A stretch of DNA of 64,000 nt from Pseudomonas eutrophicaquae (GTDB lineage: Bacteria > Pseudomonadota > Gammaproteobacteria > Pseudomonadales > Pseudomonadaceae). Made by a program: the position numbers and the translations under genes. The notes under the pieces were generated by a model. The model searched no databases, was not told where the DNA came from, and worked only from the letters and a program-made list of their open reading frames with translations. Positions 1-64,000 of this stretch are shown piece after piece. Within the stretch, counting starts at the first letter, position 1, and each line of letters starts with the position of its first letter. The stretch lies in the NCBI RefSeq assembly GCF_023544715.1, contig NZ_JAMJEZ010000003.1, positions 106,386-170,385 on the forward strand, read 5' to 3'.

Positions 1-1147
1 TGTAAGGGCGGATCAGCTGACTGGCAAGCTCAGGCTCTGCCGCATCGGCGGCGGTGGTGAAGCTTGGGGTGTGGCAGGCCTGACAGCCCGCCTGATGGAA
101 CAGGCTCTTGCCAGCCAGCACCTGCGGATCATCGACATTGCGCCTGGCCGGGACCGCGAGGTTGCGGGTGTAGAACAGCACCTGGGCGAGGATGTGATCG
201 CTGACTTCAGGGACCCCGCCCTCCGGAGCTGCCCGGCAATCGGTCTGCGCGGCGCTGCAGCTAGTGCCGGCCAGCAGGTTGCTGGACAGCCCCATGTCAT
301 TGAAGAATGCATCGGCGTTTTGCTGGTTGAGCGAGGGTTGCCCGGCTTTCCAGCCGAAGCGACCGAGCCGCGTGCTCTGGCTGGCATGATCCCAGACCTG
401 ATTGGCACGCCCGGAAATGCCATCACTGTCGCGATCATCCGGGTCCGCCTGAGCAAGGATGGCCGCCTCGGGGATGGCTTCCAGCAGCCCGAGGCCGATC
501 ATCGGCGGTGCGACGCGCAGAGAGAATTGCGCATCAGGGTGCAGCGGGCCATATCCCAACTGGTCGATCTCAAGCGTCGGGCGCTGCAGCCCGATGCGGG
601 TGCCGTCCTTGAAGGTGACGAACTCGCTCTGGTACTGCACGCGCACCCGCCCTTCGGCGGCAACGCCCGGAATCGCCATGTCCTGCAGCTGTGCGCCATA
701 GACCGGCTCCGGGATCACCCCGTGTCGCGCCAGCCATGCCTCCTGCCCCTGCTGGGCGGGAATCGACAGGCGCACCAGGCTGGAGACGGCATTGTCGCCG
801 CGGCTGCCCGGCGGATGGCCGCGTCCGTCCTTGATGTGGCAGTTCTGGCAGGCGTTGGTGTTGAACAGCGGCCCCAGGCCATCACGAGCATCGGTCGTGG
901 CCGGCGCAATCACCCAGGGGTTGCGAAAGAAGCTGTTGCCCACGCCAAAGTCCAGACGCCTCAGCGGCGGCAGGTTGGCTGAGGGCAACGAAAAGGCGTT
1001 CTGATCGGATTTGTTGACCGTTGCCGCGCCCGCCGAGAGGTGCTCGCCGGGCTCGGCAGCGGTGAAGCGCGGGGTGTCTTCCGCCGTGCAGGCCGCCAGC
1101 AGCAGGGCCAGCGGCAATAGCAGGAAGCCGGTCGTCGGGCGCGGCAT
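1..1147 (-). CDS. Di-heme c-type oxidoreductase lipoprotein (DUF1111/DHOR family), 3' end off the left edge
   Basis: The frame stays open from an ATG at 1147 to the left edge, giving 382 residues with no stop. It begins with a lipoprotein signal (lipobox LAAC, Cys20). Two heme c sites are visible, CQNCH at residues 100-104 and CQACH at 355-359, as in the DUF1111 di-heme family related to MauG-type peroxidases and often labelled thiol oxidoreductase. It starts 15 bases after the imelysin gene and must share its transcript. Imelysin plus DUF1111 is a recurring iron-linked pair in pseudomonads. The role in periplasmic iron handling is inferred. The C-terminus is missing only because the window ends. 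Confidence 0.9.
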   Translation of the reverse strand, partial: MPRPTTGFLLLPLALLLAACTAEDTPRFTAAEPGEHLSAGAATVNKSDQNAFSLPSANLPPLRRLDFGVGNSFFRNPWVIAPATTDARDGLGPLFNTNACQNCHIKDGRGHPPGSRGDNAVSSLVRLSIPAQQGQEAWLARHGVIPEPVYGAQLQDMAIPGVAAEGRVRVQYQSEFVTFKDGTRIGLQRPTLEIDQLGYGPLHPDAQFSLRVAPPMIGLGLLEAIPEAAILAQADPDDRDSDGISGRANQVWDHASQSTRLGRFGWKAGQPSLNQQNADAFFNDMGLSSNLLAGTSCSAAQTDCRAAPEGGVPEVSDHILAQVLFYTRNLAVPARRNVDDPQVLAGKSLFHQAGCQACHTPSFTTAADAAEPELASQLIRPY

Positions 1148-1162
1148 GGTCGTACTCCCTGA

Positions 1163-2494
1163 TCAGAAGCTGTGGTCGGCGGTATCGGGGTTGAGGTCGC
1201 TGATCCCCAGTCGGCCAGCGGCCTGCTCGATGGCGGCGGTCTGCTGGACCAGGGCCGCGATGCCATCGCGGATGATCTGCTGGCCAGCGGTGTTGCCGGC
1301 GGCAATCAGCTGATCGAAGAACACACCCTCCTGCTCGGCGCTGTCCACCAGCTTTTGCAGGCTGGCTTGGGTGGCGTCCAGATCGGCCTTGAGGCGGGTA
1401 TCCGCTGCGCTGTCCGCCCGGGCGACCAGCGAAGACAGGCTGGGTCCGGTGAGCAGGCTGCCGTCGCTCTTGCGGTATTCACCGAGGTACACATTGCGCA
1501 CGCCCAGGGCGTTGTAGAAGTGCGAGTTGTGGGTGTTGTCGCTGAAGCAGTCGTGCTCGTCTTCTGTGGAGTTGGCTTCCAGCGCGACTTTCATCCGCTC
1601 ACCGGCCAGCTCGCCCAGCGACAGACTGCCCATGCCGAACAGCATCTTGCGCAGGCCATTCTCGGCAGATTCCGCTTCGAGCGCGGCGCGGTAGTTGCCG
1701 GCGGTGCCGGGCTGCCACTGGCCGACCATGTACTCCAGATCGCTGATTAGCAGGGCGGTGACGGCTTGCAGGTAGTCACGGCGGCGCGCGTTGTGGCCCC
1801 CGGTGGCACCTTCGCCAAGCAGAAAATCACTGGCCGGGCGATTGCCGGCACCGGGATTACTGCCGTTGAGATCCTGTCCCCAGAGCAGAAATTCGATGGC
1901 GTGATAGCCGGTCGCCACGTTGGCTTCCGAGCCGCCCAGCTCGTTGAGCTGAGCCAGCAGCTCGCCATTGAGCTGGCTGATATCCAGGGTCTGCTCACCC
2001 ACCTGGAGCGAGGTGTTGGCGATGAGGTTGGCGGTGGCTCCGGGATTGCCCAGCACGTGCTGATAGTCAGCGGCAACGTAGTCGATCAGGCCCTCATCCA
2101 GCGGCCAGGCGTTGAGCTGGCCTTCCCACTCATCGACCACCGGGTTGCCAAAGCGGAACACCTCGCTCTGCATGTACGGAATGCGCGCGGCCTGCCAGGC
2201 GGCGCGGGCGGCCTTGAGGTTGGCCTCGTTTGGTTCAGCTAGCAGGGCGTCGATCGCCTGCTGCAGGGTCTGGGCGGTGGACAGGGTGTCGCTGAACACG
2301 GCGTGGGCGAGGCTGGCGTAGTGATTGACCACCGCGCGAGCTGCGTCCTGGTCGAACGCGGTCACGTTAGCCGTGTTCTGGGTGATGGGTGCGGTGCTGG
2401 CCGCTGGTGCCTTGTTCTGCGGCTCCTCACCGCAACCGGCAAGGGCGATGGACAGGGCGAGCAGGCTGGCGCAGGTCAGGGGGGAGCGAATCAT
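1163..2494 (-). CDS. Imelysin family lipoprotein (IrpA/ICMP-like, iron-regulated)
   Basis: The 443-residue protein has a lipoprotein signal ending in LAGC (Cys21) and then an all-helical imelysin domain. The hallmark GxHxxE motif is GYHAIEFLLWG at residues 196-206, with His198 and Glu201. Family members are surface or periplasmic proteins induced by iron starvation. Early reports called them insulin-cleaving metalloproteases, but an iron-binding or uptake-accessory role related to EfeO is now favoured. It is the first gene of an operon continuing into the di-heme oxidoreductase. A TTGAAA-17-TTAAAT promoter with a Fur-like spacer lies just upstream, which supports iron control. The exact substrate is not known. 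Confidence 0.92.
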   Translation of the reverse strand: MIRSPLTCASLLALSIALAGCGEEPQNKAPAASTAPITQNTANVTAFDQDAARAVVNHYASLAHAVFSDTLSTAQTLQQAIDALLAEPNEANLKAARAAWQAARIPYMQSEVFRFGNPVVDEWEGQLNAWPLDEGLIDYVAADYQHVLGNPGATANLIANTSLQVGEQTLDISQLNGELLAQLNELGGSEANVATGYHAIEFLLWGQDLNGSNPGAGNRPASDFLLGEGATGGHNARRRDYLQAVTALLISDLEYMVGQWQPGTAGNYRAALEAESAENGLRKMLFGMGSLSLGELAGERMKVALEANSTEDEHDCFSDNTHNSHFYNALGVRNVYLGEYRKSDGSLLTGPSLSSLVARADSAADTRLKADLDATQASLQKLVDSAEQEGVFFDQLIAAGNTAGQQIIRDGIAALVQQTAAIEQAAGRLGISDLNPDTADHSF

Positions 2495-2534
2495 CGGGCA
2501 GGTCCTTGCGATCGGGCATCAAAAGCGAGTCGTT

Positions 2535-2563
2535 ATTTAATGCGATCGTTTATCATTTTTCAA
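2535..2563 (-). promoter_or_regulatory. Sigma-70 promoter with Fur-like box for the imelysin operon
   Basis: Read on the minus strand, TTGAAA (2563-2558) is followed by a 17-base spacer and TTAAAT (2540-2535). Positions 2542-2560 within it contain AATGATAAACGATCGC, which matches the 19-base Fur consensus at about 12 positions, including GATAA and the central C. The element sits 41 bases before the imelysin start. Promoter spacing is seen directly; Fur binding is inferred from the match and from the iron-linked gene it precedes. Confidence 0.6.
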
Positions 2564-2588
2564 GGGTCATGCCCTGCGATCCAGAGAA

Positions 2589-2620
2589 CAAAAAACCCGG
2601 CACAAGGGCCGGGTTTTTTG
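2589..2620 (-). terminator. Rho-independent terminator after sodB
   Basis: A perfect 12-base inverted repeat (CAAAAAACCCGG at 2589-2600, CCGGGTTTTTTG at 2609-2620) forms a GC stem flanked by A and T runs. It lies just past the sodB stop on the minus strand and could act in both directions. Confidence 0.88.
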
Positions 2621-2637
2621 TTACAGGGTCAGGAGAC

Positions 2638-3219
2638 TCAGGCGGCGTACTGCTGCGCCACGAAGTCCCAGTTGACCAGGTTCCAGAACGCCTCGACGTA
2701 CTTCGGACGCAGGTTGCGGTAGTCGATGTAGTAGGCGTGTTCCCAGACGTCGCAGGTCAGCAGCGGAGTGTCGCCGCTGGTCAGCGGGCAGCCGGCGCCG
2801 ATGGTGCTGGCCAGGGCCAGGGAGCCGTCAGCCTTCTTCACCAGCCAGCCCCAGCCGGAGCCGAAGGTGCCGATGGTGACCTTGCTGAACTCTTCCTTGA
2901 ACTTCTCGAAGGAGCCGAAGGCTGCGTTGATGGCCTCGGCCAGCGCACCAGTCGGCTCGCCGCCGCCGTTCGGGCTCAGGCAGTTCCAGTAGAAGGTGTG
3001 GTTCCACACCTGGGCGGCGTTGTTGAAGATGCCACCGGTGGAGGTCTTGACGATCTCCTCAAGGCTCTTGCCTTCGAACTCGGTGCCCGGCACCAGGTTG
3101 TTCAGGTTCACCACGTAGGTGTTGTGGTGCTTGCTGTGGTGGAACTCCAGGGTCTCGGCAGAAATGTGCGGCTCGAGGGCGTTCTTCTCGTAGGGCAGCG
3201 GCGGCAGTTCGAAAGCCAT
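2638..3219 (-). CDS. sodB: Iron superoxide dismutase
   Basis: The 193-residue protein is a cytoplasmic Fe-dependent superoxide dismutase converting superoxide to hydrogen peroxide and oxygen. Metal ligands are at the expected places: His27, His74, Asp157 and His161. Gln70 in the NNAAQVWNH stretch is the iron-type signature, where Mn enzymes place the equivalent Gln elsewhere. The start [10 protein letters not shown] is chosen because the Pseudomonas SodB begins this way and GGAGAGAG precedes it; an in-frame ATG at 3240 would add seven unlikely residues. It is monocistronic, with a strong terminator downstream. Confidence 0.98.
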
Positions 3220-3473
3220 GGTCTCTCTCCGTATCATCAATCAGGTGGATTCGCGCATGTCTGACGCGATGCCCGGCTCACGGTGCCGGGATGCAGGATC
3301 GTGCGACCCGTGCAGCAGCGCTCTGATGCGCCGTCAGCGCCGGATCATAGCACCGGCACCTGGGCATATCCACGCAGCATCTGTAGGGAAAAGCGCCGCC
3401 ACCGCCCGCTGCCGCGTGGACGGCTGCCCGGCCTATACTGAGCTTTCGCCCGTCTTTGTTGAAGGTCTGCCGC

Positions 3474-4124
3474 ATGCACCACCCGGCGTCTGAGCCCGCG
3501 TCTGACACCTCCCGCACCAATGAGCCGCTACCCGCGCTGGCCGCCGGTCTGCATGCCCATCAGCCCTTGGCGCCCCCGGTGCTGCGGCCATCGCGCTGGC
3601 GCCAGGGGCTTACTCTGCTGGCGCTGTCGGCGCTACTGGGCGGTGTGCTGTTCTGGCAACAGCAGCGCTGGCAGCTGCTCGATGCCCGCCTGGTGGCCAC
3701 GCAGGAGAGTTTTGCGCGCCTGAGCGAGGAGGCGGCCGGGCGGCTGGCGGTGGTCTCCAGGCAGCTCAGCGAGGCTGAGTCGGGCGTCAGCCGCGAGCGT
3801 GACGCGCTGCGCCAGCGTCAGCGGTTGCTGGAAGAGCGTCTGGCCCGCCTACAGGACAGCCACGCCGCCCTGCAGGCACAACGCCTGGAAGAGGAGCAGC
3901 GCCTGCAGGCCGTATACACCCAGCTCGAGGCCCAGCGCACGGTGGCGACTCGCCTGGCCGAAGCGCTGACCCGCGAGCAGGAGGCCCGTCTGGTCCTTGA
4001 GGCGCGCCTGCACCAGCAGCAGGCCACACAAACACGCCTGCAGGAGCAGCTGGCTGCCTTGCAGGCTGAGACGCAGCGCTTGAGCACGCCACTGCAAGGG
4101 CGCACGACTGGCCACTCGCGCTGA
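3474..4124 (+). CDS. Hypothetical single-pass membrane protein with long coiled coil
   Basis: The 216-residue product is not recognised as a named family. Residues 1-42 are a Pro/Ala-rich cytoplasmic tail, residues 46-61 form one hydrophobic segment, and about 65-205 is a continuous Gln/Glu/Arg/Leu-rich coiled coil. The ATG at 3474 is preferred over an in-frame TTG at 3456 because GAAGG lies eight bases before it; a TATACT -10-like hexamer is at 3434-3439. It is divergent from sodB. A structural or scaffolding role in the envelope is only a guess. Confidence 0.75.
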   Translation: MHHPASEPASDTSRTNEPLPALAAGLHAHQPLAPPVLRPSRWRQGLTLLALSALLGGVLFWQQQRWQLLDARLVATQESFARLSEEAAGRLAVVSRQLSEAESGVSRERDALRQRQRLLEERLARLQDSHAALQAQRLEEEQRLQAVYTQLEAQRTVATRLAEALTREQEARLVLEARLHQQQATQTRLQEQLAALQAETQRLSTPLQGRTTGHSR

Positions 4125-4126
4125 GC

Positions 4127-4153
4127 GCGGTGCCCGCAGGGCGCGGGCACCGC
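4127..4153. terminator. GC-rich hairpin between convergent genes
   Basis: GCGGTGCCCGC (4127-4137) and GCGGGCACCGC (4143-4153) form an 11-base perfect stem with a five-base loop between the ends of two convergent genes. There is no clear U-tract on either strand, so termination is likely but not certain. Confidence 0.5.
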
Positions 4154-4162
4154 CTGCCGCGA

Positions 4163-5218
4163 TCAGGCCTTGAGGGTCGGGTAGTCCAGATAGCCGCCCG
4201 GGCCGGAGCCATAGAAGGTGCTGCTGTCGGGGGTGTTGAGCGGCGCATCGCTGGCCAGCCGCTCGACCAGATCCGGGTTGGCGATGTAGGGCACGCCAAA
4301 GGCTATGGCATCCGCCTTGCCTTCGCTCAGCCACTGCTCGGACTGCGCCTTGTCGAAGCGCTCGTTGGCGATGTACACCCCGCCGAACTGCTGCTTGAGC
4401 TGCGGGCCGAGGCTGTCCTCGGCGGCGTGCTCGCGGGCGCAGATAAAGGCGATGCCCCGCCGGCCCAGTTCGCGGGCCACATAACCAAAGGTCGCGGCCG
4501 GGTTGCTGTCGCCCATGTCATGGGCATCGCAGCGCGGTGACAGGTGGACGCCGACCCGTCCGGCACCCCAGACCGCGATGCAGGCATCGGTGACCTCCAG
4601 CAGCAGGCGGGCACGATTTTCCAGCGAGCCGCCGTACGCATCGGTGCGCTGGTTGGTGCTGTCCTGCAGGAACTGATCGAGCAGATAGCCGTTGGCCGCA
4701 TGCACCTCGACGCCATCAAAACCGGCGGCGCGGGCATTTTCCGCGCCCTGACGGTAGGCCTCGACGATCCCGGCGATTTCCGCACTCTCCAGCGCCCGCG
4801 GCACCGGGTAATCACGCTGCGGACGCAGCAGGCTGACATGGCCACGGGCAGCGATCGCGCTGGGTGCGACCGGCGCGGTGCCTTCCAGGTAGACGGGGTC
4901 GGAGATGCGTCCGACATGCCAGAGCTGCAGGACGATCCGCCCGCCGGCGGCATGTACCGCGTCGGTGACCTGCTTCCAGCCCTGCACCTGCGCGCTCGAC
5001 CAGATGCCCGGGGTGTCCGGATAGCCAACGCCCATCGGCGTCACCGAGGTGGCCTCGCTGATGATCAGCCCGGCATCAGCCCGTTGGACGTAGTATTCGG
5101 CCATCAGGGCGCCGGGCACCCGGCCGGGCTCGGCGCGGCAGCGGGTCAGCGGGGCCATGATGATGCGGTTCGGCAGCTCAAGATCGCCTGCTTTCAAAGG
5201 GTCGAACAGTGTCGGCAT
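4163..5218 (-). CDS. Old Yellow Enzyme family FMN-dependent alkene/xenobiotic reductase
   Basis: This 351-residue TIM-barrel flavoprotein matches the OYE/NemA/xenobiotic reductase family, which uses NAD(P)H to reduce activated C=C bonds, nitro esters or N-ethylmaleimide in the cytoplasm. The N-terminus NRIIMAPLTR contacts FMN, LQLWHVGR is conserved, and the substrate-anion pair is His173/Asn176 in HAANGYLLDQF. Start 5218 is chosen because AAGGA lies seven bases upstream; ATG at 5224 (adding Met-Thr) is too close to it. The gene stands alone between the olsBA operon and a convergent gene. The physiological substrate cannot be read from the sequence. Confidence 0.93.
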   Translation of the reverse strand: MPTLFDPLKAGDLELPNRIIMAPLTRCRAEPGRVPGALMAEYYVQRADAGLIISEATSVTPMGVGYPDTPGIWSSAQVQGWKQVTDAVHAAGGRIVLQLWHVGRISDPVYLEGTAPVAPSAIAARGHVSLLRPQRDYPVPRALESAEIAGIVEAYRQGAENARAAGFDGVEVHAANGYLLDQFLQDSTNQRTDAYGGSLENRARLLLEVTDACIAVWGAGRVGVHLSPRCDAHDMGDSNPAATFGYVARELGRRGIAFICAREHAAEDSLGPQLKQQFGGVYIANERFDKAQSEQWLSEGKADAIAFGVPYIANPDLVERLASDAPLNTPDSSTFYGSGPGGYLDYPTLKA

Positions 5219-5274
5219 GGTCATTTCCTTGCAGGGCGGCGCAGGGCGGCGAGCCTCTGGCCGCAAAACGGATG

Positions 5275-5300
5275 GAAAGGCGTCTGCTGGGTGCAGACGC
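5275..5300 (-). terminator. Probable terminator after olsBA
   Basis: GCGTCTGC (5280-5287) and GCAGACGC (5293-5300) pair around a five-base loop. On the minus strand the stem is followed by CTTTCC. It lies ten bases past the olsA stop and before the Old Yellow Enzyme gene, separating the two units. Confidence 0.55.
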
Positions 5301-5309
5301 GCCGCCACA

Positions 5310-6086
5310 CTAACAGCGCTCGCCGGGCAAAAACAGCCCGTTGCCCGTCTCCTCGACCGTCTGGCGAATCATCTGTTCGGCGTACTGCGCCAGCGCGCTG
5401 CGCCCCAGCCCTGCGCTGTCGATCGGCGCGAGCAAGTGAATCTCGACACAGGCGCGCTCGGCCGCCAGCAGGCGCAGCAGATGCTGCGGCAGGGCATCGT
5501 CGTCGATGAAGGGCGCCAGCGTGTCGAGCTGGCCCGCGCGCCGATAGCGCAGCGCCACCGGCTGCACCACCAGGCCCGCTTCTGCGACCGCTGCGAGCAA
5601 ACGCGGGTGAAAGCGCCGCACCGTGCGCCCATCAGAGCTGGTGCCCTCGGGGAAGATCGCCAGCGGCCGGCCTGCACCGATCTGCTGCGCGAGCTGCGCG
5701 CTCAGCTCCCGGCTCTGCCCGGCCCCGCGCGCAATGAACAGCGTGCCGGCCTGGCGCGCCAGCCAGCCGAGCAGCGGCCAGTCGGCGACTTCCTGCTTGG
5801 CGAGAAAAGACAGCGGCTGCAGGGCGCCGAGCACGGCGATGTCGGTCCAGGACACATGGTTGGCCAGCCACAGGCAGGGCTGGGTGGGCAGCGCGCCGTG
5901 TATCTGAACCTTGAAAGGCAGCGCCGCCTGCAGGTGACGCATGAAGCGGCAGGTCAGGCGCTGGCGCCGTGCGAGTGAGAACGGCGCTAGGCGGGCAAAC
6001 AGGCTGATCACCCCGGCATACAGCGCACCTTCGGCCAGCACCAGGGCCAGGCGCGGCAAGCGGACCAGCAGACGCAGGCGGCGCAT
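5310..6086 (-). CDS. olsA: Lyso-ornithine lipid O-acyltransferase (OlsA, PlsC-like)
   Basis: The 258-residue membrane-associated acyltransferase carries the HX4D catalytic motif NHVSWTD (His77, Asp82) and the FPEGTS phosphate-binding motif at 145-150. An amphipathic N-terminus is typical of PlsC relatives. Its ATG overlaps the olsB stop by one base (TGATG), so the two are translationally coupled. That pairing identifies it as OlsA, which adds the second acyl chain to lyso-ornithine lipid, rather than the general lysophosphatidate acyltransferase. Ornithine lipids replace phospholipids under phosphate limitation in many bacteria; no clear Pho box was found. Confidence 0.88.
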   Translation of the reverse strand: MRRLRLLVRLPRLALVLAEGALYAGVISLFARLAPFSLARRQRLTCRFMRHLQAALPFKVQIHGALPTQPCLWLANHVSWTDIAVLGALQPLSFLAKQEVADWPLLGWLARQAGTLFIARGAGQSRELSAQLAQQIGAGRPLAIFPEGTSSDGRTVRRFHPRLLAAVAEAGLVVQPVALRYRRAGQLDTLAPFIDDDALPQHLLRLLAAERACVEIHLLAPIDSAGLGRSALAQYAEQMIRQTVEETGNGLFLPGERC

Positions 6087-6841
6087 CAGCAGGCGGTCTT
6101 GAAGTGCCGGGCGTAGCGCGGGCAGAGCTGATCGCGTTGCAGCAGGATGAAGACATCCGCGACCTGAAAATCCGGGTCCCAGCACGGCTCACCGCAGACC
6201 TTGGCGCCCAGACGCAGGTAGGCTTTGAGCAAGGGCGGCAGCTCGGCGCTGAGGTTGTCCGCCAGCTCCAGCGCAGGCAGCGGCTGGCGCGGCTCGGCGC
6301 GCAGGGTCTCCCGGCACAGGTGCTGCTCGCGCAGGCGCCGCATCACCGCCTGGGCCTGAATGCCGCCATCTCGCATGGGGATGCTGGCGCAGCCCATCAG
6401 GTAGCGGTAGCCGCCTTCATTGAGGATTTCCGCCAGCGCCGACCACAGCACGGCGATGGTCGCACCGTTGCGATAGCCCTCGGCCACGCAGGTCCGGCCG
6501 ATTTCCAGCACCGGGCCGCTCAGCCGGCCCAGACCATGCAGGTTGAACTCCGCCTCGCTGTAGAAACGGCCGAGACGCCGCGCGGTGGCCTGATCGAGCA
6601 GCCTGGTGGTGGCGACCAGCGCACCGCTGGCAAGATCCCGCACGCCCAGATGCAGGCAGTGGTCATCAAAGCCGTCGCGGTCAAGTTCAAGCTCGGTGTC
6701 CTGCAGTTGAGCGCCGCATTCATGGCCAAACACCTGATAACGCAGGGCCTGGGCTTCGAACAGGGCTTCACTGCCGTACAGGCGCTCGGCCTGCAAGCGG
6801 CGTGGATCGCGTGGGGTGTGGGGGAGAGCGGAACAGGTCAT
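6086..6841 (-). CDS. olsB: L-ornithine N-alpha-acyltransferase (OlsB)
   Basis: The 251-residue GNAT-fold enzyme transfers a 3-hydroxyacyl chain from acyl carrier protein to ornithine, the first step of ornithine-lipid synthesis. The stretch around VLEIGRTCV and [12 protein letters not shown] matches the OlsB/hemolysin-like acyltransferase core. It is also the region shared with autoinducer-synthase-like folds. It is the first gene of the olsB-olsA pair and ends inside the olsA start codon. The ATG at 6841 gives the usual family length. Divergent from the phospholipase D gene, so 6842-7078 must hold promoters for both; no convincing operator was seen there. Confidence 0.92.
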
Positions 6842-7078
6842 GCAATGGCCTCCGCGCGGCAGCTGCCGCCATGGGTGGGGTCAGGCCGATGCTAGGGTGG
6901 GCAGATGAAGGTGCGATGTCCGGCGCGTGACGCGCCTGTGATCGGCGCATGCCGCCGGCTGAGGCGATGGGCGGCCTTTGGGTTGAGTCGGCCGGGCGGG
7001 GCGGCTAAGGTGCCGCAGGCACGGGAGGGCGTCTGCCCTTCACGGGCCTGAACCTTGGCGGAGTATCGGGATGCGAGC

Positions 7079-8227
7079 ATGACGGCAACGGTTTTTCCCT
7101 GGCGCTGTGGCAATACCGTGCAGCTGCACATGGAGGGCGAGCGCTTCATGCCGGCGATGCTGGCGGCGATTGCCGCGGCCCGCCAGCAGCTGGATTTGGA
7201 GTTCTACCTGCTGGAAGAGGGCGCCTGCGCGGCAGCGCTGGTCGAGGCGCTGCAGGCGGCCTGTCAGCGCGGTGTGCGGGTGCGCTGCCTGTTCGATGCG
7301 CTAGGCGGGCGGCGGTTTGCCCTGTCAGCGCGGCGCCTGCAGGCGGCGGGCGTGGCGCTGCGCTGGTACAACCCGCTGGGCTGGCGTCATGGTCTGCGCA
7401 ACCTGCATCGTGACCATCGCAAGCTGCTGCTGGTGGATGCCCGCGTGGCCTGGGTCGGTGGTACCGGCATCACCGATCATTTCTGGCATCCGCAGCAGGG
7501 CAGCCGCTGGCACGAGCTGATGGTCGAGGTGGCGGGGCCGGTGGTTGCCGACTGGCAGCAGTTGTTCGAGCAGCAATGGCGGGCCTGTGCGGCCGACTGC
7601 CCGTGGCAGCCGGTGCGCGCCCCGCTGTCGCCACTGCCGCCCATGCCGCTGCCGGGGGCCGGGCTGGCGCGGGTGGCCTATGCCGATGCGCATGAGCACC
7701 GCGACATCCTGCAGTCACTGCTGCGCCAGATCCAGCAGGCCCGCCAGCGGGTCTGGCTGGTCACTCCGTATTTTCTGCCCGGATGGAAGGTGCGGCGTGC
7801 GCTGCGCCGGGCGGCGCGGCGCGGAGTTGAGGTGCGACTGCTGCTGGCCGGGGCACACAGCGATCATCCGCCGGTACACCATGCGGCGCAGCGCTATTAC
7901 CTGCGCCTTCTGAAGAATGGTGTGCGAATCTTCGAGTACCAGCCGCGCTTTCTGCACTGCAAGGTGGTGCTGGTCGATGACTGGGTGACGCTGGGCTCCT
8001 GCAACTTCGATCGCTGGACGCTGCGCTATAACCTGGAGGCCAATCTCGAGGTGCTGGATCCGGTATTCACCCACACACTGAGCCAGGCGCTGGCCCATGA
8101 CTTTGCCGAGGCCCGCGAGGTCACCCTGTCGATCTGGCAGGCCCGCCCCTGGTGGCAGCGTCTGCTGCGCCGGCTGTGGGGCTGGGCGGATCAAGTGGTG
8201 ATCAACCATCTGGATCGCTGGCGTTAG
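7079..8227 (+). CDS. Phospholipase D family protein, cardiolipin synthase-like (ClsB type)
   Basis: The 382-residue protein holds two HKD motifs, H-x-K-x4-D at residues 113-120 and 293-300, which together form one active site. It lacks the two N-terminal transmembrane helices of ClsA and so resembles ClsB/YbhO, which makes cardiolipin from phosphatidylglycerol and possibly phosphatidylethanolamine. A peripheral inner-membrane location is expected. ATG 7079 is preferred over in-frame TTG 7055. Its position beside olsBA puts three membrane-lipid genes together. Other PLD-type hydrolases cannot be excluded. Confidence 0.87.
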   Translation: MTATVFPWRCGNTVQLHMEGERFMPAMLAAIAAARQQLDLEFYLLEEGACAAALVEALQAACQRGVRVRCLFDALGGRRFALSARRLQAAGVALRWYNPLGWRHGLRNLHRDHRKLLLVDARVAWVGGTGITDHFWHPQQGSRWHELMVEVAGPVVADWQQLFEQQWRACAADCPWQPVRAPLSPLPPMPLPGAGLARVAYADAHEHRDILQSLLRQIQQARQRVWLVTPYFLPGWKVRRALRRAARRGVEVRLLLAGAHSDHPPVHHAAQRYYLRLLKNGVRIFEYQPRFLHCKVVLVDDWVTLGSCNFDRWTLRYNLEANLEVLDPVFTHTLSQALAHDFAEAREVTLSIWQARPWWQRLLRRLWGWADQVVINHLDRWR

Positions 8228-8235
8228 CGCGGACA

Positions 8236-8270
8236 ACAAAAAGGCCCATCCCCGTGAAGGGATGGGCCTT
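8236..8270 (-). terminator. Rho-independent terminator after the fumarase gene
   Basis: AAGGCCCATCCC (8241-8252) pairs perfectly with GGGATGGGCCTT (8259-8270) around a six-base loop. The A-run at 8238-8242 gives a U-tract on the minus-strand transcript leaving the fumarase gene. It also sits just past the convergent phospholipase D gene. Confidence 0.85.
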
Positions 8271-8287
8271 GATCAGCAAGCTGGCGC

Positions 8288-9811
8288 TTACTTGACTTCG
8301 ACCGCCAGGCTCTCGGCGATCTTCTGCTTCCAGATCTGCGGGCCGGTGATGTGCACCGACTCACCGTTGGCATCGACCGCCACGGTCACCGGCATGTCCT
8401 TGACCTCGAACTCGTAGATTGCTTCCATGCCCAGTTCCTCAAAGGCCACCACGCGCGACTGCTTGATCGCCTGGGCGACCAGGTAGGCGGCGCCGCCGAC
8501 AGCCATCAGGTACACGGCCTTGTTGTCCTTGATCGCCTCGATGGCGATTGGGCCACGCTCGGACTTGCCGATCATGCCCAGAAGGCCGGTCTGCTCAAGG
8601 ATCTGGCGGGTGAACTTGTCCATACGGGTGGCGGTGGTCGGGCCGGCCGGGCCAACCACCTCGTCACGCACCGGATCGACCGGGCCGACGTAGTAGATGA
8701 AGCGGCCTTTGAGGTCCACCGGCAGCTGCTCGCCTTTGTTGAGCATATCGACCATGCGCTTGTGCGCCGCATCACGGCCGGTGAGCATCTTGCCGTTGAG
8801 CAGGATGGTTTCGCCCGGCTTCCAGCTCTGCACCTCTTCCGGAGTCAGGGTGTCGAGGTTGACGCGACGGGCGCTCGGGCCGGCTTCCCAGACGATTTCC
8901 GGGTAGGCGTCCAGCGGCGGGGCTTCCAGCACGGCCGGGCCGGAGCCATCCAGCACGAAGTGGGCGTGACGGGTGGCCGCGCAGTTGGGGATGATGCATA
9001 CCGGCAGCGAGGCGGCGTGGGTCGGGTAGTCCTTGATCTTCACGTCGAGCACGGTGGTCAGACCGCCCAGACCCTGGGCGCCGATGCCCAGCTGGTTGAT
9101 CTTCTCGAACAGCTCAAGGCGCAGTTCCTCAATGCGGTTCTGCGGGCCGCGGGCTTTGAGCTCATGGATGTCGATCGACTCCATCAGCACTTCCTTGGCC
9201 ATCAGCGCGGCCTTCTCGGCGGTGCCGCCGATACCGATGCCGAGCATGCCCGGCGGGCACCAGCCAGCGCCCATTTCCGGCACGGTCTTCAGTACCCAGT
9301 CGACGATCGAGTCGGACGGGTTGAGCATGCCCATCTTCGACTTGTTCTCCGAGCCACCGCCCTTGGCGGCCACGTCCACTTCCACCTTGTCGCCGGGGAC
9401 GATGGAGTAGTGGATGACAGCCGGGGTGTTGTCCTTGGTGTTCTTGCGGGCACCTGCCGGGTCGGCGAGGATCGAGGCACGCAGGACGTTTTCCGGCAGG
9501 TTGTAGGCGCGGCGCACGCCTTCGTTGATCATGTCGTCGACGCTCATGGTGGCGCCATCCCAGTGCACATCCATGCCGACCTTGACGAACACGGTGACGA
9601 TACCGGTGTCCTGGCAGATCGGACGGTGGCCGGTGGCGCACATCCGCGAGTTGATCAGGATCTGGGCGATGGAGTCACGGGCTGCCGGCGACTCTTCGCG
9701 CAGGTAGGCCTCGTGCATGGCCTGGATGAAGTCGACGGGGTGGTAGTAGGAGATGTACTGCAGGGCATCGGCGACGCTCTGGATCAGGTCGTCTTGCTTG
9801 ATTACGGCCAT
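8288..9811 (-). CDS. Class I (iron-sulfur) fumarate hydratase
   Basis: This 507-residue enzyme belongs to the oxygen-sensitive FumA/FumB family and interconverts fumarate and malate in the TCA cycle. The N-terminal alpha domain contains MCATGHRPICQDTG (Cys58, Cys66), and further conserved cysteines lie in GAGWCPPGMLG and CIIPNCAATRHAH. Three of these hold the [4Fe-4S] cluster. The C-terminal beta domain follows from about residue 340. Full family length, clean ATG with GAGGA upstream. It stands alone with its own terminator. Pseudomonads usually also carry the iron-free FumC elsewhere for iron-poor conditions. Confidence 0.96.
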   Translation of the reverse strand: MAVIKQDDLIQSVADALQYISYYHPVDFIQAMHEAYLREESPAARDSIAQILINSRMCATGHRPICQDTGIVTVFVKVGMDVHWDGATMSVDDMINEGVRRAYNLPENVLRASILADPAGARKNTKDNTPAVIHYSIVPGDKVEVDVAAKGGGSENKSKMGMLNPSDSIVDWVLKTVPEMGAGWCPPGMLGIGIGGTAEKAALMAKEVLMESIDIHELKARGPQNRIEELRLELFEKINQLGIGAQGLGGLTTVLDVKIKDYPTHAASLPVCIIPNCAATRHAHFVLDGSGPAVLEAPPLDAYPEIVWEAGPSARRVNLDTLTPEEVQSWKPGETILLNGKMLTGRDAAHKRMVDMLNKGEQLPVDLKGRFIYYVGPVDPVRDEVVGPAGPTTATRMDKFTRQILEQTGLLGMIGKSERGPIAIEAIKDNKAVYLMAVGGAAYLVAQAIKQSRVVAFEELGMEAIYEFEVKDMPVTVAVDANGESVHITGPQIWKQKIAESLAVEVK

Positions 9812-9955
9812 GGAACACGGTCCTCTTCAGGCGGGAACTTCACGGCGCGCCACCCCTGAGGGCAGCGCAAAGGGCGCGAGAGTATAGCGCGCAGGCTGCG
9901 CTGCGGGACACTCGCGGCGCCCGACAATGGTCGATGAACGCACGCGCGGCCGGTA

Positions 9956-10366
9956 TCAGGCCTCGCCAGCCAGACGCCGTTCGAGCTGGAAGCGCCAGCG
10001 GGTGTAAAGCAGCGCGGCGCAGAACACCACGCTGCTCAAGAGCGCTTCCACCAGGCCAAAGGTCAGGCGCCCCGGTTCAAAGGCGGTGACCACCCCCTGG
10101 ATGAAATACAGGTTGATCACATAGCACAGCCAGGCGTGCACCCGGGCGCTGCCCAGCAGGATGCCCGGGGCCAGCAGCAGCAGCGGCACGGCCTGCACGC
10201 CGAGAATCACCCACGGCCGGGCGCCGTGCAGATCGACGATCTGCAGATACCAGACGGCCAGCGCCAGCAGCAGGGCAAGAAAGGCGATCAGGGTCAGAAC
10301 GCGCGCCAGACGCACGCGCGGCTGCAGCCAGTCCAGGGGCGGCAGCGGTTTGGGGGTTCGGGCCAT
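9956..10366 (-). CDS. DUF2069 family small inner-membrane protein
   Basis: The 136-residue product has four hydrophobic helices (roughly residues 24-45, 53-75, 80-100 and 105-127) separated by short loops, fitting the DUF2069 family of unknown function. Start ATG 10366 follows the wrbA stop by one base, so it is read from the wrbA message. The same wrbA-DUF2069 order is common in pseudomonads. No catalytic residue pattern is visible; function is unknown. Confidence 0.85.
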   Translation of the reverse strand: MARTPKPLPPLDWLQPRVRLARVLTLIAFLALLLALAVWYLQIVDLHGARPWVILGVQAVPLLLLAPGILLGSARVHAWLCYVINLYFIQGVVTAFEPGRLTFGLVEALLSSVVFCAALLYTRWRFQLERRLAGEA

Positions 10367-10367
10367 C

Positions 10368-13186
<2,819 letters not shown>

Positions 13187-13234
13187 GCGTCAGGTGCTGC
13201 GGCGTCTGGCGGGATGACGGCGGCCAGCTGGCCG

Positions 13235-14185
13235 TCAGTCATCCTCCGGCAGGGTTGGGGTGCGCCCGGCCTTGCGGCGTAGCCCCTCGAGCAGCTCCTG
13301 CTGCAGCTCGGGGTCGTGACGGGTCAGTTCGAGCAGACCTTGTTCGAGTTCATCGGCCTCCTCATCGAATTGCAGGGCGACCAGGCGGCGCACCCGCTCG
13401 ACCCAGCGATCCACATCCTCACCCTCCAGATCCGCATGGATCAGGGCGCGGGCCTCGCGCAGGCGACGGCGCAGATCCGCCTCGATGCCAAGGCGCAGAT
13501 CGGCATGGGTCTTGCCGTCATCGCTCTCGACCCGCAGTTGCAGGTGGTCCAGGCGGCGACTGTCCAGCTCGCTGAACGGCTGATCCAGCAGGTCCAGCTC
13601 CAGCTGTCCCTGGGCATCGGTGAACAGCTCATACAATTGCCCGGCCACCCGCACCGTCACCGGGCGCTCGCTCCACGGCAGGTTGCTGTGCTCCAGACGA
13701 AGATCGCGCGGCTGCTCCTCGAGCGCGGCCAGGTTCTGCTGGGCACGGCCGTTGGATTCGACATTCATGAACGGGTTGATCCCCGCCAGCCCGTAGCCGA
13801 TCCAGCCACGGGTCACGTTGTCCGGCAGGCTGCCCAGCGCCACCACGTTCACCAGGTTAGCCGCGCCACCCGCCACCAGCGCCAGGGCGCCGAGGGGCAG
13901 CTCGTAGAGCTCGCGCCACGGTTGGTAGGGGGTGTAGCGTTGGTAGCGGCGCGTCACCTCGTACTCGCGTACCTCAAAGGTCTTCTGCTCGTTGACGCGC
14001 ACCGTCTGGCGCGGCTGGCTCAGCGTGCGCACCTCGCCGGCATCCAGATACAGGCTGTGATCAAGCAGCCGGCGCTCGACGCGCGACTCCAGCTCGCTGC
14101 GTTGCGGCAGCTGGTTGGCGCAGCCGGTGAGGAACACGGCGCCGCACAGGGCGGCGCCGGCAAGGCGATGGTGGCGTCTGGGCAT
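13235..14185 (-). CDS. Hypothetical lipoprotein
   Basis: This 316-residue protein has a lipoprotein signal (FLTGC, Cys22). A periplasmic region follows with Tyr/Arg-rich stretches, a Gly/Ala-rich hydrophobic segment near residues 95-115, and an acidic, Leu/Arg-rich C-terminal 100 residues likely to be helical. I do not recognise a characterised family, though a lipoprotein of this kind next to proS is usual in Pseudomonas. ATG 14185 is seven bases after the proS stop, so it is probably co-transcribed with proS. Confidence 0.82.
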   Translation of the reverse strand: MPRRHHRLAGAALCGAVFLTGCANQLPQRSELESRVERRLLDHSLYLDAGEVRTLSQPRQTVRVNEQKTFEVREYEVTRRYQRYTPYQPWRELYELPLGALALVAGGAANLVNVVALGSLPDNVTRGWIGYGLAGINPFMNVESNGRAQQNLAALEEQPRDLRLEHSNLPWSERPVTVRVAGQLYELFTDAQGQLELDLLDQPFSELDSRRLDHLQLRVESDDGKTHADLRLGIEADLRRRLREARALIHADLEGEDVDRWVERVRRLVALQFDEEADELEQGLLELTRHDPELQQELLEGLRRKAGRTPTLPEDD

Positions 14186-14192
14186 GATCTCG

Positions 14193-15908
14193 TCAGCGGT
14201 TGAGGCGGGCGGCGAGGAAGGCCTGGATCTCGGCCAGCGGCACGTTCTGCGCCTCGCCGTCACGGCGGCCCTTGTATTCGAGAACCGACTCGGCCAGGCC
14301 CCGCTCGCTGATCACGAGGCGATGCGGGATGCCGATTAGTTCCATGTCAGCAAATTTGACGCCCGGACTGGTCTTCTTGTCACGATCATCCAGCAGTACT
14401 TCATAGCCGGCGGCGCTCAGCTCGGCGTACAGCGCATCGGCGGCAGCCTTGACCTCGGCGTTTTCGTACTTCATCGGCACGATAGCGAGCTGGAACGGCG
14501 CCAGGGCTTCCGGCCAGAGGATGCCGCGGGCGTCGTGATTCTGCTCGATGGCAGCAGCGACCACGCGCGATACGCCAATGCCGTAGCAGCCCATGATCAG
14601 GGTGACCGGCTTGCCGTTTTCGCCCAGTACCGAAACCTTCATCGCCTCGCTGTACTTGGTGCCGAGCTGGAAGATATGCCCGACCTCGATGCCGCGCTTG
14701 ATTACCAGCGTGCCCTGACCATCCGGGCTCGGGTCGCCTTCGACCACGTTGCGCAGGTCGGCGACATCCGGCAGCGGCAGGTCGCGCTCCCAGTTGAGGC
14801 CGAAGTAGTGCTGGCCGTCGACGTTGGCACCGGCAGCAAAGTCGCTGATCAGCGCCACCGAGCGGTCGATGACGGCTGGGATCGGCAGGTTCAGCGGGCC
14901 GAGCGAGCCTGGGCCAGCACCGATGGCGGCGCGGATCTCGGCCTCGGAGGCCATCACCAGCGGGCTGGCAACCAGCGGGTGGTTGGCGGCCTTGATCTCG
15001 TTCAGTTCATGATCGCCGCGCACGAGCAGGGCGATCAGCTGGCCTTCTTCAGCGCCGCGCACCACCAGGGTCTTGACGGTTTTTTCAATCGCTACACCGA
15101 ACTGGGTGACCAGCTCATCGATGGTCTTGGCATCCGGGGTATCGACTCGGCGCAGTGCTTCGGTCGCCGCGCCACGCACGGTTTCGCGTGGGATGGCCTC
15201 GGCTTTCTCGATGTTGGCCGCGTAGTCGGAGCTGTCGCTGAAGGCGATGTCGTCCTCACCGGAGTCGGCCAGCACATGGAATTCGTGGGAGCCGGTACCG
15301 CCGATCGAGCCGGTATCGGCCTGTACCGGACGGAAGTTCAGGCCCAGGCGGGTGAAGATGCTGCAGTAGGCCTGGTGCATGCGGTTGTAGGTGTCCTGCA
15401 GCGACTCCTGGGTCAGGTGGAAGGAGTAGGCGTCCTTCATCAGGAACTCGCGGCCACGCATCAGGCCGAAGCGCGGGCGGATCTCGTCACGGAACTTGGT
15501 CTGAATCTGGTAGAAGTTGATCGGTAGCTGCTTGTAGCTGTTCAGCTCGTTACGGGCCAGATCGGTGATCACTTCTTCATGGGTCGGGCCGACGCAGAAG
15601 TCACGCTGGTGGCGGTCTTTCAGGCGCAGCAGCTCGGGGCCGTATTGCTCCCAGCGGCCGGATTCCTGCCACAGCTCGGCCGGCTGGATCGCCGGCATCA
15701 GCACCTCGAGGGCGCCGGCGGCGTCCATCTCCTCGCGGACGATCTTCTCCGCCTTGCGCAGCACGCGCAGGCCCATCGGCAGCCAGGTGTAGAGGCCCGA
15801 GGCGAGGCGGCGGATCATCCCGGCGCGCAGCAGCAGCTGGTGGCTGATCACCACGGCATCGGCGGGCGTTTCTTTGAGGGTCGAGATCAGGTACTGGCTG
15901 GTGCGCAT
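14193..15908 (-). CDS. proS: Prolyl-tRNA synthetase
   Basis: The 571-residue class II aminoacyl-tRNA synthetase charges tRNA-Pro. It has the bacterial long form: catalytic core with class II motif 2 around [17 protein letters not shown] (residues ~140-160), the inserted YbaK-like editing domain (~residues 225-400) that clears Ala-tRNA-Pro, motif 3 with GCYGIGVSR near 445, and the C-terminal anticodon-binding domain from ~475. Length is standard. A lipoprotein gene follows seven bases later. Confidence 0.98.
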
Positions 15909-16004
15909 GGGCTGAAGTATCCGGTTTCGCTGGGCGGAAAAATGGCCTGCATTGTACGGCGCGGGTCAGATGGCGTACAGCGCACGCCCCGGCGCGCCGA
16001 TTGC

Positions 16005-16040
16005 GAAAACGACAGAGCCCGGCGCGGGGGCCGGGCTCTG
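16005..16040 (-). terminator. Rho-independent terminator after the OprD-family porin gene
   Basis: CAGAGCCCGG (16013-16022) and CCGGGCTCTG (16031-16040) form a ten-base stem. Read on the minus strand it is followed by TCGTTTTC, a usable U-tract. It lies 26 bases past the porin stop. Confidence 0.8.
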
Positions 16041-16065
16041 GTGACAGACGAAGAGCTGGCAGGCG

Positions 16066-17349
16066 TTACAGGATGCTCAGCGGGTATTCGACGATCAGGC
16101 GCACTTCATTGACATCGTCATCATAGGCACTGCTGGCGCGGTACAGCGCGCTGCGCAGGCGCAGAGACAGGTCCTTGGCGACACCTTCCTGGACCACGTA
16201 TTTGCTCTCGAAGTTGAACTCATGCTCCTTGGCATCGCGGCTGGCGCCGGTGTCGATGTTGTCGCCGGTGATGTAGCGGCTCATGAAGCTCAAGCCCGGT
16301 ACACCGTAGCTGGCCATGTCCAGGTCGTAACGGACCTGCCAGGAGCGCTCATCCTTGCCGATGAAGTCGGAGTACTGCACGGAGTTGGCCAGCCAGACGG
16401 TGCCGCCGCCATCGATGCCGTAGGTATAGCCGGTGTCACCGGAGGCGCGCTGGTGCGCCAGGGTGAAGGTGTGCGCGCCCATGTTGTAGGCGGCGGCCAG
16501 GCTCCAGATCTTGTTGTCGAGATCGCCGGAGAGCTTGCGGCCATCGTCCTTGCTGCGGTAGGCGTTGAAGTCGAGGTTCAGCGAACGCTCATCGCCCAGC
16601 GGCAGGGTGTAGTTCAGGTTGAGGTAGGTCTTCTTGAAGTGATCTTCCACATCAGAGGCGTGCAGGCCGGCGCTGAAGTCTTCGGTGAAGCGGTAGTCGG
16701 CGCCGAAGATGTTGGCCGAGGTCAGGCCAGCCGCGCCCTTGCCATTGATGGTGTCGCGGCCGGTGGCGGTCATGCTGCTCAGTGCGGTGAAGCGACCGGC
16801 ATTCAGGCTCAGGCCATCGATTTCTTCACTGACCAGGAAGGTGCCGGTGGCGACTTCCGGCAGCAGGCGGGCGTCGTCGGTGGAGAACACCGGGGTTTCG
16901 ACCAGCTGGTTGCCGTACTTGAGGGTGGTGTTGGAGACGCGGGCTTTGAGCACGGCGCCACCGCGGGTCTGGGTGTCGTCGGCGCTGCCGTCATCGGTCT
17001 GGCCGAATTGGCCGGTGCCATAACGGCCCTTGCCGCTGTCGAGCTTGATGGCGCTCAGGGCATGGGCATCAACGCCAAAGCCCACGGTGCCCTGGGTGAA
17101 GCCGGATTCATAAAAGGCGCGCACGCCCAGGCCGGTTTCTTCACGATAGCCGTTGGTCTTGCCGGTGATGGCATTGGTGTTACCGGCACCGTTACGGAAA
17201 TCACGGTTCATGTACAGCAGGCGACTGTGCACATTCAGGCTGCTGTCTTCGATAAAGCCTTTCGACTCGCTCTGTGCGCTGGCCAGGGTCAGGGAGCTGC
17301 TGGTCGCGGCGGCGATGGCCAGCGCCATGACGTTCCATTTCATCTGCAT
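16066..17349 (-). CDS. OprD-family outer-membrane porin
   Basis: The 427-residue precursor has a Sec signal peptide (cleavage near ASA-QSE, residue ~25) and then KGFIEDSSLNVHSR, the typical mature start of the OprD/OccD-OccK family. It ends in RLIVEYPLSIL, the aromatic/hydrophobic last strand needed for Bam-dependent insertion. These 18-strand channels admit basic amino acids or carboxylates. Start ATG 17349 has AAGGA eight bases before it; an ATG at 17343 is also possible. The locus beside proS matches where oprD itself sits in P. aeruginosa as I recall, but substrate class cannot be fixed from the sequence. Confidence 0.94.
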   Translation of the reverse strand: MQMKWNVMALAIAAATSSSLTLASAQSESKGFIEDSSLNVHSRLLYMNRDFRNGAGNTNAITGKTNGYREETGLGVRAFYESGFTQGTVGFGVDAHALSAIKLDSGKGRYGTGQFGQTDDGSADDTQTRGGAVLKARVSNTTLKYGNQLVETPVFSTDDARLLPEVATGTFLVSEEIDGLSLNAGRFTALSSMTATGRDTINGKGAAGLTSANIFGADYRFTEDFSAGLHASDVEDHFKKTYLNLNYTLPLGDERSLNLDFNAYRSKDDGRKLSGDLDNKIWSLAAAYNMGAHTFTLAHQRASGDTGYTYGIDGGGTVWLANSVQYSDFIGKDERSWQVRYDLDMASYGVPGLSFMSRYITGDNIDTGASRDAKEHEFNFESKYVVQEGVAKDLSLRLRSALYRASSAYDDDVNEVRLIVEYPLSIL

Positions 17350-17424
17350 GGTGTATTCCTTGAAAGCGATAAAAGTCAGGCCTGTCACTGACCGTGCAGG
17401 CAACGGATTCATTGTTATTGTTTT

Positions 17425-17439
17425 GTGACGTTATATCAC
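17425..17439 (-). promoter_or_regulatory. Inverted repeat over a TATAAC -10 element, porin promoter
   Basis: GTGA (17425-17428) and TCAC (17436-17439) flank a seven-base centre containing, on the minus strand, TATAAC (17435-17430). This would start the porin message about 75 bases before its ATG. No good -35 is present, so an activator or repressor acting at the repeat is plausible. The seven-base centre does not fit CRP/Vfr. Confidence 0.35.
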
Positions 17440-17521
17440 GGGCGCAGCCCGCTGCGCTGTATGCCACGCATCGCGCCGCTTGGCAGGCTGCTTGGGAAGC
17501 CTCTGGCGCGTGGGCGAAGTG

Positions 17522-17538
17522 GTTAATGGTTTCTTAAG
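17522..17538 (+). promoter_or_regulatory. QseB/PmrA/BqsR-type operator before the four-gene oxidase cluster
   Basis: GTTAAT (17522-17527), five bases, then CTTAAG (17533-17538) form a tandem box. Written in the BqsR style it is TTAAT-N6-TTAAG; in the PmrA style it is a near match to YTTAAT-N5-YTTAAG. It ends 46 bases before the ATG at 17585. OmpR-family regulators of the QseB/PmrA/BqsR group bind such direct repeats, and one is encoded 4.4 kb downstream. A second box precedes the CptA gene at nearly the same distance from its start. Binding is inferred. Confidence 0.6.
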
Positions 17539-17584
17539 CCGTGGCTTTGAAGATCATCCTGCATTCCACTCGAGGAGATGGATC

Positions 17585-18280
17585 ATGGCGGGGTTACCGA
17601 GCTTCGATGAGCGCAGTTGGCTGCGGATTGGTCCCGAGCAGGGGCTGGAGTTGTATGGCTGCGCCGTCGGTACCGACGCACAACGGCGCCAGCCATTCGA
17701 GACCCTGATCGCCACCTGCTTTGCCGAGCATTACGGCGCGCAGCTGCGTCAGTTCATGCCCTGCCTGCTGGGGCTCAAGGATGTGGCAGGCCAGCTGCAG
17801 GCCGTGGCCGGGCTGCGTTCGGCGGCGGCGGAGCCGCTGTTTCTTGAGCGCTACCTGAGCGAGCCAATTGAGCAGGCGGTGGCTCGGCAGCGCGAGACAC
17901 CGGCGCTGGACCGCGAGCAGCTGGTCGAGGTCGGCAATCTGGCGGCCCGTGGTGCCGGTCAGGCCCGCCTGCTGATCGTGGCGCTGACCCAGATGCTGGC
18001 CTTGAGCGGGATTCGCTGGGTGGCCTTCACCGGTACCTCGCTGCTGCTCAACAGCTTCCAGCGCCTTGGGGTGACGCTGCTGAATCTGGGCGCGGCCGAT
18101 GGGCGTTGCCTGGGCAGTGAGCAGGCGGACTGGGGCAGTTATTACGCCACGCACCCGCAGGTGATGGTCGGGGATGTGCTGGCGGCTCATCAGCGTCTGC
18201 AGACAGCGGGGGTCTACCAGCGTCTGGGCTGTCGGTCGCTGCGTGATGCCGAGCAGGAGTGCAGCCATGTCGCCTGCTGA
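17585..18280 (+). CDS. Thermostable-hemolysin family protein (PF12261), acyltransferase-like
   Basis: The 231-residue cytoplasmic-looking protein (no signal, no membrane helix) fits the family named after the Vibrio thermostable delta-hemolysin. The core VEVGNLAARGAGQARLL (residues ~115-131) resembles the VLEIGRTCV...GATIAVL core of OlsB in this same window and of autoinducer synthases, pointing to a GNAT-type acyltransferase fold rather than a toxin. Start 17585 has GAGGAG seven bases upstream. Its last 14 bases overlap the next gene, an AMP-ligase, so the two are translationally coupled. An acyl-CoA or acyl-adenylate-dependent transfer is inferred. Substrate unknown. Confidence 0.82.
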   Translation: MAGLPSFDERSWLRIGPEQGLELYGCAVGTDAQRRQPFETLIATCFAEHYGAQLRQFMPCLLGLKDVAGQLQAVAGLRSAAAEPLFLERYLSEPIEQAVARQRETPALDREQLVEVGNLAARGAGQARLLIVALTQMLALSGIRWVAFTGTSLLLNSFQRLGVTLLNLGAADGRCLGSEQADWGSYYATHPQVMVGDVLAAHQRLQTAGVYQRLGCRSLRDAEQECSHVAC

Positions 18281-19715
18281 GTTCTTCCGGCAACTGGTCG
18301 GACATGGCGAGCGGATGGCCCTCTGCGACGGCCACCAGCGCCTCAGTTACAGCGAGCTGCTCGCCGAGGTCGGGGCGCGTGCCCGGCAGCTGCAGCAAGG
18401 GGGTGTCCGGCGTCTGGCGCTGGCGCTGGATAACGGCCCGGACTGGCTGTTGTGGGATCTGGCCGCGCTACAGGCTGGCGTGGTCTGCGTGCCGTTGCCG
18501 GGCTTCTTTTCCTCCGCCCAGCAGCGCCATGTGCTGGAGAGTGCCGGCGTTGACACGCTGCTGGCCGCCGATCCGCAGGCCTTTGCGGATCTGGGCTTTG
18601 CGCCGCGGGCGGGGCTTTCTCAGCGTGCCGTGAGCCACGCGCCGGAGCTTGCGCCCGGCACGGCGAAGATCACCTACACCTCCGGTACTACCGGGCAGCC
18701 CAAGGGCGTGTGCCTGTCGGCTGAGGCGATGCTGCGGGTGGCGCAGAGCATTGCCGAGCGCATCGCTGTCTGCGGCATTAGCCGGCATCTCTGCGTGCTG
18801 CCACTGGCGGTGCTGCTGGAGAACCTGGCCGGCGGTTACAGCGCCTTGCTGCTCGGTGCGGGTCTTGAGTTGCCGGCTCTGGCCACGGTCGGCATGCAGG
18901 GTGCCAGCGGCTTTGACCTGCCGGCCTTCCTCGCCACTCTGGGGCAGGTAAAGCCGAGCAGCCTGATCCTGCTGCCGCAGCTGCTGCTGGCGCTGGTCAC
19001 AGCGGCCGAGCACGGAGCGCTACTGCCCGACTCACTGCGCTTTATCGCGGTAGGCGGCGGGCGAGTGGCGCCGCAACTGCTGGAGCGTGCCGAGGCGCTG
19101 GGGCTGCCGGTGTTCGAGGGCTATGGGTTGTCCGAATGCGCCTCGGTAGTGTGTTTGAACACACCTGGCCAGCGCCGGATTGGCAGCGTCGGCGTGCCAT
19201 TGCCCCATGTCGAGCTGCGCCTGGCCGCCGATGGCGAGGTGCTGGTGCGGGGTGCGCACTTTCTCGGTTATCTGGGCGAGCCGCCCCAAGCGAGTGAATG
19301 GCTGGCGACCGGGGATCTGGGGCACTGGGAGGAGGGCTTTCTGGTGCTGCACGGGCGCAAGAAGCATCAGTTCGTCACCGCCTTCGGCCGCAACGTCAAT
19401 CCCGAATGGGTGGAGGCCGAGCTGGTCCAGCAGGCCGCCATCGCCCAGGCCTGGCTGCATGGCGAGGCCTTGGCCGCCAACGTCGCGCTGCTGGTGCCGC
19501 GCGGCGAGGTAAGCGATGCCGCGCTGCAGGCCGCGGTCGATGCGGTCAACGCCCAGCTGCCGGACTACGCTCGTGTACACCACTGGCTGCGTGCTACGCA
19601 CCCCTTCAGTGAGGCCAATGGTTTGGCTACCAGCAACGGTCGCTTGCGCCGTGTCGCGCTGCTCGAACATTACCGTCCGGTCATCGAAGACCTGACGAAC
19701 GATTTGACTGTCTAG
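18267..19715 (+). CDS. AMP-dependent synthetase/ligase (ANL superfamily)
   Basis: The 482-residue enzyme is an adenylate-forming ligase. The P-loop is ITYTSGTTGQPKG (135-147), the A5-like motif is EGYGLSE (near 290), and the hinge region GDLGHWEEGFLVLHGRKK (about 350-370) is intact, but the C-terminal domain is short. It would activate a carboxylate, most likely a fatty acid, as an acyl-adenylate and then a thioester. It overlaps the upstream acyltransferase-like gene by 14 bases with AGGAG seven bases before its ATG. The diiron oxidase gene follows after 13 bases. Which acid it activates cannot be told. Confidence 0.85.
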   Translation: MSPAEFFRQLVGHGERMALCDGHQRLSYSELLAEVGARARQLQQGGVRRLALALDNGPDWLLWDLAALQAGVVCVPLPGFFSSAQQRHVLESAGVDTLLAADPQAFADLGFAPRAGLSQRAVSHAPELAPGTAKITYTSGTTGQPKGVCLSAEAMLRVAQSIAERIAVCGISRHLCVLPLAVLLENLAGGYSALLLGAGLELPALATVGMQGASGFDLPAFLATLGQVKPSSLILLPQLLLALVTAAEHGALLPDSLRFIAVGGGRVAPQLLERAEALGLPVFEGYGLSECASVVCLNTPGQRRIGSVGVPLPHVELRLAADGEVLVRGAHFLGYLGEPPQASEWLATGDLGHWEEGFLVLHGRKKHQFVTAFGRNVNPEWVEAELVQQAAIAQAWLHGEALAANVALLVPRGEVSDAALQAAVDAVNAQLPDYARVHHWLRATHPFSEANGLATSNGRLRRVALLEHYRPVIEDLTNDLTV

Positions 19716-19728
19716 AGGATCTGCCACC

Positions 19729-20403
19729 ATGAATTTCTTCGATACCCTGCAGCAACAGACCCAAACCGAGCGGGACTACCTGCTGGCCGCGCCGATCTTT
19801 GCCGAGGTGCAGAGCGGGCGCATCACCCTGGAGAGCTACGTGGCGTTCCTCGCCCAGGCCTACCACCACGTCAAGCACACTGTACCGCTGCTGATGGCCT
19901 GCGGCGCGCGCCTGCCAGAGCGGCTGGAGTGGCTGCGCGGCGCGGTCGCCGAGTACATCGAGGAGGAATACGGCCATCAGGAGTGGATCCTCAACGACAT
20001 CCGCGCCTGTGGTGGCGATGCCGAGGCGGTGCGTCAGGCCACACCGGCGCTGCCCACCGAGCTGATGGTCAGCTACGTCTACGACCGCATCGCCCGGGCC
20101 AACCCGGTGAGCTTCTTCGGCATGGTCCATGTGCTGGAAGGCACCAGCATCGCGCTGGCCAGCCAGTCGGCGGCGATCATCCAGCAGCGCCTGCAGTTGC
20201 CGGCGCAGGCGTTCAGCTACCTGAACTCCCACGGCAGTCTGGATATCGGCCATGTGGAGTTCTTCAAGGGGCTGATGAATCGTCTGGAGGACGCGGACGA
20301 TCAGGCCGCCGTCCTGCACACCGCCAAGGTGGTCTATCGCCTGTACGGTGATCTGTTCCGCAGCCTGCCGCTGTCCGGGGAGGCTGCCCATGAACCTTGC
20401 TGA
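19729..20403 (+). CDS. Heme-oxygenase-like diiron oxidase (HDO; TenA/UndA-like fold)
   Basis: The 224-residue all-helical protein fits the iron-containing redox enzyme family. Candidate metal ligands are Glu80 and His83 (EEEYGHQE), Glu137 (HVLEGTS), His168, Asp172 and His175 (HGSLDIGHVEF). The order E-x2-H, E, H-x3-D-x2-H is that of the diiron oxidases UndA and CADD. UndA turns lauric acid into 1-undecene; others hydroxylate, cleave or N-oxygenate. Thiaminase TenA lacks this ligand set. Here it follows an AMP-ligase and overlaps an SDR gene by 14 bases, so an O2-dependent step on an acyl-derived intermediate is inferred. It is shorter than UndA and probably not an orthologue. Confidence 0.85.
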   Translation: MNFFDTLQQQTQTERDYLLAAPIFAEVQSGRITLESYVAFLAQAYHHVKHTVPLLMACGARLPERLEWLRGAVAEYIEEEYGHQEWILNDIRACGGDAEAVRQATPALPTELMVSYVYDRIARANPVSFFGMVHVLEGTSIALASQSAAIIQQRLQLPAQAFSYLNSHGSLDIGHVEFFKGLMNRLEDADDQAAVLHTAKVVYRLYGDLFRSLPLSGEAAHEPC

Positions 20404-21181
20404 TTGCCGCATCCTGCTCACCGGGGCCAGTGGCGGCATCGGTGAGCAGCTGGCGCTGCAGCTGGCCGCCGCGGGGGCTCAGTTGCTACTGGTCGCGCGC
20501 CAGCGCGAGCGCCTGGAGCCTCTGGTGGCCCGCTACCCGGAGCGTATCGAGGCTGTGTGTGCTGATCTCACCCAGTACGCCGGGCGCGAGGCGGTGGTGG
20601 AGGCGGTGCGCCGCCGCGGCGGCATCAACCTGCTGATCAATGCCGCTGGGGTCAACCGTTTTGGTCTGTTCGAGCAGCAGAGTGATGAGACGATTGCCGC
20701 GCTGCTGCAGCTCAACGTCACCGCCACACTGCAGCTCACCCAGGCGCTGCTGCCGCTGCTGCACCAGGAAGAGCAGGCGATGGTGGTCAATGTCGGCTCG
20801 ACCCTGGGCTCGATCGGCTATCCGGGGTACGCCGCCTACTGCGCCAGCAAGTTCGCCGTGCGCGGTTTTTCCGAGGCGCTGCGCCGCGAGCTGGCCGACA
20901 CGCCGATCAAGGTGCTGTACGTGGCGCCACGGGCAACGCACACGGCGATGAATGACGCCTCGGTGGTGGCGATGAATGCTGAACTGAATTCCGCGATGGA
21001 CACCCCCGCCGCGGTGGCGGCCCAGGTGCTGGAGGCCATCGCCCACGAGCGCAAGGAGCGCTATCTGGGCTGGCCGGAAAAACTCTTTGTCCGTCTGAAT
21101 GCCCTGTTGCCGAGGCTGGTGGATCGAGCCCTGCGCAAGCAGTTGCCGATCATTCAGCGCTTTGCGCGCGGTCAATCCTGA
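20390..21181 (+). CDS. Short-chain dehydrogenase/reductase
   Basis: The 263-residue Rossmann-fold oxidoreductase has the nucleotide motif TGASGGIG (11-18), NAAG near 84-87, and the catalytic set Ser137, Tyr150 and Lys154 (YCASK). Classical SDRs of this length reduce carbonyls or oxidise alcohols with NAD(P)H. GGGGAGG lies six bases before the ATG, and the start overlaps the oxidase gene by 14 bases. It closes the four-gene set. A C-terminal hydrophobic/basic stretch (PEKLFVRLNALLPRLVDRAL) hints at membrane association, as in SDRs acting on lipid substrates. Confidence 0.88.
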   Translation: MNLADCRILLTGASGGIGEQLALQLAAAGAQLLLVARQRERLEPLVARYPERIEAVCADLTQYAGREAVVEAVRRRGGINLLINAAGVNRFGLFEQQSDETIAALLQLNVTATLQLTQALLPLLHQEEQAMVVNVGSTLGSIGYPGYAAYCASKFAVRGFSEALRRELADTPIKVLYVAPRATHTAMNDASVVAMNAELNSAMDTPAAVAAQVLEAIAHERKERYLGWPEKLFVRLNALLPRLVDRALRKQLPIIQRFARGQS

Positions 21182-21200
21182 TACCTGTCCCGGAGGGGGT

Positions 21201-21863
21201 ATGAGCCTTAAAAAATCTTTCCTGCGTCCCGTCATGCTGGGTGCTGCCTTGCTGGTCAGCCTGCCAGGCTTTGCCCTGACTGCCAGCGGCGAGCAGAACC
21301 TTAAGCAGTTGCAGAGCCGCTGGGCAGCGATCAACTATCAACTGCCCGAGGCGCAGCGCGAGGCGGCCTTCGAGCAACTGGCCGGCGAGGCCGCAACCCT
21401 GCTCAAGGCGGAGCCGCAGGCGGCGGAGCTTTTGATCTGGCGCGGGATCATTCTCAGCACTTGGGCGGGTGCCAAGGGCGGGCTGGGCGCGCTGGATCTG
21501 GTCAAGCAGGCGCGCAGTGCCTTTGAGCAGGCGCTGCGCCTTGACCCCAACGCCCTGCAGGGCTCGGCGTATACCAGCCTTGGCTCGCTGTACTATCAGG
21601 TGCCCGGCTGGCCGATCAGCTTTGGCAATGCAGAGCGTGCCGAGGAGCTGCTCAAGCAGGCACTGGCGATCAATCCGGATGGCATCGATCCCAACTTCTT
21701 TTATGCCGACTTCCTGATGGGCGAGCAGCGTTACGCCGAGGCCGAAGCGGCCCTGCGCAAGGCGCTGGCCGCTCCGGCGCGGGCGGGGCGTGAGGTGGCG
21801 GATGCCGGGCGGCGTCAGGAGGCGCGCGCCTTGCTGAACCGGTTGCAGGCGCAAACGCGTTGA
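21201..21863 (+). CDS. Exported TPR protein
   Basis: The 220-residue protein has a signal peptide (cleavage near GFA-LTA, residue ~25) and helical repeats. Clear TPR-like units lie around SAFEQALRLDPNA, AEELLKQALAINPDG and AEAALRKALAAPA (residues ~110-205). GGAGGGGG precedes the ATG, which is 19 bases after the SDR stop, so it likely belongs to the same message. A periplasmic protein-protein adaptor role is expected; the partner is unknown. Confidence 0.85.
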   Translation: MSLKKSFLRPVMLGAALLVSLPGFALTASGEQNLKQLQSRWAAINYQLPEAQREAAFEQLAGEAATLLKAEPQAAELLIWRGIILSTWAGAKGGLGALDLVKQARSAFEQALRLDPNALQGSAYTSLGSLYYQVPGWPISFGNAERAEELLKQALAINPDGIDPNFFYADFLMGEQRYAEAEAALRKALAAPARAGREVADAGRRQEARALLNRLQAQTR

Positions 21864-21969
21864 GGCGCCCAGCGGCTGGCTGCCGGTGCCGCGTCCACTA
21901 TCATGGCCGGCGGTGCGGCGGAAGTTTGATCCGCGTGGCCGGTCAGTGAATCCTGGAGCGAGGTCAGGT

Positions 21970-22629
21970 ATGCGCATATTGCTGGTGGAAGACGATCAGG
22001 CCCTGGGCGAGGGGATTCGTACCGCCCTCAAGCCCGAGGGCTACACGGTGGACTGGCTGCAGGATGGCGCCAGCGCCTGGCATGCCCTGAGCAGTGAGAG
22101 TTTCGATCTGTGCGTGCTGGATCTGGGCCTGCCGCGCATGGATGGCCTGGAGGTGCTGCGCCGCCTGCGCGCTGCCGGCAATCCACTGCCGGTGCTGGTG
22201 CTCACCGCCCGCGATGCCACCTTCGATCGCATCGCGGGGCTGGATGCCGGGGCGGATGATTATCTGGTCAAGCCGTTCGATGTCGCCGAGCTCAAGGCGC
22301 GCCTGCGGGCCTTGCTGCGCCGCAGCTTCGGCCGCGCCCAGCCGGCGCTGGAGTACCGTGACATCCGCATTGATCTGGAAAGCCAGCAGGTCACCTATCG
22401 CGGCGAGCCGGTCAGCCTGACCCGCAAGGAGTTTCTGCTGCTCCACGAACTGCTCGCCCAGCCGGGTCGGGTGCTGACCCGCGATCGCCTGCAGCAGGTG
22501 CTGTATGGCTGGGGTGAGGAGATCGAGAGCAACGCCCTGGAGGTGCATGTGCATCACCTGCGCAAAAAATTCTTTCCCGAGCTGATCCGCACCCTGCGCG
22601 GCGTCGGCTATCAGGTGGACAAGGCATGA
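21970..22629 (+). CDS. OmpR/PhoB-family response regulator, QseB/PmrA type
   Basis: The 219-residue regulator has a receiver domain (acidic pocket Glu7/Asp8, phospho-acceptor Asp51 in CVLDLGLPRMDG, Lys in LVKPFD) and a C-terminal winged helix. The recognition-helix region SNALEVHVHHLRKKF is characteristic of the QseB/PmrA/BqsR group, which binds TTAAG-type direct repeats. Two such boxes occur in this window, before the four-gene cluster and before the CptA gene. It overlaps the sensor gene by four bases (ATGA). No such box is seen just before this gene itself. Confidence 0.93.
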   Translation: MRILLVEDDQALGEGIRTALKPEGYTVDWLQDGASAWHALSSESFDLCVLDLGLPRMDGLEVLRRLRAAGNPLPVLVLTARDATFDRIAGLDAGADDYLVKPFDVAELKARLRALLRRSFGRAQPALEYRDIRIDLESQQVTYRGEPVSLTRKEFLLLHELLAQPGRVLTRDRLQQVLYGWGEEIESNALEVHVHHLRKKFFPELIRTLRGVGYQVDKA

Positions 22630-24131
22630 GCCTGCGCTCGATTCGCGCCCGCACGCTGGTACGGGTGCTCGGGGTGCTGGCGCTGTCTTTGACGGTGATT
22701 TCCTGGCGCAGCTACGGCGATGCTCAGCATGAGATCGAAGAGCTGTTCGATGCTCAGCTGGCGCAGAGTGCCCGGCTGCTGGCCGGCATGGTGCATGGCC
22801 AGATGCCGGAATCGGCGCGTCTGGCGCTGCAGCAGTCGCTGGACGGTGCGCTGCTGGCGCGGCGCACCGCGCCTGCGATGGCCGATGCCCAGGGTCACAA
22901 GTACGAGAGCAAGCTGGGCTTTGTGGTATTCGACGACGATGGAAAGGGCTTGCTGCAGTCGGCGGGCGCGCCGCTTGAGGCGCTTGGCCGTCTGGTGGTC
23001 GAGGCGCACCGGGCGGCGCACAGGCCGCAGCGCGAGGCTGGTGTGGCACTGGCGAGCATCGCCACCCAGCTGGTCGGCTATCACGATGTGCCGCTCAATG
23101 GTCGTCAGTGGCGCACCTTCATGTTGCACGACACTGCGGACCATCTCTGGGTGATGGTGGCCGAGCGCGAGGATGTGCGCGGCGAGCTGGTCGGCAAGAT
23201 CACTCTGCGCAGCCTGCTGCCGGATCTGATCGGGCTGCCCTTGCTGGCGGTGCTGGTCTGGCTGGCCATCGGGGTCGGCTTGCGTCCGCTGGAGCGCATG
23301 GCGGCGGCGCTCAAGGCCCGTGATCCTGACACGCTGGCGCCTCTGGCGCTGGGCGCGCTGCCCCGTGAGCTGGAGCCGATGGTGACGGCGCTCAATCGGC
23401 TGCTGCAGCAGGTCGAGAGCCTGCTGGAGCACGAAAAGCGCTTTCTCGCCGATGCGGCCCATGAGCTGCGTACCCCGCTGGCGGTGCTGCGCATCCACGC
23501 GCAGAACGCCCTGGAGGCGCCGGATCCTGCTGATCGCGCCGCCGCTCTGCAGCAGCTGATCGGCGGCGTGGAGCGCTCGACCCGGGTGGTGACCCAGCTG
23601 CTGACCCTGGCCCGTCTGGAGCCTGAGGTGGTGCAGGGGGCGATGCGCGAGCTGGACCTGCAGCGCTGGCTGCGCAATGAGCTGGCCGAGCTGATTCCCC
23701 TGGCGCTGGCCCGGGGGCAGGAGCTGGCGCTGGAGATCGACGAGACCGCCGACTACCGGCTGTCCGCTGATGCGCCTAGCCTCGGTACCTTGCTGCAGAA
23801 CCTAGTCGGCAATGCCGTGCAGTACACCCCCGAAGGCGGGCAGATCACGGTCAGCCTGCGCGCCGAGGCGCGACGTATTGGTCTGTGTGTGGCCGACAGC
23901 GGCCCCGGCGTGCCTCCCGAGCAGCGTGAGCGGCTGTTCCAGCGCTTCTTCCGGCTGGAGAGCGGCGCCGGTGCCGGCGCCGGACTTGGGTTGTCCATTG
24001 TCCAGCGCATTGTCGAGCTGCATGGCGGGGAGATCCGTCTGCAGGCTTCGCCACTGGGTGGTCTGCAGATCGAGGTCTGGCTGCCCCGTCATCTGCACGC
24101 ATCAGCCGATCAGCCGCTTGTGGCACACTGA
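22626..24131 (+). CDS. Sensor histidine kinase, QseC-like
   Basis: The 501-residue inner-membrane kinase has a transmembrane segment at about 12-30, a periplasmic domain to ~200 beginning with the QseC-like EIEELFDAQLAQ stretch, a second membrane segment (~200-222), HAMP, the H-box DAAHELRTPL with His279, and a C-terminal ATPase domain (N-box NLVGNAVQYTP, DSGPGVP, GAGLGLSIV). The signal is unknown: the RExxE iron motif described for BqsS is not clearly present. It pairs with the adjacent QseB/PmrA-type regulator. Confidence 0.93.
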   Translation: MSLRSIRARTLVRVLGVLALSLTVISWRSYGDAQHEIEELFDAQLAQSARLLAGMVHGQMPESARLALQQSLDGALLARRTAPAMADAQGHKYESKLGFVVFDDDGKGLLQSAGAPLEALGRLVVEAHRAAHRPQREAGVALASIATQLVGYHDVPLNGRQWRTFMLHDTADHLWVMVAEREDVRGELVGKITLRSLLPDLIGLPLLAVLVWLAIGVGLRPLERMAAALKARDPDTLAPLALGALPRELEPMVTALNRLLQQVESLLEHEKRFLADAAHELRTPLAVLRIHAQNALEAPDPADRAAALQQLIGGVERSTRVVTQLLTLARLEPEVVQGAMRELDLQRWLRNELAELIPLALARGQELALEIDETADYRLSADAPSLGTLLQNLVGNAVQYTPEGGQITVSLRAEARRIGLCVADSGPGVPPEQRERLFQRFFRLESGAGAGAGLGLSIVQRIVELHGGEIRLQASPLGGLQIEVWLPRHLHASADQPLVAH

Positions 24132-24188
24132 GCAGCCTGTGATGGGCGCCGCGTGAGGGCGCCCGCTTGCCTACAAGGAGCTGCTGCC

Positions 24189-24611
24189 ATGTTCGTCCTC
24201 GATACCCGTCTCGCGCAGGACACGCTGCCGATCGGTGATCTGCCGCTGTGCCGCCTGCTGCTGATGAATGACGCCCGCTATCCCTGGTTCATCCTGGTGC
24301 CGCGCCGGGAGGAAGTCAGCGAACTGTTCCAGCTGGAGGCTGCCGATCAGCAGCAACTCTGGCAGGAGGCGACCCTGCTGGCCGAGCTGGTCAAGGATGC
24401 CTTTGCCGCCGACAAGATGAACGTCGCCACCCTGGGAAATGTGGTCAGCCAGCTGCATCTGCACGTGATTGGCCGGCGCCGGAGCGATGACACCTGGCCG
24501 GCTCCGGTCTGGGGGCAGGGCGCGGCGCAGCCCTACACGGCGGAAGAGTTGCAGGCGGTGCGCGAGCGCGTGCAGCGGATGCTCGATGGCCGCGATTGTC
24601 GTTTTGTCTGA
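24189..24611 (+). CDS. HIT-domain protein
   Basis: The 140-residue protein belongs to the histidine-triad nucleotide hydrolase superfamily. The active-site motif reads QLHLHVIGRR, so the first triad histidine is Gln, as in one proteobacterial subgroup; the catalytic middle histidine is kept. AAGGAG lies eight bases before ATG 24189. It is followed after 12 bases by slyX, a pair that occurs near oprD and the cold-shock gene in P. aeruginosa as I recall. Substrate unknown; nucleotide-monophosphate or dinucleotide hydrolysis is the family norm. Confidence 0.87.
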   Translation: MFVLDTRLAQDTLPIGDLPLCRLLLMNDARYPWFILVPRREEVSELFQLEAADQQQLWQEATLLAELVKDAFAADKMNVATLGNVVSQLHLHVIGRRRSDDTWPAPVWGQGAAQPYTAEELQAVRERVQRMLDGRDCRFV

Positions 24612-24623
24612 GGAGCTTGGCCG

Positions 24624-24839
24624 ATGAGTCTGGAAATGCGCATCACCGAACTGGAAACCCGTCTGGCCTTTCAGGACGACACCCTGCAGCAGCTCAGTGA
24701 CGAGGTGCTGGCACAGAACCGCCTGATCGAGCGGCTGCAGCGCCAGGTCGAGGCGCTGGCGACTCGTCAGCGCGAGCTGGCCGGGCAAGTCGGACAGCTG
24801 GGCGGCGGCGAGGACGAACCCCCGCCACCGCATTACTGA
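24624..24839 (+). CDS. slyX: SlyX family protein
   Basis: The 71-residue protein is a single long coiled coil (residues ~3-58) ending in a Gly/Glu/Pro-rich tail with PPPPHY, as in SlyX. The molecular role of SlyX is unknown; it was first noted beside slyD. It is probably co-transcribed with the HIT gene. It converges with the phosphoethanolamine transferase gene. Confidence 0.9.
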
Positions 24840-24868
24840 GCGCCGCGCGCGCCGATACCCGGCGTACC

Positions 24869-26635
24869 TCAGGGGATGGCCGGCGGCGTGACGCGCCGCC
24901 CGGCCAGACGTGGGGCATCCAGCTCCATGTAGGGGCGAAAATCCCGCAGGGTGCGCGCCTGCGCCGGATTTCCGACCCACAGCGGCCGCTCGACATGTCG
25001 GGCCGAGAGCAGACTGCGGCTGGCGTCGTGGCCCTGATAGCTCAGGCCTGCCAGATCCGACCAGGTATGGATGAAGTCGTAGAGTGCGTGCGGGCGTTGG
25101 TGATAGGCGCTGAAATCGCGCGGATCACGCGCCCGCCAGCCCTCGGAGCGCCAGAGCAGGAAGGGCACCGCATACATCGGCAAGGTCGGGCTGGCTTCGT
25201 TGCGTCCCAGCACCTGATGATCGCCCGAGTCGAACACATCCTCGCCATGGTCGGAGAGATAGACCAGCAGGCCGTCATCCCCTGAGCCGCGTAGGCGCTC
25301 GATCAGCCCGGCCATCACGCTGTCGTTGAAGCGCACGGCGTTGTCGTAGTCATTGATCACCTCGACCTGCTCCTCATCCGCCCAGTCGGCGAGCCCGGTG
25401 CGGTCGCGGTACACGGCCGCTTCCGGCGGGAAGCGGTATTCGTACTTCATGTGCGTGCCGAGCAGGTGCACGACGATGAACTTGCGCTCGGCCGGGTCCT
25501 TGAGCATTTGCTCGAAGGGTGCCAGCACGTTGCTGTCGTATTCGCGGGCGTTCTGCGCGCGGCTGTGATTGAGGTAGATCTGCTCATCGGTCTGCTGCGA
25601 GAAGTAGGTGAGCATGGTGTTGCGCTTTGTCAGGGTCTGCTGGTTGGTGATCCAGAAGGTCTTGTAGCCGGCCTGCTTCATCAGGTTCATCAGCGAGGGG
25701 GCGCTGAGGTCGCGCTCGGGATTCTGCGGGTCGGCGAAGGTCAGCGTCTGCTGCAGGGTCTCGATGGTGTAGGGGCGTGCGGCAATCACGTTGCGGAACA
25801 CCTCAAGATCTTCGATCGCCTGCAGCTTGGGGGTGGTGTCGCGGGCGTAGCCGTACAGGCCCATGTGCTGGCGGTTGGTCGACTCGCCAATCACCAGCAC
25901 CAGGGTGCCCGGCAGGCCGGCATGGGCGTCCTGCAGTTCGGCCAGCGGCGCAATGCGCTGGTTGTCCTCGAGCAGTGCCTGCATGGCTTCCAGTCGCTGG
26001 CGATACTGCGCGTAGCCAAACACCAGCTGCCAGGGCGTGGCGGGTTCCATGCGCTGCATGTAGGTTTCCGCCAGTATTGGCAAGGTCAGTGCATTGGCGC
26101 GGGTCAGCTTGAGTGCCGGATAGCCGAACAGACCGAGCAGGATGCTCGCCACCAGCGCTCCCGACTGTAGCGGGCTGAAGGACAGGGGACGCAGGCGCCG
26201 CCACAGCCACCAGGCCCCGGCGCTGTAAGCCAGCAGGGCAGGCAGCATCCACCACGCGAAGTATTGTCCGGCATATTCACTGGCTTCGCGCGGATTCGAT
26301 TCGAAGAGGATGAAGATCACGCTCTGCGAGAACTCCTGCCCGTAGACCATGAAATAGCCCAGGCTGGTCAGCGAGCACAGCCACAGCAAGCCGCCCAGTA
26401 CCGCGCTGAGGGCGCGGGTATGGCGCGGGAACAGCAGCAGCGGTATCAGCCAGAGCAGGCTGACGATCATCGCCTGGCGAAAGCCGACGAAGATGGTCGC
26501 ATCGGCCAGTTGCAGCAGCAGGTGATAGACGCCGGAGAAGTACCAGAAGAACAGATAAGCCCAGCCCAGCGCGGCCCAGCGTGAGGCGCTGGTTTCTGGG
26601 GTGGTCTGTGGGGAAGGTGCAGCAGAGAGTGGCAT
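24869..26635 (-). CDS. cptA: Phosphoethanolamine transferase, CptA/EptA family
   Basis: The 588-residue inner-membrane enzyme has five predicted helices in residues 15-170 and a periplasmic alkaline-phosphatase-like sulfatase domain. Conserved parts include GESTNRQHMGLYGYARDTTP (zinc site and neighbourhood), the likely nucleophile Thr in ARPYTIETLQ, and YLSDHGEDVFD. It moves phosphoethanolamine from phosphatidylethanolamine to lipopolysaccharide; sequence flavour favours CptA (core heptose) over EptA (lipid A), but this is not certain. ATG 26635 is chosen over 26653 because AAGGA lies nine bases before it. A QseB/PmrA-type box is 43 bases upstream, fitting control by the neighbouring two-component system. 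Confidence 0.87.
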   Translation of the reverse strand: MPLSAAPSPQTTPETSASRWAALGWAYLFFWYFSGVYHLLLQLADATIFVGFRQAMIVSLLWLIPLLLFPRHTRALSAVLGGLLWLCSLTSLGYFMVYGQEFSQSVIFILFESNPREASEYAGQYFAWWMLPALLAYSAGAWWLWRRLRPLSFSPLQSGALVASILLGLFGYPALKLTRANALTLPILAETYMQRMEPATPWQLVFGYAQYRQRLEAMQALLEDNQRIAPLAELQDAHAGLPGTLVLVIGESTNRQHMGLYGYARDTTPKLQAIEDLEVFRNVIAARPYTIETLQQTLTFADPQNPERDLSAPSLMNLMKQAGYKTFWITNQQTLTKRNTMLTYFSQQTDEQIYLNHSRAQNAREYDSNVLAPFEQMLKDPAERKFIVVHLLGTHMKYEYRFPPEAAVYRDRTGLADWADEEQVEVINDYDNAVRFNDSVMAGLIERLRGSGDDGLLVYLSDHGEDVFDSGDHQVLGRNEASPTLPMYAVPFLLWRSEGWRARDPRDFSAYHQRPHALYDFIHTWSDLAGLSYQGHDASRSLLSARHVERPLWVGNPAQARTLRDFRPYMELDAPRLAGRRVTPPAIP

Positions 26636-26678
26636 GGTGCGTATCCTTGGCAAGATACGCCTAGCCTGCGGTCCTGAT

Positions 26679-26695
26679 CTTAAGAAAGTCTGAAG
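26679..26695 (-). promoter_or_regulatory. QseB/PmrA/BqsR-type operator before the phosphoethanolamine transferase gene
   Basis: On the minus strand CTTCAG (26695-26690), five bases, then CTTAAG (26684-26679) repeats the layout seen at 17522-17538, with one mismatch in the distal half. The perfect CTTAAG half faces the gene in both cases, 43 bases before this ATG and 46 before the other. A TATCTT -10-like element lies 21 bases downstream of the box. Phosphoethanolamine transferases are classic PmrA targets. Confidence 0.6.
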
Positions 26696-26772
26696 AGCGG
26701 CGCTGGCCGGTCTGTCGCGATCTAGCGCGGTACCGGCTGGGGGTATCCCTCCAGCCAGTGCCGCGCACTCAC

Positions 26773-27453
26773 TCAGTACCGCGTGGCCTGATCGGGGAAG
26801 TCGGCAATCACATCCTCGGCCTGCAGGCCCTTGTCGCGGCGCACCACGGCAAATTCGACCCGCTGGCCTTCGACCAGCATGCGCGTGCCATCGCCGCGGA
26901 TGGCGCGAAAGTGCACGAAGATGTCATCGCCATTGTCGCGGGAGATGAAGCCAAAGCCTTTGGAGGTGTTGAACCACTTCACCGTGCCGTTCTCGCGCAG
27001 CACACCGCGATCGGCCGGCTGGCGCGTGGCGGGGCGTGCGCTGCCCGTGGTAGCGGCGCCTGGGGTGCTCGGCCGCCGCTCGGCAGCGGGTGCGCTCTGC
27101 TCGGCGGCTTCGCTGCGCCGGCTGGCGGGCAGCAGTTGCGAGAGGGCCGCGCCGGCCAGCGCGATCAGGCTGGCCAGCAGCAGGGGCACGCCGCCGAGCT
27201 GCTCCAGGGGCAGCAGCAGGCTGGTGGCCTGGAGGATCACGGCCAATACCAGCAGGCCGCTGCTGAGCCGCTGGCGGCGACCGGGTTGCAGGGGTTGTGC
27301 GGCGACCAGCAGGTTGGTCAGACCGATGAAGGCCAGATGAATGGCGGCCGGCTGCTGCAGCCACGGCAGGGCTTCGCCGCGCAGACTGGGCACAAACGAC
27401 AGCAGCAACGCGGCAGCACCCGATAACAGGTGCAGGGTTTTGACGGTACTCAA
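26773..27453 (-). CDS. Membrane protein with C-terminal cold-shock domain
   Basis: The 226-residue product has four hydrophobic segments in residues 5-110, a Pro/Ala/Arg linker, and a complete cold-shock domain at about 155-226 with RNP1 (KGFGFI) and RNP2 (DIFVHF) for RNA or single-stranded DNA binding. There is no ATG at the 5' end. TTG 27453 has AAGGTGAG five bases upstream and is my choice; GTG 27462 is in frame but lacks a ribosome-binding site. P. aeruginosa has a cold-shock gene at the same place, before dps and aspS, as I recall. Function of the membrane part is unknown. Confidence 0.83.
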
Positions 27454-27665
27454 TGAACTCACCTTGTGAACGAATAGACAGATGATTCGTCCGGACGTGA
27501 CAGCGGGCAGGGCATGGAAAGGCCGGCAGGGTGGCCGGGCAGCTGCGTGTGCGGAGCCGGACGGGCGCCACCACCACATAGAATTGCAGGCGCAGGGTGG
27601 GACGCGCGCCGGCTATTTAAGCCTAAAGCCTGCAGGGTCTCAATTGTCCCCTGTTGCAAGACATG

Positions 27666-27694
27666 GCGGGCCGGCGCCTTGCACGCCGGCCCGC
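27666..27694 (-). terminator. Hairpin downstream of dps
   Basis: GCGGGCCGGCG (27666-27676) pairs perfectly with CGCCGGCCCGC (27684-27694), loop seven bases, directly past the dps stop. No U-tract follows on the minus strand, so it may stabilise the message or terminate with help. Confidence 0.45.
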
Positions 27695-27700
27695 AGGGCA

Positions 27701-28171
27701 TCAGCCTTCGAGCAGGCTGCGCAGCATCCAGGCGGTCTTCTCGTGGACCTGCATGCGCTGGGTCAGCAGGTCGGCGGTCGGCTCATCGCTGACCTTGTCG
27801 AGCAGCGGGAACAGGCCGCGGGCGGTACGCACCACGGCTTCCTGGCCTTCGACCAGCAGGCGGATCATTTCTTGGGCGCTGGGTACGCCTTCCTCTTCCT
27901 TGATCGAGGACAGGCGCGCATAGGCCGCGTAGGTGCCGGGTGCCGGGAAGCCCAGCGCGCGGATGCGCTCGGCAATCAGGTCTACCGCCAGCGCCAGTTC
28001 GTTGTACTGCGTTTCGAACATCAGATGCAGGGTATTGAACATCGGCCCGGTGACGTTCCAGTGGAAGTTGTGGGTCTTCAGGTACAGGGTGTAGGTGTCG
28101 GCCAGCAGGCGCGAGAGGCCTTCGGCGATGGCGGCACGATCCTGCTCGTTGATGCCGATATCGATCTTCAT
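27701..28171 (-). CDS. dps: Dps-family mini-ferritin
   Basis: The 156-residue four-helix protein forms a 12-subunit shell that oxidises and stores iron and protects DNA from hydrogen peroxide. The inter-subunit ferroxidase motif is visible: [14 protein letters not shown] (residues ~32-45) and [21 protein letters not shown] (~50-70). There is no lysine-rich N-terminal tail of the sort E. coli Dps uses for DNA binding. AGGAG precedes the ATG. It lies beside the cold-shock gene and divergent from aspS. Confidence 0.94.
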
Positions 28172-28301
28172 GGGGGTTCTCCTCTTCAGGCAGGCGGGAT
28201 TTTGCGCTGTCAGCCTAGCATGACTGCCGGTGGGGCGTGCAGCGTGCTGGAGAGGCGCTGCAGCGCGTGGGCGGGCACTGCGCCGGGGGATTCTTTCAGG
28301 C

Positions 28302-28307
28302 TATAAT
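28302..28307 (+). promoter_or_regulatory. Consensus -10 box of the aspS promoter
   Basis: A perfect TATAAT lies at 28302-28307, 120 bases before the aspS ATG. No good -35 is seen at 16-18 bases. The leader between contains two copies of CGATGCCCGG in direct repeat around 28364-28385. Confidence 0.5.
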
Positions 28308-28426
28308 CCCCGCCCTTTGTCACGCGCCGCCTGTCTCGCCGGGCCTTGTGCCGGCCGCAGACGATGCCCGGGTCGATGCCCGGTGCCCGCCGCGATTCCA
28401 CCCGACCCTGAAGAAGTGAACCGACC

Positions 28427-30202
28427 ATGATGCGCAGCCACTATTGCGGCCAACTCAATGAAAGCCTGGACGGCCAGGAAGTCACCCTGTGCGGCTGGGT
28501 CCACCGCCGTCGTGACCACGGCGGGGTGATCTTCCTCGACATCCGCGACCGCGAAGGTCTGGCCCAGGTGGTGTTCGATCCGGACCGCGCCGAGACCTTC
28601 GCCAAGGCCGACCGGGTGCGCAGCGAATATGTGGTGAAGATCACCGGCCGCGTGCGTCTGCGCCCGGAAGGTGCGCGCAACCCGAACATGGCCAGCGGCG
28701 CCATCGAGGTGCTCGGTTACGCGCTGGATGTATTGAATGAGGCGGAGACTCCGCCGTTCCCGCTCAACGACTACACCGACGTCGGCGAGGAAACTCGCCT
28801 GCGTTACCGCTTCCTCGACCTGCGCCGCCCGGAGATGGCCGAGAAGCTCAAGCTGCGCTCGCGCATCACCTCGAGCATCCGCCGCTACCTGGATGACAAC
28901 GGCTTCCTCGACGTCGAAACGCCGATCCTCACCCGCGCCACCCCGGAAGGCGCGCGCGACTACCTGGTGCCGAGCCGCACCCACGCCGGCAGCTTCTTCG
29001 CCCTGCCGCAGTCGCCGCAGCTGTTCAAGCAGCTCTTGATGGTTTCGGGCTTTGACCGCTACTACCAGATCGCCAAGTGCTTCCGCGATGAAGACCTGCG
29101 CGCCGACCGTCAGCCGGAGTTCACCCAGATCGACATCGAGACCAGCTTCCTCGATGAAGCGGACATCATGGCTCTGACCGAGACCATGATCCGCAACCTG
29201 TTCAAGGAAGTGCTGGATGTCGAGTTCGGCGAGCTGCCGCACATGACCCTGGCCGAGGCCATGCGCCGCTACGGCTCGGACAAGCCAGACCTGCGTATCC
29301 CGCTGGAGCTGGTGGATGTCGAGGACCAGCTCAAGGACGTCGAATTCAAGGTGTTTGCCGGTCCTGCCAACGATCCCAAGTGCCGCGTCACCGCCCTGCG
29401 CGTGCCGGGCGGCGCGAGCATGCCGCGCAAGCAAATCGACGACTACACCAAGTTCGTCGGCATCTACGGTGCCAAGGGTCTGGCCTACATCAAGGTCAAC
29501 GAGCGCGCCAAGGGCGTTGAGGGCCTGCAGTCGCCGATCGTCAAGAACATCCCGCTGGACAACATCAACGTGATCCTCGATCGCGTCGGTGCGGTCGATG
29601 GCGACATCGTGTTCTTCGGCGCCGACAAGTCCAAGATCGTCTCCGAAGCCCTCGGCGCGCTGCGCGTCAAGCTCGGTCATGATCTGAACCTGCTGACCTG
29701 TGAGTGGGCGCCGCTGTGGGTGGTCGATTTCCCGATGTTCGAGGAAAACGACGACGGCTCGCTGTCGGCCATGCACCATCCGTTTACTGCACCGAAGTGC
29801 TCGCCCGAGGAGCTGGAGGCCAACCCGGCCGCCGCGCTGTCGCGGGCCTATGACATGGTGCTCAACGGCACTGAGCTGGGTGGCGGTTCGATCCGTATCC
29901 ACAGCAAGGACATGCAGCAGTCGGTGTTCCGCGTGCTCGGCATCAGCGAGGAAGAGCAGCAGGAGAAGTTCGGCTTCCTGCTCGATGCGCTGAAGTACGG
30001 TGCGCCGCCGCACGGTGGCCTGGCCTTCGGTCTGGATCGTCTGGTGATGCTGATGACCGGCGCCCACTCGATCCGTGAAGTGATCGCCTTCCCGAAAACC
30101 CAGAGCGCCGCCTGTGTGATGACCCAGGCGCCGGGTGTGGTGGACGCCAAGCAGCTGCGCGAGCTGAATATCCGCCTGCGCGAGCAGGCCAAAGCCGAGT
30201 AA
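28427..30202 (+). CDS. aspS: Aspartyl-tRNA synthetase (probably also charges tRNA-Asn)
   Basis: The 591-residue class IIb synthetase has an N-terminal OB anticodon-binding domain (1-~105), catalytic motif 1 to 3 (motif 2 [17 protein letters not shown], motif 3 [15 protein letters not shown]) and the bacterial GAD insertion (~290-420). Pseudomonas AspRS is known to be non-discriminating, feeding the GatCAB amidotransferase for Asn-tRNA; that is family knowledge, not read from this sequence. It starts the conserved aspS-yebC-ruvCAB run. Confidence 0.98.
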
Positions 30203-30210
30203 GTCGCTAC

Positions 30211-30243
30211 AGGAGCCTGGTCATGCCAGGCTCCTTGCATTTC
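30211..30243 (+). terminator. Terminator or attenuator between aspS and yebC
   Basis: AGGAGCCTGG (30211-30220) and CCAGGCTCCT (30226-30235) form a ten-base stem with a TCATG loop, followed by TGCATTTC. The weak U-run suggests partial termination ahead of yebC. Confidence 0.6.
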
Positions 30244-30290
30244 AGTCGGCAAAAATTACAGGATCCCTCAGAAACACGACGGAGAAAGTC

Positions 30291-31037
30291 ATGGCAGGTC
30301 ATTCCAAATGGGCCAACATCAAGCACCGCAAGGGACGCCAGGACGCCAAGCGCGGCAAGATCTTCACCAAACTGATTCGTGAGCTGACCGTCGCCGCCAA
30401 GGGCGGGGCGATTTCGGCCGACAACCCGCGTCTGCGTCTGGCGGTGGACAAGGCGCTGACCGCCAATATGTCGCGCGATGTGATCGATCGCGCCATCGCC
30501 CGTGGCGCGGGCAATAACGAGGCCGACAACGTCGCCGAGCTGAGCTACGAAGGCTACGCGCCGAGCGGCGTGGCGATCATCGTCGAGGCGATGACCGACA
30601 ACCGCAACCGCACCGCCGCCGAAGTGCGTCATGCCTTCAGCAAGTGCGGCGGCAACCTCGGCACCGACGGCTCGGTGGCTTACATGTTCGAGCGCAAGGG
30701 GCAGATCAGCTTTGCACCGGGCATTGACGAAGACGCACTGATGGAAGCGGCGCTGGAAGCCGGCGCGGACGATGTGGAAATGGGTGAGGACGGCTCGGCG
30801 CTGGTCTCCACCAGCTTCACCGAGTTCCATGCCGTCAACGAGGCGCTGGCGGCGGCCGGCTTCAAGGCCGATGAAGCCGACATTGCGATGATCCCCTCGA
30901 TCAGTGCGCCGATCACCGATCTTGAAACCGCGCAGAAGGTCATCAAGCTGATCGACATGCTGGAAGATCTGGACGACGTGCAGAACGTCTACCACAACGC
31001 GGAAATCCCCGACGAGATCATGGCCCAGCTCGGCTGA
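30291..31037 (+). CDS. yebC: YebC/PmpR family protein
   Basis: The 248-residue protein starts with the family signature [20 protein letters not shown]. The family was first described as transcriptional regulators: PmpR of P. aeruginosa represses the pqsR quorum gene. Later work ties YebC proteins to relief of ribosome stalling at proline-rich sequences. Standard length, with ACGGAG before the ATG. It sits just before ruvC, the usual gammaproteobacterial order. Confidence 0.95.
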
Positions 31038-31095
31038 GCCCTGCGCAATCCCGTATACTCGCCCGCTCTGGATGAATGAACAGTGCGAGTGTGGC

Positions 31096-31620
31096 ATGAC
31101 CCTGATCCTCGGTATCGACCCCGGTTCGCGCATCACCGGCTACGGCGTGGTGCGTGACACCGGGCGTGGCTGCGAATACGTGGCCTCCGGCTGCATCCGC
31201 ACCGGTGAGGGGCCGCTGCCTGAGCGGCTGCAGAAGGTCTACCGTGGCGTGCGGGAAATTATCCGCCTGCACGGGCCGGTGATGATGGGCATCGAGCAGG
31301 TGTTCATGTCCCGCAACCCGGATTCTGCCCTCAAGCTCGGCCAGGCCCGCGGTGCAGCGATTGTCGCCGCGGTGGAGGAGGGGCTGAGCGTGGATGAATA
31401 CACCGCCAGCCAGGTCAAGCAGGCGATTGCCGGCAGCGGCGGCGCGGCCAAGGAGCAGGTGCAGTTGATGGTCATGCACTTGCTCAAGCTGGTGAAAAAG
31501 CCACAGATCGATGCCTCCGATGCGCTGGCCATCGCCCTCTGCCATGCCCATCACCGGCAGAGCCTGATTCCCCATGGCCTGGCCAGCGCGCGTCGGCGCA
31601 GCGGCCGGCTGCGTCTCTGA
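31096..31620 (+). CDS. ruvC: Holliday junction resolvase RuvC
   Basis: The 174-residue endonuclease cuts Holliday junctions made by RuvAB. The active-site acidic residues are the Asp in ILGIDPGSR (Asp7), Glu in GIEQVF (near 68) and the pair in [14 protein letters not shown] (near 138-141). Start ATG 31096 aligns with [10 protein letters not shown] in Pseudomonas; the ATG at 31072 would add eight residues and lacks support. First of ruvC-ruvA-ruvB. Confidence 0.97.
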
Positions 31621-31637
31621 CCCCAAGGAACACGGAT

Positions 31638-32243
31638 ATGATCGGACGTCTGCGCGGTCTGCTGGCCGAAAAACAGCCGCCGCACCTGATGGTAGAGGCC
31701 GGCGGTGTCGGCTATGAGCTGGAAATGCCGTTGAGCAGCCTGTATCGCCTGCCGGCGATCGGCGAGCCGGTGACGCTCTACACCCATCTGGTGGTGCGCG
31801 AGGATGCGCATTTGCTTTACGGCTTTGCCGAGCGCCGCGAGCGCGAGCTGTTTCGCGAGTTGATCCGTCTGAATGGCGTCGGGCCGAAGCTGGCGCTGGC
31901 GCTGATGTCGGCGCTGGAAGTCGATGATCTGGTGCGCTGCGTGCAGCAGGACGACCTCAAGTCCCTGACCCGCGTGCCGGGGGTGGGCAAGAAGACCGCC
32001 GAGCGGCTGTTGGTCGAGCTGCGTGATCGCTTCACGGCCTGGGAAACCCAGCCGGGCGTGATTGCCCTGGCACTGGAACCGACGCGCAGCGCGCCGGTCT
32101 CAAGCGCCGAAAGTGATGCGGTCAGCGCCCTGACCACACTGGGCTTCAAGCCCGCCGAGGCTGCCCGCGCGGTGGCAGCCGTGCTGGAAGATGGCCTGTC
32201 CAGCGAAGAACTGATCCGCCGTGCCCTCAAGGGCATGGCCTGA
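31638..32243 (+). CDS. ruvA: Holliday junction DNA helicase subunit RuvA
   Basis: The 201-residue protein binds the four-way junction as a tetramer and loads RuvB. The N-terminal OB domain (1-~63), two helix-hairpin-helix motifs ([14 protein letters not shown] and [17 protein letters not shown], residues ~72-130) and the C-terminal RuvB-contact domain (~155-201) are all present. It begins 17 bases after ruvC. Confidence 0.97.
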
Positions 32244-32258
32244 ACCGGATGACTGCCC

Positions 32259-33308
<1,050 letters not shown>

Positions 33309-33360
33309 AGCAAAAATACTTGGCCAGCCCGTTGGCAAGCCGATAAGCCGGGAATAGAGT

Positions 33361-33801
33361 ATGCGCGCGCAAGATCAGGGTCAGCCCTTCAGCCATCGGT
33401 GCCGGGTCTATTACGAAGACACCGACGCCGGTGGCGTTGTCTATTACGTCAATTACCTCAAATTCATGGAGCGCGCACGCAGCGAATGGTTGCGGGCGCT
33501 GGGTGTCGTGCAATCGCAACTGGCGCAGGAGAACATCCTGTTCGTGGTGCATTCTCTGGATACCCGCTACCTCGCACCGGCACGTCTTGACGATGCCCTG
33601 CAGGTCAGCGCCGAAGTGCTCGAGCTGAACCGTGCCAGCCTGATTTTCCGTCAGCAAGTGCGCCGCGTCGCGGATGACGTCCTGTTGTGCGAGGGGCGTG
33701 TCACCGTGGCCTGTGTGCGCGCCGACAGTTTCCGACCCCGGGCGATCCCCGCTGCCGTGCAGGCCGCCATCGCCGCCGGGTCCCTTCCCGCAGGAGAGTA
33801 A
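33361..33801 (+). CDS. ybgC: Tol-Pal-associated acyl-CoA thioesterase YbgC
   Basis: The 146-residue hot-dog-fold thioesterase carries the catalytic pattern [22 protein letters not shown], with Asp in DTDAGG near residue 21. YbgC enzymes hydrolyse acyl-CoA, and the E. coli protein interacts with acyl carrier protein and phospholipid enzymes. It is the first gene of the tol-pal operon; its stop is three bases before tolQ. Confidence 0.95.
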
Positions 33802-33803
33802 GC

Positions 33804-34499
33804 GTGCAAGCCAATGCCGTTGAGCATATGTCGATCTGGGGCCTGATCAGCGATGCGAGCATCGTCGTGCAGTTGGTGATGCTGGCGCTGCTTGCTGCTT
33901 CCATCACTTCCTGGGTGATGATCTTTCAGCGCAGCAACCTGCTGCGCGCTGCCAAGCGCAGTCTGGATGGCTTCGAGGAGCGCTTCTGGTCGGGGATCGA
34001 TCTGTCCAAGCTGTATCGTCAGGCGGCCAGCGACCCGGACCCGGACTCGGGAACCGAGCAGATCTTCCGTGCCGGCTTCAAGGAGTTCTCCCGCCTGCGC
34101 CAGCAGCCGGGTGTCGATCCGGATGCGGTGATGGATGGCGTCAACCGCGCCATGCGCGTGGCCATTTCCCGTGAGGAAGAAAAGCTCGAACATGGCCTGC
34201 CTTTCCTTGCCACGGTCGGCTCGACCAGCCCGTATGTCGGTCTGTTCGGCACCGTGTGGGGGATCATGAACTCGTTCCTCGGTCTCTCCCAGGCCCAGCA
34301 GGCTACCCTGGCCACCGTGGCGCCGGGCATTGCCGAGGCGCTGATCGCCACCGCCATTGGCCTGTTTGCGGCGATTCCGGCGGTGGTGGCTTACAACCGC
34401 TTCTCGGCGCGCGGTGAGCTGTTGATCAACCGTTATTACACCTTTGCCGACGAATTCCAGGCCATCCTGCACCGCAAGGTGCATGCCAGCGACGAATGA
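33804..34499 (+). CDS. tolQ: Tol-Pal proton-channel subunit TolQ
   Basis: The 231-residue inner-membrane protein has three helices (about 18-38, 132-155 and 168-190) and is homologous to ExbB/MotA. With TolR it uses the proton gradient to power outer-membrane constriction at division. GTG 33804 is chosen because AGGAG lies seven bases upstream and the resulting MQANAVEHMSIW aligns with the P. aeruginosa start at 231 residues. ATG 33828 would truncate it. Confidence 0.97.
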   Translation: MQANAVEHMSIWGLISDASIVVQLVMLALLAASITSWVMIFQRSNLLRAAKRSLDGFEERFWSGIDLSKLYRQAASDPDPDSGTEQIFRAGFKEFSRLRQQPGVDPDAVMDGVNRAMRVAISREEEKLEHGLPFLATVGSTSPYVGLFGTVWGIMNSFLGLSQAQQATLATVAPGIAEALIATAIGLFAAIPAVVAYNRFSARGELLINRYYTFADEFQAILHRKVHASDE

Positions 34500-34562
34500 T
34501 GCGTGACCCCGGCGCCCGTCGGGTGCGCCGGGGTGCCGGAACTCCTACAGGTTCGAGACCAG

Positions 34563-35014
<452 letters not shown>

Positions 35015-35015
<1 letters not shown>

Positions 35016-36130
35016 TGCGACTGCCGATGCGCTCCCCCTCGGAGGGCTACTTCTGGCCGACCCTCTGGGCCGTACTGCTGCACGTGCTGATTGCCGTGCT
35101 GCTGTTCGTCAGCTTCAGCTTTGCGCCTGAGCTCCCGCCGGCGCGCCCGATCGTGCAGGCGACGCTCTATCAGTTGCAGTCGCAGAGCCAGGCCACGGTG
35201 CAGACTAATCAGAAGATTGCTGGTGAGGCCCGCCAGACCTCCGCGCCGCAGTATCAGCCGGATCAGCAGGAACAGCGCCGCCAGGCACAGGAAGCCGCCG
35301 CGCGTGCGGCGGCAGCCAAGGCCGCCGAAGCGAAGCAGCAGGCCGCGGCCAAGGCTAAGGCCGAGGCGGAGGCGGAAGCGCAGAAAAAAGCTGAGGCGCA
35401 GAAGCAGGCACAAGCGGAGGCCCAGAAGAAAGCTGAAGCGCAGAAAAAAGCCGAAGCCGAGAAAAAAGCCGAACAGGCCGAGCTGGCTCGCAAGAAAGCT
35501 GCTGAAGAAGCGGCCAAGAAGAAGGCCGCCGAGGAAGCCGCCAAGAAAAAGGCCGCTGAAGACGCCGCGAAGAAGAAAGCGGCTGAGGAGGCGGCGAAGA
35601 AAAAAGCTGCCGAAGAGGCCGCCAAGAAGAAGGCGGCTGAGGAAGCCGCGAAGAAAAAGGCTGCGGCGGAAGCGGCCAAGAAGAAAGCCGCTGAAGAGGC
35701 TCGCCAGAAGGCCGCCGCCGATGCCGCGCGCGCGCGCAAGGCTGAAGAGGACAAAAAGGCCGCCGCCCTCGCAGAGCTTTTGTCGGATAACGTGCAGCGT
35801 CAGCAGGCGCTGGCCGACACCGTGGGCAACCAGGTGGCCGGCAGTCTGGATGATCTGATCATCAACCTGGTCAGCCAGCAGTGGCGGCGTCCGCCGTCGG
35901 CGCGTAACGGCATGAGCGTCGAGGTGCTGATTCAGATGCTGCCGGATGGCACCATCACCAATGCCCGGGTCAGTCGCTCCAGTGGCGATGGTCCCTTCGA
36001 CAACTCGGCGGTCGCGGCTGTACGTAACGTGGGTCGCATCCCGGAAATGCAGCAACTGGATCGCGCGACCTTCGACCGTATGTACCGGCAACGTCGCATC
36101 ATCTTCAAACCGGAGGATTTGAGCCTGTGA
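35015..36130 (+). CDS. tolA: Tol-Pal trans-envelope protein TolA
   Basis: The 371-residue protein has a membrane anchor (residues ~15-37), a long Ala/Lys/Glu-rich helix (~90-250) that spans the periplasm, and a globular C-terminal domain (~265-371) that contacts TolB, Pal and, in other species, colicins or phage. The helix contains eight consecutive nine-residue repeats of the KKKAAEEAA type. Coupled to tolR by a one-base overlap and to tolB by a GTGA overlap. Confidence 0.96.
35489..35704 (+). repeat. Eight 27-bp tandem repeats within tolA
   Basis: From Arg159 the protein reads eight consecutive units of the form (K/R)KKAAEEAA, 216 bases in exact 27-base register. The third has Glu-Asp, the seventh Ala for the first Glu, and the last ends in Arg. 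Codons differ between copies (GAA/GAG, GCC/GCT/GCG), so the array is old or under codon drift rather than a fresh expansion. Confidence 0.9.
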
Positions 36131-37425
36131 ATACCCTGATTCGCCTCGCCCTGCTGGGGCTGGTCATGCTGAGCGGCATGGCCCAGGCGGCTGACCCGCT
36201 GGTGATTTCCAGTGGTACGGACCGTGCCACACCGATTGCCGTGGTGCCCTTTGGCGGCGCAGGTGCTGGCCTACCGGAGGACATGGCGCAGATCATCGGC
36301 AGCGACCTGCGCAACTCCGGTTATTTTGAGCCGATTCCGCCGCAAAACATGATCAGCCGGCCCAGCCAGCCGGGTGAGATCATCTACCGCGATTGGCAGG
36401 CGTTGGGCGCTCAGTATGTGCTGATCGGCAATGTCCAGCCGGGCGGGGCGGGTGTGCAGATCCAGTATTCGCTGTTCAATGTCACCACCCAGCAGCAGGT
36501 GGATGCCGGCAACGTCTCGGGCAGCACGGCGCAGCTGCGCGACATGGCGCATTACATCGCCGATCAGGCCTTCGAGAAGCTCACCGGGATCAAGGGCGCT
36601 TTCTCGACCCGTCTGCTGTATGTCACCGCGGAGCGCTTTGGCGCCAACAATACCCGCTACACCCTGCAGCGCTCCGACTATGACGGTGCGCGGGCTGTGA
36701 CATTGCTGCAGTCCCGCGAGCCGATCCTCTCGCCGAGCTTTGCCCCGGATGGCCGGCGGATCGCCTATGTCTCTTTCGAGCAGCGTCGTCCGCGCATCTT
36801 CATTCAGCACATTGATACGGGCCGCCGCGAGCAGGTCACCGACTTTGAGGGCCTCAATGGTGCGCCGGCTTGGTCGCCGGACGGTGGACGCCTGGCCTTT
36901 GTCCTGTCCCGCGATGGCAATCCGGAGATCTATGTCATGGACATGGGCAGCCGCCAGCTGCGCCGCGTGACCAGTCACCCGGCGATCGATACCGAGCCGT
37001 TCTGGGGCAAGGATGGACAGACGCTGTACTTCACCTCTGACCGGGGCGGGCGTCCGCAGATCTATAAAACCAGCATTCACGGTGGCGGTGCCGAGCGGGT
37101 CACGTTTGTGGGCAATTACAACGCCAATCCCAAGCTGTCCGCCGATGAAAAGACCCTGGTGATGGTGCACCGTCAGGACGGTTTCACGGTGTTCCGCGTG
37201 GCCGCTCAGGACCTGCAGCGTGGCACGGTGCGCGTGCTGTCTGCGCAGACCAGTCTGGATGAGTCGCCCACTGTTGCGCCCAATGGCGCCATGCTAATCT
37301 ACGCCACCCGCCAGCAGGGCAGGGGAGTCTTGATGCTCGTGTCCACCAATGGTCGCGTGAGGCTCCCGCTTCCTGTTGCTCAAGGCGAAGTCCGAGAGCC
37401 TTCCTGGTCCCCCTACCTGAACTGA
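36127..37425 (+). CDS. tolB: Tol-Pal periplasmic beta-propeller TolB
   Basis: The 432-residue precursor has a signal peptide (cleavage near AQA-ADP, residue 21), an N-terminal domain (~22-160) that binds TolA, and a six-bladed propeller with repeated [20 protein letters not shown] and [13 protein letters not shown] blades that binds Pal. The start is GTG 36127, overlapping the tolA stop by four bases. Pal follows after 54 bases. Confidence 0.97.
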
Positions 37426-37479
37426 TGCGGTTTTTAACTGTAGTACCAAACACACCTGTGGGGTTTTAGGAGTTACATG

Positions 37480-37986
37480 ATGGAAATGCTGAAATTCGGC
37501 AAATTTGCTGTGCTGGGCCTGGCCATGGCAGTTGCCGTTGGCTGTTCGTCCAAGGGCGGTGATGCGGCGGGCGAGGGTGCCGTGGACCCGAATGCGAGCT
37601 ACGGCTCCGATGTGAATGCACGTGCCATGGATAACGGCCTGAGCAGCGAAGAAGCGGCTCTGCGCGCCATCACCACCTTCTACTTCGAGTACGACAGCTC
37701 CGACCTGAAACCGGAAGCCATGCGTGCCCTGGACGTACACGCACGTGATCTGCAGGCTAACGGTGCCCGCGTCGTGCTGGAAGGCCACGCTGACGAGCGC
37801 GGTACCCGCGAGTACAACATGGCCCTGGGCGAGCGTCGTGCCAAGGCTGTGCAGCGTTACCTGGTGCTGCAGGGTGTCTCCCCGGCCCAGCTGGAGCTGG
37901 TGTCCTACGGTGAAGAGCGTCCGTCCGTCATGGGCAGCGGCGAGGGTAGCTGGGCGCAGAACCGTCGCGTCGAACTGCGCAAGTAA
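37480..37986 (+). CDS. pal: Peptidoglycan-associated lipoprotein (OprL)
   Basis: The 168-residue outer-membrane lipoprotein has a lipobox ending VAVGC and an OmpA-like peptidoglycan-binding domain from ~58, with the [15 protein letters not shown] start and the diaminopimelate-binding [12 protein letters not shown] stretch. It links the outer membrane to the cell wall and recycles through TolB. ATG 37480 gives MEMLKFGKF, as in P. aeruginosa OprL; ATG 37477 one codon earlier is also possible after TAGGAG. The 50-base gap after tolB may hold its own promoter. Confidence 0.97.
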
Positions 37987-37992
37987 GCCGTC

Positions 37993-38784
37993 ATGCTCAG
38001 GTTCCCCCGTCATTTCATCCTGAGTGCCTTGCTGGTCAGCCCGCTCACGCTGCAGGCCCAGCAGGTTCCGGTTACTGATGTACAGGGCGGCTACTACCCG
38101 CCCGCCGGCCAGGGCATGGCGGGTGGAGCCTATGTGGGGGGCGCTGCGGCGCCCGTCACAGCACAGGGCGAGCTGTTCATGCAGCTGCAGCAGCTGCAGG
38201 AAGAGACCGCCCGGCTGCGCGGTATGCTCGAAGAGCAGCAATACGAGATTCAGCGCCTCAAGCAGGAAGGGCTGGAGCGTTACCAGGATCTGGACAGTCG
38301 TCTTTCTGCCGGTGCAGCCGCGCCGGCGCCGCTGGACCCGGCAGCGCCAGCGCCTGCGGCTACGGAGGCGGGTACCGCCACTGCGCCAGTGGTGGCAGCG
38401 CCCGGTGATCCGGCCAAAGAAAAGCTCTTTTATGATGCGGCGTTCGACCTGATCAAGGCCAAGGATTTTGCCAAGGCGGATCAGGCGTTCACGGCCTTTC
38501 TCGGCCGTTACCCCAACAGCCAGTATTCAGCCAATGCCCAGTACTGGCTGGGTGAAGTCAAGCTGGCCCGTGGTGATCTGGCCGCAGCGGGTCAGGCGTT
38601 TGCCCGTGTGGCGCAGGCCTGGCCGCAGCACCAGAAGGTGGCAGATGCCATGTATAAGCTGGGGGATGTCGAGCGTCGTCTCGGTAACCGTGACAAGGCC
38701 CGCGCGGCATTCCAGCAGGTGGTCACCCGTTATCCGGGCAGCTCCGCCGCTCAGCTCGCGCAGCGTGAGCTGACCCGCCTCTGA
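37993..38784 (+). CDS. cpoB: Cell division coordinator CpoB (YbgF)
   Basis: The 263-residue periplasmic protein has a signal peptide (cleavage near LQA-QQV, residue ~23), a trimerising coiled coil (~58-105), an Ala/Pro linker and three TPR units (~140-263: KLFYDAAFDLIKAKDFAKA, YWLGEVKLARGDLAAA, YKLGDVERRLGNRDKA). CpoB links peptidoglycan synthase PBP1B with Tol-driven constriction. It ends the operon, with a strong terminator 20 bases later. Confidence 0.95.
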   Translation: MLRFPRHFILSALLVSPLTLQAQQVPVTDVQGGYYPPAGQGMAGGAYVGGAAAPVTAQGELFMQLQQLQEETARLRGMLEEQQYEIQRLKQEGLERYQDLDSRLSAGAAAPAPLDPAAPAPAATEAGTATAPVVAAPGDPAKEKLFYDAAFDLIKAKDFAKADQAFTAFLGRYPNSQYSANAQYWLGEVKLARGDLAAAGQAFARVAQAWPQHQKVADAMYKLGDVERRLGNRDKARAAFQQVVTRYPGSSAAQLAQRELTRL

Positions 38785-38803
38785 AGCGCGTCCGCTGTCG
38801 AAG

Positions 38804-38828
38804 AACCCGCGCCTGGCGCGGGTTTTTT
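38804..38828 (+). terminator. Rho-independent terminator of the tol-pal operon
   Basis: AACCCGCGCC (38804-38813) pairs with GGCGCGGGTT (38815-38824), and the stem runs into a six-T tract ending at 38828. Confidence 0.9.
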
Positions 38829-38899
38829 CGTTACACTGGCCGCCCTCCTTTTTCAGCAACGGAGGCGGTTGGCCTGTTCCGCCATCACGCCCGGTGCCT

Positions 38900-39547
38900 A
38901 TGAATCGAACCTTGCGAATTACCGAAATCTTCTACTCGCTGCAGGGCGAGACCCGCACGGCTGGCCTGCCGACCGTGTTTGTGCGCCTGACCGGCTGCCC
39001 GCTGCGCTGCCACTACTGCGATACGGCCTATGCCTTCAGCGGTGGCGAAACCATGACCCTCGAGCAGATCCTGGCCCAGGTGGCCCGCTACCGTCCGCGC
39101 TATGTCTGCGTGACCGGCGGCGAGCCTCTGGCGCAGCCGAATGTCATCCCGCTGCTCAGCGCACTCTGTGATACCGGGTATGAGGTGTCGCTGGAAACCA
39201 GTGGCGCGCTGGATATTGCCCCGGTGGATCGGCGGGTCAGTCGGGTGGTGGATCTGAAGACGCCGGCCTCCGGTGAGCTGGGGCGCAATCGCTACGAGAA
39301 CCTGGCCGAGCTGACCCCCCATGATCAGGTCAAGTTCGTCATCTGCTCCCGTGAGGATTACGACTGGGCGGTCTCCAAGCTGATCGAATACCGTCTGGAG
39401 CAGCGTGCCGGTGAGGTGCTCATGTCGCCCAGCCATCGCCAGCTCGATGCCCGTGCGCTGGCGGACTGGATCGTGGCGGATAATCTGCCAGTGCGCCTGC
39501 AACTGCAGTTGCACAAGTACCTGTGGAATGACGAGCCCGGCCACTGA
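38900..39547 (+). CDS. queE: 7-carboxy-7-deazaguanine synthase
   Basis: The 215-residue radical-SAM enzyme converts 6-carboxytetrahydropterin to 7-carboxy-7-deazaguanine, a committed step to preQ0 and queuosine in tRNA. The [4Fe-4S] motif is CPLRCHYC (CX3CX2C) with substrate-binding FYSLQGE before it and TGGEPL after. ATG 38900 is favoured over GTG 38894. It is followed after 16 bases by queC, the next enzyme. Confidence 0.96.
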
Positions 39548-39563
39548 TCGCGAGGATTTTGAC

Positions 39564-40238
39564 ATGACAGACAAGAAGGCCGTCATCCTGCTCTCCGGGG
39601 GCCTTGATTCGGCCACCGTGCTGGCCATGGCGCGTGCCGAAGGCTATGCCTGCTACACCATGAGTTTTGATTATGGGCAGCGGCATCGTGCCGAGCTGCA
39701 GGCGGCTGAGCGCGTCGCGCACCAGCTGGGCGCCGTGGAGCACAAGGTGGTTGGCATCGACCTCAACGGGATTGGCGGCTCGGCGCTGACCGACAGTTCG
39801 ATCGCCGTCCCCGAGCAGGCCAGCGAAGGTATCCCGATCACCTATGTGCCGGCGCGCAACACCTTGTTCCTGTCGCTGGCGCTGGGCTGGGCCGAGGTGC
39901 TGGGTGCCCGTGACATCTTCATCGGCGTCAATGCGGTGGATTACTCCGGTTATCCGGACTGTCGCCCGGCGTTTATCGAGGCCTTCGAGCGGCTGGCCAA
40001 TCTAGCGACCCGCGAGGGGATCGAGGGTCAGGGCTTTAGGATCCGTGCGCCGCTGCAGTTTCTGTCCAAGGCAGAGATCATCCAGGCGGGGATCGAGCGC
40101 GGTGTGGATTTCGCGCTGACGGTGTCCTGCTATCAGGCTGATGCCGAAGGGCGGGCCTGTGGTCGCTGCGACAGCTGCCGGCTGCGTGCCGCCGGCTTTG
40201 CCGCGGCCGCGGTGGCGGATCCGACCCGCTACGCCTGA
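39564..40238 (+). CDS. queC: 7-cyano-7-deazaguanine synthase
   Basis: The 224-residue enzyme uses ATP and ammonia to turn 7-carboxy-7-deazaguanine into preQ0. The PP-loop is [10 protein letters not shown] (residues ~9-18), and a four-Cys zinc site is formed by Cys in SCYQ plus the CGRCDSC motif near the C-terminus. Start ATG 39564 has CGAGGA upstream. It is co-transcribed with queE. Confidence 0.97.
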
Positions 40239-40256
40239 AATTTCTTTCGTGAGGTG

Positions 40257-40284
40257 TTGTATTTACCTTGGAAATCAGTAATAT
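40257..40284 (+). promoter_or_regulatory. Promoter of tRNA-Lys
   Basis: TTGTAT (40257-40262), 16-base spacer, TAATAT (40279-40284), followed by a GC-rich CGCCTCGCG discriminator of the kind seen at stringently controlled stable-RNA promoters. Confidence 0.65.
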
Positions 40285-40296
40285 ACGCCTCGCGTT

Positions 40297-40371
40297 GGGT
40301 CGTTAGCTCAGTGGTAGAGCAGTTGGCTTTTAACCAATTGGTCGTAGGTTCGACCCCTACACGACCCACCA
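40297..40371 (+). tRNA. tRNA-Lys (anticodon TTT)
   Basis: A 75-base cloverleaf. The acceptor GGGTCGT (40297-40303) pairs with ACGACCC (40361-40367), discriminator A, encoded CCA at the end. The anticodon loop is CTTTTAA, with TTT at 40329-40331; the T-arm contains GGTTCGACC. Confidence 0.97.
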
Positions 40372-40478
40372 CTTTCCCCTCTGATTCATCACGAATCACT
40401 CCCCTGTGTAATCCCGTCTGGTGTTCTGGAACGGGTCTATACTCCGGTTCCCGCACCCAGCTTTGAGGTGCCGTGAAC

Positions 40479-41537
40479 ATGACACAGATCCCCGAACGTC
40501 TCCTGGTCCAGGCTCATCTGGATGCCAAGCAACCGCGTATTCTGACCGAGCAGGAAATCGCTGATTATCGTCAGGCCATTGCCGCTGAACTCAAGGCGCG
40601 TGATGCGGTACTGGTTGCCCACTACTACACCGATCCGCTGATCCAGGCGCTGGCCGAGGCAACCGGTGGCTGTGTGGCGGATTCACTGGAAATGGCGCGC
40701 TTTGGCAGTCAGCACCCGGCCTCGACCATCGTGGTGGCGGGCGTGAAGTTCATGGGCGAGACCGCCAAGATCCTCAATCCGGAAAAGCGCGTGCTGATGC
40801 CGACACTTGAGGCCACCTGCTCGCTGGATCTGGGCTGCCCGGTCGAGGAGTTTTCCGCCTTCTGTGACCAGCATCCCGACCGTACCGTGGTGGTCTATGC
40901 CAACACCTCGGCGGCCGTCAAGGCACGGGCTGACTGGGTGGTCACCTCCAGCTGTGCCCTGGAAATCGTCGAGAGCCTGATGGACAACGGCGAGAAGATC
41001 CTCTGGGCGCCTGACCAGCATCTGGGGCGCTATATCCAGAAGGAGACCGGGGCTGACATGCTGCTCTGGGAGGGCTCCTGCATCGTTCATGAGGAGTTCA
41101 AGGCCCGTCAGCTGCACGATCTCAAAGCGCTTTATCCAGATGCCGCCGTGCTGGTACACCCGGAGTCGCCCGAGGCGGTGATCGAGCTGGCCGATGCGGT
41201 GGGCTCCACCAGTCAGCTGATCAAGGCCGCCCAGACCCTGCCCAACAACATCTTCATCGTGGCGACCGACCGCGGCATCCTCTACAAGATGCAGCAGTTG
41301 TGCCCGGGCAAGTCCTTTATCGAGGCGCCGACGGCCGGGCAGGGCGCAACCTGCCGTAGCTGTGCGCATTGCCCGTGGATGGCGATGAATACCCTCGAGC
41401 GTACCCTGCAGTGCCTGCAGACGGGCAGCAACGAGATTCAGGTGGACCCGGCCTTGGTGCCGCGTGCCGTGCGGCCGTTGCGCCGCATGCTGGACTTCAC
41501 GCAGGCCCTGCACCTGCAGCAGCACGGCAACACCTGA
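40479..41537 (+). CDS. nadA: Quinolinate synthase A
   Basis: The 352-residue enzyme condenses iminoaspartate (from NadB) with dihydroxyacetone phosphate to quinolinate for NAD synthesis. Three Cys bind the [4Fe-4S] cluster, in [19 protein letters not shown] and [12 protein letters not shown] 40479 is chosen since GAGGTG lies eight bases upstream and the [11 protein letters not shown] start matches Pseudomonas; GTG 40473 is too near the binding site. Confidence 0.97.
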
Positions 41538-41580
41538 GCCGCGGCGCCCTCACGGGCCGCGTGATGGTATGTGGCCTGCT

Positions 41581-41618
41581 CAAGGGGCTGGCCAGTGCCC
41601 CTTGTGGCGGTCAGCCAC
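41581..41618. terminator. Paired hairpins between convergent nadA and the M48 protease gene
   Basis: CAAGGGGC (41581-41588) pairs with GCCCCTTG (41597-41604). Directly after, GTGGC (41604-41608) pairs with GCCAC (41614-41618) and is followed by ACTTCTTT. The second would serve as a weak terminator for nadA. Confidence 0.45.
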
Positions 41619-41624
41619 ACTTCT

Positions 41625-43058
41625 TTAGCGCAGCAGACCTTCCACCGCGCGCTGCTCGGCCTGCAGCGCGTCATAGCGGGCGTCGATGCGCGCTGCCAGC
41701 GGGAAGTTGCTGGCGGCCCGGCGCCGGGCAAAGTCCAGCTGCTCAAGCGCCTGCGGGTAATCGCCGACCAGGGCAAAGTACTCGGCGCGCGCCTGATGCA
41801 CGCCAATGATGTTCCCGGACAGGCCGCGGGTTTCCGCCTGCAGGTACCACAGCGCGCTATCCCCCGGTCGGTCGGCCAGCAGGGTATCCAGGGTGCGCTC
41901 GGCTTCACGCACCTGGCCCTGCTTGAGCTGCAGCTGTGCCTGTTGTCGGCGCAGCGGGTAGCTGGAGGGCTGGCGGGCCAGCAGGCGATTCAGGCGCTGC
42001 GCGGCGTCTGTCAGGCGGTTGCCAGCGATGTCCAGCTCGATCAGGGCCAGATGGTAGAGCGGCTCCTCGGGGCTTTCGCTGAGCAAGGTCTGCAGCTCGC
42101 GCCGCGCCTCGGCCGACTGCCCGGCGCGGCTGTGGGCCAGTGCCAGGCCATAGCGGGCGGCCGCATCCTGGGCATTCTCATCAAGGCGAGCGCGAAAACG
42201 CCGCAGCGCAAGGCCAGGGGTGGTCTCGTAATGCAGCTGCAGGCGGGCGCGCATGCGCTGGTACTCCAGGCTGTCCTGCCGGCCGCTGGCGGGCAGCTGC
42301 TCGGCGCGGTTGCGCGTGTCCGCCACCCGTGACTCGCTGAGCGGGTGGGTGAGCAGAAACTCCGGCGGCACCCGGCTGTAGCGGTACTGGCGCACCAGGC
42401 GCTCGAACATGTCCGGCATGCTGCGCGGGTCAAAGCCGGCCCGCTGCAGGTTGAGCAGGCCGATGCGGTCAGCCTCCTGCTCGTTCTGCCGCGAGAAGCT
42501 GCGCTGTGCCTGAATGGCCGCTGCCTGGGTCGAGGCGATGGCTGCGATGCCGGCATCGCCAGCGCCGGCCGCCGCGGCGACCACGCCGGCCAGCATGGCG
42601 GCCATCAGTGGCACCTGCAGGCGGCGCTGCTCCTCAAGGCCGCGTGCAAAGTGCCGCTGCGAGAGGTGCGCCAGTTCGTGGGCCATCACCGAGGCGTATT
42701 CACCTTCAGTCTCGGCATGCAGAAACAGCCCGCCATTCACGCCGACCACCCCGCCAGGCACTGCGAAAGCGTTGAGCTGCGGACTGTCCAGCAGCACGAA
42801 CACCAGACGGCGATCCTCCAGCTGGCTGGTTTCGGCCAGCCGGTAGACGCTGCGCTCGACGTAGTCGCTCAGCAGTGGATCATCCAGCGTGCGCACCTGG
42901 CCGCGCAGCATGCTCAGCCAGGCCCGGCCGAGCTGGTGTTCCTGCTCGGGCGAGACGATCGCCGAGCTGGCATCGCCCAGAGAAGGCAATGGGCTGGCCG
43001 GCAGCGGTGTCGCCAGCAGGCAGGCCAGCGCCAGCAGGGCAGGACGTAGATCGGGCAT
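41625..43058 (-). CDS. M48 family periplasmic metalloprotease with TPR domain (BepA/YfgC-like)
   Basis: The 477-residue precursor has a signal peptide (cleavage near residue 22), the zinc motif HELAH (HExxH) in VMAHELAHLSQRH, and the third ligand Glu in the NEQEADRIGL stretch. The C-terminal 180 residues hold several TPR units. BepA in E. coli helps assemble or degrade LptD and other outer-membrane proteins through the Bam complex. ATG 43058 gives a proper signal sequence. It is divergent from the TusA-like gene. Confidence 0.93.
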   Translation of the reverse strand: MPDLRPALLALACLLATPLPASPLPSLGDASSAIVSPEQEHQLGRAWLSMLRGQVRTLDDPLLSDYVERSVYRLAETSQLEDRRLVFVLLDSPQLNAFAVPGGVVGVNGGLFLHAETEGEYASVMAHELAHLSQRHFARGLEEQRRLQVPLMAAMLAGVVAAAAGAGDAGIAAIASTQAAAIQAQRSFSRQNEQEADRIGLLNLQRAGFDPRSMPDMFERLVRQYRYSRVPPEFLLTHPLSESRVADTRNRAEQLPASGRQDSLEYQRMRARLQLHYETTPGLALRRFRARLDENAQDAAARYGLALAHSRAGQSAEARRELQTLLSESPEEPLYHLALIELDIAGNRLTDAAQRLNRLLARQPSSYPLRRQQAQLQLKQGQVREAERTLDTLLADRPGDSALWYLQAETRGLSGNIIGVHQARAEYFALVGDYPQALEQLDFARRRAASNFPLAARIDARYDALQAEQRAVEGLLR

Positions 43059-43165
43059 GATGAAGCCGCTCACAGAAAGGCAGACCGCTACTCTAGCCCT
43101 AGTCATTGGCGGCTGGCCAGTCAGGGGGGGCTTGGGTATGCTGCGCCGATTTGCGGGGATGCATG

Positions 43166-43417
43166 ATGAGCGAGACTGAGCGGCCACTGCCGCCTTTTGA
43201 TGCCGAGCTGGATGCGCGGGGGCTGAACTGCCCGCTGCCGCTGCTCAAGGCCAAACTCGAGCTCAACCGCCTGCCCAGCGGGGCGGTGCTCAAGGTGTTG
43301 GCCACCGATGCCGGCTCCCAGCGCGACCTGCGAGCCTTCGCCCGGCTGGCAGGGCATCAGCTGCTGCACGAGGATCAGCTTGAGGGCTGCTTCCGCTACT
43401 GGCTGTGCAAGGCCTGA
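43166..43417 (+). CDS. TusA/SirA-family sulfur carrier protein
   Basis: The 83-residue protein has the family CPxP motif in DARGLNCPLPLLKAK with the persulfide-carrying Cys near residue 20. TusA-like proteins pass sulfur to thiolation or cofactor pathways. The P. aeruginosa gene I believe to be its counterpart (PA1006, recalled) is needed for molybdenum cofactor balance and nitrate respiration. ATG 43166 is preferred to 43163 for spacing from GGGG. It lies 41 bases before perM, in an operon common in pseudomonads. Confidence 0.9.
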   Translation: MSETERPLPPFDAELDARGLNCPLPLLKAKLELNRLPSGAVLKVLATDAGSQRDLRAFARLAGHQLLHEDQLEGCFRYWLCKA

Positions 43418-43458
43418 AGGCGCTGCGCAACCTGCTTGGGATGGAGTGAGGAATACCG

Positions 43459-44532
43459 ATGCTTTCGGTCGTGCGTGACTGGTTCTACCGCTATCTCTCC
43501 GATGAAGAGGCCGTGGTACTGGGCGTGATCCTGGTGCTGGGTTTTAGCGCGATTCTCACCCTGGGCGGTATGCTGGCGCCGGTGCTGGCCGGGCTGGTGC
43601 TGGCCTTTCTGATGCAGGGGCTGGTCGGGACGCTGGAGCGCCTGAGAGCGCCCCACGGGCTGGCGGTCTGGACGGTGTTTGCGCTGTTCGTCGCGGCGCT
43701 GGCGGTGGTCTTGCTGCTGCTGGTGCCCTTGTTCTGGCGGCAGCTGTTGACCCTGTTCAACGAGCTGCCGCGCATGCTGGGTGAATGGCAGAGCATGCTG
43801 TTGCTTCTACCTGAGCGCTATCCGCAACTGGTCACCGAGGAGCAGATCCTGCGCGGCATCGAGGCGGCGCGCGGCGAGCTGGGCCGGGTTGGCCAGTGGC
43901 TGCTGTCCTGGTCGCTGGCCAGTGTGTCGATTCTGGTCACCATGATGATCTACCTGGTGCTGGTGCCGATCCTGGTGTTCTTCTTCCTCAAGGATCGCCA
44001 GCAGATCGTGCGCTGGTTCATCGGTTATCTGCCCCGGCAGCGCGGTCTGATGACCCGGGTCTGGCAGGAAATGAACCTGCAGATTGCCAACTACATCCGC
44101 GGCAAGGTGATCGAGATCGTCATCACCGGCGGGGTCACCTACGTGGCCTTTGCCGTGCTCGGCCTCAACTACGCGGCATTGCTGGCGCTGCTGGTCGGCT
44201 TGTCCGTGGTGGTGCCTTATGTCGGGGCGGTGGTCGTTACGGTTCCGGTGGCGCTGATCGGCCTGTTTCAGTGGGGCTGGGGCGATCAGTTTATCTACCT
44301 GATGCTCGCTTACGGGATCATCCAGGCGCTGGATGGCAACGTGCTGGTGCCGCTGCTGTTCTCCGAGGCGGTCAACCTGCACCCGGTGGCGATCATCTGC
44401 GCGGTGCTGCTGTGTGGCGGGCTGTGGGGGTTCTGGGGGGTGTTCTTTGCCATCCCGCTGGCCACCCTGTTCAAGGCGCTGCTCAACGCCTGGCCGCGGC
44501 GGGTGCGCGACAGTCTGTCAACGCAAGACTGA
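43459..44532 (+). CDS. PerM/AI-2E-transporter family membrane protein
   Basis: The 357-residue polytopic protein has about eight helices, with the family's paired N-terminal segments (residues ~20-40 and 45-65, 70-95), a cytoplasmic-facing loop (100-150) and a C-terminal bundle (150-345) including VVPYVGAVVVTVP. The family includes TqsA (autoinducer-2 export), sodium/proton antiporters and PerM of unknown role. The sequence cannot decide between them. It converges with bcp across a shared terminator. Confidence 0.9.
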   Translation: MLSVVRDWFYRYLSDEEAVVLGVILVLGFSAILTLGGMLAPVLAGLVLAFLMQGLVGTLERLRAPHGLAVWTVFALFVAALAVVLLLLVPLFWRQLLTLFNELPRMLGEWQSMLLLLPERYPQLVTEEQILRGIEAARGELGRVGQWLLSWSLASVSILVTMMIYLVLVPILVFFFLKDRQQIVRWFIGYLPRQRGLMTRVWQEMNLQIANYIRGKVIEIVITGGVTYVAFAVLGLNYAALLALLVGLSVVVPYVGAVVVTVPVALIGLFQWGWGDQFIYLMLAYGIIQALDGNVLVPLLFSEAVNLHPVAIICAVLLCGGLWGFWGVFFAIPLATLFKALLNAWPRRVRDSLSTQD

Positions 44533-44550
44533 GGCGCCGCTGCTCAGCAA

Positions 44551-44572
44551 AACCCCGCCATCTGGCGGGGTT
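44551..44572. terminator. Bidirectional terminator between perM-like gene and bcp
   Basis: AACCCCGCCA (44551-44560) pairs with TGGCGGGGTT (44563-44572). A CAAAA run on the left gives TTTTG for the minus-strand bcp transcript; the right side has TTCGTCTAAT for the plus strand. Confidence 0.75.
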
Positions 44573-44579
44573 CGTCTAA

Positions 44580-45056
44580 TTACTCTCCGGCGTGTAGGGC
44601 GCGGGCTGCGTCGAGTACCGCTTCGGCATGCCCGGGTACCTTGACGCCCCGCCACTCGTGGCGCAGCACGCCCTGGGCGTCGATCAGGAAGGTGCTGCGC
44701 TCGATGCCCAGGTACTCCTTGCCATAGAGTTTCTTCGGCTTGATCACCGCAAACAGCTGGCAGAGCTGCTCATCGGCATCGCTGATCAGCTCGAAGGGGA
44801 AGCCCTGCTTGGCCTTGAAGTTTTCATGGGTGCGCAGGCTGTCGCGCGAGACGCCGAAAATCTGCGTGTTGGTGGCAGCAAAGGCGTCATGCAAGTCGCG
44901 GAAGTTCTGCCCCTCGGTCGTGCAGCCCGGGGTGTTGTCCTTGGGATAGAAGTACAGGACCACCTGGCGACCGAGCAGGGCGTCACGGTTCAGGTGCTGG
45001 CCGCTGGTGGCTGAAACCTGGAAGTCCGGGGCGGGGGTGTCGAGGGCTACGGACAT
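44580..45056 (-). CDS. bcp: Thioredoxin-dependent peroxiredoxin Bcp (PrxQ)
   Basis: The 158-residue peroxidase reduces hydrogen and organic peroxides. The peroxidatic Cys is in [14 protein letters not shown]. The resolving Cys five residues later, present in E. coli Bcp, is absent (Gln-Asn there), so this is the kind that resolves through another Cys or an external thiol. The single further Cys in [10 protein letters not shown] is a candidate. ATG 45056 has AAGGAG nine bases upstream. Probably transcribed with gcvR, 23 bases before it. Confidence 0.95.
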
Positions 45057-45079
45057 GGCGAGAGCTCCTTGTAACGGGG

Positions 45080-45637
45080 TCAGAGATTCTGCGGCCGCCA
45101 CGGCTCGAGCAGGGCGTCCAGGTTGAGGGCTTCGGCAAAGTCGAGGAACTGGTCGCGCAGCCAGCTGATCTGGGTGCCCGGCGGGAGGGTCACGGTGATG
45201 GTGGCATTGAGCAGCGCTGCACCGGTCTGCGGCGCCTCGAAGGTGTCGCAGACCAGGTTCTCAAGCTCCACCTGATGATCGCGGAAGAACTGGCACAGCT
45301 CCCCCAGGATGTCCGGGCGATAGGCAGCGCTGACGTAGGCCACATAAGGCAGGGCATTGGGGCGCGGATCGGCCGCGGCACTGCGCAGGGCGTTGATGCT
45401 CAGCTGATGGCGCTTGGCCAGGGTCGGCAGGCTGGCTTCAAGGCGCGCCAGTCCATCCCAGCCGCCGGTCACCTGCAGGATCAGCGCGCTGTATTCACCG
45501 TGACGGCTCAGGCGGCTGCTGACCACATTGCAGCGGCACTCCATGCAGGTGCGGCACAGGAGGCTGGCCAGTTCGGAGGGCGAGGTGCCCATGGCACTGA
45601 TCACCAGGGACTGTTCACGGGGAGGGGTAACGGACAT
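45080..45637 (-). CDS. gcvR: Glycine cleavage system regulator GcvR-like, double ACT domain
   Basis: The 185-residue protein consists of two ACT domains (about 8-85 and 95-175) with [18 protein letters not shown] as the first strand-helix. In E. coli GcvR binds GcvA and represses the glycine cleavage operon when glycine is low. [10 protein letters not shown] cluster in the first domain is a Pseudomonas-type feature and might bind metal or be redox-active; that is inference. Divergent from dapA. Confidence 0.9.
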
Positions 45638-45808
45638 GCGTGGTTCCTGCAGCTAAAGAGTGCCGACAGCCGGGTGTCGACAGGGTGCGAAAGGGTAGCG
45701 AAAAGCGCTGCCAAGGGGAATGCCTGCACCGGGATGGCCCGCTTGTGCAAGCCTGGAGCCATCAGTACCATGGCGGCTTTCTCTATTGCGAGTGGCAGGG
45801 GTGGTTGC

Positions 45809-46687
45809 ATGATTTCCGGCAGCATTGTGGCATTGGTTACGCCCATGGATGCACAGGGCGCCCTGGATTGGGAGAGCCTGACCCAGCTGGTGGATTTCCA
45901 TGTTCGCGAGGGCACCCACGCCATCGTTGCGGTCGGCACCACCGGTGAGTCGGCGACTCTGGATGTCGATGAGCATGTGGCGGTGATCCGCCATGTGGTG
46001 CGCGAGGTGGCCGGGCGCATTCCGGTGATTGCCGGCACCGGCGCCAACTCGACCCGCGAAGCTATCGAGCTGACCGCCTCGGCCAAGGCCGCGGGCGCAG
46101 ATGCCTGCCTGCTGGTCACTCCCTACTACAACAAGCCGACCCAGGAAGGCCTGTACCTGCACCACAAGGCCATCGCCGAGGCGGTGGCCATTCCACAGAT
46201 CCTCTACAACGTACCCGGGCGCACCGCCTGCGACATGCTGGCGGATACCGTGGCGCGCCTGTCTTCTGTGCCCAACATCATTGGCGTCAAGGAGGCCACC
46301 GGCAACCTTGAGCGTGCCCGTGAGGTGCTGGACAAGGTCGCAGCGGATTTCCTGGTCTACTCCGGTGACGATGCAACCGCCGTCGAGCTGATGCTGATGG
46401 GCGGCAAGGGCAACATCTCGGTGACCGCCAACGTCGCCCCGCGCGCGATGAGCGAGCTGTGCGTGGCGGCCATGCGCGGTGACGCGGAGACGGCGCGTGC
46501 CATCAACCAGCGCCTGATGCCGCTGCACCAGCAGCTGTTCTGCGAAGCCAACCCGATCCCGGTGAAGTTCGCCCTGCATGAGATGGGCCTGATTCCGGCC
46601 GGCATTCGTCTGCCGCTGACCTGGCTCAGCCAGGGCTGCCATGAGCCGCTGCGCCAGGCCATGCGCCAGTCCGGTGTACTGGCCTGA
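45809..46687 (+). CDS. dapA: 4-hydroxy-tetrahydrodipicolinate synthase
   Basis: The 292-residue TIM-barrel enzyme condenses pyruvate with aspartate semialdehyde in lysine and diaminopimelate synthesis. The Schiff-base Lys is in GVKEATGNL (Lys161 region), the catalytic Tyr in [10 protein letters not shown] (Tyr133 region), and TTGES is the substrate loop. ATG 45809 gives [13 protein letters not shown], the usual start. BamC follows 16 bases later, a common gammaproteobacterial pairing. Confidence 0.97.
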
Positions 46688-46703
46688 TCGACGGAGAACA
46701 TGC

Positions 46704-47768
46704 ATGAAGCGACTGGCCGGTTTTTCCGTCCTTGCCCTGACCCTGGCAACCACCAGCGGCTGCGGCTGGCTGTGGGGTGAAGAGGGCTATTTCCGCGATC
46801 GCGGCAGCGATTACCTGACGGCGCGTGAAACACCGCCGATGCAGGTGCCCGAGGATGCGCGTACCCGCCGCCTCGATCCACTGCTGCCGGTGCCCCCGGC
46901 GATTGCATTGCCTGAAGGGCGCACCGCGTTTGAGATTCCGCGCCCGCAAGCGCTGGGTATAGATGCCCAGGCGGGTGCCTTCAGCCTGCAGACCAGTGGC
47001 GAGCGCCGCTGGCTGCTGGCGCAGATTCCTCCCGCTCAGGTCTGGCCGCAGGCGCGCGCTTTCTTCGATGAGCTGGGCCTGCCGGTGGCCAGCGAGCGCC
47101 CCGAGCGCGGTGAGCTGATCAGCGCCTGGAGCGTCTTGCCGCGCGGCTTCCAGCGTCACCTGCGTGACGAGAGCGCCGAGGCCAGCCTTCGCCTGCGCAT
47201 CGAGCCGGGTGTACAGCGCAACAGCAGCGAAATCTTCCTCGCCAGCAACCTACGCCCTGCCGGCAGTGTCGCCGTGCCCGAATGGCCGCGCCGCTCGCCC
47301 GCCCCGGCGCTGGAGCATGCGCTGCTCGAGCAGCTGCTGGAGCACCTCAACAGCGATGCGGGACGTGCCAGCAGTGTGTCCTTGCTGGCCGAGCGCCGCT
47401 TTGATGCCCCGTCACGGGTGCGTCTGGCCAATGATGCCAACGGGCAGCCGCTGCTGCTGATGGTCACCGATACCGACCGGGCCTGGTCGGCCCTGGGCCG
47501 TGCCCTGCAGGCCGCTGACATTCGCATTGATGACCTGGATCGCAGCCGCCGCCTGTACTTCATCGACCTGGCTGCCGACAGTGACGGACGTCCGGGCTTG
47601 CTCTCGCGCCTGCTCGGGCGTGGCGAGGAGCGTAGCGAGCGCTATCAGCTGAGCCTGACGCCGATGGCTTCGGGCGTGCAGGTCAGCCTGCGCGAGGACG
47701 CCGATACGCCGGCCCCGGCCGATGTGGCGCGCCGCGTGCTGTCTTTGCTGCAGGAAAAACTCAACTAA
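46704..47768 (+). CDS. bamC: Outer-membrane assembly lipoprotein BamC (NlpB)
   Basis: The 354-residue lipoprotein has a lipobox ending TSGC (Cys20), the unstructured N-terminal lasso that wraps BamD (containing [16 protein letters not shown], residues ~36-52), then two helix-grip domains (~100-215 and ~240-350). It stabilises the BamABCDE complex. ATG 46704 is preferred; GGAG lies about eight bases upstream. In P. aeruginosa another gene (a beta-lactamase fold protein, as I recall) lies between it and purC; here it does not. Confidence 0.92.
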
Positions 47769-47798
47769 GCGAGCAGCCGCGACCACGACTGCCAGCGA

Positions 47799-47832
47799 CG
47801 GGCGAAACCTCTGGGTTTCGCCCGTTCCTTTT
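47799..47832 (+). terminator. Rho-independent terminator after bamC
   Basis: CGGGCGAAACC (47799-47809) pairs perfectly with GGTTTCGCCCG (47814-47824), followed by TTCCTTTT. It separates dapA-bamC from purC. Confidence 0.85.
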
Positions 47833-47851
47833 CAGATACGGAACCGCCGAC

Positions 47852-48721
47852 ATGACGACACCCACCACCCTGAGCCTCAAGAAGATCTACTCGGGCAAGG
47901 TCCGCGACCTCTATGAAATCGACGATCAGCGCATGCTGATGGTGGCCAGCGATCGTCTGTCGGCGTTCGACGTGATCCTTGAGGAGCCGATTCCGGAAAA
48001 GGGCAAGATCCTCACCGCGATCTCTAACTTCTGGTTCGACAAGCTCAAAGATCTGGTACCCAACCACTTCACCGGCGACAAGGTCGAGGACGTGGTGCCC
48101 GCCGCTGAACTGCCGCTGGTAGAGGGCCGTGCGGTGGTGGCCAAGCGTCTTGCGCCGGTGCCGGTGGAGGCCATCGTGCGCGGCTACCTGGTCGGCTCGG
48201 GCTGGAAGGAATACCAGCAGAGCGGCACCGTCTGCGGCATCGCCCTGCCGGCCGGACTCAAGGAGGCGGCCCGTCTGCCTGAGCCGATCTTCACCCCCTC
48301 GACCAAGGCGGCGGTCGGTGATCATGACGAGAACATCTCCTTTGCCCAGTGCGAGGCGCTGATCGGCGCTGAACTGGCGGCCAAGGTGCGCGACACCGCG
48401 ATTGCCCTGTACCGCGCCGCGGTCGAGTACGCGGCGACCCGCGGCATCATCATTGCCGATACCAAGTTCGAGTTCGGCCTTGATGAGAACGGCACCCTGA
48501 CCCTGATGGACGAGGCACTGACCCCGGACTCCAGCCGTTTCTGGCCGGCCGACAGCTACGCCGAAGGCAGCAATCCGCCGAGTTTCGACAAGCAGTTCGT
48601 CCGTGACTGGCTGGAATCCACCGGCTGGAACAAGCAGCCGCCAGCCCCGGCCGTCCCGGCCGAGGTGGCGCAGAAAACGGCCGACAAGTACCGCGAAGCC
48701 CTGACGCGCCTGACCCGCTGA
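47852..48721 (+). CDS. purC: SAICAR synthase, long form
   Basis: The 289-residue enzyme adds aspartate to CAIR in purine synthesis. Motifs include [11 protein letters not shown] (ATP loop), [23 protein letters not shown] and [11 protein letters not shown]. This is the roughly 290-residue type found in betaproteobacteria and fungi (ADE1-like). The P. aeruginosa enzyme at the matching place is about 236 residues and starts quite differently. ACGGAA precedes the ATG. Functional assignment is secure; its origin is discussed in the findings. Confidence 0.96.
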
Positions 48722-48771
48722 AACCCGTCAGCGCGCCAGCGGCGGATTCGGCAAAAAAGTGTCCGCAGGGC

Positions 48772-48799
48772 TTGCCAAGAGCGTTCAGGCTGTTATGAT
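48772..48799 (+). promoter_or_regulatory. Promoter of tRNA-Ser
   Basis: TTGCCA (48772-48777), 16-base spacer, TATGAT (48794-48799), then the GC-rich CGCGCCGAC discriminator, 13 bases before the tRNA. Confidence 0.7.
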
Positions 48800-48812
48800 G
48801 CGCGCCGACTTG

Positions 48813-48902
48813 GGGGAGATGCCGGAGTGGTCGAACGGGACGGATTCGAAATCCGTTGTATCCGCGAGGGTACCTAGGGTTCGAATCCCTATCTCCCCGC
48901 CA
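48813..48902 (+). tRNA. tRNA-Ser (anticodon CGA)
   Basis: A 90-base tRNA with a long variable arm, as serine tRNAs have. GGGGAGA (48813-48819) pairs with TCTCCCC (48892-48898); discriminator G and encoded CCA follow. The anticodon loop TTCGAAA has CGA at 48847-48849. The T-loop contains GGTTCGAATCC. Confidence 0.97.
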
Positions 48903-48906
48903 TATA

Positions 48907-48943
48907 AAACACAAAAGCCCCGGACTCCGGGGCTTTTGTGTTT
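48907..48943 (+). terminator. Rho-independent terminator after tRNA-Ser
   Basis: A 17-base perfect stem (48907-48923 with 48927-48943) has GCCCCGG next to the loop and A/T-rich outer parts, starting five bases past the tRNA end. Confidence 0.9.
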
Positions 48944-49066
48944 CTAAGGGCTTTATCCCTGATCAGGGCAACTGCGTCGGCGCCGTGGTGCAAGACGCTG
49001 CAGCCCAAGCCGTGTGGCCTTCCTGAGCCTGGCGCTCAAAAGACTTCGAACAGGCCCTTGCCCGCC

Positions 49067-49633
49067 ATGATGGTTTATACACACCTGGTCTCTGGTTTTT
49101 TTGCCGGCACCGGGCTGGTCAGTTATCTGGATCTGCGCGGCTGGGAGCTGGTGGGGCTGCTTGCCGGGGCGACGGCAGGGGCGCTGCTGCCGGACATCGA
49201 CCATCCCAAAAGCTGGCTGGGTCGTCGTCTTCCGTTCATTTCACGGCCCATCGCGGCGGTGTTCGGGCACCGGGGGATCACCCACAGCCTGCTGGCTGTA
49301 GTCGGCCTGGCGTTGGCCCTGCACTATGGCTGGGCCCACGGGTATGTGGGGTCTGACGAGTGGGGGCTGGTCGCCGTGGGGCTGACGGTGGGCTATCTGA
49401 GTCACATCTTGGGCGACTTTCTCACCCACGGGGGCGTGCCCCTGTTCTGGCCCCTCAAGCGCCGCTTCTCGGCGCCGCTGACCTTCCAGACCGGCGGCGT
49501 GTTCGAGCGATTTCTCATGGTGGCCTTGCTGGGCGGCTCCTTCTGGCAGCTGATGACCCACTTTGTGCCGGGTTATGCACGGGCCATGCTGCATCATCTG
49601 GCTGCGCTGACGGCGGATGCGCTCAGCACATAG
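49067..49633 (+). CDS. YdjM-like membrane protein, metal-dependent hydrolase family (DUF457)
   Basis: The 188-residue inner-membrane protein has four or five helices and the conserved polar motifs PDIDHPKSWLGRR (near 45), HRGITHSLL (near 72) and GDFLTHGG (near 125), whose His and Asp could bind a metal. E. coli YdjM belongs to the SOS regulon; no LexA box is evident here. ATGs at 49067 and 49070 are both possible. It stands alone after the tRNA. Enzymatic activity is unproven. Confidence 0.85.
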   Translation: MMVYTHLVSGFFAGTGLVSYLDLRGWELVGLLAGATAGALLPDIDHPKSWLGRRLPFISRPIAAVFGHRGITHSLLAVVGLALALHYGWAHGYVGSDEWGLVAVGLTVGYLSHILGDFLTHGGVPLFWPLKRRFSAPLTFQTGGVFERFLMVALLGGSFWQLMTHFVPGYARAMLHHLAALTADALST

Positions 49634-49693
49634 CCAACGGCACACCGCCCAGGCCAAGGCGCGAGGCGGTGTGCAGGGTCAACGAGTCCATCT

Positions 49694-50734
49694 TTAGCAG
49701 CAGCTGGCCGGCGTGCCGGGCGCACTGCGCTGATCGAAGGGCAGGGCCTTGCCGCAGCCCTGGAAGATGCCAAAGTGCCGGCTGAAGTCCCCGATGAACA
49801 CAAAGTGTTCGGCAAAGCGGCTGTCCTTGAGCATGCGCCAGGTATTGCCACAGACTGGAAACACCCGGCCCGTCTCGATGTGGTGATGCTTGTCGAGGAC
49901 GAAGGCGCTGGCCGCGCCGGGGATGCTGCCGCGATAGATCACAGCCTGGCCGTAGTCCTCGCAGGCCGGCTCCAGGCCGTCGAGCTTGAACAGCCGGTAG
50001 GTGGCGGAGAAGAAGCGCGCCTCGCCGAGCTTGTCTGCCAGTTGCGGGTCGTCGATGCTCAGCGGACGATCCTCGACCAAGCGCGGGTCGGCAAAGCCGT
50101 GGCGGCGCGCCAGATGCTCGAAGTCGTTCCAGTACAGCGCGCCGCCCAGGCATTCGCCATACAGCACCTCGTCCTCGCGCAGCGCCGGATCCAGGCGGCG
50201 ATCGGCATAGACATCGCTGAAATACAGCTCGCCGCCTGGCTTGAGCAGGCGATAGGCCTCGCGCAGCACGCTGTCCTTGTCCGGCGACAGGTTGATCACG
50301 CAGTTGGAGACGATCACATCAAAGCTGGCATCGGCCAGCCCCAGCGCAGCGAGATCCTCGATATAGCCCTGGCGGAACGCCACGTTGGCGTAACCGAAGC
50401 GCTCGGCATGCTCATCGAGATGCGCCTTGGCCACCGCCAGCTGCTCGGCGGTCATGTCCACGCCCAGCACCTGCCCCTGTGCGCCGACCAGCTGCGCCAG
50501 CACATAACAGTCGCGTCCTGTGCCGCAGCCAAGGTCCAGCACCCGGCAGCCGTCCAGTAGCAGCGGGGCGACCAGCCCGCAGCCGTAGTAGCGGGCCAGC
50601 ACTTCCGGGCTGACCCGCGCCAGCAGGGGCTTGAGCCAGGCGGGCAGGCTGGTGGGATCGCAGCAGGCGCTGGTTTTCAGGTCGCTGGTCTTTTGCAGGA
50701 GCTTGCCGTAGTAGTGCTGTACCGATTCGTGCAT
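49694..50734 (-). CDS. arsM: Arsenite S-adenosylmethionine methyltransferase, AS3MT-like
   Basis: The 346-residue enzyme has a SAM-binding domain (LDLGCGTGRDCYVL, residues 66-80) and the blocks NCVINLSPDK, GELYFSDVY and GECLGGALYW, nearly as in animal AS3MT. The four arsenic-site cysteines have counterparts: Cys24/25, Cys52, Cys145 and Cys195, the last pair 50 apart as in human AS3MT. The C-terminal domain (~230-346) ends in a Cys pair. It would methylate As(III) to volatile or less toxic forms. No arsR or arsB is close, so regulation is not obvious. Assignment to arsenic rather than another metalloid is by homology. Confidence 0.85.
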   Translation of the reverse strand: MHESVQHYYGKLLQKTSDLKTSACCDPTSLPAWLKPLLARVSPEVLARYYGCGLVAPLLLDGCRVLDLGCGTGRDCYVLAQLVGAQGQVLGVDMTAEQLAVAKAHLDEHAERFGYANVAFRQGYIEDLAALGLADASFDVIVSNCVINLSPDKDSVLREAYRLLKPGGELYFSDVYADRRLDPALREDEVLYGECLGGALYWNDFEHLARRHGFADPRLVEDRPLSIDDPQLADKLGEARFFSATYRLFKLDGLEPACEDYGQAVIYRGSIPGAASAFVLDKHHHIETGRVFPVCGNTWRMLKDSRFAEHFVFIGDFSRHFGIFQGCGKALPFDQRSAPGTPASCC

Positions 50735-50886
50735 GGGTAACCTCGTGACAGGTGCCTTGGGTGAGCGGCTAACGATAGGTGATCTGCGTGCGCGATTGCA
50801 GCCGAGCGCCTGCCGCCGTGGCGTGCTGGCCGTCAAGCTGCAGGCTGGTGGAGACGCTGCGCCGCGGCTTTGGGAGGCGCGGCGGA

Positions 50887-50908
50887 GCAACCTGCCGACA
50901 CAGGTTGC
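50887..50908 (+). promoter_or_regulatory. Inverted repeat overlapping the promoter of the methyltransferase gene
   Basis: GCAACCTG (50887-50894) and CAGGTTGC (50901-50908) are a perfect eight-base repeat with a six-base centre, lying just upstream of TATACC (50922-50927), the likely -10 for the gene at 50974. The placement over the -35 region suggests a repressor or activator site; a hairpin is the alternative. Confidence 0.4.
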
Positions 50909-50973
50909 AGATTCTCCGTCCTATACCCTCCGTGGTATTTTTGCGGTCTTTCTTCCCAAGAGATTCGCCCGGT

Positions 50974-51588
50974 ATGAAACCGCAGATCGCGCACTGGAAC
51001 CAGCGTTACGACCGTGAAGACTACCTGTTTGGCACCGAGCCCAACGCCTTCCTGCAGCGCCAGCAGCACTGGCTGCAGCCGGGCATGCACGCGCTGTCCG
51101 TCGCCGATGGCGAGGGGCGCAACGGCGTGTGGCTGGCCGAGCAGGGGCTGGATGTACTGGCAGTCGAGGCGGCGCCGCTGGCGATTGCCAAGGCTTGCCA
51201 TCTGGCCGCCGGGCGTGGCGTCAAACTGCGTCATGAGTGTGTGGACTTGCTCGAGTGGGACTGGGGCCGCGAGCGTTTTGACCTGATCGTGGGGATTTTC
51301 ATCCAGTTCGCCGGCCCGGCGCTGCGCCAGCAGATGTTCGACAGCATGCAGCGGGCGCTCAAGCCCGGTGGCCTGCTGCTGCTCGAAGGCTATCGCACCG
51401 AGCAGCTGGCCTATGGCACCGGCGGGCCGCGCGATATCGACAATCTCTACACCGAGGCGCTGCTGCGCGAAGCGTTTGCCGATCTTGAGATCCTGCAGCT
51501 GGAATCCTATGACGCCGAAATCCACGAAGGCAGCGGCCATCACGGAATGTCGGCGCTGATCGATCTGGTGGCCCGCAAGCCGGTCTGA
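50974..51588 (+). CDS. Class I SAM-dependent methyltransferase (TehB-like)
   Basis: The 204-residue protein opens with HWNQRYDREDYLFGTEPN and has a SAM-site motif in altered form, SVADGEGRNGVWLA (residues ~42-55), where glycines replace the usual GxGxG spacing. The DLIVGIFIQFA and LKPGGLLLLEGY stretches follow. This resembles TehB/thiopurine-type methyltransferases that detoxify metalloids or small thiols. It is divergent from the arsenite methyltransferase gene, which hints at a shared theme. True substrate unknown. Confidence 0.85.
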   Translation: MKPQIAHWNQRYDREDYLFGTEPNAFLQRQQHWLQPGMHALSVADGEGRNGVWLAEQGLDVLAVEAAPLAIAKACHLAAGRGVKLRHECVDLLEWDWGRERFDLIVGIFIQFAGPALRQQMFDSMQRALKPGGLLLLEGYRTEQLAYGTGGPRDIDNLYTEALLREAFADLEILQLESYDAEIHEGSGHHGMSALIDLVARKPV

Positions 51589-51590
51589 GT

Positions 51591-52766
51591 TCACGCGGGC
51601 TGGCGCGCCGGTACCGCCAGCATCCAGGCAAAGCCCCAGCACAGCGCCGCGGCGCCCAGCCAGAAGGCGCTGTGCAGGCTGCCGCCCTGAGCCAGCCACT
51701 GCCCGGTCAGCCAGGGCGCTGCCAGCTGGGCCACGCTGTAGAGGGCAATCAGCGCGGCCGAGAGGCGCGGCCCCTGATGGGGCTGCAGGGCGCGTCCCAG
51801 CCGCTGGGTGAGCAGCACGGTGCCGAGGAAGGTGCCGCCGACCAGCAGACCACAGAGCAGAATGCCCGGCGCCCCCGGCAACAGCAGCGCGGCCAGCACG
51901 CCGCCCAGCTGCACCAGATAGTTGAGCTGCAAGGCACGCTTGTCGCCCAGATGCGCACCGGCACGGTTCCACAGCCAGGGCGCCACCAGGGTCGCCAGTG
52001 CCACCACCAGCCAGCTGCCACTGACCAGGGGGCTGTCCGCACTCAGTTGCAGGCGGGCCAGCATCGGCAGAAAGGTCATCGGCAGGATGTAACCCATCCC
52101 CGCGCCGGCATAGGCGCAGAACAGCGGCAGGCTGTGGCGATCCAGCAGGCGTGAGCTGCTCGCCGCCGGAGTACTGCCGGAGGGATGATCCGGGGTATCC
52201 AGTCGTGACAGGCGATACCAGCCCCAGCCGGCCAGCGGCAGGCTGAGCAGGGCTGCCGGCCACCATCGGGCCGGGCCTTCCAGCCAGTCGGCACTCAGGC
52301 CAACCATCGCGCTGGACAGCAGCAAGCCGCCCCCCACGCCGAGATAAACCAGCCCGCTGGCCGCCGCCGCGCCCTGGCGCGACAGCCACTCGAGGATCAG
52401 CGCCGGTGCCTGGACAAACACCAGACCATTGCTCAGGCCATTGAGCAGGCGCAGCACGGCCAGCAGATCGGCGTCCTGGGTCTGGGTCTGCAGCAGGGTG
52501 GTCAGCACATGCAGCGCCAGCCCCACCGGCAGGCAGCGCCGGATCTGGCTCAAGCGGTGCCAGCGAATTGCCAGCAGCGCGCCGCCCAGATAGCCCAGGT
52601 AGTTCCAGCTGGCGATGTCCGCTCCCTGCTTGAGGGTCAGCAGGCCATCCTCGACCAGCCAGGGCAGCAGCGGGGTATAGATGAAGCGACCGAGGCTGTG
52701 TACTACCAGCAAGACGGCCGCACCGGCCAGCAGCACTGGCAGCAGGTTGGAGCGAATGACGGTCAT
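51591..52766 (-). CDS. MFS transporter, YbfB/YjiJ family
   Basis: The 391-residue protein has twelve predicted helices, and the first contains VHSLGRFIYTPLLPWLVEDG, the family's signature. Loops are short and there is no signal peptide. ATG 52766 has AGGGA ten bases upstream; ATG 52787 is also in frame but less supported. It converges with the methyltransferase gene, ending three bases from it. Substrate unknown. Confidence 0.88.
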   Translation of the reverse strand: MTVIRSNLLPVLLAGAAVLLVVHSLGRFIYTPLLPWLVEDGLLTLKQGADIASWNYLGYLGGALLAIRWHRLSQIRRCLPVGLALHVLTTLLQTQTQDADLLAVLRLLNGLSNGLVFVQAPALILEWLSRQGAAAASGLVYLGVGGGLLLSSAMVGLSADWLEGPARWWPAALLSLPLAGWGWYRLSRLDTPDHPSGSTPAASSSRLLDRHSLPLFCAYAGAGMGYILPMTFLPMLARLQLSADSPLVSGSWLVVALATLVAPWLWNRAGAHLGDKRALQLNYLVQLGGVLAALLLPGAPGILLCGLLVGGTFLGTVLLTQRLGRALQPHQGPRLSAALIALYSVAQLAAPWLTGQWLAQGGSLHSAFWLGAAALCWGFAWMLAVPARQPA

Positions 52767-52824
52767 GGCGATCCCTGAGGCCTGCACCGGGCAGGCGATT
52801 ATTGTTGTTGTCTGGCCTGTGAGC

Positions 52825-54405
52825 TTAGGGAGTCGCTGGCGCTGCTGGCAAGGCGCCTGCCGGTTGCCGGCGTCCGCGCCAGAGCGCGGCCAGCAGCAGC
52901 AAGCTGACCGCAGCCCAGCCGAGCGCCTGGGTATTGAGCAGGGTTTCCTGCCAGAGCAGCACGATCAGGCCCATGCCCAGCAGGGCGCCGCATAGATTCA
53001 GCTCCAGACGCGGCCCGCGGCAGGGCTGCAGCAGCAGGGCCAGCGCCGGCAGCAGCAGCGCTGCGCTCGGGAAGCTGCGATAGCGCGGATCAAACACCAA
53101 GGCCAGCATCAGCCAGGTAGCCGCCAGCGCCACGGCCAGCGCGTAGCGCCCGGCCTGGCGCTGCAGGTGCTGCGAAAGGCGCGCTCGCCAGCCGCCAGAC
53201 GGTGGATTGACGCCCAGCAGCAGCCGGGCGGCCAGCGGCAGGTTCAGCAGCGCCAGTGCGCCATGCCACAGCCATTCGCTGGCCTGGCGGCTGTCCAGCG
53301 TCATCTGCTGCAGCCACAGGCCGAGGCTGAGCGCCGCCACCCCCGCCAGCAGCGGGCTCTGCCAGGCGGCGGCCGGCCCGCGCGGGCGTCCGGCCAGCCA
53401 CAGACCGGCGAGCAGCCAGGCCAGGCTGACCCACAGCCAGCGCGGCCAGTCCGGCAGGTTGGAGACCGCGCCGCTCAGGATGCCTTTGTCCTGACGGTGG
53501 GCATCATAGAGGCCCCAGTAGCCGCCGACTGTGCCTTCGCTGCGTCGCTTCCACGGCTGATCGAAGGCCTCGATCAGGTTGTACTGCCAGCCATGGCGCT
53601 CGGCCAGGGCGATGAAGCCGCGCACAAAACGCGCCTCGTTGACCCGGCTGGGCAGGGCATCCTCGCGCTGGCGCCCCTGGCTGGGCCAGCCGGTCTCACC
53701 GATGAACAGCGGTTTGGGCGCATACAGCGCGGTGAAGCGCGCATGTACCTGCTCGACTTCGTGCAGCGCGGCGTCGATCCCGGTGGGATCATCTTCCCAG
53801 TAGGGCAGCAGGTGGAGCGTGACAAAGTCCACCACCGGGCCGATCTGCGGGTAGCGCAGCCAGAACTCCCAGACTTCGGCATAGGTCACCGGCTGGCTGA
53901 CCCGCTGCCCGACTTCCTCGATCAGCGCGCGCAGCCGCTCGGGCGTGCTGTCGCCGCGCAGCAGTACCTCGTTGCCGACAATCACCGCCTTGACCACATC
54001 GGGATGGGCATTGGCCGTCTGCACCAGGCCCTCGATCTCCTGGCGGGTTGCCTTGGGATCGGCGCTGACCCAGGCGCCGATCATCAGCGTCAGGCCATGC
54101 CGGCGGGCGATCTCGGGCAGCGCCTCCAGCCCGGTCACCGAGTAGGTACGCAGGCAGCTGAAGCGCTGGGCCAGCAGGGCAACGTCCGCCTCCAGCCGCT
54201 CGCGGTGGATGGTCAGCGGCAGATCGAACGGTGACTGGTCATGATCGAATGGGCTGTAGGAGGCGCATTGCAGGCGCTGATCCTCACCCAGTGCCGCCGG
54301 CACAAACTGTGGGCGCCCCAGGGTGTACCAGGCGGCCAGCAGCAGGCCGGAGACCAGCAGCAGGGTCAGAACATACAGGCCTGCAAGTGAGCGGCGCGCG
54401 GGCAT
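52825..54405 (-). CDS. GH17-family beta-glucan-active membrane protein
   Basis: The 526-residue protein has an N-terminal membrane anchor (about 8-27), a periplasmic GH17 domain (~45-325) and seven or eight helices in the last 190 residues. The catalytic acid/base Glu is in IVGNEVLLR and the nucleophile Glu in FIGETGWPSQGRQRE. Proteobacterial GH17 proteins are known as beta-1,3-glucanosyltransferases that branch or close periplasmic glucans. Unlike NdvB-type fusions, no GT2 synthase domain is attached here. It is divergent from yjcH. Confidence 0.87.
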   Translation of the reverse strand: MPARRSLAGLYVLTLLLVSGLLLAAWYTLGRPQFVPAALGEDQRLQCASYSPFDHDQSPFDLPLTIHRERLEADVALLAQRFSCLRTYSVTGLEALPEIARRHGLTLMIGAWVSADPKATRQEIEGLVQTANAHPDVVKAVIVGNEVLLRGDSTPERLRALIEEVGQRVSQPVTYAEVWEFWLRYPQIGPVVDFVTLHLLPYWEDDPTGIDAALHEVEQVHARFTALYAPKPLFIGETGWPSQGRQREDALPSRVNEARFVRGFIALAERHGWQYNLIEAFDQPWKRRSEGTVGGYWGLYDAHRQDKGILSGAVSNLPDWPRWLWVSLAWLLAGLWLAGRPRGPAAAWQSPLLAGVAALSLGLWLQQMTLDSRQASEWLWHGALALLNLPLAARLLLGVNPPSGGWRARLSQHLQRQAGRYALAVALAATWLMLALVFDPRYRSFPSAALLLPALALLLQPCRGPRLELNLCGALLGMGLIVLLWQETLLNTQALGWAAVSLLLLAALWRGRRQPAGALPAAPATP

Positions 54406-54606
54406 CGAAGGGGCTCCGTTAAAGACAGCCGCGCATGGTAAGCACCGCGCCGCCACGGCGCCAGAGGGCGCCCGCTGCGCGCTGTACATAGTCGATTTCT
54501 ATTGCATTGCCTGCGGCGTGATGTCGCATCTATGCGCTGTGGGCCGGCGAGACCGCATCTCTGGCCTGGTGAATGGCTCTATCTCAAGGCTTCTGGCGCA
54601 GGTTGC

Positions 54607-54620
54607 ACGACTAAAGTCGT
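54607..54620 (+). promoter_or_regulatory. Palindromic operator candidate before yjcH-actP
   Basis: ACGACT (54607-54612), AA, AGTCGT (54615-54620) is a perfect palindrome 79 bases before the yjcH start. Acetate permease operons in pseudomonads are switched on by the LuxR-type regulator CrbR/ErdR, and a symmetric site of this size would suit such a dimer. Identity of the binding protein is inferred only from the downstream genes. Confidence 0.45.
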
Positions 54621-54698
54621 CTGGCTGCAGAAATTGCTGGACATAAAGTGTCGCACGCTCTCGGTCAGGGAGCCCTTTATCGCGTGGAGACTTTCCTG

Positions 54699-55013
54699 AT
54701 GTCCAACGACCATCTGTACCAGCAGATCCATGCCGATCCGCGCTTTCAAGCGCTGGTCAGCAAGCGGGGACGCTTTGCCTGGGGGTTGGCTGTGCTCATG
54801 CTGGCCGCCTATTTCGCCTTCATCCTGGTGATCGCCTTTGATCCGCAGCTCCTGGGCACGCCGCTCAGTGCCGGTTCGGTGACCACCTGGGGGATGCCGA
54901 TCGGCCTGGGGCTGATCTTCATGTCCTTCATTCTGACCGGCGTCTATGTGCAGCGCGCCAACGGTGAGTTCGACCGTCTGACCCGGGAAATTCTCGACGA
55001 GGTGCAAGCATGA
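54699..55013 (+). CDS. yjcH: DUF485 family inner-membrane protein YjcH
   Basis: The 104-residue protein has two membrane helices (about 28-49 and 66-88), and an [18 protein letters not shown] start typical of DUF485. It is always next to actP and overlaps it by four bases (ATGA), so it is likely an accessory subunit of the acetate symporter. ATG 54699 is chosen from the conserved N-terminus. The acs gene, its usual partner, is not in the window. Confidence 0.92.
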
Positions 55014-56665
55014 ACCTCTGCCGTCTGTGCGTGGCGCTGGCGCTGCTGCTGGCCTCGCCAGTGTATGCCGATGCCTTGACCGGAGAGGTCGAGAAGCAGG
55101 CAACCAACTGGACCGCCATCCTGATGTTCTTGGTGTTCATCGTCGGCACCATGGGCATCACCAAGTGGGCCGCCAAGCGCAACACCTCGACCGCCGACTA
55201 CTACACCGCCGGCGGCAGCATCACCGGCTTCCAGAACGGTCTGGCGATTGCTGGTGACTTCATGTCCGCGGCGTCGTTCCTCGGCATTTCCGCGCTGGTG
55301 TTCACCAGCGGCTACGACGGGCTGATCTACTCGATCGGCTTTTTGGTCGGCTGGCCGGTGATCCTGTTCCTGATGGCCGAGCGCCTGCGTAACCTCGGCA
55401 AGTTCACCTTCTCCGACGTGGCCTCCTACCGTCTGGGCCAGACCCAGATCCGCATCCTCTCGGCCTGCGGCTCGCTGATCGTGGTGGCCTTCTACCTGAT
55501 CGCGCAGATGGTCGGTGCCGGCAAGCTGATCCAGCTGCTGTTCGGCCTCGACTACCTCGTCGCGGTGGTGCTGGTCGGTGTGCTGATGGTCATGTACGTG
55601 ATGTTCGGCGGCATGCTGGCTACCACCTGGGTGCAGATCATCAAGGCGGTGCTGCTGCTCTCCGGGGCGTCCTTCATGGCGATCATGGTCATGGTGGCGG
55701 TCGATTTCGACTTCAGCCGTCTGTTCGCTGAAGCGGTGGCGCTGCATCCCAAGCAGGAAGCGATCATGAGCCCGGGCGGTCTGGTCTCGGATCCGATCTC
55801 GGCGATCTCCCTGGGTCTGGCGCTGATGTTCGGCACTGCGGGTCTTCCGCACATCCTGATGCGCTTCTTCACCGTCTCTGATGCCAAGGAAGCGCGCAAG
55901 AGCGTGTTCTACGCCACCGGCTTCATCGGCTACTTCTACATCCTGACCTTCATCATCGGCTTTGGCGCGATCCTTCTGGTCAGCACCAATCCGGCCTTCA
56001 AGGATGCTTCGGGGGCGATCATCGGTGGCACCAACATGGTGGCCATCCATCTGGCCAACGCGGTGGGCGGCAACCTGTTCCTCGGCTTCATCTCCGCGGT
56101 GGCCTTCGCCACCATCCTCGCGGTGGTGGCCGGTCTGGCCCTGGCCGGCGCCTCGGCGGTGGCTCATGACCTGTATGCCTGTGTGATCAAGAAGGGCAAG
56201 GCCAACGAGGAAGACGAAATGAAGGTCACCAAGCGCACCGTGCTGGCGCTGGGTGTGCTGGCGATCCTCCTGGGGATTGCCTTCGAGAACCAGAACATCG
56301 CCTTCATGGTGGGGCTGGCCTTCTCGGTGGCGGCCAGCTGCAACTTCCCGATCCTGTTCCTCTCCATGTACTGGAAGGATCTGACCACCCGTGGCGCGCT
56401 GATCGGCGGGGCACTGGGGCTGGCCACCGCGCTGATCCTGACCATCCTCAGCCCGACCGTATGGGTGGATGTGCTGGGCTTTGAGCAGGCGATCTTCCCC
56501 TACAAGTACCCGGCGCTGTTCGCCATGCTGGCCGCCTTTGCCGGTCTGTGGCTGTTCTCGGTGACCGACCGCTCGAAGACGGCGAGCGAGGAGCGTGCGC
56601 GCTTCTTCCCGCAGTTCGTGCGCTCGCAAACCGGCCTGGGTGCCAGCGGCGCGGTCGCGCACTGA
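55010..56665 (+). CDS. actP: Cation/acetate symporter ActP
   Basis: The 551-residue sodium:solute symporter takes up acetate and related short acids. It has a cleaved signal-like N-terminus (residues 1-20) and about 13 membrane helices. The family regions [15 protein letters not shown] and [14 protein letters not shown] are intact. Coupled to yjcH by a four-base overlap. A strong terminator lies 43 bases after the stop. Probably induced on acetate through CrbSR/MxtR-ErdR signalling. Confidence 0.96.
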
Positions 56666-56707
56666 GTCAGGGTGATGGCCCGGTGAGAGATCACCGGGTC
56701 TGCAAAC

Positions 56708-56739
56708 AAAAGGGGCAGCCGGATTGGCTGCCCCTTTTT
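56708..56739. terminator. Bidirectional terminator between actP and yheU
   Basis: AAAAGGGGCAGCC (56708-56720) pairs with GGCTGCCCCTTTT (56726-56738) around GGATT and runs on into T and A tracts on both strands. Confidence 0.9.
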
Positions 56740-56776
56740 GTTGCCCGCTCGATTCGCCGCGCCGCGCGGCTGCGGC

Positions 56777-57013
56777 TCAGTGTTCGTTGAGCAGCTCAGC
56801 GGGGATCTGGTGGCGTGGCAGCAGCAGGCATTGCTGGTGGGTCGGGTCGAAGACGATCAGCGCCTCGCCCCGGTCCAGCGCCTGGCGCACGGCCGCCACG
56901 CGGGTGGCCAGCGGGGTGTCATCGCCATTATCGGTGCCCTCGCGGGTCACGAAGTCTTCGATCAGGGCGCTCAGGGTGTCGGCGCTCAGTTGCGCGGGAG
57001 GGATCAGTAGCAT
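56777..57013 (-). CDS. YheU family protein (UPF0270)
   Basis: The 78-residue acidic protein matches YheU, a small conserved family of unknown function: MLLIPPAQLSADTLSALIEDF, then VTREGTDNGDD, and a C-terminal LPRHQIPAELL. ATG 57013 is chosen over 57028 because the family starts at this Met. No ligand or catalytic motif is evident. Confidence 0.88.
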   Translation of the reverse strand: MLLIPPAQLSADTLSALIEDFVTREGTDNGDDTPLATRVAAVRQALDRGEALIVFDPTHQQCLLLPRHQIPAELLNEH

Positions 57014-57036
57014 GGTCTTCAGGATCAACAGGGTGC

Positions 57037-57060
57037 GCCCGGCCCCGGAGTGGGCCGGGC
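57037..57060 (-). terminator. GC-rich hairpin between the CsoR-family gene and yheU
   Basis: GCCCGGCCC (57037-57045) pairs with GGGCCGGGC (57052-57060) with a six-base loop. No U-tract follows on the minus strand, so the strength as a terminator is doubtful. Confidence 0.4.
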
Positions 57061-57073
57061 AATCGAGCGGGGG

Positions 57074-57364
57074 TCAGGTGTACTTGGTGAAGATCGCCCG
57101 CACCCGGCTGAGGGTGGCGGTGCTGTCTGTTTCGGGGTCCTGAACCGCTTCTTCGATCAGGCAAGCGAGCAGCTCCTGATAGGCGCGATCCAGCGCCTTG
57201 CGGGCGGCGCTGAACTGCTGGGCGATGTCCTCGCAGGCCTCACCGCGGCGGATCATGGCCTGCAGGCCACGAATCTGCCCCTCGATGCGGGCCAGGCGTT
57301 TGAGCATCGCATCCTGCTGCGGGGTGATGGTATCTGCTAAGGGCGAAGAAGCGGTGAGGGTCAT
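57074..57364 (-). CDS. CsoR/RcnR/FrmR-family transcriptional repressor with altered ligand set
   Basis: The 96-residue helical regulator has the family core KRLARIEGQIRGLQAMI. The first-ligand Cys is kept (Cys44, GEACEDI), but where copper CsoR has His and Cys (consensus LLDDHxxHC) this protein has LLACLIEEA, so the second and third ligands become Leu69 and Ala73, with Cys68 one place earlier. That resembles neither CsoR, RcnR nor FrmR; a Cys44/Cys68 thiol or persulfide sensor, loosely like CstR, is possible. It lies three bases after the heme protein gene. A family-like operator stands before that gene, suggesting autoregulation. Confidence 0.85.
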   Translation of the reverse strand: MTLTASSPLADTITPQQDAMLKRLARIEGQIRGLQAMIRRGEACEDIAQQFSAARKALDRAYQELLACLIEEAVQDPETDSTATLSRVRAIFTKYT

Positions 57365-57367
57365 TGA

Positions 57368-57922
57368 TCAGTCCAGGGTTCGACGCAGGGAGAAGGCGCC
57401 GCGCAAATCGCCCAAGGCAAAGCCGCGCGCCTGATCGTCAGGATACCGCTGGTCGATCACCGCGGCCAGTTCCGGCTTGATGGCGCTGCCGTGGCAGGCC
57501 AGGCAGGCTTCGCCGGTGGGGATGGCTTTCATCAGGCGAAATTCCCCATCGACGATTTCCGCATGTTTGATCTCGCTGAGCGGCTCACCGGCGGCGGCGC
57601 GTGCGGCGAACTGCTTGAGCACCTGGCGCTCCCAGGCATCCGGGGCGTTGGCCGGGTTGCGGACCTTGAGGGCGGTACGGCCAATCTGCCAGGGGCTCTG
57701 GCTGTGCTGCTCGGCGATTTGCGGGGCGAGCAGCTGGCAGGCTTCGACCGCCTGGGTCGGGCCGCCTTCCTTCATGGCGGACTGCACGGTTTCCAGCAGC
57801 TGTCCGGCAAAGGGCGGGATCAGGGCCGCGCCCTCGCGGGCAAGCGCTGCTGGATCGGCGGCAAAACTCGGCAGACTCAGGCTGCCCAGCAGGGCGAAGG
57901 TGCTCAGAATGGCAAGGCGCAT
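57368..57922 (-). CDS. Periplasmic DUF3365-type mono-heme c protein
   Basis: The 184-residue protein has a signal peptide (cleavage near SFA-ADP, residue 21), one heme c site CLACH at about 139-143, and the DUF3365 stretch WQIGRTALKVRNPANAPD before it. DUF3365 heme domains (Tll0287-like) occur alone or in sensor kinases and are thought to sense redox state or ligands. It is the first gene of an operon with the CsoR-family regulator. Electron partner unknown. Confidence 0.87.
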   Translation of the reverse strand: MRLAILSTFALLGSLSLPSFAADPAALAREGAALIPPFAGQLLETVQSAMKEGGPTQAVEACQLLAPQIAEQHSQSPWQIGRTALKVRNPANAPDAWERQVLKQFAARAAAGEPLSEIKHAEIVDGEFRLMKAIPTGEACLACHGSAIKPELAAVIDQRYPDDQARGFALGDLRGAFSLRRTLD

Positions 57923-57944
57923 CGGTGTGACTCCAGTGGGTTTT

Positions 57945-57960
57945 ATACTTTGGGGAGTAT
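57945..57960 (-). promoter_or_regulatory. CsoR-family operator candidate
   Basis: ATACT (57945-57949), six bases including GGGG, AGTAT (57956-57960). CsoR, CstR and RcnR sites have A/T-rich arms around G/C runs, such as ATACCCCxxGGGGTAT. The element is 23 bases before the heme-protein ATG, right for repression by the regulator encoded in the same operon. Confidence 0.5.
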
Positions 57961-58053
57961 CAGGCGCGCGCGGTGACCGGGCAATAGGCCATCTGTCGCA
58001 GGCGGGCCGTATGGCGCCCGGACGCCGGCCCGCGTACAGCCCGCCCGCCGCCT

Positions 58054-60024
58054 TCAGCGCCCGCGAATCAGCTCACGGAGCAGGAAGCGGCTGGGGTGGC
58101 AGGCCTCGGCCACCGCGCGCGGCAGCGGCAGCGGCTCATGCTCGATCCAGGCGGCCAGCAGCTCGGCGCATAGCGGGGCGCTGATCAGGCCCCGCGAGCC
58201 GTGACCGGCGTTGACGTACAGCCCGTCCAGCCAGGGCGCCTCGCCGGTAAAGCGCTGGCGGGCATCCTTGCGCAGGGCGGCGTAACGCTCACGAAACGCC
58301 TCGGCCTCCACCAGCGGGCCGACCAGCGGCAGGTAGTCCGGGGTGGTGCTGCGAAACGCCACCCGTCCCTCCAGCGTGGCCGGGTCGGTGTCTGTCTCTC
58401 GCAGCCGGGCGTGCAGGGCGGGCGAGATCTGCTCCAGCAGGGCGAGGTTATCGGCATGCTCCTCGGCAGAGGGTGTGAGATCGTCACGTTGGAAGTTGAA
58501 GCTGGCGCCCAGCGTGTGCTCGCCGGCGCGCGCCGGGGCCACATAGCCCTCGGCACACAGCACGCAGCGCAGCGCCGCGCTGGCGGTGCTGGCGCGCAGG
58601 GCGCTGATCTGCCCGCGGATGCGCTTGAGCGGCAGATAAGCGGCCTGCGGGAAGTGGCGCACCTCGCTGGCGGTACACAGCACGGCAACCGGCGCTTCGG
58701 CGAGCAGGGTGTCATCCTGCCAGGCCTGCCATTGTCCGTTCACCCGGCGCAGCTCCAGCGCCTGCTGGTGAGTCAGCACGCGGATGCGCGGATGCGCCGC
58801 CTGCAGCCGGCACAGGGCCGGCGGATGAACCCAGCCGCCGTCCTCAAACCACAGCCCGCCGTGCTCCAGCGCAACCCCGGCCAGGGTACTGGCCTCGCTG
58901 CGATCCACCGCCCGCAGCAGGCTCGGCGGGAAGGCCTCGGCCAGCTGCTGCTGGCGCGCCGCCTCGCGCTCATCAAAGGCCAGCTGCAGGACGCCACAGG
59001 CGCTCCAGGCCTGATCGTCCTGCAGACGCTCGAGCAAGCGGCGGGTGTAGCCAAAGCCGGCGACCACCAGTTGCGACAGCGCGGTGCCGTGGGCCGACAG
59101 CTTGAGGTACAGCACGCCCTGCGGATTGCCGGAGGCCTCGCGGGCCAGCTCGGCGTGCCGCTCCAGCAGCGTGACCTGCCAGCCGCGCGCCGCCAGACTG
59201 GCCGCGCTGCTGCAGCCGGCCAGCCCTCCGCCGATCACCAGCGCCTGGCGCGTCTTGTGCCGCGCGGCCGGGCGGGCATACCAGGGGCGGCCATCGTGGC
59301 CGGCTGCAGGCTGGCTCGCGTCCCGCTCACCGGCCAGCATTTCGCGCTTGTGGCCAAAGCCTGGCACCTTGCGCATGGCAAAGCCGGCCGCTATCAGGCC
59401 GCGGCGCACAAAGCCGGCTGCGGTGAAGGTCGCCAGACTGGCGCCAGGCGCCGACAGCCTGGCCAGTTCGGCAAACAGCTCAGGGCTCCACATCTGCGGA
59501 TTCTTTGCCGGGGCGAAGCCATCGAGAAACCAGACATCGACCGCGGCATCCAACTGCGCGAGACACGCCAGCGCATCGCCGATCAGCAGGGTCAGCTGGA
59601 TGCGCCCGCCGGCAAAGCTCAGGCGCTGAAAGCCCGGATGAATCGCCCGATACTGCGCCAGCAAGGCCTGGCCCTCATCGGCCAGCTCCGGCCACAGCGC
59701 CAGCGCGCGGGCCAGATCCTCGGCGCACAGCGGGTATTTCTCGACACTGATCACCTGCAGCCGCGCATCGGCCGGGGCGTGCGTGAGAAACGTCTGCCAG
59801 GCGCAGAGAAAATTCAGGCCAGTGCCAAAGCCGGTTTCGCCCACGCACAGCTGTCCGCCAGCCGGCAGCGCGGCGCAGCGTTCGCTGAAGCGGTTGCTGG
59901 CCAGAAACACGTGGCGGGTTTCCGCAAGGCCTGAGGCGCGGGAGAAATACACATCGCCAAAGGTGCTCGAGCGGGGCTGACCCTGCTCATCCCAGTCGAG
60001 GCGGGCATGGATGGCATCGCGCAT
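58054..60024 (-). CDS. mnmC: Bifunctional tRNA 5-methylaminomethyl-2-thiouridine synthase MnmC
   Basis: The 656-residue fusion finishes the wobble-uridine modification mnm5s2U34. The N-terminal methyltransferase MnmC2 (about 1-235) has VGETGFGTGLNFL as its SAM motif and WFLDGFAPAKNPQMW as the catalytic loop. The C-terminal FAD oxidase MnmC1 (about 260-656) starts with VIGGGLAGCSSAASLA. Both halves are intact. It stands alone. Confidence 0.96.
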   Translation of the reverse strand: MRDAIHARLDWDEQGQPRSSTFGDVYFSRASGLAETRHVFLASNRFSERCAALPAGGQLCVGETGFGTGLNFLCAWQTFLTHAPADARLQVISVEKYPLCAEDLARALALWPELADEGQALLAQYRAIHPGFQRLSFAGGRIQLTLLIGDALACLAQLDAAVDVWFLDGFAPAKNPQMWSPELFAELARLSAPGASLATFTAAGFVRRGLIAAGFAMRKVPGFGHKREMLAGERDASQPAAGHDGRPWYARPAARHKTRQALVIGGGLAGCSSAASLAARGWQVTLLERHAELAREASGNPQGVLYLKLSAHGTALSQLVVAGFGYTRRLLERLQDDQAWSACGVLQLAFDEREAARQQQLAEAFPPSLLRAVDRSEASTLAGVALEHGGLWFEDGGWVHPPALCRLQAAHPRIRVLTHQQALELRRVNGQWQAWQDDTLLAEAPVAVLCTASEVRHFPQAAYLPLKRIRGQISALRASTASAALRCVLCAEGYVAPARAGEHTLGASFNFQRDDLTPSAEEHADNLALLEQISPALHARLRETDTDPATLEGRVAFRSTTPDYLPLVGPLVEAEAFRERYAALRKDARQRFTGEAPWLDGLYVNAGHGSRGLISAPLCAELLAAWIEHEPLPLPRAVAEACHPSRFLLRELIRGR

Positions 60025-60151
60025 GTACGGCGGCTCCGCAGATCAAAAGAGGCGCATTCTAGCGGTCTGCTGCGGTGCTGCCAGCCTTCGGGCTTGCATG
60101 CTCCCCGGGGGGATCGTCTAGTCTGGGTGCGAATCTTTCAGGAGCTGTTGC

Positions 60152-61645
60152 ATGTTTGAAGCTGCCGAGATCGGTCACCGGATCGACAAGGAAACCTACG
60201 ACGCCCGCGTGCCGGAGCTGCGCAAGGCGCTCTATGAGGCGCAGTACGAGCTGCGCCAGCAGGGTCGTTTTCCGCTGATCATCCTGCTCAACGGCATTGA
60301 AGGCGCGGGCAAGGGCGAGGTCGTGCGCCAGCTCAATGAATGGATGGACCCGCGGCTGATCCAGGTGGAGACCTTCGACTGGCAGACCGACGAGGAACTG
60401 GCGCGCCCGCCGTACTGGCGCTACTGGCGACGCCTGCCGCCCAAGGGGCGTACCGGAATCTTCTTCGGCAACTGGTACAGCCAGATGCTGCAGGGGCGGG
60501 TGCGCAATCGCATCGACGATGCGCGCCTCGATCAGGCCATCGACAGCGCGCAGCGCTTTGAGCGGATGCTCTGTGATGAGGGGGCGCTGATCTTCAAGTT
60601 CTGGCTGCACCTCTCCAAGAAGCAGCTCAAGCAGCGCCTGAAACTGCTCAAAAATGACCCGCAGCATGGCTGGCGGCTCAGCCCACTCGATTGGCAGCAG
60701 AACCGCACCTACGACGCCTATGTGCAGCACGGCGAGCGGGTGCTGCGCCGCACCAGCCGCGACTACGCCCCCTGGTATGTGGTCGAGGGCGCTGATGCCC
60801 GTTACCGGAGTCTCACGGTCGGGCGAATCCTGCTCGAGGGCCTGCAGGCGGCGCTGCGCATGCCGGCCCGTCCGCGTCCCCATCCCCACGGCGCACCGCT
60901 GACCGCCAGCCTCGATGGTCGTGGCCTGATCGACAGCCTCGACCTGAATCGCGCGCTGGAGCGTGACGAGTACCAGCGTCTGCTGGGCGCCGAGCAGGCG
61001 CGGCTGGCCGGGCTGATGCGCGACAAGCGTTTTCGCCGGCACGCGCTGGTCGCGGTTTTCGAGGGCAACGATGCCGCCGGCAAGGGCGGGGCGATCCGCC
61101 GGGTTGCCGCCGCGCTGGACCCGCGCCAGTACCGGATCATCCCGATTGCCGCCCCCAGCGATGAAGAGCGCGCCCAGCCCTACCTGTGGCGCTTCTGGCG
61201 GCATATCCCGGCGCGCGGGCAGTTCACCCTGTACGACCGTTCCTGGTATGGCCGGGTGCTGGTCGAGCGGGTCGAAGGTTACTGCACCCAGGCCGACTGG
61301 CTGCGTGCCTACAGCGAGATCAATGACTTCGAGGAGCAGCTGGTCAATGCCGGGGTGGTGCTGGTCAAGTTCTGGCTGGCCATTGATCAGGCCACCCAGC
61401 TGGAGCGCTTCAAGGAGCGTGAGGGCAGCCCCTTCAAGCGCTTCAAGATCACCGATGAGGACTGGCGCAATCGTGAGAAGTGGCCGCAGTACATCGACGC
61501 CATCAACGACATGGTCGATCGCACCAGCACCTCGGTCGCGGCCTGGACGCTGGTCGAGGCCAACGACAAGCGTTATGCGCGGGTCAAGGTGCTGCGCACC
61601 CTCAATGATGCGCTGGAGGCGGCCTTCGCCCGTGAGGTGCGCTGA
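60152..61645 (+). CDS. pap: Polyphosphate:AMP phosphotransferase (two-domain PPK2, class II)
   Basis: The 497-residue protein is a tandem of two PPK2 domains. The C-terminal half has full Walker A (GNDAAGKGG, near 305) and DRSWYGRVLVERVEG lid/Walker B, and is expected to be catalytic. The N-terminal half keeps GIEGAGKGE (48-56) but has FGNWYSQML in place of DRSWY. This layout matches the P. aeruginosa enzyme that makes ADP from AMP and polyphosphate. TTTCAGGAG precedes the ATG. Alone on the plus strand, 64 bases before the bolA-like gene. Confidence 0.93.
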   Translation: MFEAAEIGHRIDKETYDARVPELRKALYEAQYELRQQGRFPLIILLNGIEGAGKGEVVRQLNEWMDPRLIQVETFDWQTDEELARPPYWRYWRRLPPKGRTGIFFGNWYSQMLQGRVRNRIDDARLDQAIDSAQRFERMLCDEGALIFKFWLHLSKKQLKQRLKLLKNDPQHGWRLSPLDWQQNRTYDAYVQHGERVLRRTSRDYAPWYVVEGADARYRSLTVGRILLEGLQAALRMPARPRPHPHGAPLTASLDGRGLIDSLDLNRALERDEYQRLLGAEQARLAGLMRDKRFRRHALVAVFEGNDAAGKGGAIRRVAAALDPRQYRIIPIAAPSDEERAQPYLWRFWRHIPARGQFTLYDRSWYGRVLVERVEGYCTQADWLRAYSEINDFEEQLVNAGVVLVKFWLAIDQATQLERFKEREGSPFKRFKITDEDWRNREKWPQYIDAINDMVDRTSTSVAAWTLVEANDKRYARVKVLRTLNDALEAAFAREVR

Positions 61646-61709
61646 GGTGCATTTACTCGCCCGGCCCGCTTGCGCAGAATGCAGCGTCCCCAACCGTGGA
61701 GCGTTATCG

Positions 61710-62021
61710 ATGTCGATTCAGGAGCAGATCCGCCAGACCCTGCAGGAGGCCTTTGCCCCCCTGCACCTGGAGGTGCATAACGAAAGCCACCTGCACAGCC
61801 GCGGCAGTGACAGCCACTTCAAGGTGGTGCTGGTCAGCGAGCAGTTTGCCGGGCTGCGTCTGGTGCAGCGTCAGCAGCGTGTCTATGGCGCGCTAGGCGA
61901 GCTGATGCCGCAGTTCCATGCATTGGCGCAGCACACCTACAGCCCCGAAGAGTGGGCGGCGCGCGGCGTAGCGCCGGAGTCGCCCACCTGCCTGGGCGGC
62001 AGCAAGCACGATCTGGCTTGA
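61710..62021 (+). CDS. bolA: BolA family protein
   Basis: The 103-residue protein has the BolA fold with the conserved VHNESHLHSRGSDSHFKVVLVS stretch (~23-44), whose His residues bind [2Fe-2S] clusters with monothiol glutaredoxins, and the FxGLRLVQRQQRVYGAL helix. Length fits BolA proper rather than the shorter IbaG. Known roles include morphology, stress response and iron-sulfur trafficking. Exact paralogue is uncertain. Confidence 0.88.
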   Translation: MSIQEQIRQTLQEAFAPLHLEVHNESHLHSRGSDSHFKVVLVSEQFAGLRLVQRQQRVYGALGELMPQFHALAQHTYSPEEWAARGVAPESPTCLGGSKHDLA

Positions 62022-62028
62022 GCGGCAG

Positions 62029-62058
62029 CGCACCGGTGCAGAGCGCTGCGCCGGTGCG
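62029..62058. terminator. Hairpin between convergent bolA-like and cmoB genes
   Basis: CGCACCGG (62029-62036) and CCGGTGCG (62051-62058) pair; the 14-base loop can itself fold through GCAG/CTGC. A TT follows. It fills the gap between the two convergent stops. Confidence 0.45.
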
Positions 62059-63036
62059 TTATGGCTTGCGCGCCAGCAGCGCGGCGCGGCGCGGCGCGGG
62101 CAAGCCTTCGATGGTCTTGCTGTGATCGGCGGAATCGAGAAATTCAGGCAGCGACTGGAACCGCATCCAGTCCGTAGCGCGCTGCTCCTCGACACTGGTG
62201 ACGCTGACATCGATGCAGCGCACCTCGACAAATCCCGCGCGGCGCAACCACAGCTCCAGCGCCGCCACCGAGGGCAGGAACCAGACGTTGCGCATCTGCG
62301 CGTAGCGATCCTCCGGCACCAGCACGGTCTGCGCGTCGCCTTCCACCACCAGGGTTTCCAGCAGCAGCTCGCCGCCGCGCCGCAGGCAGTCCTTGAGCGC
62401 CAGCAGGTGGTCGATCGGTGAGCGGCGGTGGTAGAGCACGCCCATCGAGAACACTGTGTCGAAGCCTTCGAGTTTTTCCGGCAGCTCTTCCAGCGCCAGT
62501 GGCAGGTGCCAGGCGGGCAGCTCCGGCAGGTAGTGCTTCATGGCCAGAAACTGGCAGAAGAACAGCCAATTAGGATCAACGCCGACCACGCAATCAGCGC
62601 CGGCGCCGAGCATCCGCCACTGGTAGTAGCCATTGCCGCAGCCGACATCCAGTACCCGCTTGCCGGCGAGATTCAGATGCGGGGCGATGCGCGTCCACTT
62701 CCAGTCCGAGCGCCATTCGGTGTCGATGTGCACATCGAACAGCGTAAACGGCCCCTTGCGCCAGGGGATCAGCCCCTTGAGCGCCTGCTCCAGCGCGGCG
62801 CGCTGGGCTTCGCTGCAGGCCCCATCGAGGCGGAAGGCATCGAGCAGTTCACGCTGCGTGGCTTCGAGGGCGGGTAGTGCATCCAGCGCCGCCTGCCAGC
62901 GCGCCAGATCACCGTGGCCGCGTACCAGCTTGTCAGCCAGCAGATCCGGCAGGGTGGCGGCCCAGGCCGCCAGCGGCGTGCCGCGCAGTGTGTCGATCAG
63001 GGCGGGGAGATTGGCGCGGTTGGCAAGAGCGGTCAT
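62059..63036 (-). CDS. cmoB: tRNA U34 carboxymethyltransferase
   Basis: The 325-residue enzyme moves a carboxymethyl group from carboxy-SAM to 5-hydroxyuridine at tRNA position 34, giving cmo5U. The SAM-fold motif is [15 protein letters not shown] (~125-139), preceded by [21 protein letters not shown] typical of CmoB. ATG 63036 ([14 protein letters not shown]) gives the standard length. It follows cmoA after 17 bases, and both act in one pathway. Confidence 0.97.
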
Positions 63037-63053
63037 GGGCAGTCCGGCAGGGT

Positions 63054-63797
63054 TCAGGGCAGGGCGATCAGCGAGGCGAAGTTCAGGCACTGAAACCAGG
63101 GCACGACCTTGGAGAAGCCGGCGGCGGCGAGGCGCTCGCGGTGCTCCTCAAGGCTGTCGGGCTTCATCACGTTTTCAATGGCGCTGCGCTTCTGGGCGAT
63201 TTCCAGCTCGCTGTAGCCGTTGGCGCGTTTGAAGGCGATGTGCAGTTCACCGAGCAGCGCATGCTCCTCGGCATCGTTAAAGCGCAGCTTTTCGGAGAGG
63301 ATCAGCGCCCCACCGGGCAGGAGGGCCTGGCGGATCCGGCTCAGCAGTGCAAGGCGCTGGTTCTGGGGGATGAACTGCAGGGTGAAGTTCAGCGCCACCA
63401 CCGAGGCCGGCTGGAAGTCGAGCTGGCAGATATCGGCCTCCAGCACTTCGACCGGCAGCAGCTCCTGGAACATCGAGTCCTGAGCGTGCAGGTACTCGCG
63501 GCAGCGCTCGACCATGGCATGGGAGTTGTCCACCGCGATCACCCGGCAGTCCTCGGCCTGCACGTGACGGCGCAGCGCCTGGCTGACCGCACCCAGCGAG
63601 CAGCCCAGATCGTAGAGTGCGCTGTGGGGCTGGGCGAACTGGCTGGCGATCACGCCGATGTTCTCGACGATGGTCGGGTAACCGGGCACTGAGCGCTTGA
63701 TCATGTCGGGGAACACCCGCACCACCGCCTCGTTGAACACGAAGTCAGCGACCTGGTCCTGAGGGGTGGCATAGAGGCGATCGGGATGCTGGGTCAC
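63054..63797 (-). CDS. cmoA: Carboxy-SAM synthase
   Basis: The 247-residue enzyme makes carboxy-S-adenosylmethionine from SAM and prephenate, supplying CmoB. Motifs include [16 protein letters not shown] (SAM site, ~62-77), AVDNSHAM and LNFTLQFIP. Start [19 protein letters not shown] is the usual CmoA N-terminus. First gene of cmoA-cmoB. Confidence 0.97.
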
Positions 63798-63992
63798 GGC
63801 AGGCTCTCGGGCTGGGTTCTGTGCAGGGCGTGCATTCTAACGAACCCATCCGCCCGCGAGCAGCACTGATTGCGTGAGGCTCGCCGGGAGACGCGGTGAC
63901 AGGGTATGCGCTGTGGTGCTCTTGGGCACCTCTAAAAACCAGGCTCACCTCCGGGTAAAATCGCCGTCCCGTTGACCACCCGGAGTCTGCTG

Positions 63993-64000
63993 ATGTTGAG
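63993..64000 (+). CDS. Possible start of a gene running off the right edge
   Basis: ATG TTG AG at 63993-64000 is preceded by CGGAG ten bases upstream and by a TAAAAT -10-like hexamer at 63956-63961. Only two and two-thirds codons are visible, so nothing can be said of the product, and the call rests on the upstream signals alone. Confidence 0.3.

Follow-up and report, generated by a model that had tools for sequence, protein, structure and literature searches.

Gene organization at the locus

The window, i.e., the whole 64,000-nt stretch of Pseudomonas eutrophicaquae DNA that was analysed, contains a run of seven genes preceded by a putative operator (Table 1). The T_hemolysin and AMP-ligase genes overlap by 14 bases, as do the HDO and SDR genes, and the AMP-ligase and HDO genes are separated by a 13-base gap. 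A first-pass annotation of the same DNA had described these four tightly ordered genes at positions 17585-21181, and our re-derived order, overlaps and gap agree with it base for base, all on the + strand. Downstream, the SDR gene is followed by the TPR gene after a 19-base gap and the response regulator gene after a further 106 bases, and the response regulator and histidine kinase genes overlap by 4 bases. The four enzyme genes had been regarded as the unit, with the TPR protein and the two-component system merely following; the four are indeed linked and the others lie where described, but the unit really comprises five to seven genes, of which the periplasmic TPR protein and the PmrA/QseB-type two-component system are usually members.

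Table 1. Coordinates of the operon genes and the putative operator in the window
Feature	Position	Strand	Evidence or remark
Putative response-regulator operator, GTTAAT-N5-CTTAAG	17522..17538	+	= G000:C33:123907-123923
T_hemolysin, PF12261 "thermostable hemolysin"	17585..18280	+	Pfam E 9.7e-59
AMP-ligase (ANL), AMP-binding + AMP-binding_C_3	18267..19715	+	PF00501 E 2.8e-47
HDO, haem-oxygenase-like diiron oxidase (predicted)	19729..20403	+	PF14518 E 2.3e-30, all six metal ligands
Classical SDR	20390..21181	+	PF00106 E 2.7e-47; NCBIfam NF006565/PRK09072
TPR protein, probably exported	21201..21863	+	weak PF16811 (TRAP T-component) likeness
OmpR-type response regulator	21970..22629	+	closest NCBIfam models PmrA, QseB, sub-cut-off
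QseC-like sensor kinase, periplasmic part of 2CSK_N type	22626..24131	+	Pfam, NCBIfam

Fold and identity of the T_hemolysin protein

The window T_hemolysin matches PF12261 with 198.5 bits (gathering score 27), and its AlphaFold model has a pLDDT of 88.8. The first-pass annotation had likened it to GNAT acyltransferases, a likeness that stands and can be refined: the best PDB structural matches of the model (VIA, Foldseek) are the LuxI-type acyl-homoserine lactone (AHL) synthases TofI, LasI, RpaI and BjaI and the N-acyl-amino-acid synthase FeeM, so that the model shares the LuxI-type GNAT fold and the FeeM fold, with other GNATs close behind. Among the ten best VIA matches, the lowest AHL synthase (14.0) ties with the best ordinary GNAT (13.6), and EsaI is lower (12.7); the Foldseek TMq is at most 0.55, and RpaI ranks only 34th there. 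Kinship with LuxI or FeeM is not established by sequence profiles, since the hhalign probability is 5% against LuxI and 28% against FeeM. None of the 35 T_hemolysin members matches PF00765 (LuxI) or PF21926 (FeeM) at E<=5, and nothing meaningful was found against PDB sequences. The SAM-binding site of LasI and EsaI includes an Asp pair; between T_hemolysin residues 30 and 75, in a register taken from a weak alignment, there is no majority-Asp column, and the only mostly acidic column is column 39. A true AHL synthase was rejected on the sequence models and the missing Asp pair. The protein is predicted to be an N-acyltransferase whose GNAT fold is of the LuxI/FeeM branch. Its setting is also different from that of the LuxI-type enzymes, in that the operon adds a ligase, HDO, SDR, TPR protein and two-component system, and from that of FeeM, which has other partners.

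The ligase, HDO, SDR and TPR protein

The ligase core motif residues T138, S139, G140, T142, P145 and G147 are present in 35/35 aligned rows. The C-terminal catalytic Lys of ANL acyl ligases, at position 459, is replaced by Arg in 28 of the 35 rows, the window ligase included (Lys in 4, other residue or gap in 3), which may mean weaker adenylation.

In its modelled structure the HDO has the haem-oxygenase-like fold with a 3-His/3-carboxylate ligand set, and these metal ligands are invariant (32/32); a diiron oxidase is predicted, together with its cofactor and O2 chemistry. Fold and ligand set are shared with the HDO enzymes 3dde, CADD, UndA, HrmI and MboA, among which 3dde (by its title a domain of unknown function) is 22% identical to the window HDO and the others are more distant. 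At two loci (L045 and L150) an Fe/2OG TauD enzyme stands in the place of the HDO. Among six fetched loci of distant HDO relatives, two adjoin FeeM- or GH3-type enzymes and four have no verified N-acyl-amino-acid enzyme alongside; the gene after the HDO in L241 resembles LuxI on inspection by eye, lacks any Pfam match and was not counted. The TauD replacement and the two HDO relatives beside FeeM- or GH3-like enzymes point more to an N-acyl-amino-acid-type intermediate as the compound that would be oxidised.

The SDR scores 395.6 bits against NF006565/PRK09072 (cut-off 238), with catalytic Y150 and K154 in 34/34 sequences. The TPR protein scores 29.4 bits against PF16811 (cut-off 26.5) and carries a conserved VPGWPxxFG stretch; its signal peptide was judged by eye, and export is probable.

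Conservation across genomes

The linkage of the enzymes proposed in the first-pass annotation is borne out: the five-gene core adjoins T_hemolysin in 28/37, 76/79 and 34/40 loci of three locus sets (the 37 being class loci), and the co-occurrence reaches well outside close relatives, with the same gene order in most fetched loci, across many families of the class. This recurrence is more than chance. The T_hemolysin marker gene was found in 38 of 369 sampled class genomes and in 79 of 149 genomes of the window's family, and T_hemolysin is present in all 33 of the sampled class genomes that have a close HDO (E<=1e-90). The order also occurs in named genomes of Pseudomonas (many species), Stutzerimonas, Azotobacter, Microbulbifer, Aromatoleum, Hydrogenophaga, Rhodoferax and Mariprofundus, the loci of the last three being in part without the two-component system. 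Named genomes were scanned with an HDO alignment, and of 580 confirmed loci the best 80 were used, so these 80 are HDO-selected and no gauge of HDO absence. The loci are not all independent (L069 and L153 are apparently one genome, and the named loci include many close relatives), and 155 of the 156 stretches upstream of T_hemolysin are distinct. A defence system was also considered and rejected, the five core proteins having no PADLOC match.

The two-component system and its putative operator

Of 156 loci, 71 have paired TTAA cores with N7 spacing upstream of T_hemolysin, where about one (1.1) would be expected, and in the class draw the box was found in 23/36 loci against 0.6 expected. The box is of the TTAAG-N6-TTAAG class bound by the Fe(II)-responsive regulator BqsR (PMC4682146) and common to BqsRS/PmrAB systems; in the window one pentamer ends in T in place of G. 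Each of seven of the eight other genus genomes has one strict operator, directly upstream of T_hemolysin, and the eighth (G798) has T_hemolysin and no strict operator. A single-target regulon was discarded, as the relaxed pattern occurs at three places in the window's own genome.

PmrA is the closest response-regulator model, but an orthologue of PmrAB or QseBC was rejected on the NCBIfam equivalog cut-offs: the response regulator scores 247.5 against 330 for PmrA and 229.8 against 345 for QseB, and the histidine kinase 257.5 against 475 for QseC and 196.4 against 314 for PmrB. No BqsRS model is among the NCBIfam matches listed. Here, the response regulator and kinase usually lie within the biosynthetic operon, and the encoded system is probably its regulator; since the operator class is common to PmrA/BqsR regulators, the cognate regulator-box pair is only putative.

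Related gene clusters in the literature

The only name given to the region in the literature searched, as far as the consulted portions go, is the Vibrio "dth"/delta-VPH hemolysin. That region (VCA1110 = DthC; VP1729, VP1731, VP1735) has the same gene families, compared by name only, and in the accessible parts of the two reports its products are treated as haemolysin, fatty-acid ligase or iron-uptake protein, with no pathway assigned (PMC12208996, PMC10469919). In Serratia ATCC 39006, or1352-1355 likewise combine a T_hemolysin-like protein, a ligase and an iron oxygenase, but the latter is a TauD instead of an HDO, a Bcr/CflA exporter is present, and the available text names no SDR, TPR protein or two-component system; it places all four genes in the top ten raised in an rsmA mutant, with or1354 raised 184-fold (PMC4046660). 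Our search, mostly outside subscription journals, found no paper containing the word PF12261, and none of the matches listed (titles and abstract starts) treats the family as an acyltransferase or names the pathway.

Proposed pathway and alternative explanations

On balance, we think it somewhat probable that the locus is a self-regulated operon dedicated to making a small acylated metabolite, of an oxidised N-acyl-amino-acid type. The ligase would activate a carboxylate, probably a fatty acid, and the T_hemolysin N-acyltransferase, judging from its modelled fold, would couple the acyl moiety to an acceptor that is an amine or amino acid but not SAM. The product would be oxidised, most likely in its amino-acid part, by the HDO with its intact ligand set or, in some lineages, by the Fe/2-oxoglutarate TauD enzyme, and the SDR, whose catalytic residues are in place, would complete the redox chemistry. 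The TPR protein may bind or pass on the product in the periplasm, and the two-component system would turn the operon on by binding the TTAAG-N6-TTAAG operator. The heat-stable haemolysis of the family could come from a surface-active product and not from a toxin protein.

Alternatively, along the lines of the pathway suggested in the first-pass annotation, a fatty acid would be activated and its acyl chain would itself be the target of the HDO, in the manner of UndA, with the SDR leading to an aldehyde, alcohol or modified lipid. We consider this unlikely: UndA ranks below 3dde and CADD in the structural comparison, level with haem oxygenases, the TauD replacement and the two HDO relatives that adjoin FeeM- and GH3-like enzymes speak rather for chemistry on an amino acid, and a LuxI-like acyltransferase would be left without a clear role.

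A special case of the N-acyl-amino-acid operon, which we rate as quite unlikely, is a signal circuit, in which the product is exported as an autoinducer and, with the TPR protein as presenter, detected by the QseC-like kinase of the operon itself, thereby raising its own synthesis. The LuxM/LuxN arrangement resembles such a circuit, which differs by its LuxI-fold synthase. The signal-synthase fold of T_hemolysin, the association of kinase and operator with one and the same operon, and the single strict operator of the seven genus genomes speak for it, but regulator and operator group with metal-responsive systems, no exporter recurs among the 37 class loci, and no response-regulator relative lies within 8.5 kb in 3/37, 6/79 and 17/40 loci; in L041, L166, L167 and L170 the two-component system lies apart from T_hemolysin with cupredoxin-FTR1 genes.

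The last arrangement bears on an equally doubtful explanation, i.e., that the two-component system responds to iron or copper, the pathway yielding a chelator or envelope component for that condition. Cupredoxin and FTR1 genes occur near T_hemolysin on the same strand in 8/37, 2/79 and 5/40 loci, the same box precedes the separate two-component system-cupredoxin-FTR1 operons of L041, L167 and L170, and it equals that of BqsR. The genome of the window carries a second such box, ahead of a DUF2271 gene that is next to a PepSY-like one; one report, in its available part, ties this class to iron reduction (PMC8238504). HDO enzymes can also N-oxygenate, and HrmI is among the structural matches. Yet FTR1 genes are missing from most loci, the separate operon of L166 has no box before its response regulator, neither a TonB receptor nor an exporter is recurrent among the 37 class loci, and 10 of the 20 kinases compared have no ExxE motif.

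A broader conjecture, which we hold to be improbable, makes the T_hemolysin family synthases with a LuxI fold, whose product, a new N-acyl compound, is modified by HDO or TauD and by SDR and detected by the membrane kinase of the operon itself, a periplasmic TPR protein acting as presenter; this would be an autoinducer circuit pairing a LuxI-type enzyme with a two-component receptor, the small molecule being the source of the heat-stable haemolysis. That T_hemolysin is a real haemolytic toxin with unrelated neighbours is very improbable, despite the published haemolytic activity of delta-VPH, which in the consulted text of the same source has no signal peptide (PMC4046660), given the enzyme fold of the model and how strongly its gene is linked to the same enzymes or to what replaces them.

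Significance

The operator and the linked two-component system render the N-acyl-amino-acid proposal directly testable. If it is true, proteins that have carried the hemolysin annotation for decades, and that a Vibrio survey counts in its accessible part as a virulence trait (PMC5592226), would be biosynthetic enzymes. Given the frequency of the marker gene in the class and family genomes, and the operon's presence in many Pseudomonas species, the pathway would then make an abundant new metabolite, perhaps through a new HDO reaction.

Results and discussion

Gene organization of the operon

The operon lies in an assembly of 57 contigs (2.55 Mb), and the first-pass annotation of its tightly packed T_hemolysin/AMP-ligase/HDO/SDR set was reproduced exactly, in coordinates as in junctions (a 14-base overlap, a 13-base gap and a second 14-base overlap, in gene order). 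The TPR protein and two-component system said to follow are indeed present on the same strand downstream of the SDR gene (21201-24131). Elsewhere in the window an OlsB-like gene and an apparent PlsC-type gene (5310-6841) overlap each other and are a probable ornithine-lipid pair.

Coordinates of the operon and of other features (L-numbers, fetched loci)
Location	Feature	Position	Strand	Remark
Window	PlsC-type acyltransferase	5310-6185	-	by eye
Window	OlsB-like acyltransferase (PF13444)	6086-6841	-	
Window	T_hemolysin	17585-18280	+	PF12261
Window	AMP-ligase	18267-19715	+	
Window	HDO	19729-20403	+	haem-oxygenase-like diiron oxidase
Window	SDR	20390-21181	+	
Window	TPR protein	21201-21863	+	apparent signal peptide
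Window	Response regulator	21970-22629	+	OmpR-type
Window	Kinase	22626-24131	+	QseC-like
L150	TauD cluster	9143-13888		
L188 (window's genome, G000:C9)	DUF2271 gene	952-1517		TGAS flavinylation-type motif; PepSY-like neighbour (by eye); palindromic CTTAAG box upstream
L239 (genome G093)	Distant HDO and acyltransferase	7457-9318		

Conservation and linkage

The class draw of 369 genomes contained 38 with PF12261, and the family draw of 149 contained 79. Among the 398 phylum-draw genomes, 78 carried it (77 above the cut-off, about half from the single family f207). Three sets of surroundings were compared: every other class locus (n = 37), 40 places hand-picked from the phylum and family lists with few from f207, and the best 80 of 580 HDO-selected named relatives, mostly Pseudomonadaceae, counted as 79 because L071, the 80th, begins within the operon. 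When genes that share the strand of T_hemolysin and lie no more than 8.5 kb from it are counted, the class loci contained the ligase in 35/37, HDO in 32/37, SDR in 34/37 and TPR in 31/37; the five-gene core was present in 28/37 and all seven genes in 23/37. Core and all-seven figures were 76/79 and 71/79 for the named set (HDO-selected, best 80 of 580), and 34/40 and 20/40 for the chosen set.

Conversely, the HDO profile detected 33 of the same 369 class genomes at E ≤ 1e-90, all 33 among the 38 with PF12261; a 34th HDO in a PF12261 genome (G111) is broken. Because the core recurs near T_hemolysin and all 33 close-HDO genomes have PF12261, the linkage extends far beyond close relatives and is strong in both directions. 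The class loci without adjacent HDO are L052, L065, L040, L047 and L045; the L052 contig stops inside the ligase, with the HDO of that genome (G179) on a different contig, and L040 and L047 are also without ligase.

Some individual loci are unusual. By eye, T_hemolysin adjoins apparent glycolate oxidase subunit genes in L040, and cytochrome-like genes separate it from the ligase in L043. HDO in L044 and the lone T_hemolysin of L186 (chosen set) are each in two pieces, from decay or assembly error. Two genomes carry two T_hemolysin copies: G421, and G396, where one (L182) accompanies core genes and the other (L183, chosen set) stands alone.

The oxidase step

In L045 (SDR-TPR-TauD-T_hemolysin-ligase-RR-HK) and L150, a locus of the window's family, a TauD-type Fe/2-oxoglutarate enzyme takes the place of HDO, and none of the 156 loci with T_hemolysin was found to carry both HDO and TauD of this kind. 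In L150 T_hemolysin, ligase and TauD come in that order, ahead of genes for two class-III aminotransferases and an amidase, and this cluster is a different branch of the proposed pathway. The L045 TauD shows weak NCBIfam likeness, far under cut-offs, to trimethyllysine dioxygenase, GntD, gamma-butyrobetaine dioxygenase and VioC; the L150 TauD matched no NCBIfam model. Serratia ATCC 39006 (PMC4046660) likewise has TauD in place of HDO, together with an exporter, and its T_hemolysin-like gene is 184-fold up in an rsmA mutant.

Six PF12261-less genomes (G019, G022, G093, G121, G170, G224) have a distant HDO (E 1e-10 to 1e-63), and G036 has one in addition to its close HDO. Six such loci (L238-L243, G170 left out) were compared. 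The distant HDO touches and is followed by a FeeM/OlsB-type acyltransferase with a cyclic-nucleotide-binding domain in L239, and adjoins a GH3-type enzyme in L243 (G036); GH3 enzymes are acyl-amino-acid synthetases. No verified N-acyl-amino-acid-type partner was found beside it in the other four: L240 and L242 show fusions of HDO parts to ketoacyl-synthase-III-like parts, with a DUF6999 gene alongside (Pfam in L242, by eye in L240), and the neighbours are a globin gene in L238 and an unassigned gene plus a flavin reductase-like gene in L241. Taken together, the TauD replacements and distant-HDO neighbours point to an N-acyl amino acid as the likelier substrate of the HDO/TauD step.

A conserved putative operator and the two-component system

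Of 156 loci, 71 have TTAA-N7-TTAA in the 450 bases preceding the T_hemolysin match, against 1.1 expected from mononucleotide shuffles (maximum 6 among 200) and 1.3 from first-order resampling (maximum 6 among 100); the evenly drawn class set by itself gave 23/36 against 0.6. TTAA pairs at the remaining spacings from N3 to N13 were seen in 1-4 loci each. When one mismatch is tolerated, the N7 spacing is also seen in 46 of the 85 loci without an exact box, chiefly Pseudomonas loci of the named set, compared with 6-12 for spacings 4-6 and 8-11. The box is rare before downstream genes (ANL 0/153, HDO 2/150, SDR 1/147, TPR 1/144, RR 7/131). Each of the seven RR boxes belongs to a two-component system that is either divergent (L035, L092, L157, L160) or apart (L041, L167, L170) and so bears its own copy; in L166 it is apart, without a box.

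The BqsR operator, TTAAG-N6-TTAAG (PMC4682146), is identical to this motif. The sole strict site lies about 135 bases ahead of the T_hemolysin match in seven of eight other genomes of the genus. The relaxed pattern occurs at three places in the window's genome, namely the operon, the DUF2271 gene and a sulfatase-like gene (the latter two names partly by eye); a different regulator of the PmrA type may act at the last two.

The operon's two-component system may possibly sense metals. A minority of loci have cupredoxin and FTR1 genes after the kinase or grouped with it in an operon of their own (8/37 class, 2/79 named from the best 80 of 580 and 5/40 chosen, counted up to 8.5 kb away on the same strand), and a His-preceded ExxE past the first membrane helix is present in 10 of 20 kinases, including the window's; a motif of this kind is discussed for iron-sensing kinases in PMC12666569.

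Relation to published work

In PMC12208996 and PMC10469919, hemolysin is the label of the region, the ligase is noted as DthC (VCA1110), and network analysis describes VP1729, VP1731 and VP1735 as interacting. Among the literature matches listed, none proposed a product or pathway for the operon. V. cholerae delta-VPH, as retold in PMC4046660, was reported as haemolytic in lysates and supernatants, yet without a signal peptide. A heat-stable, amphiphilic acyltransferase product would account for these reports without a toxin protein. The operon is thus far an uncharacterised, widely conserved unit that is probably biosynthetic.
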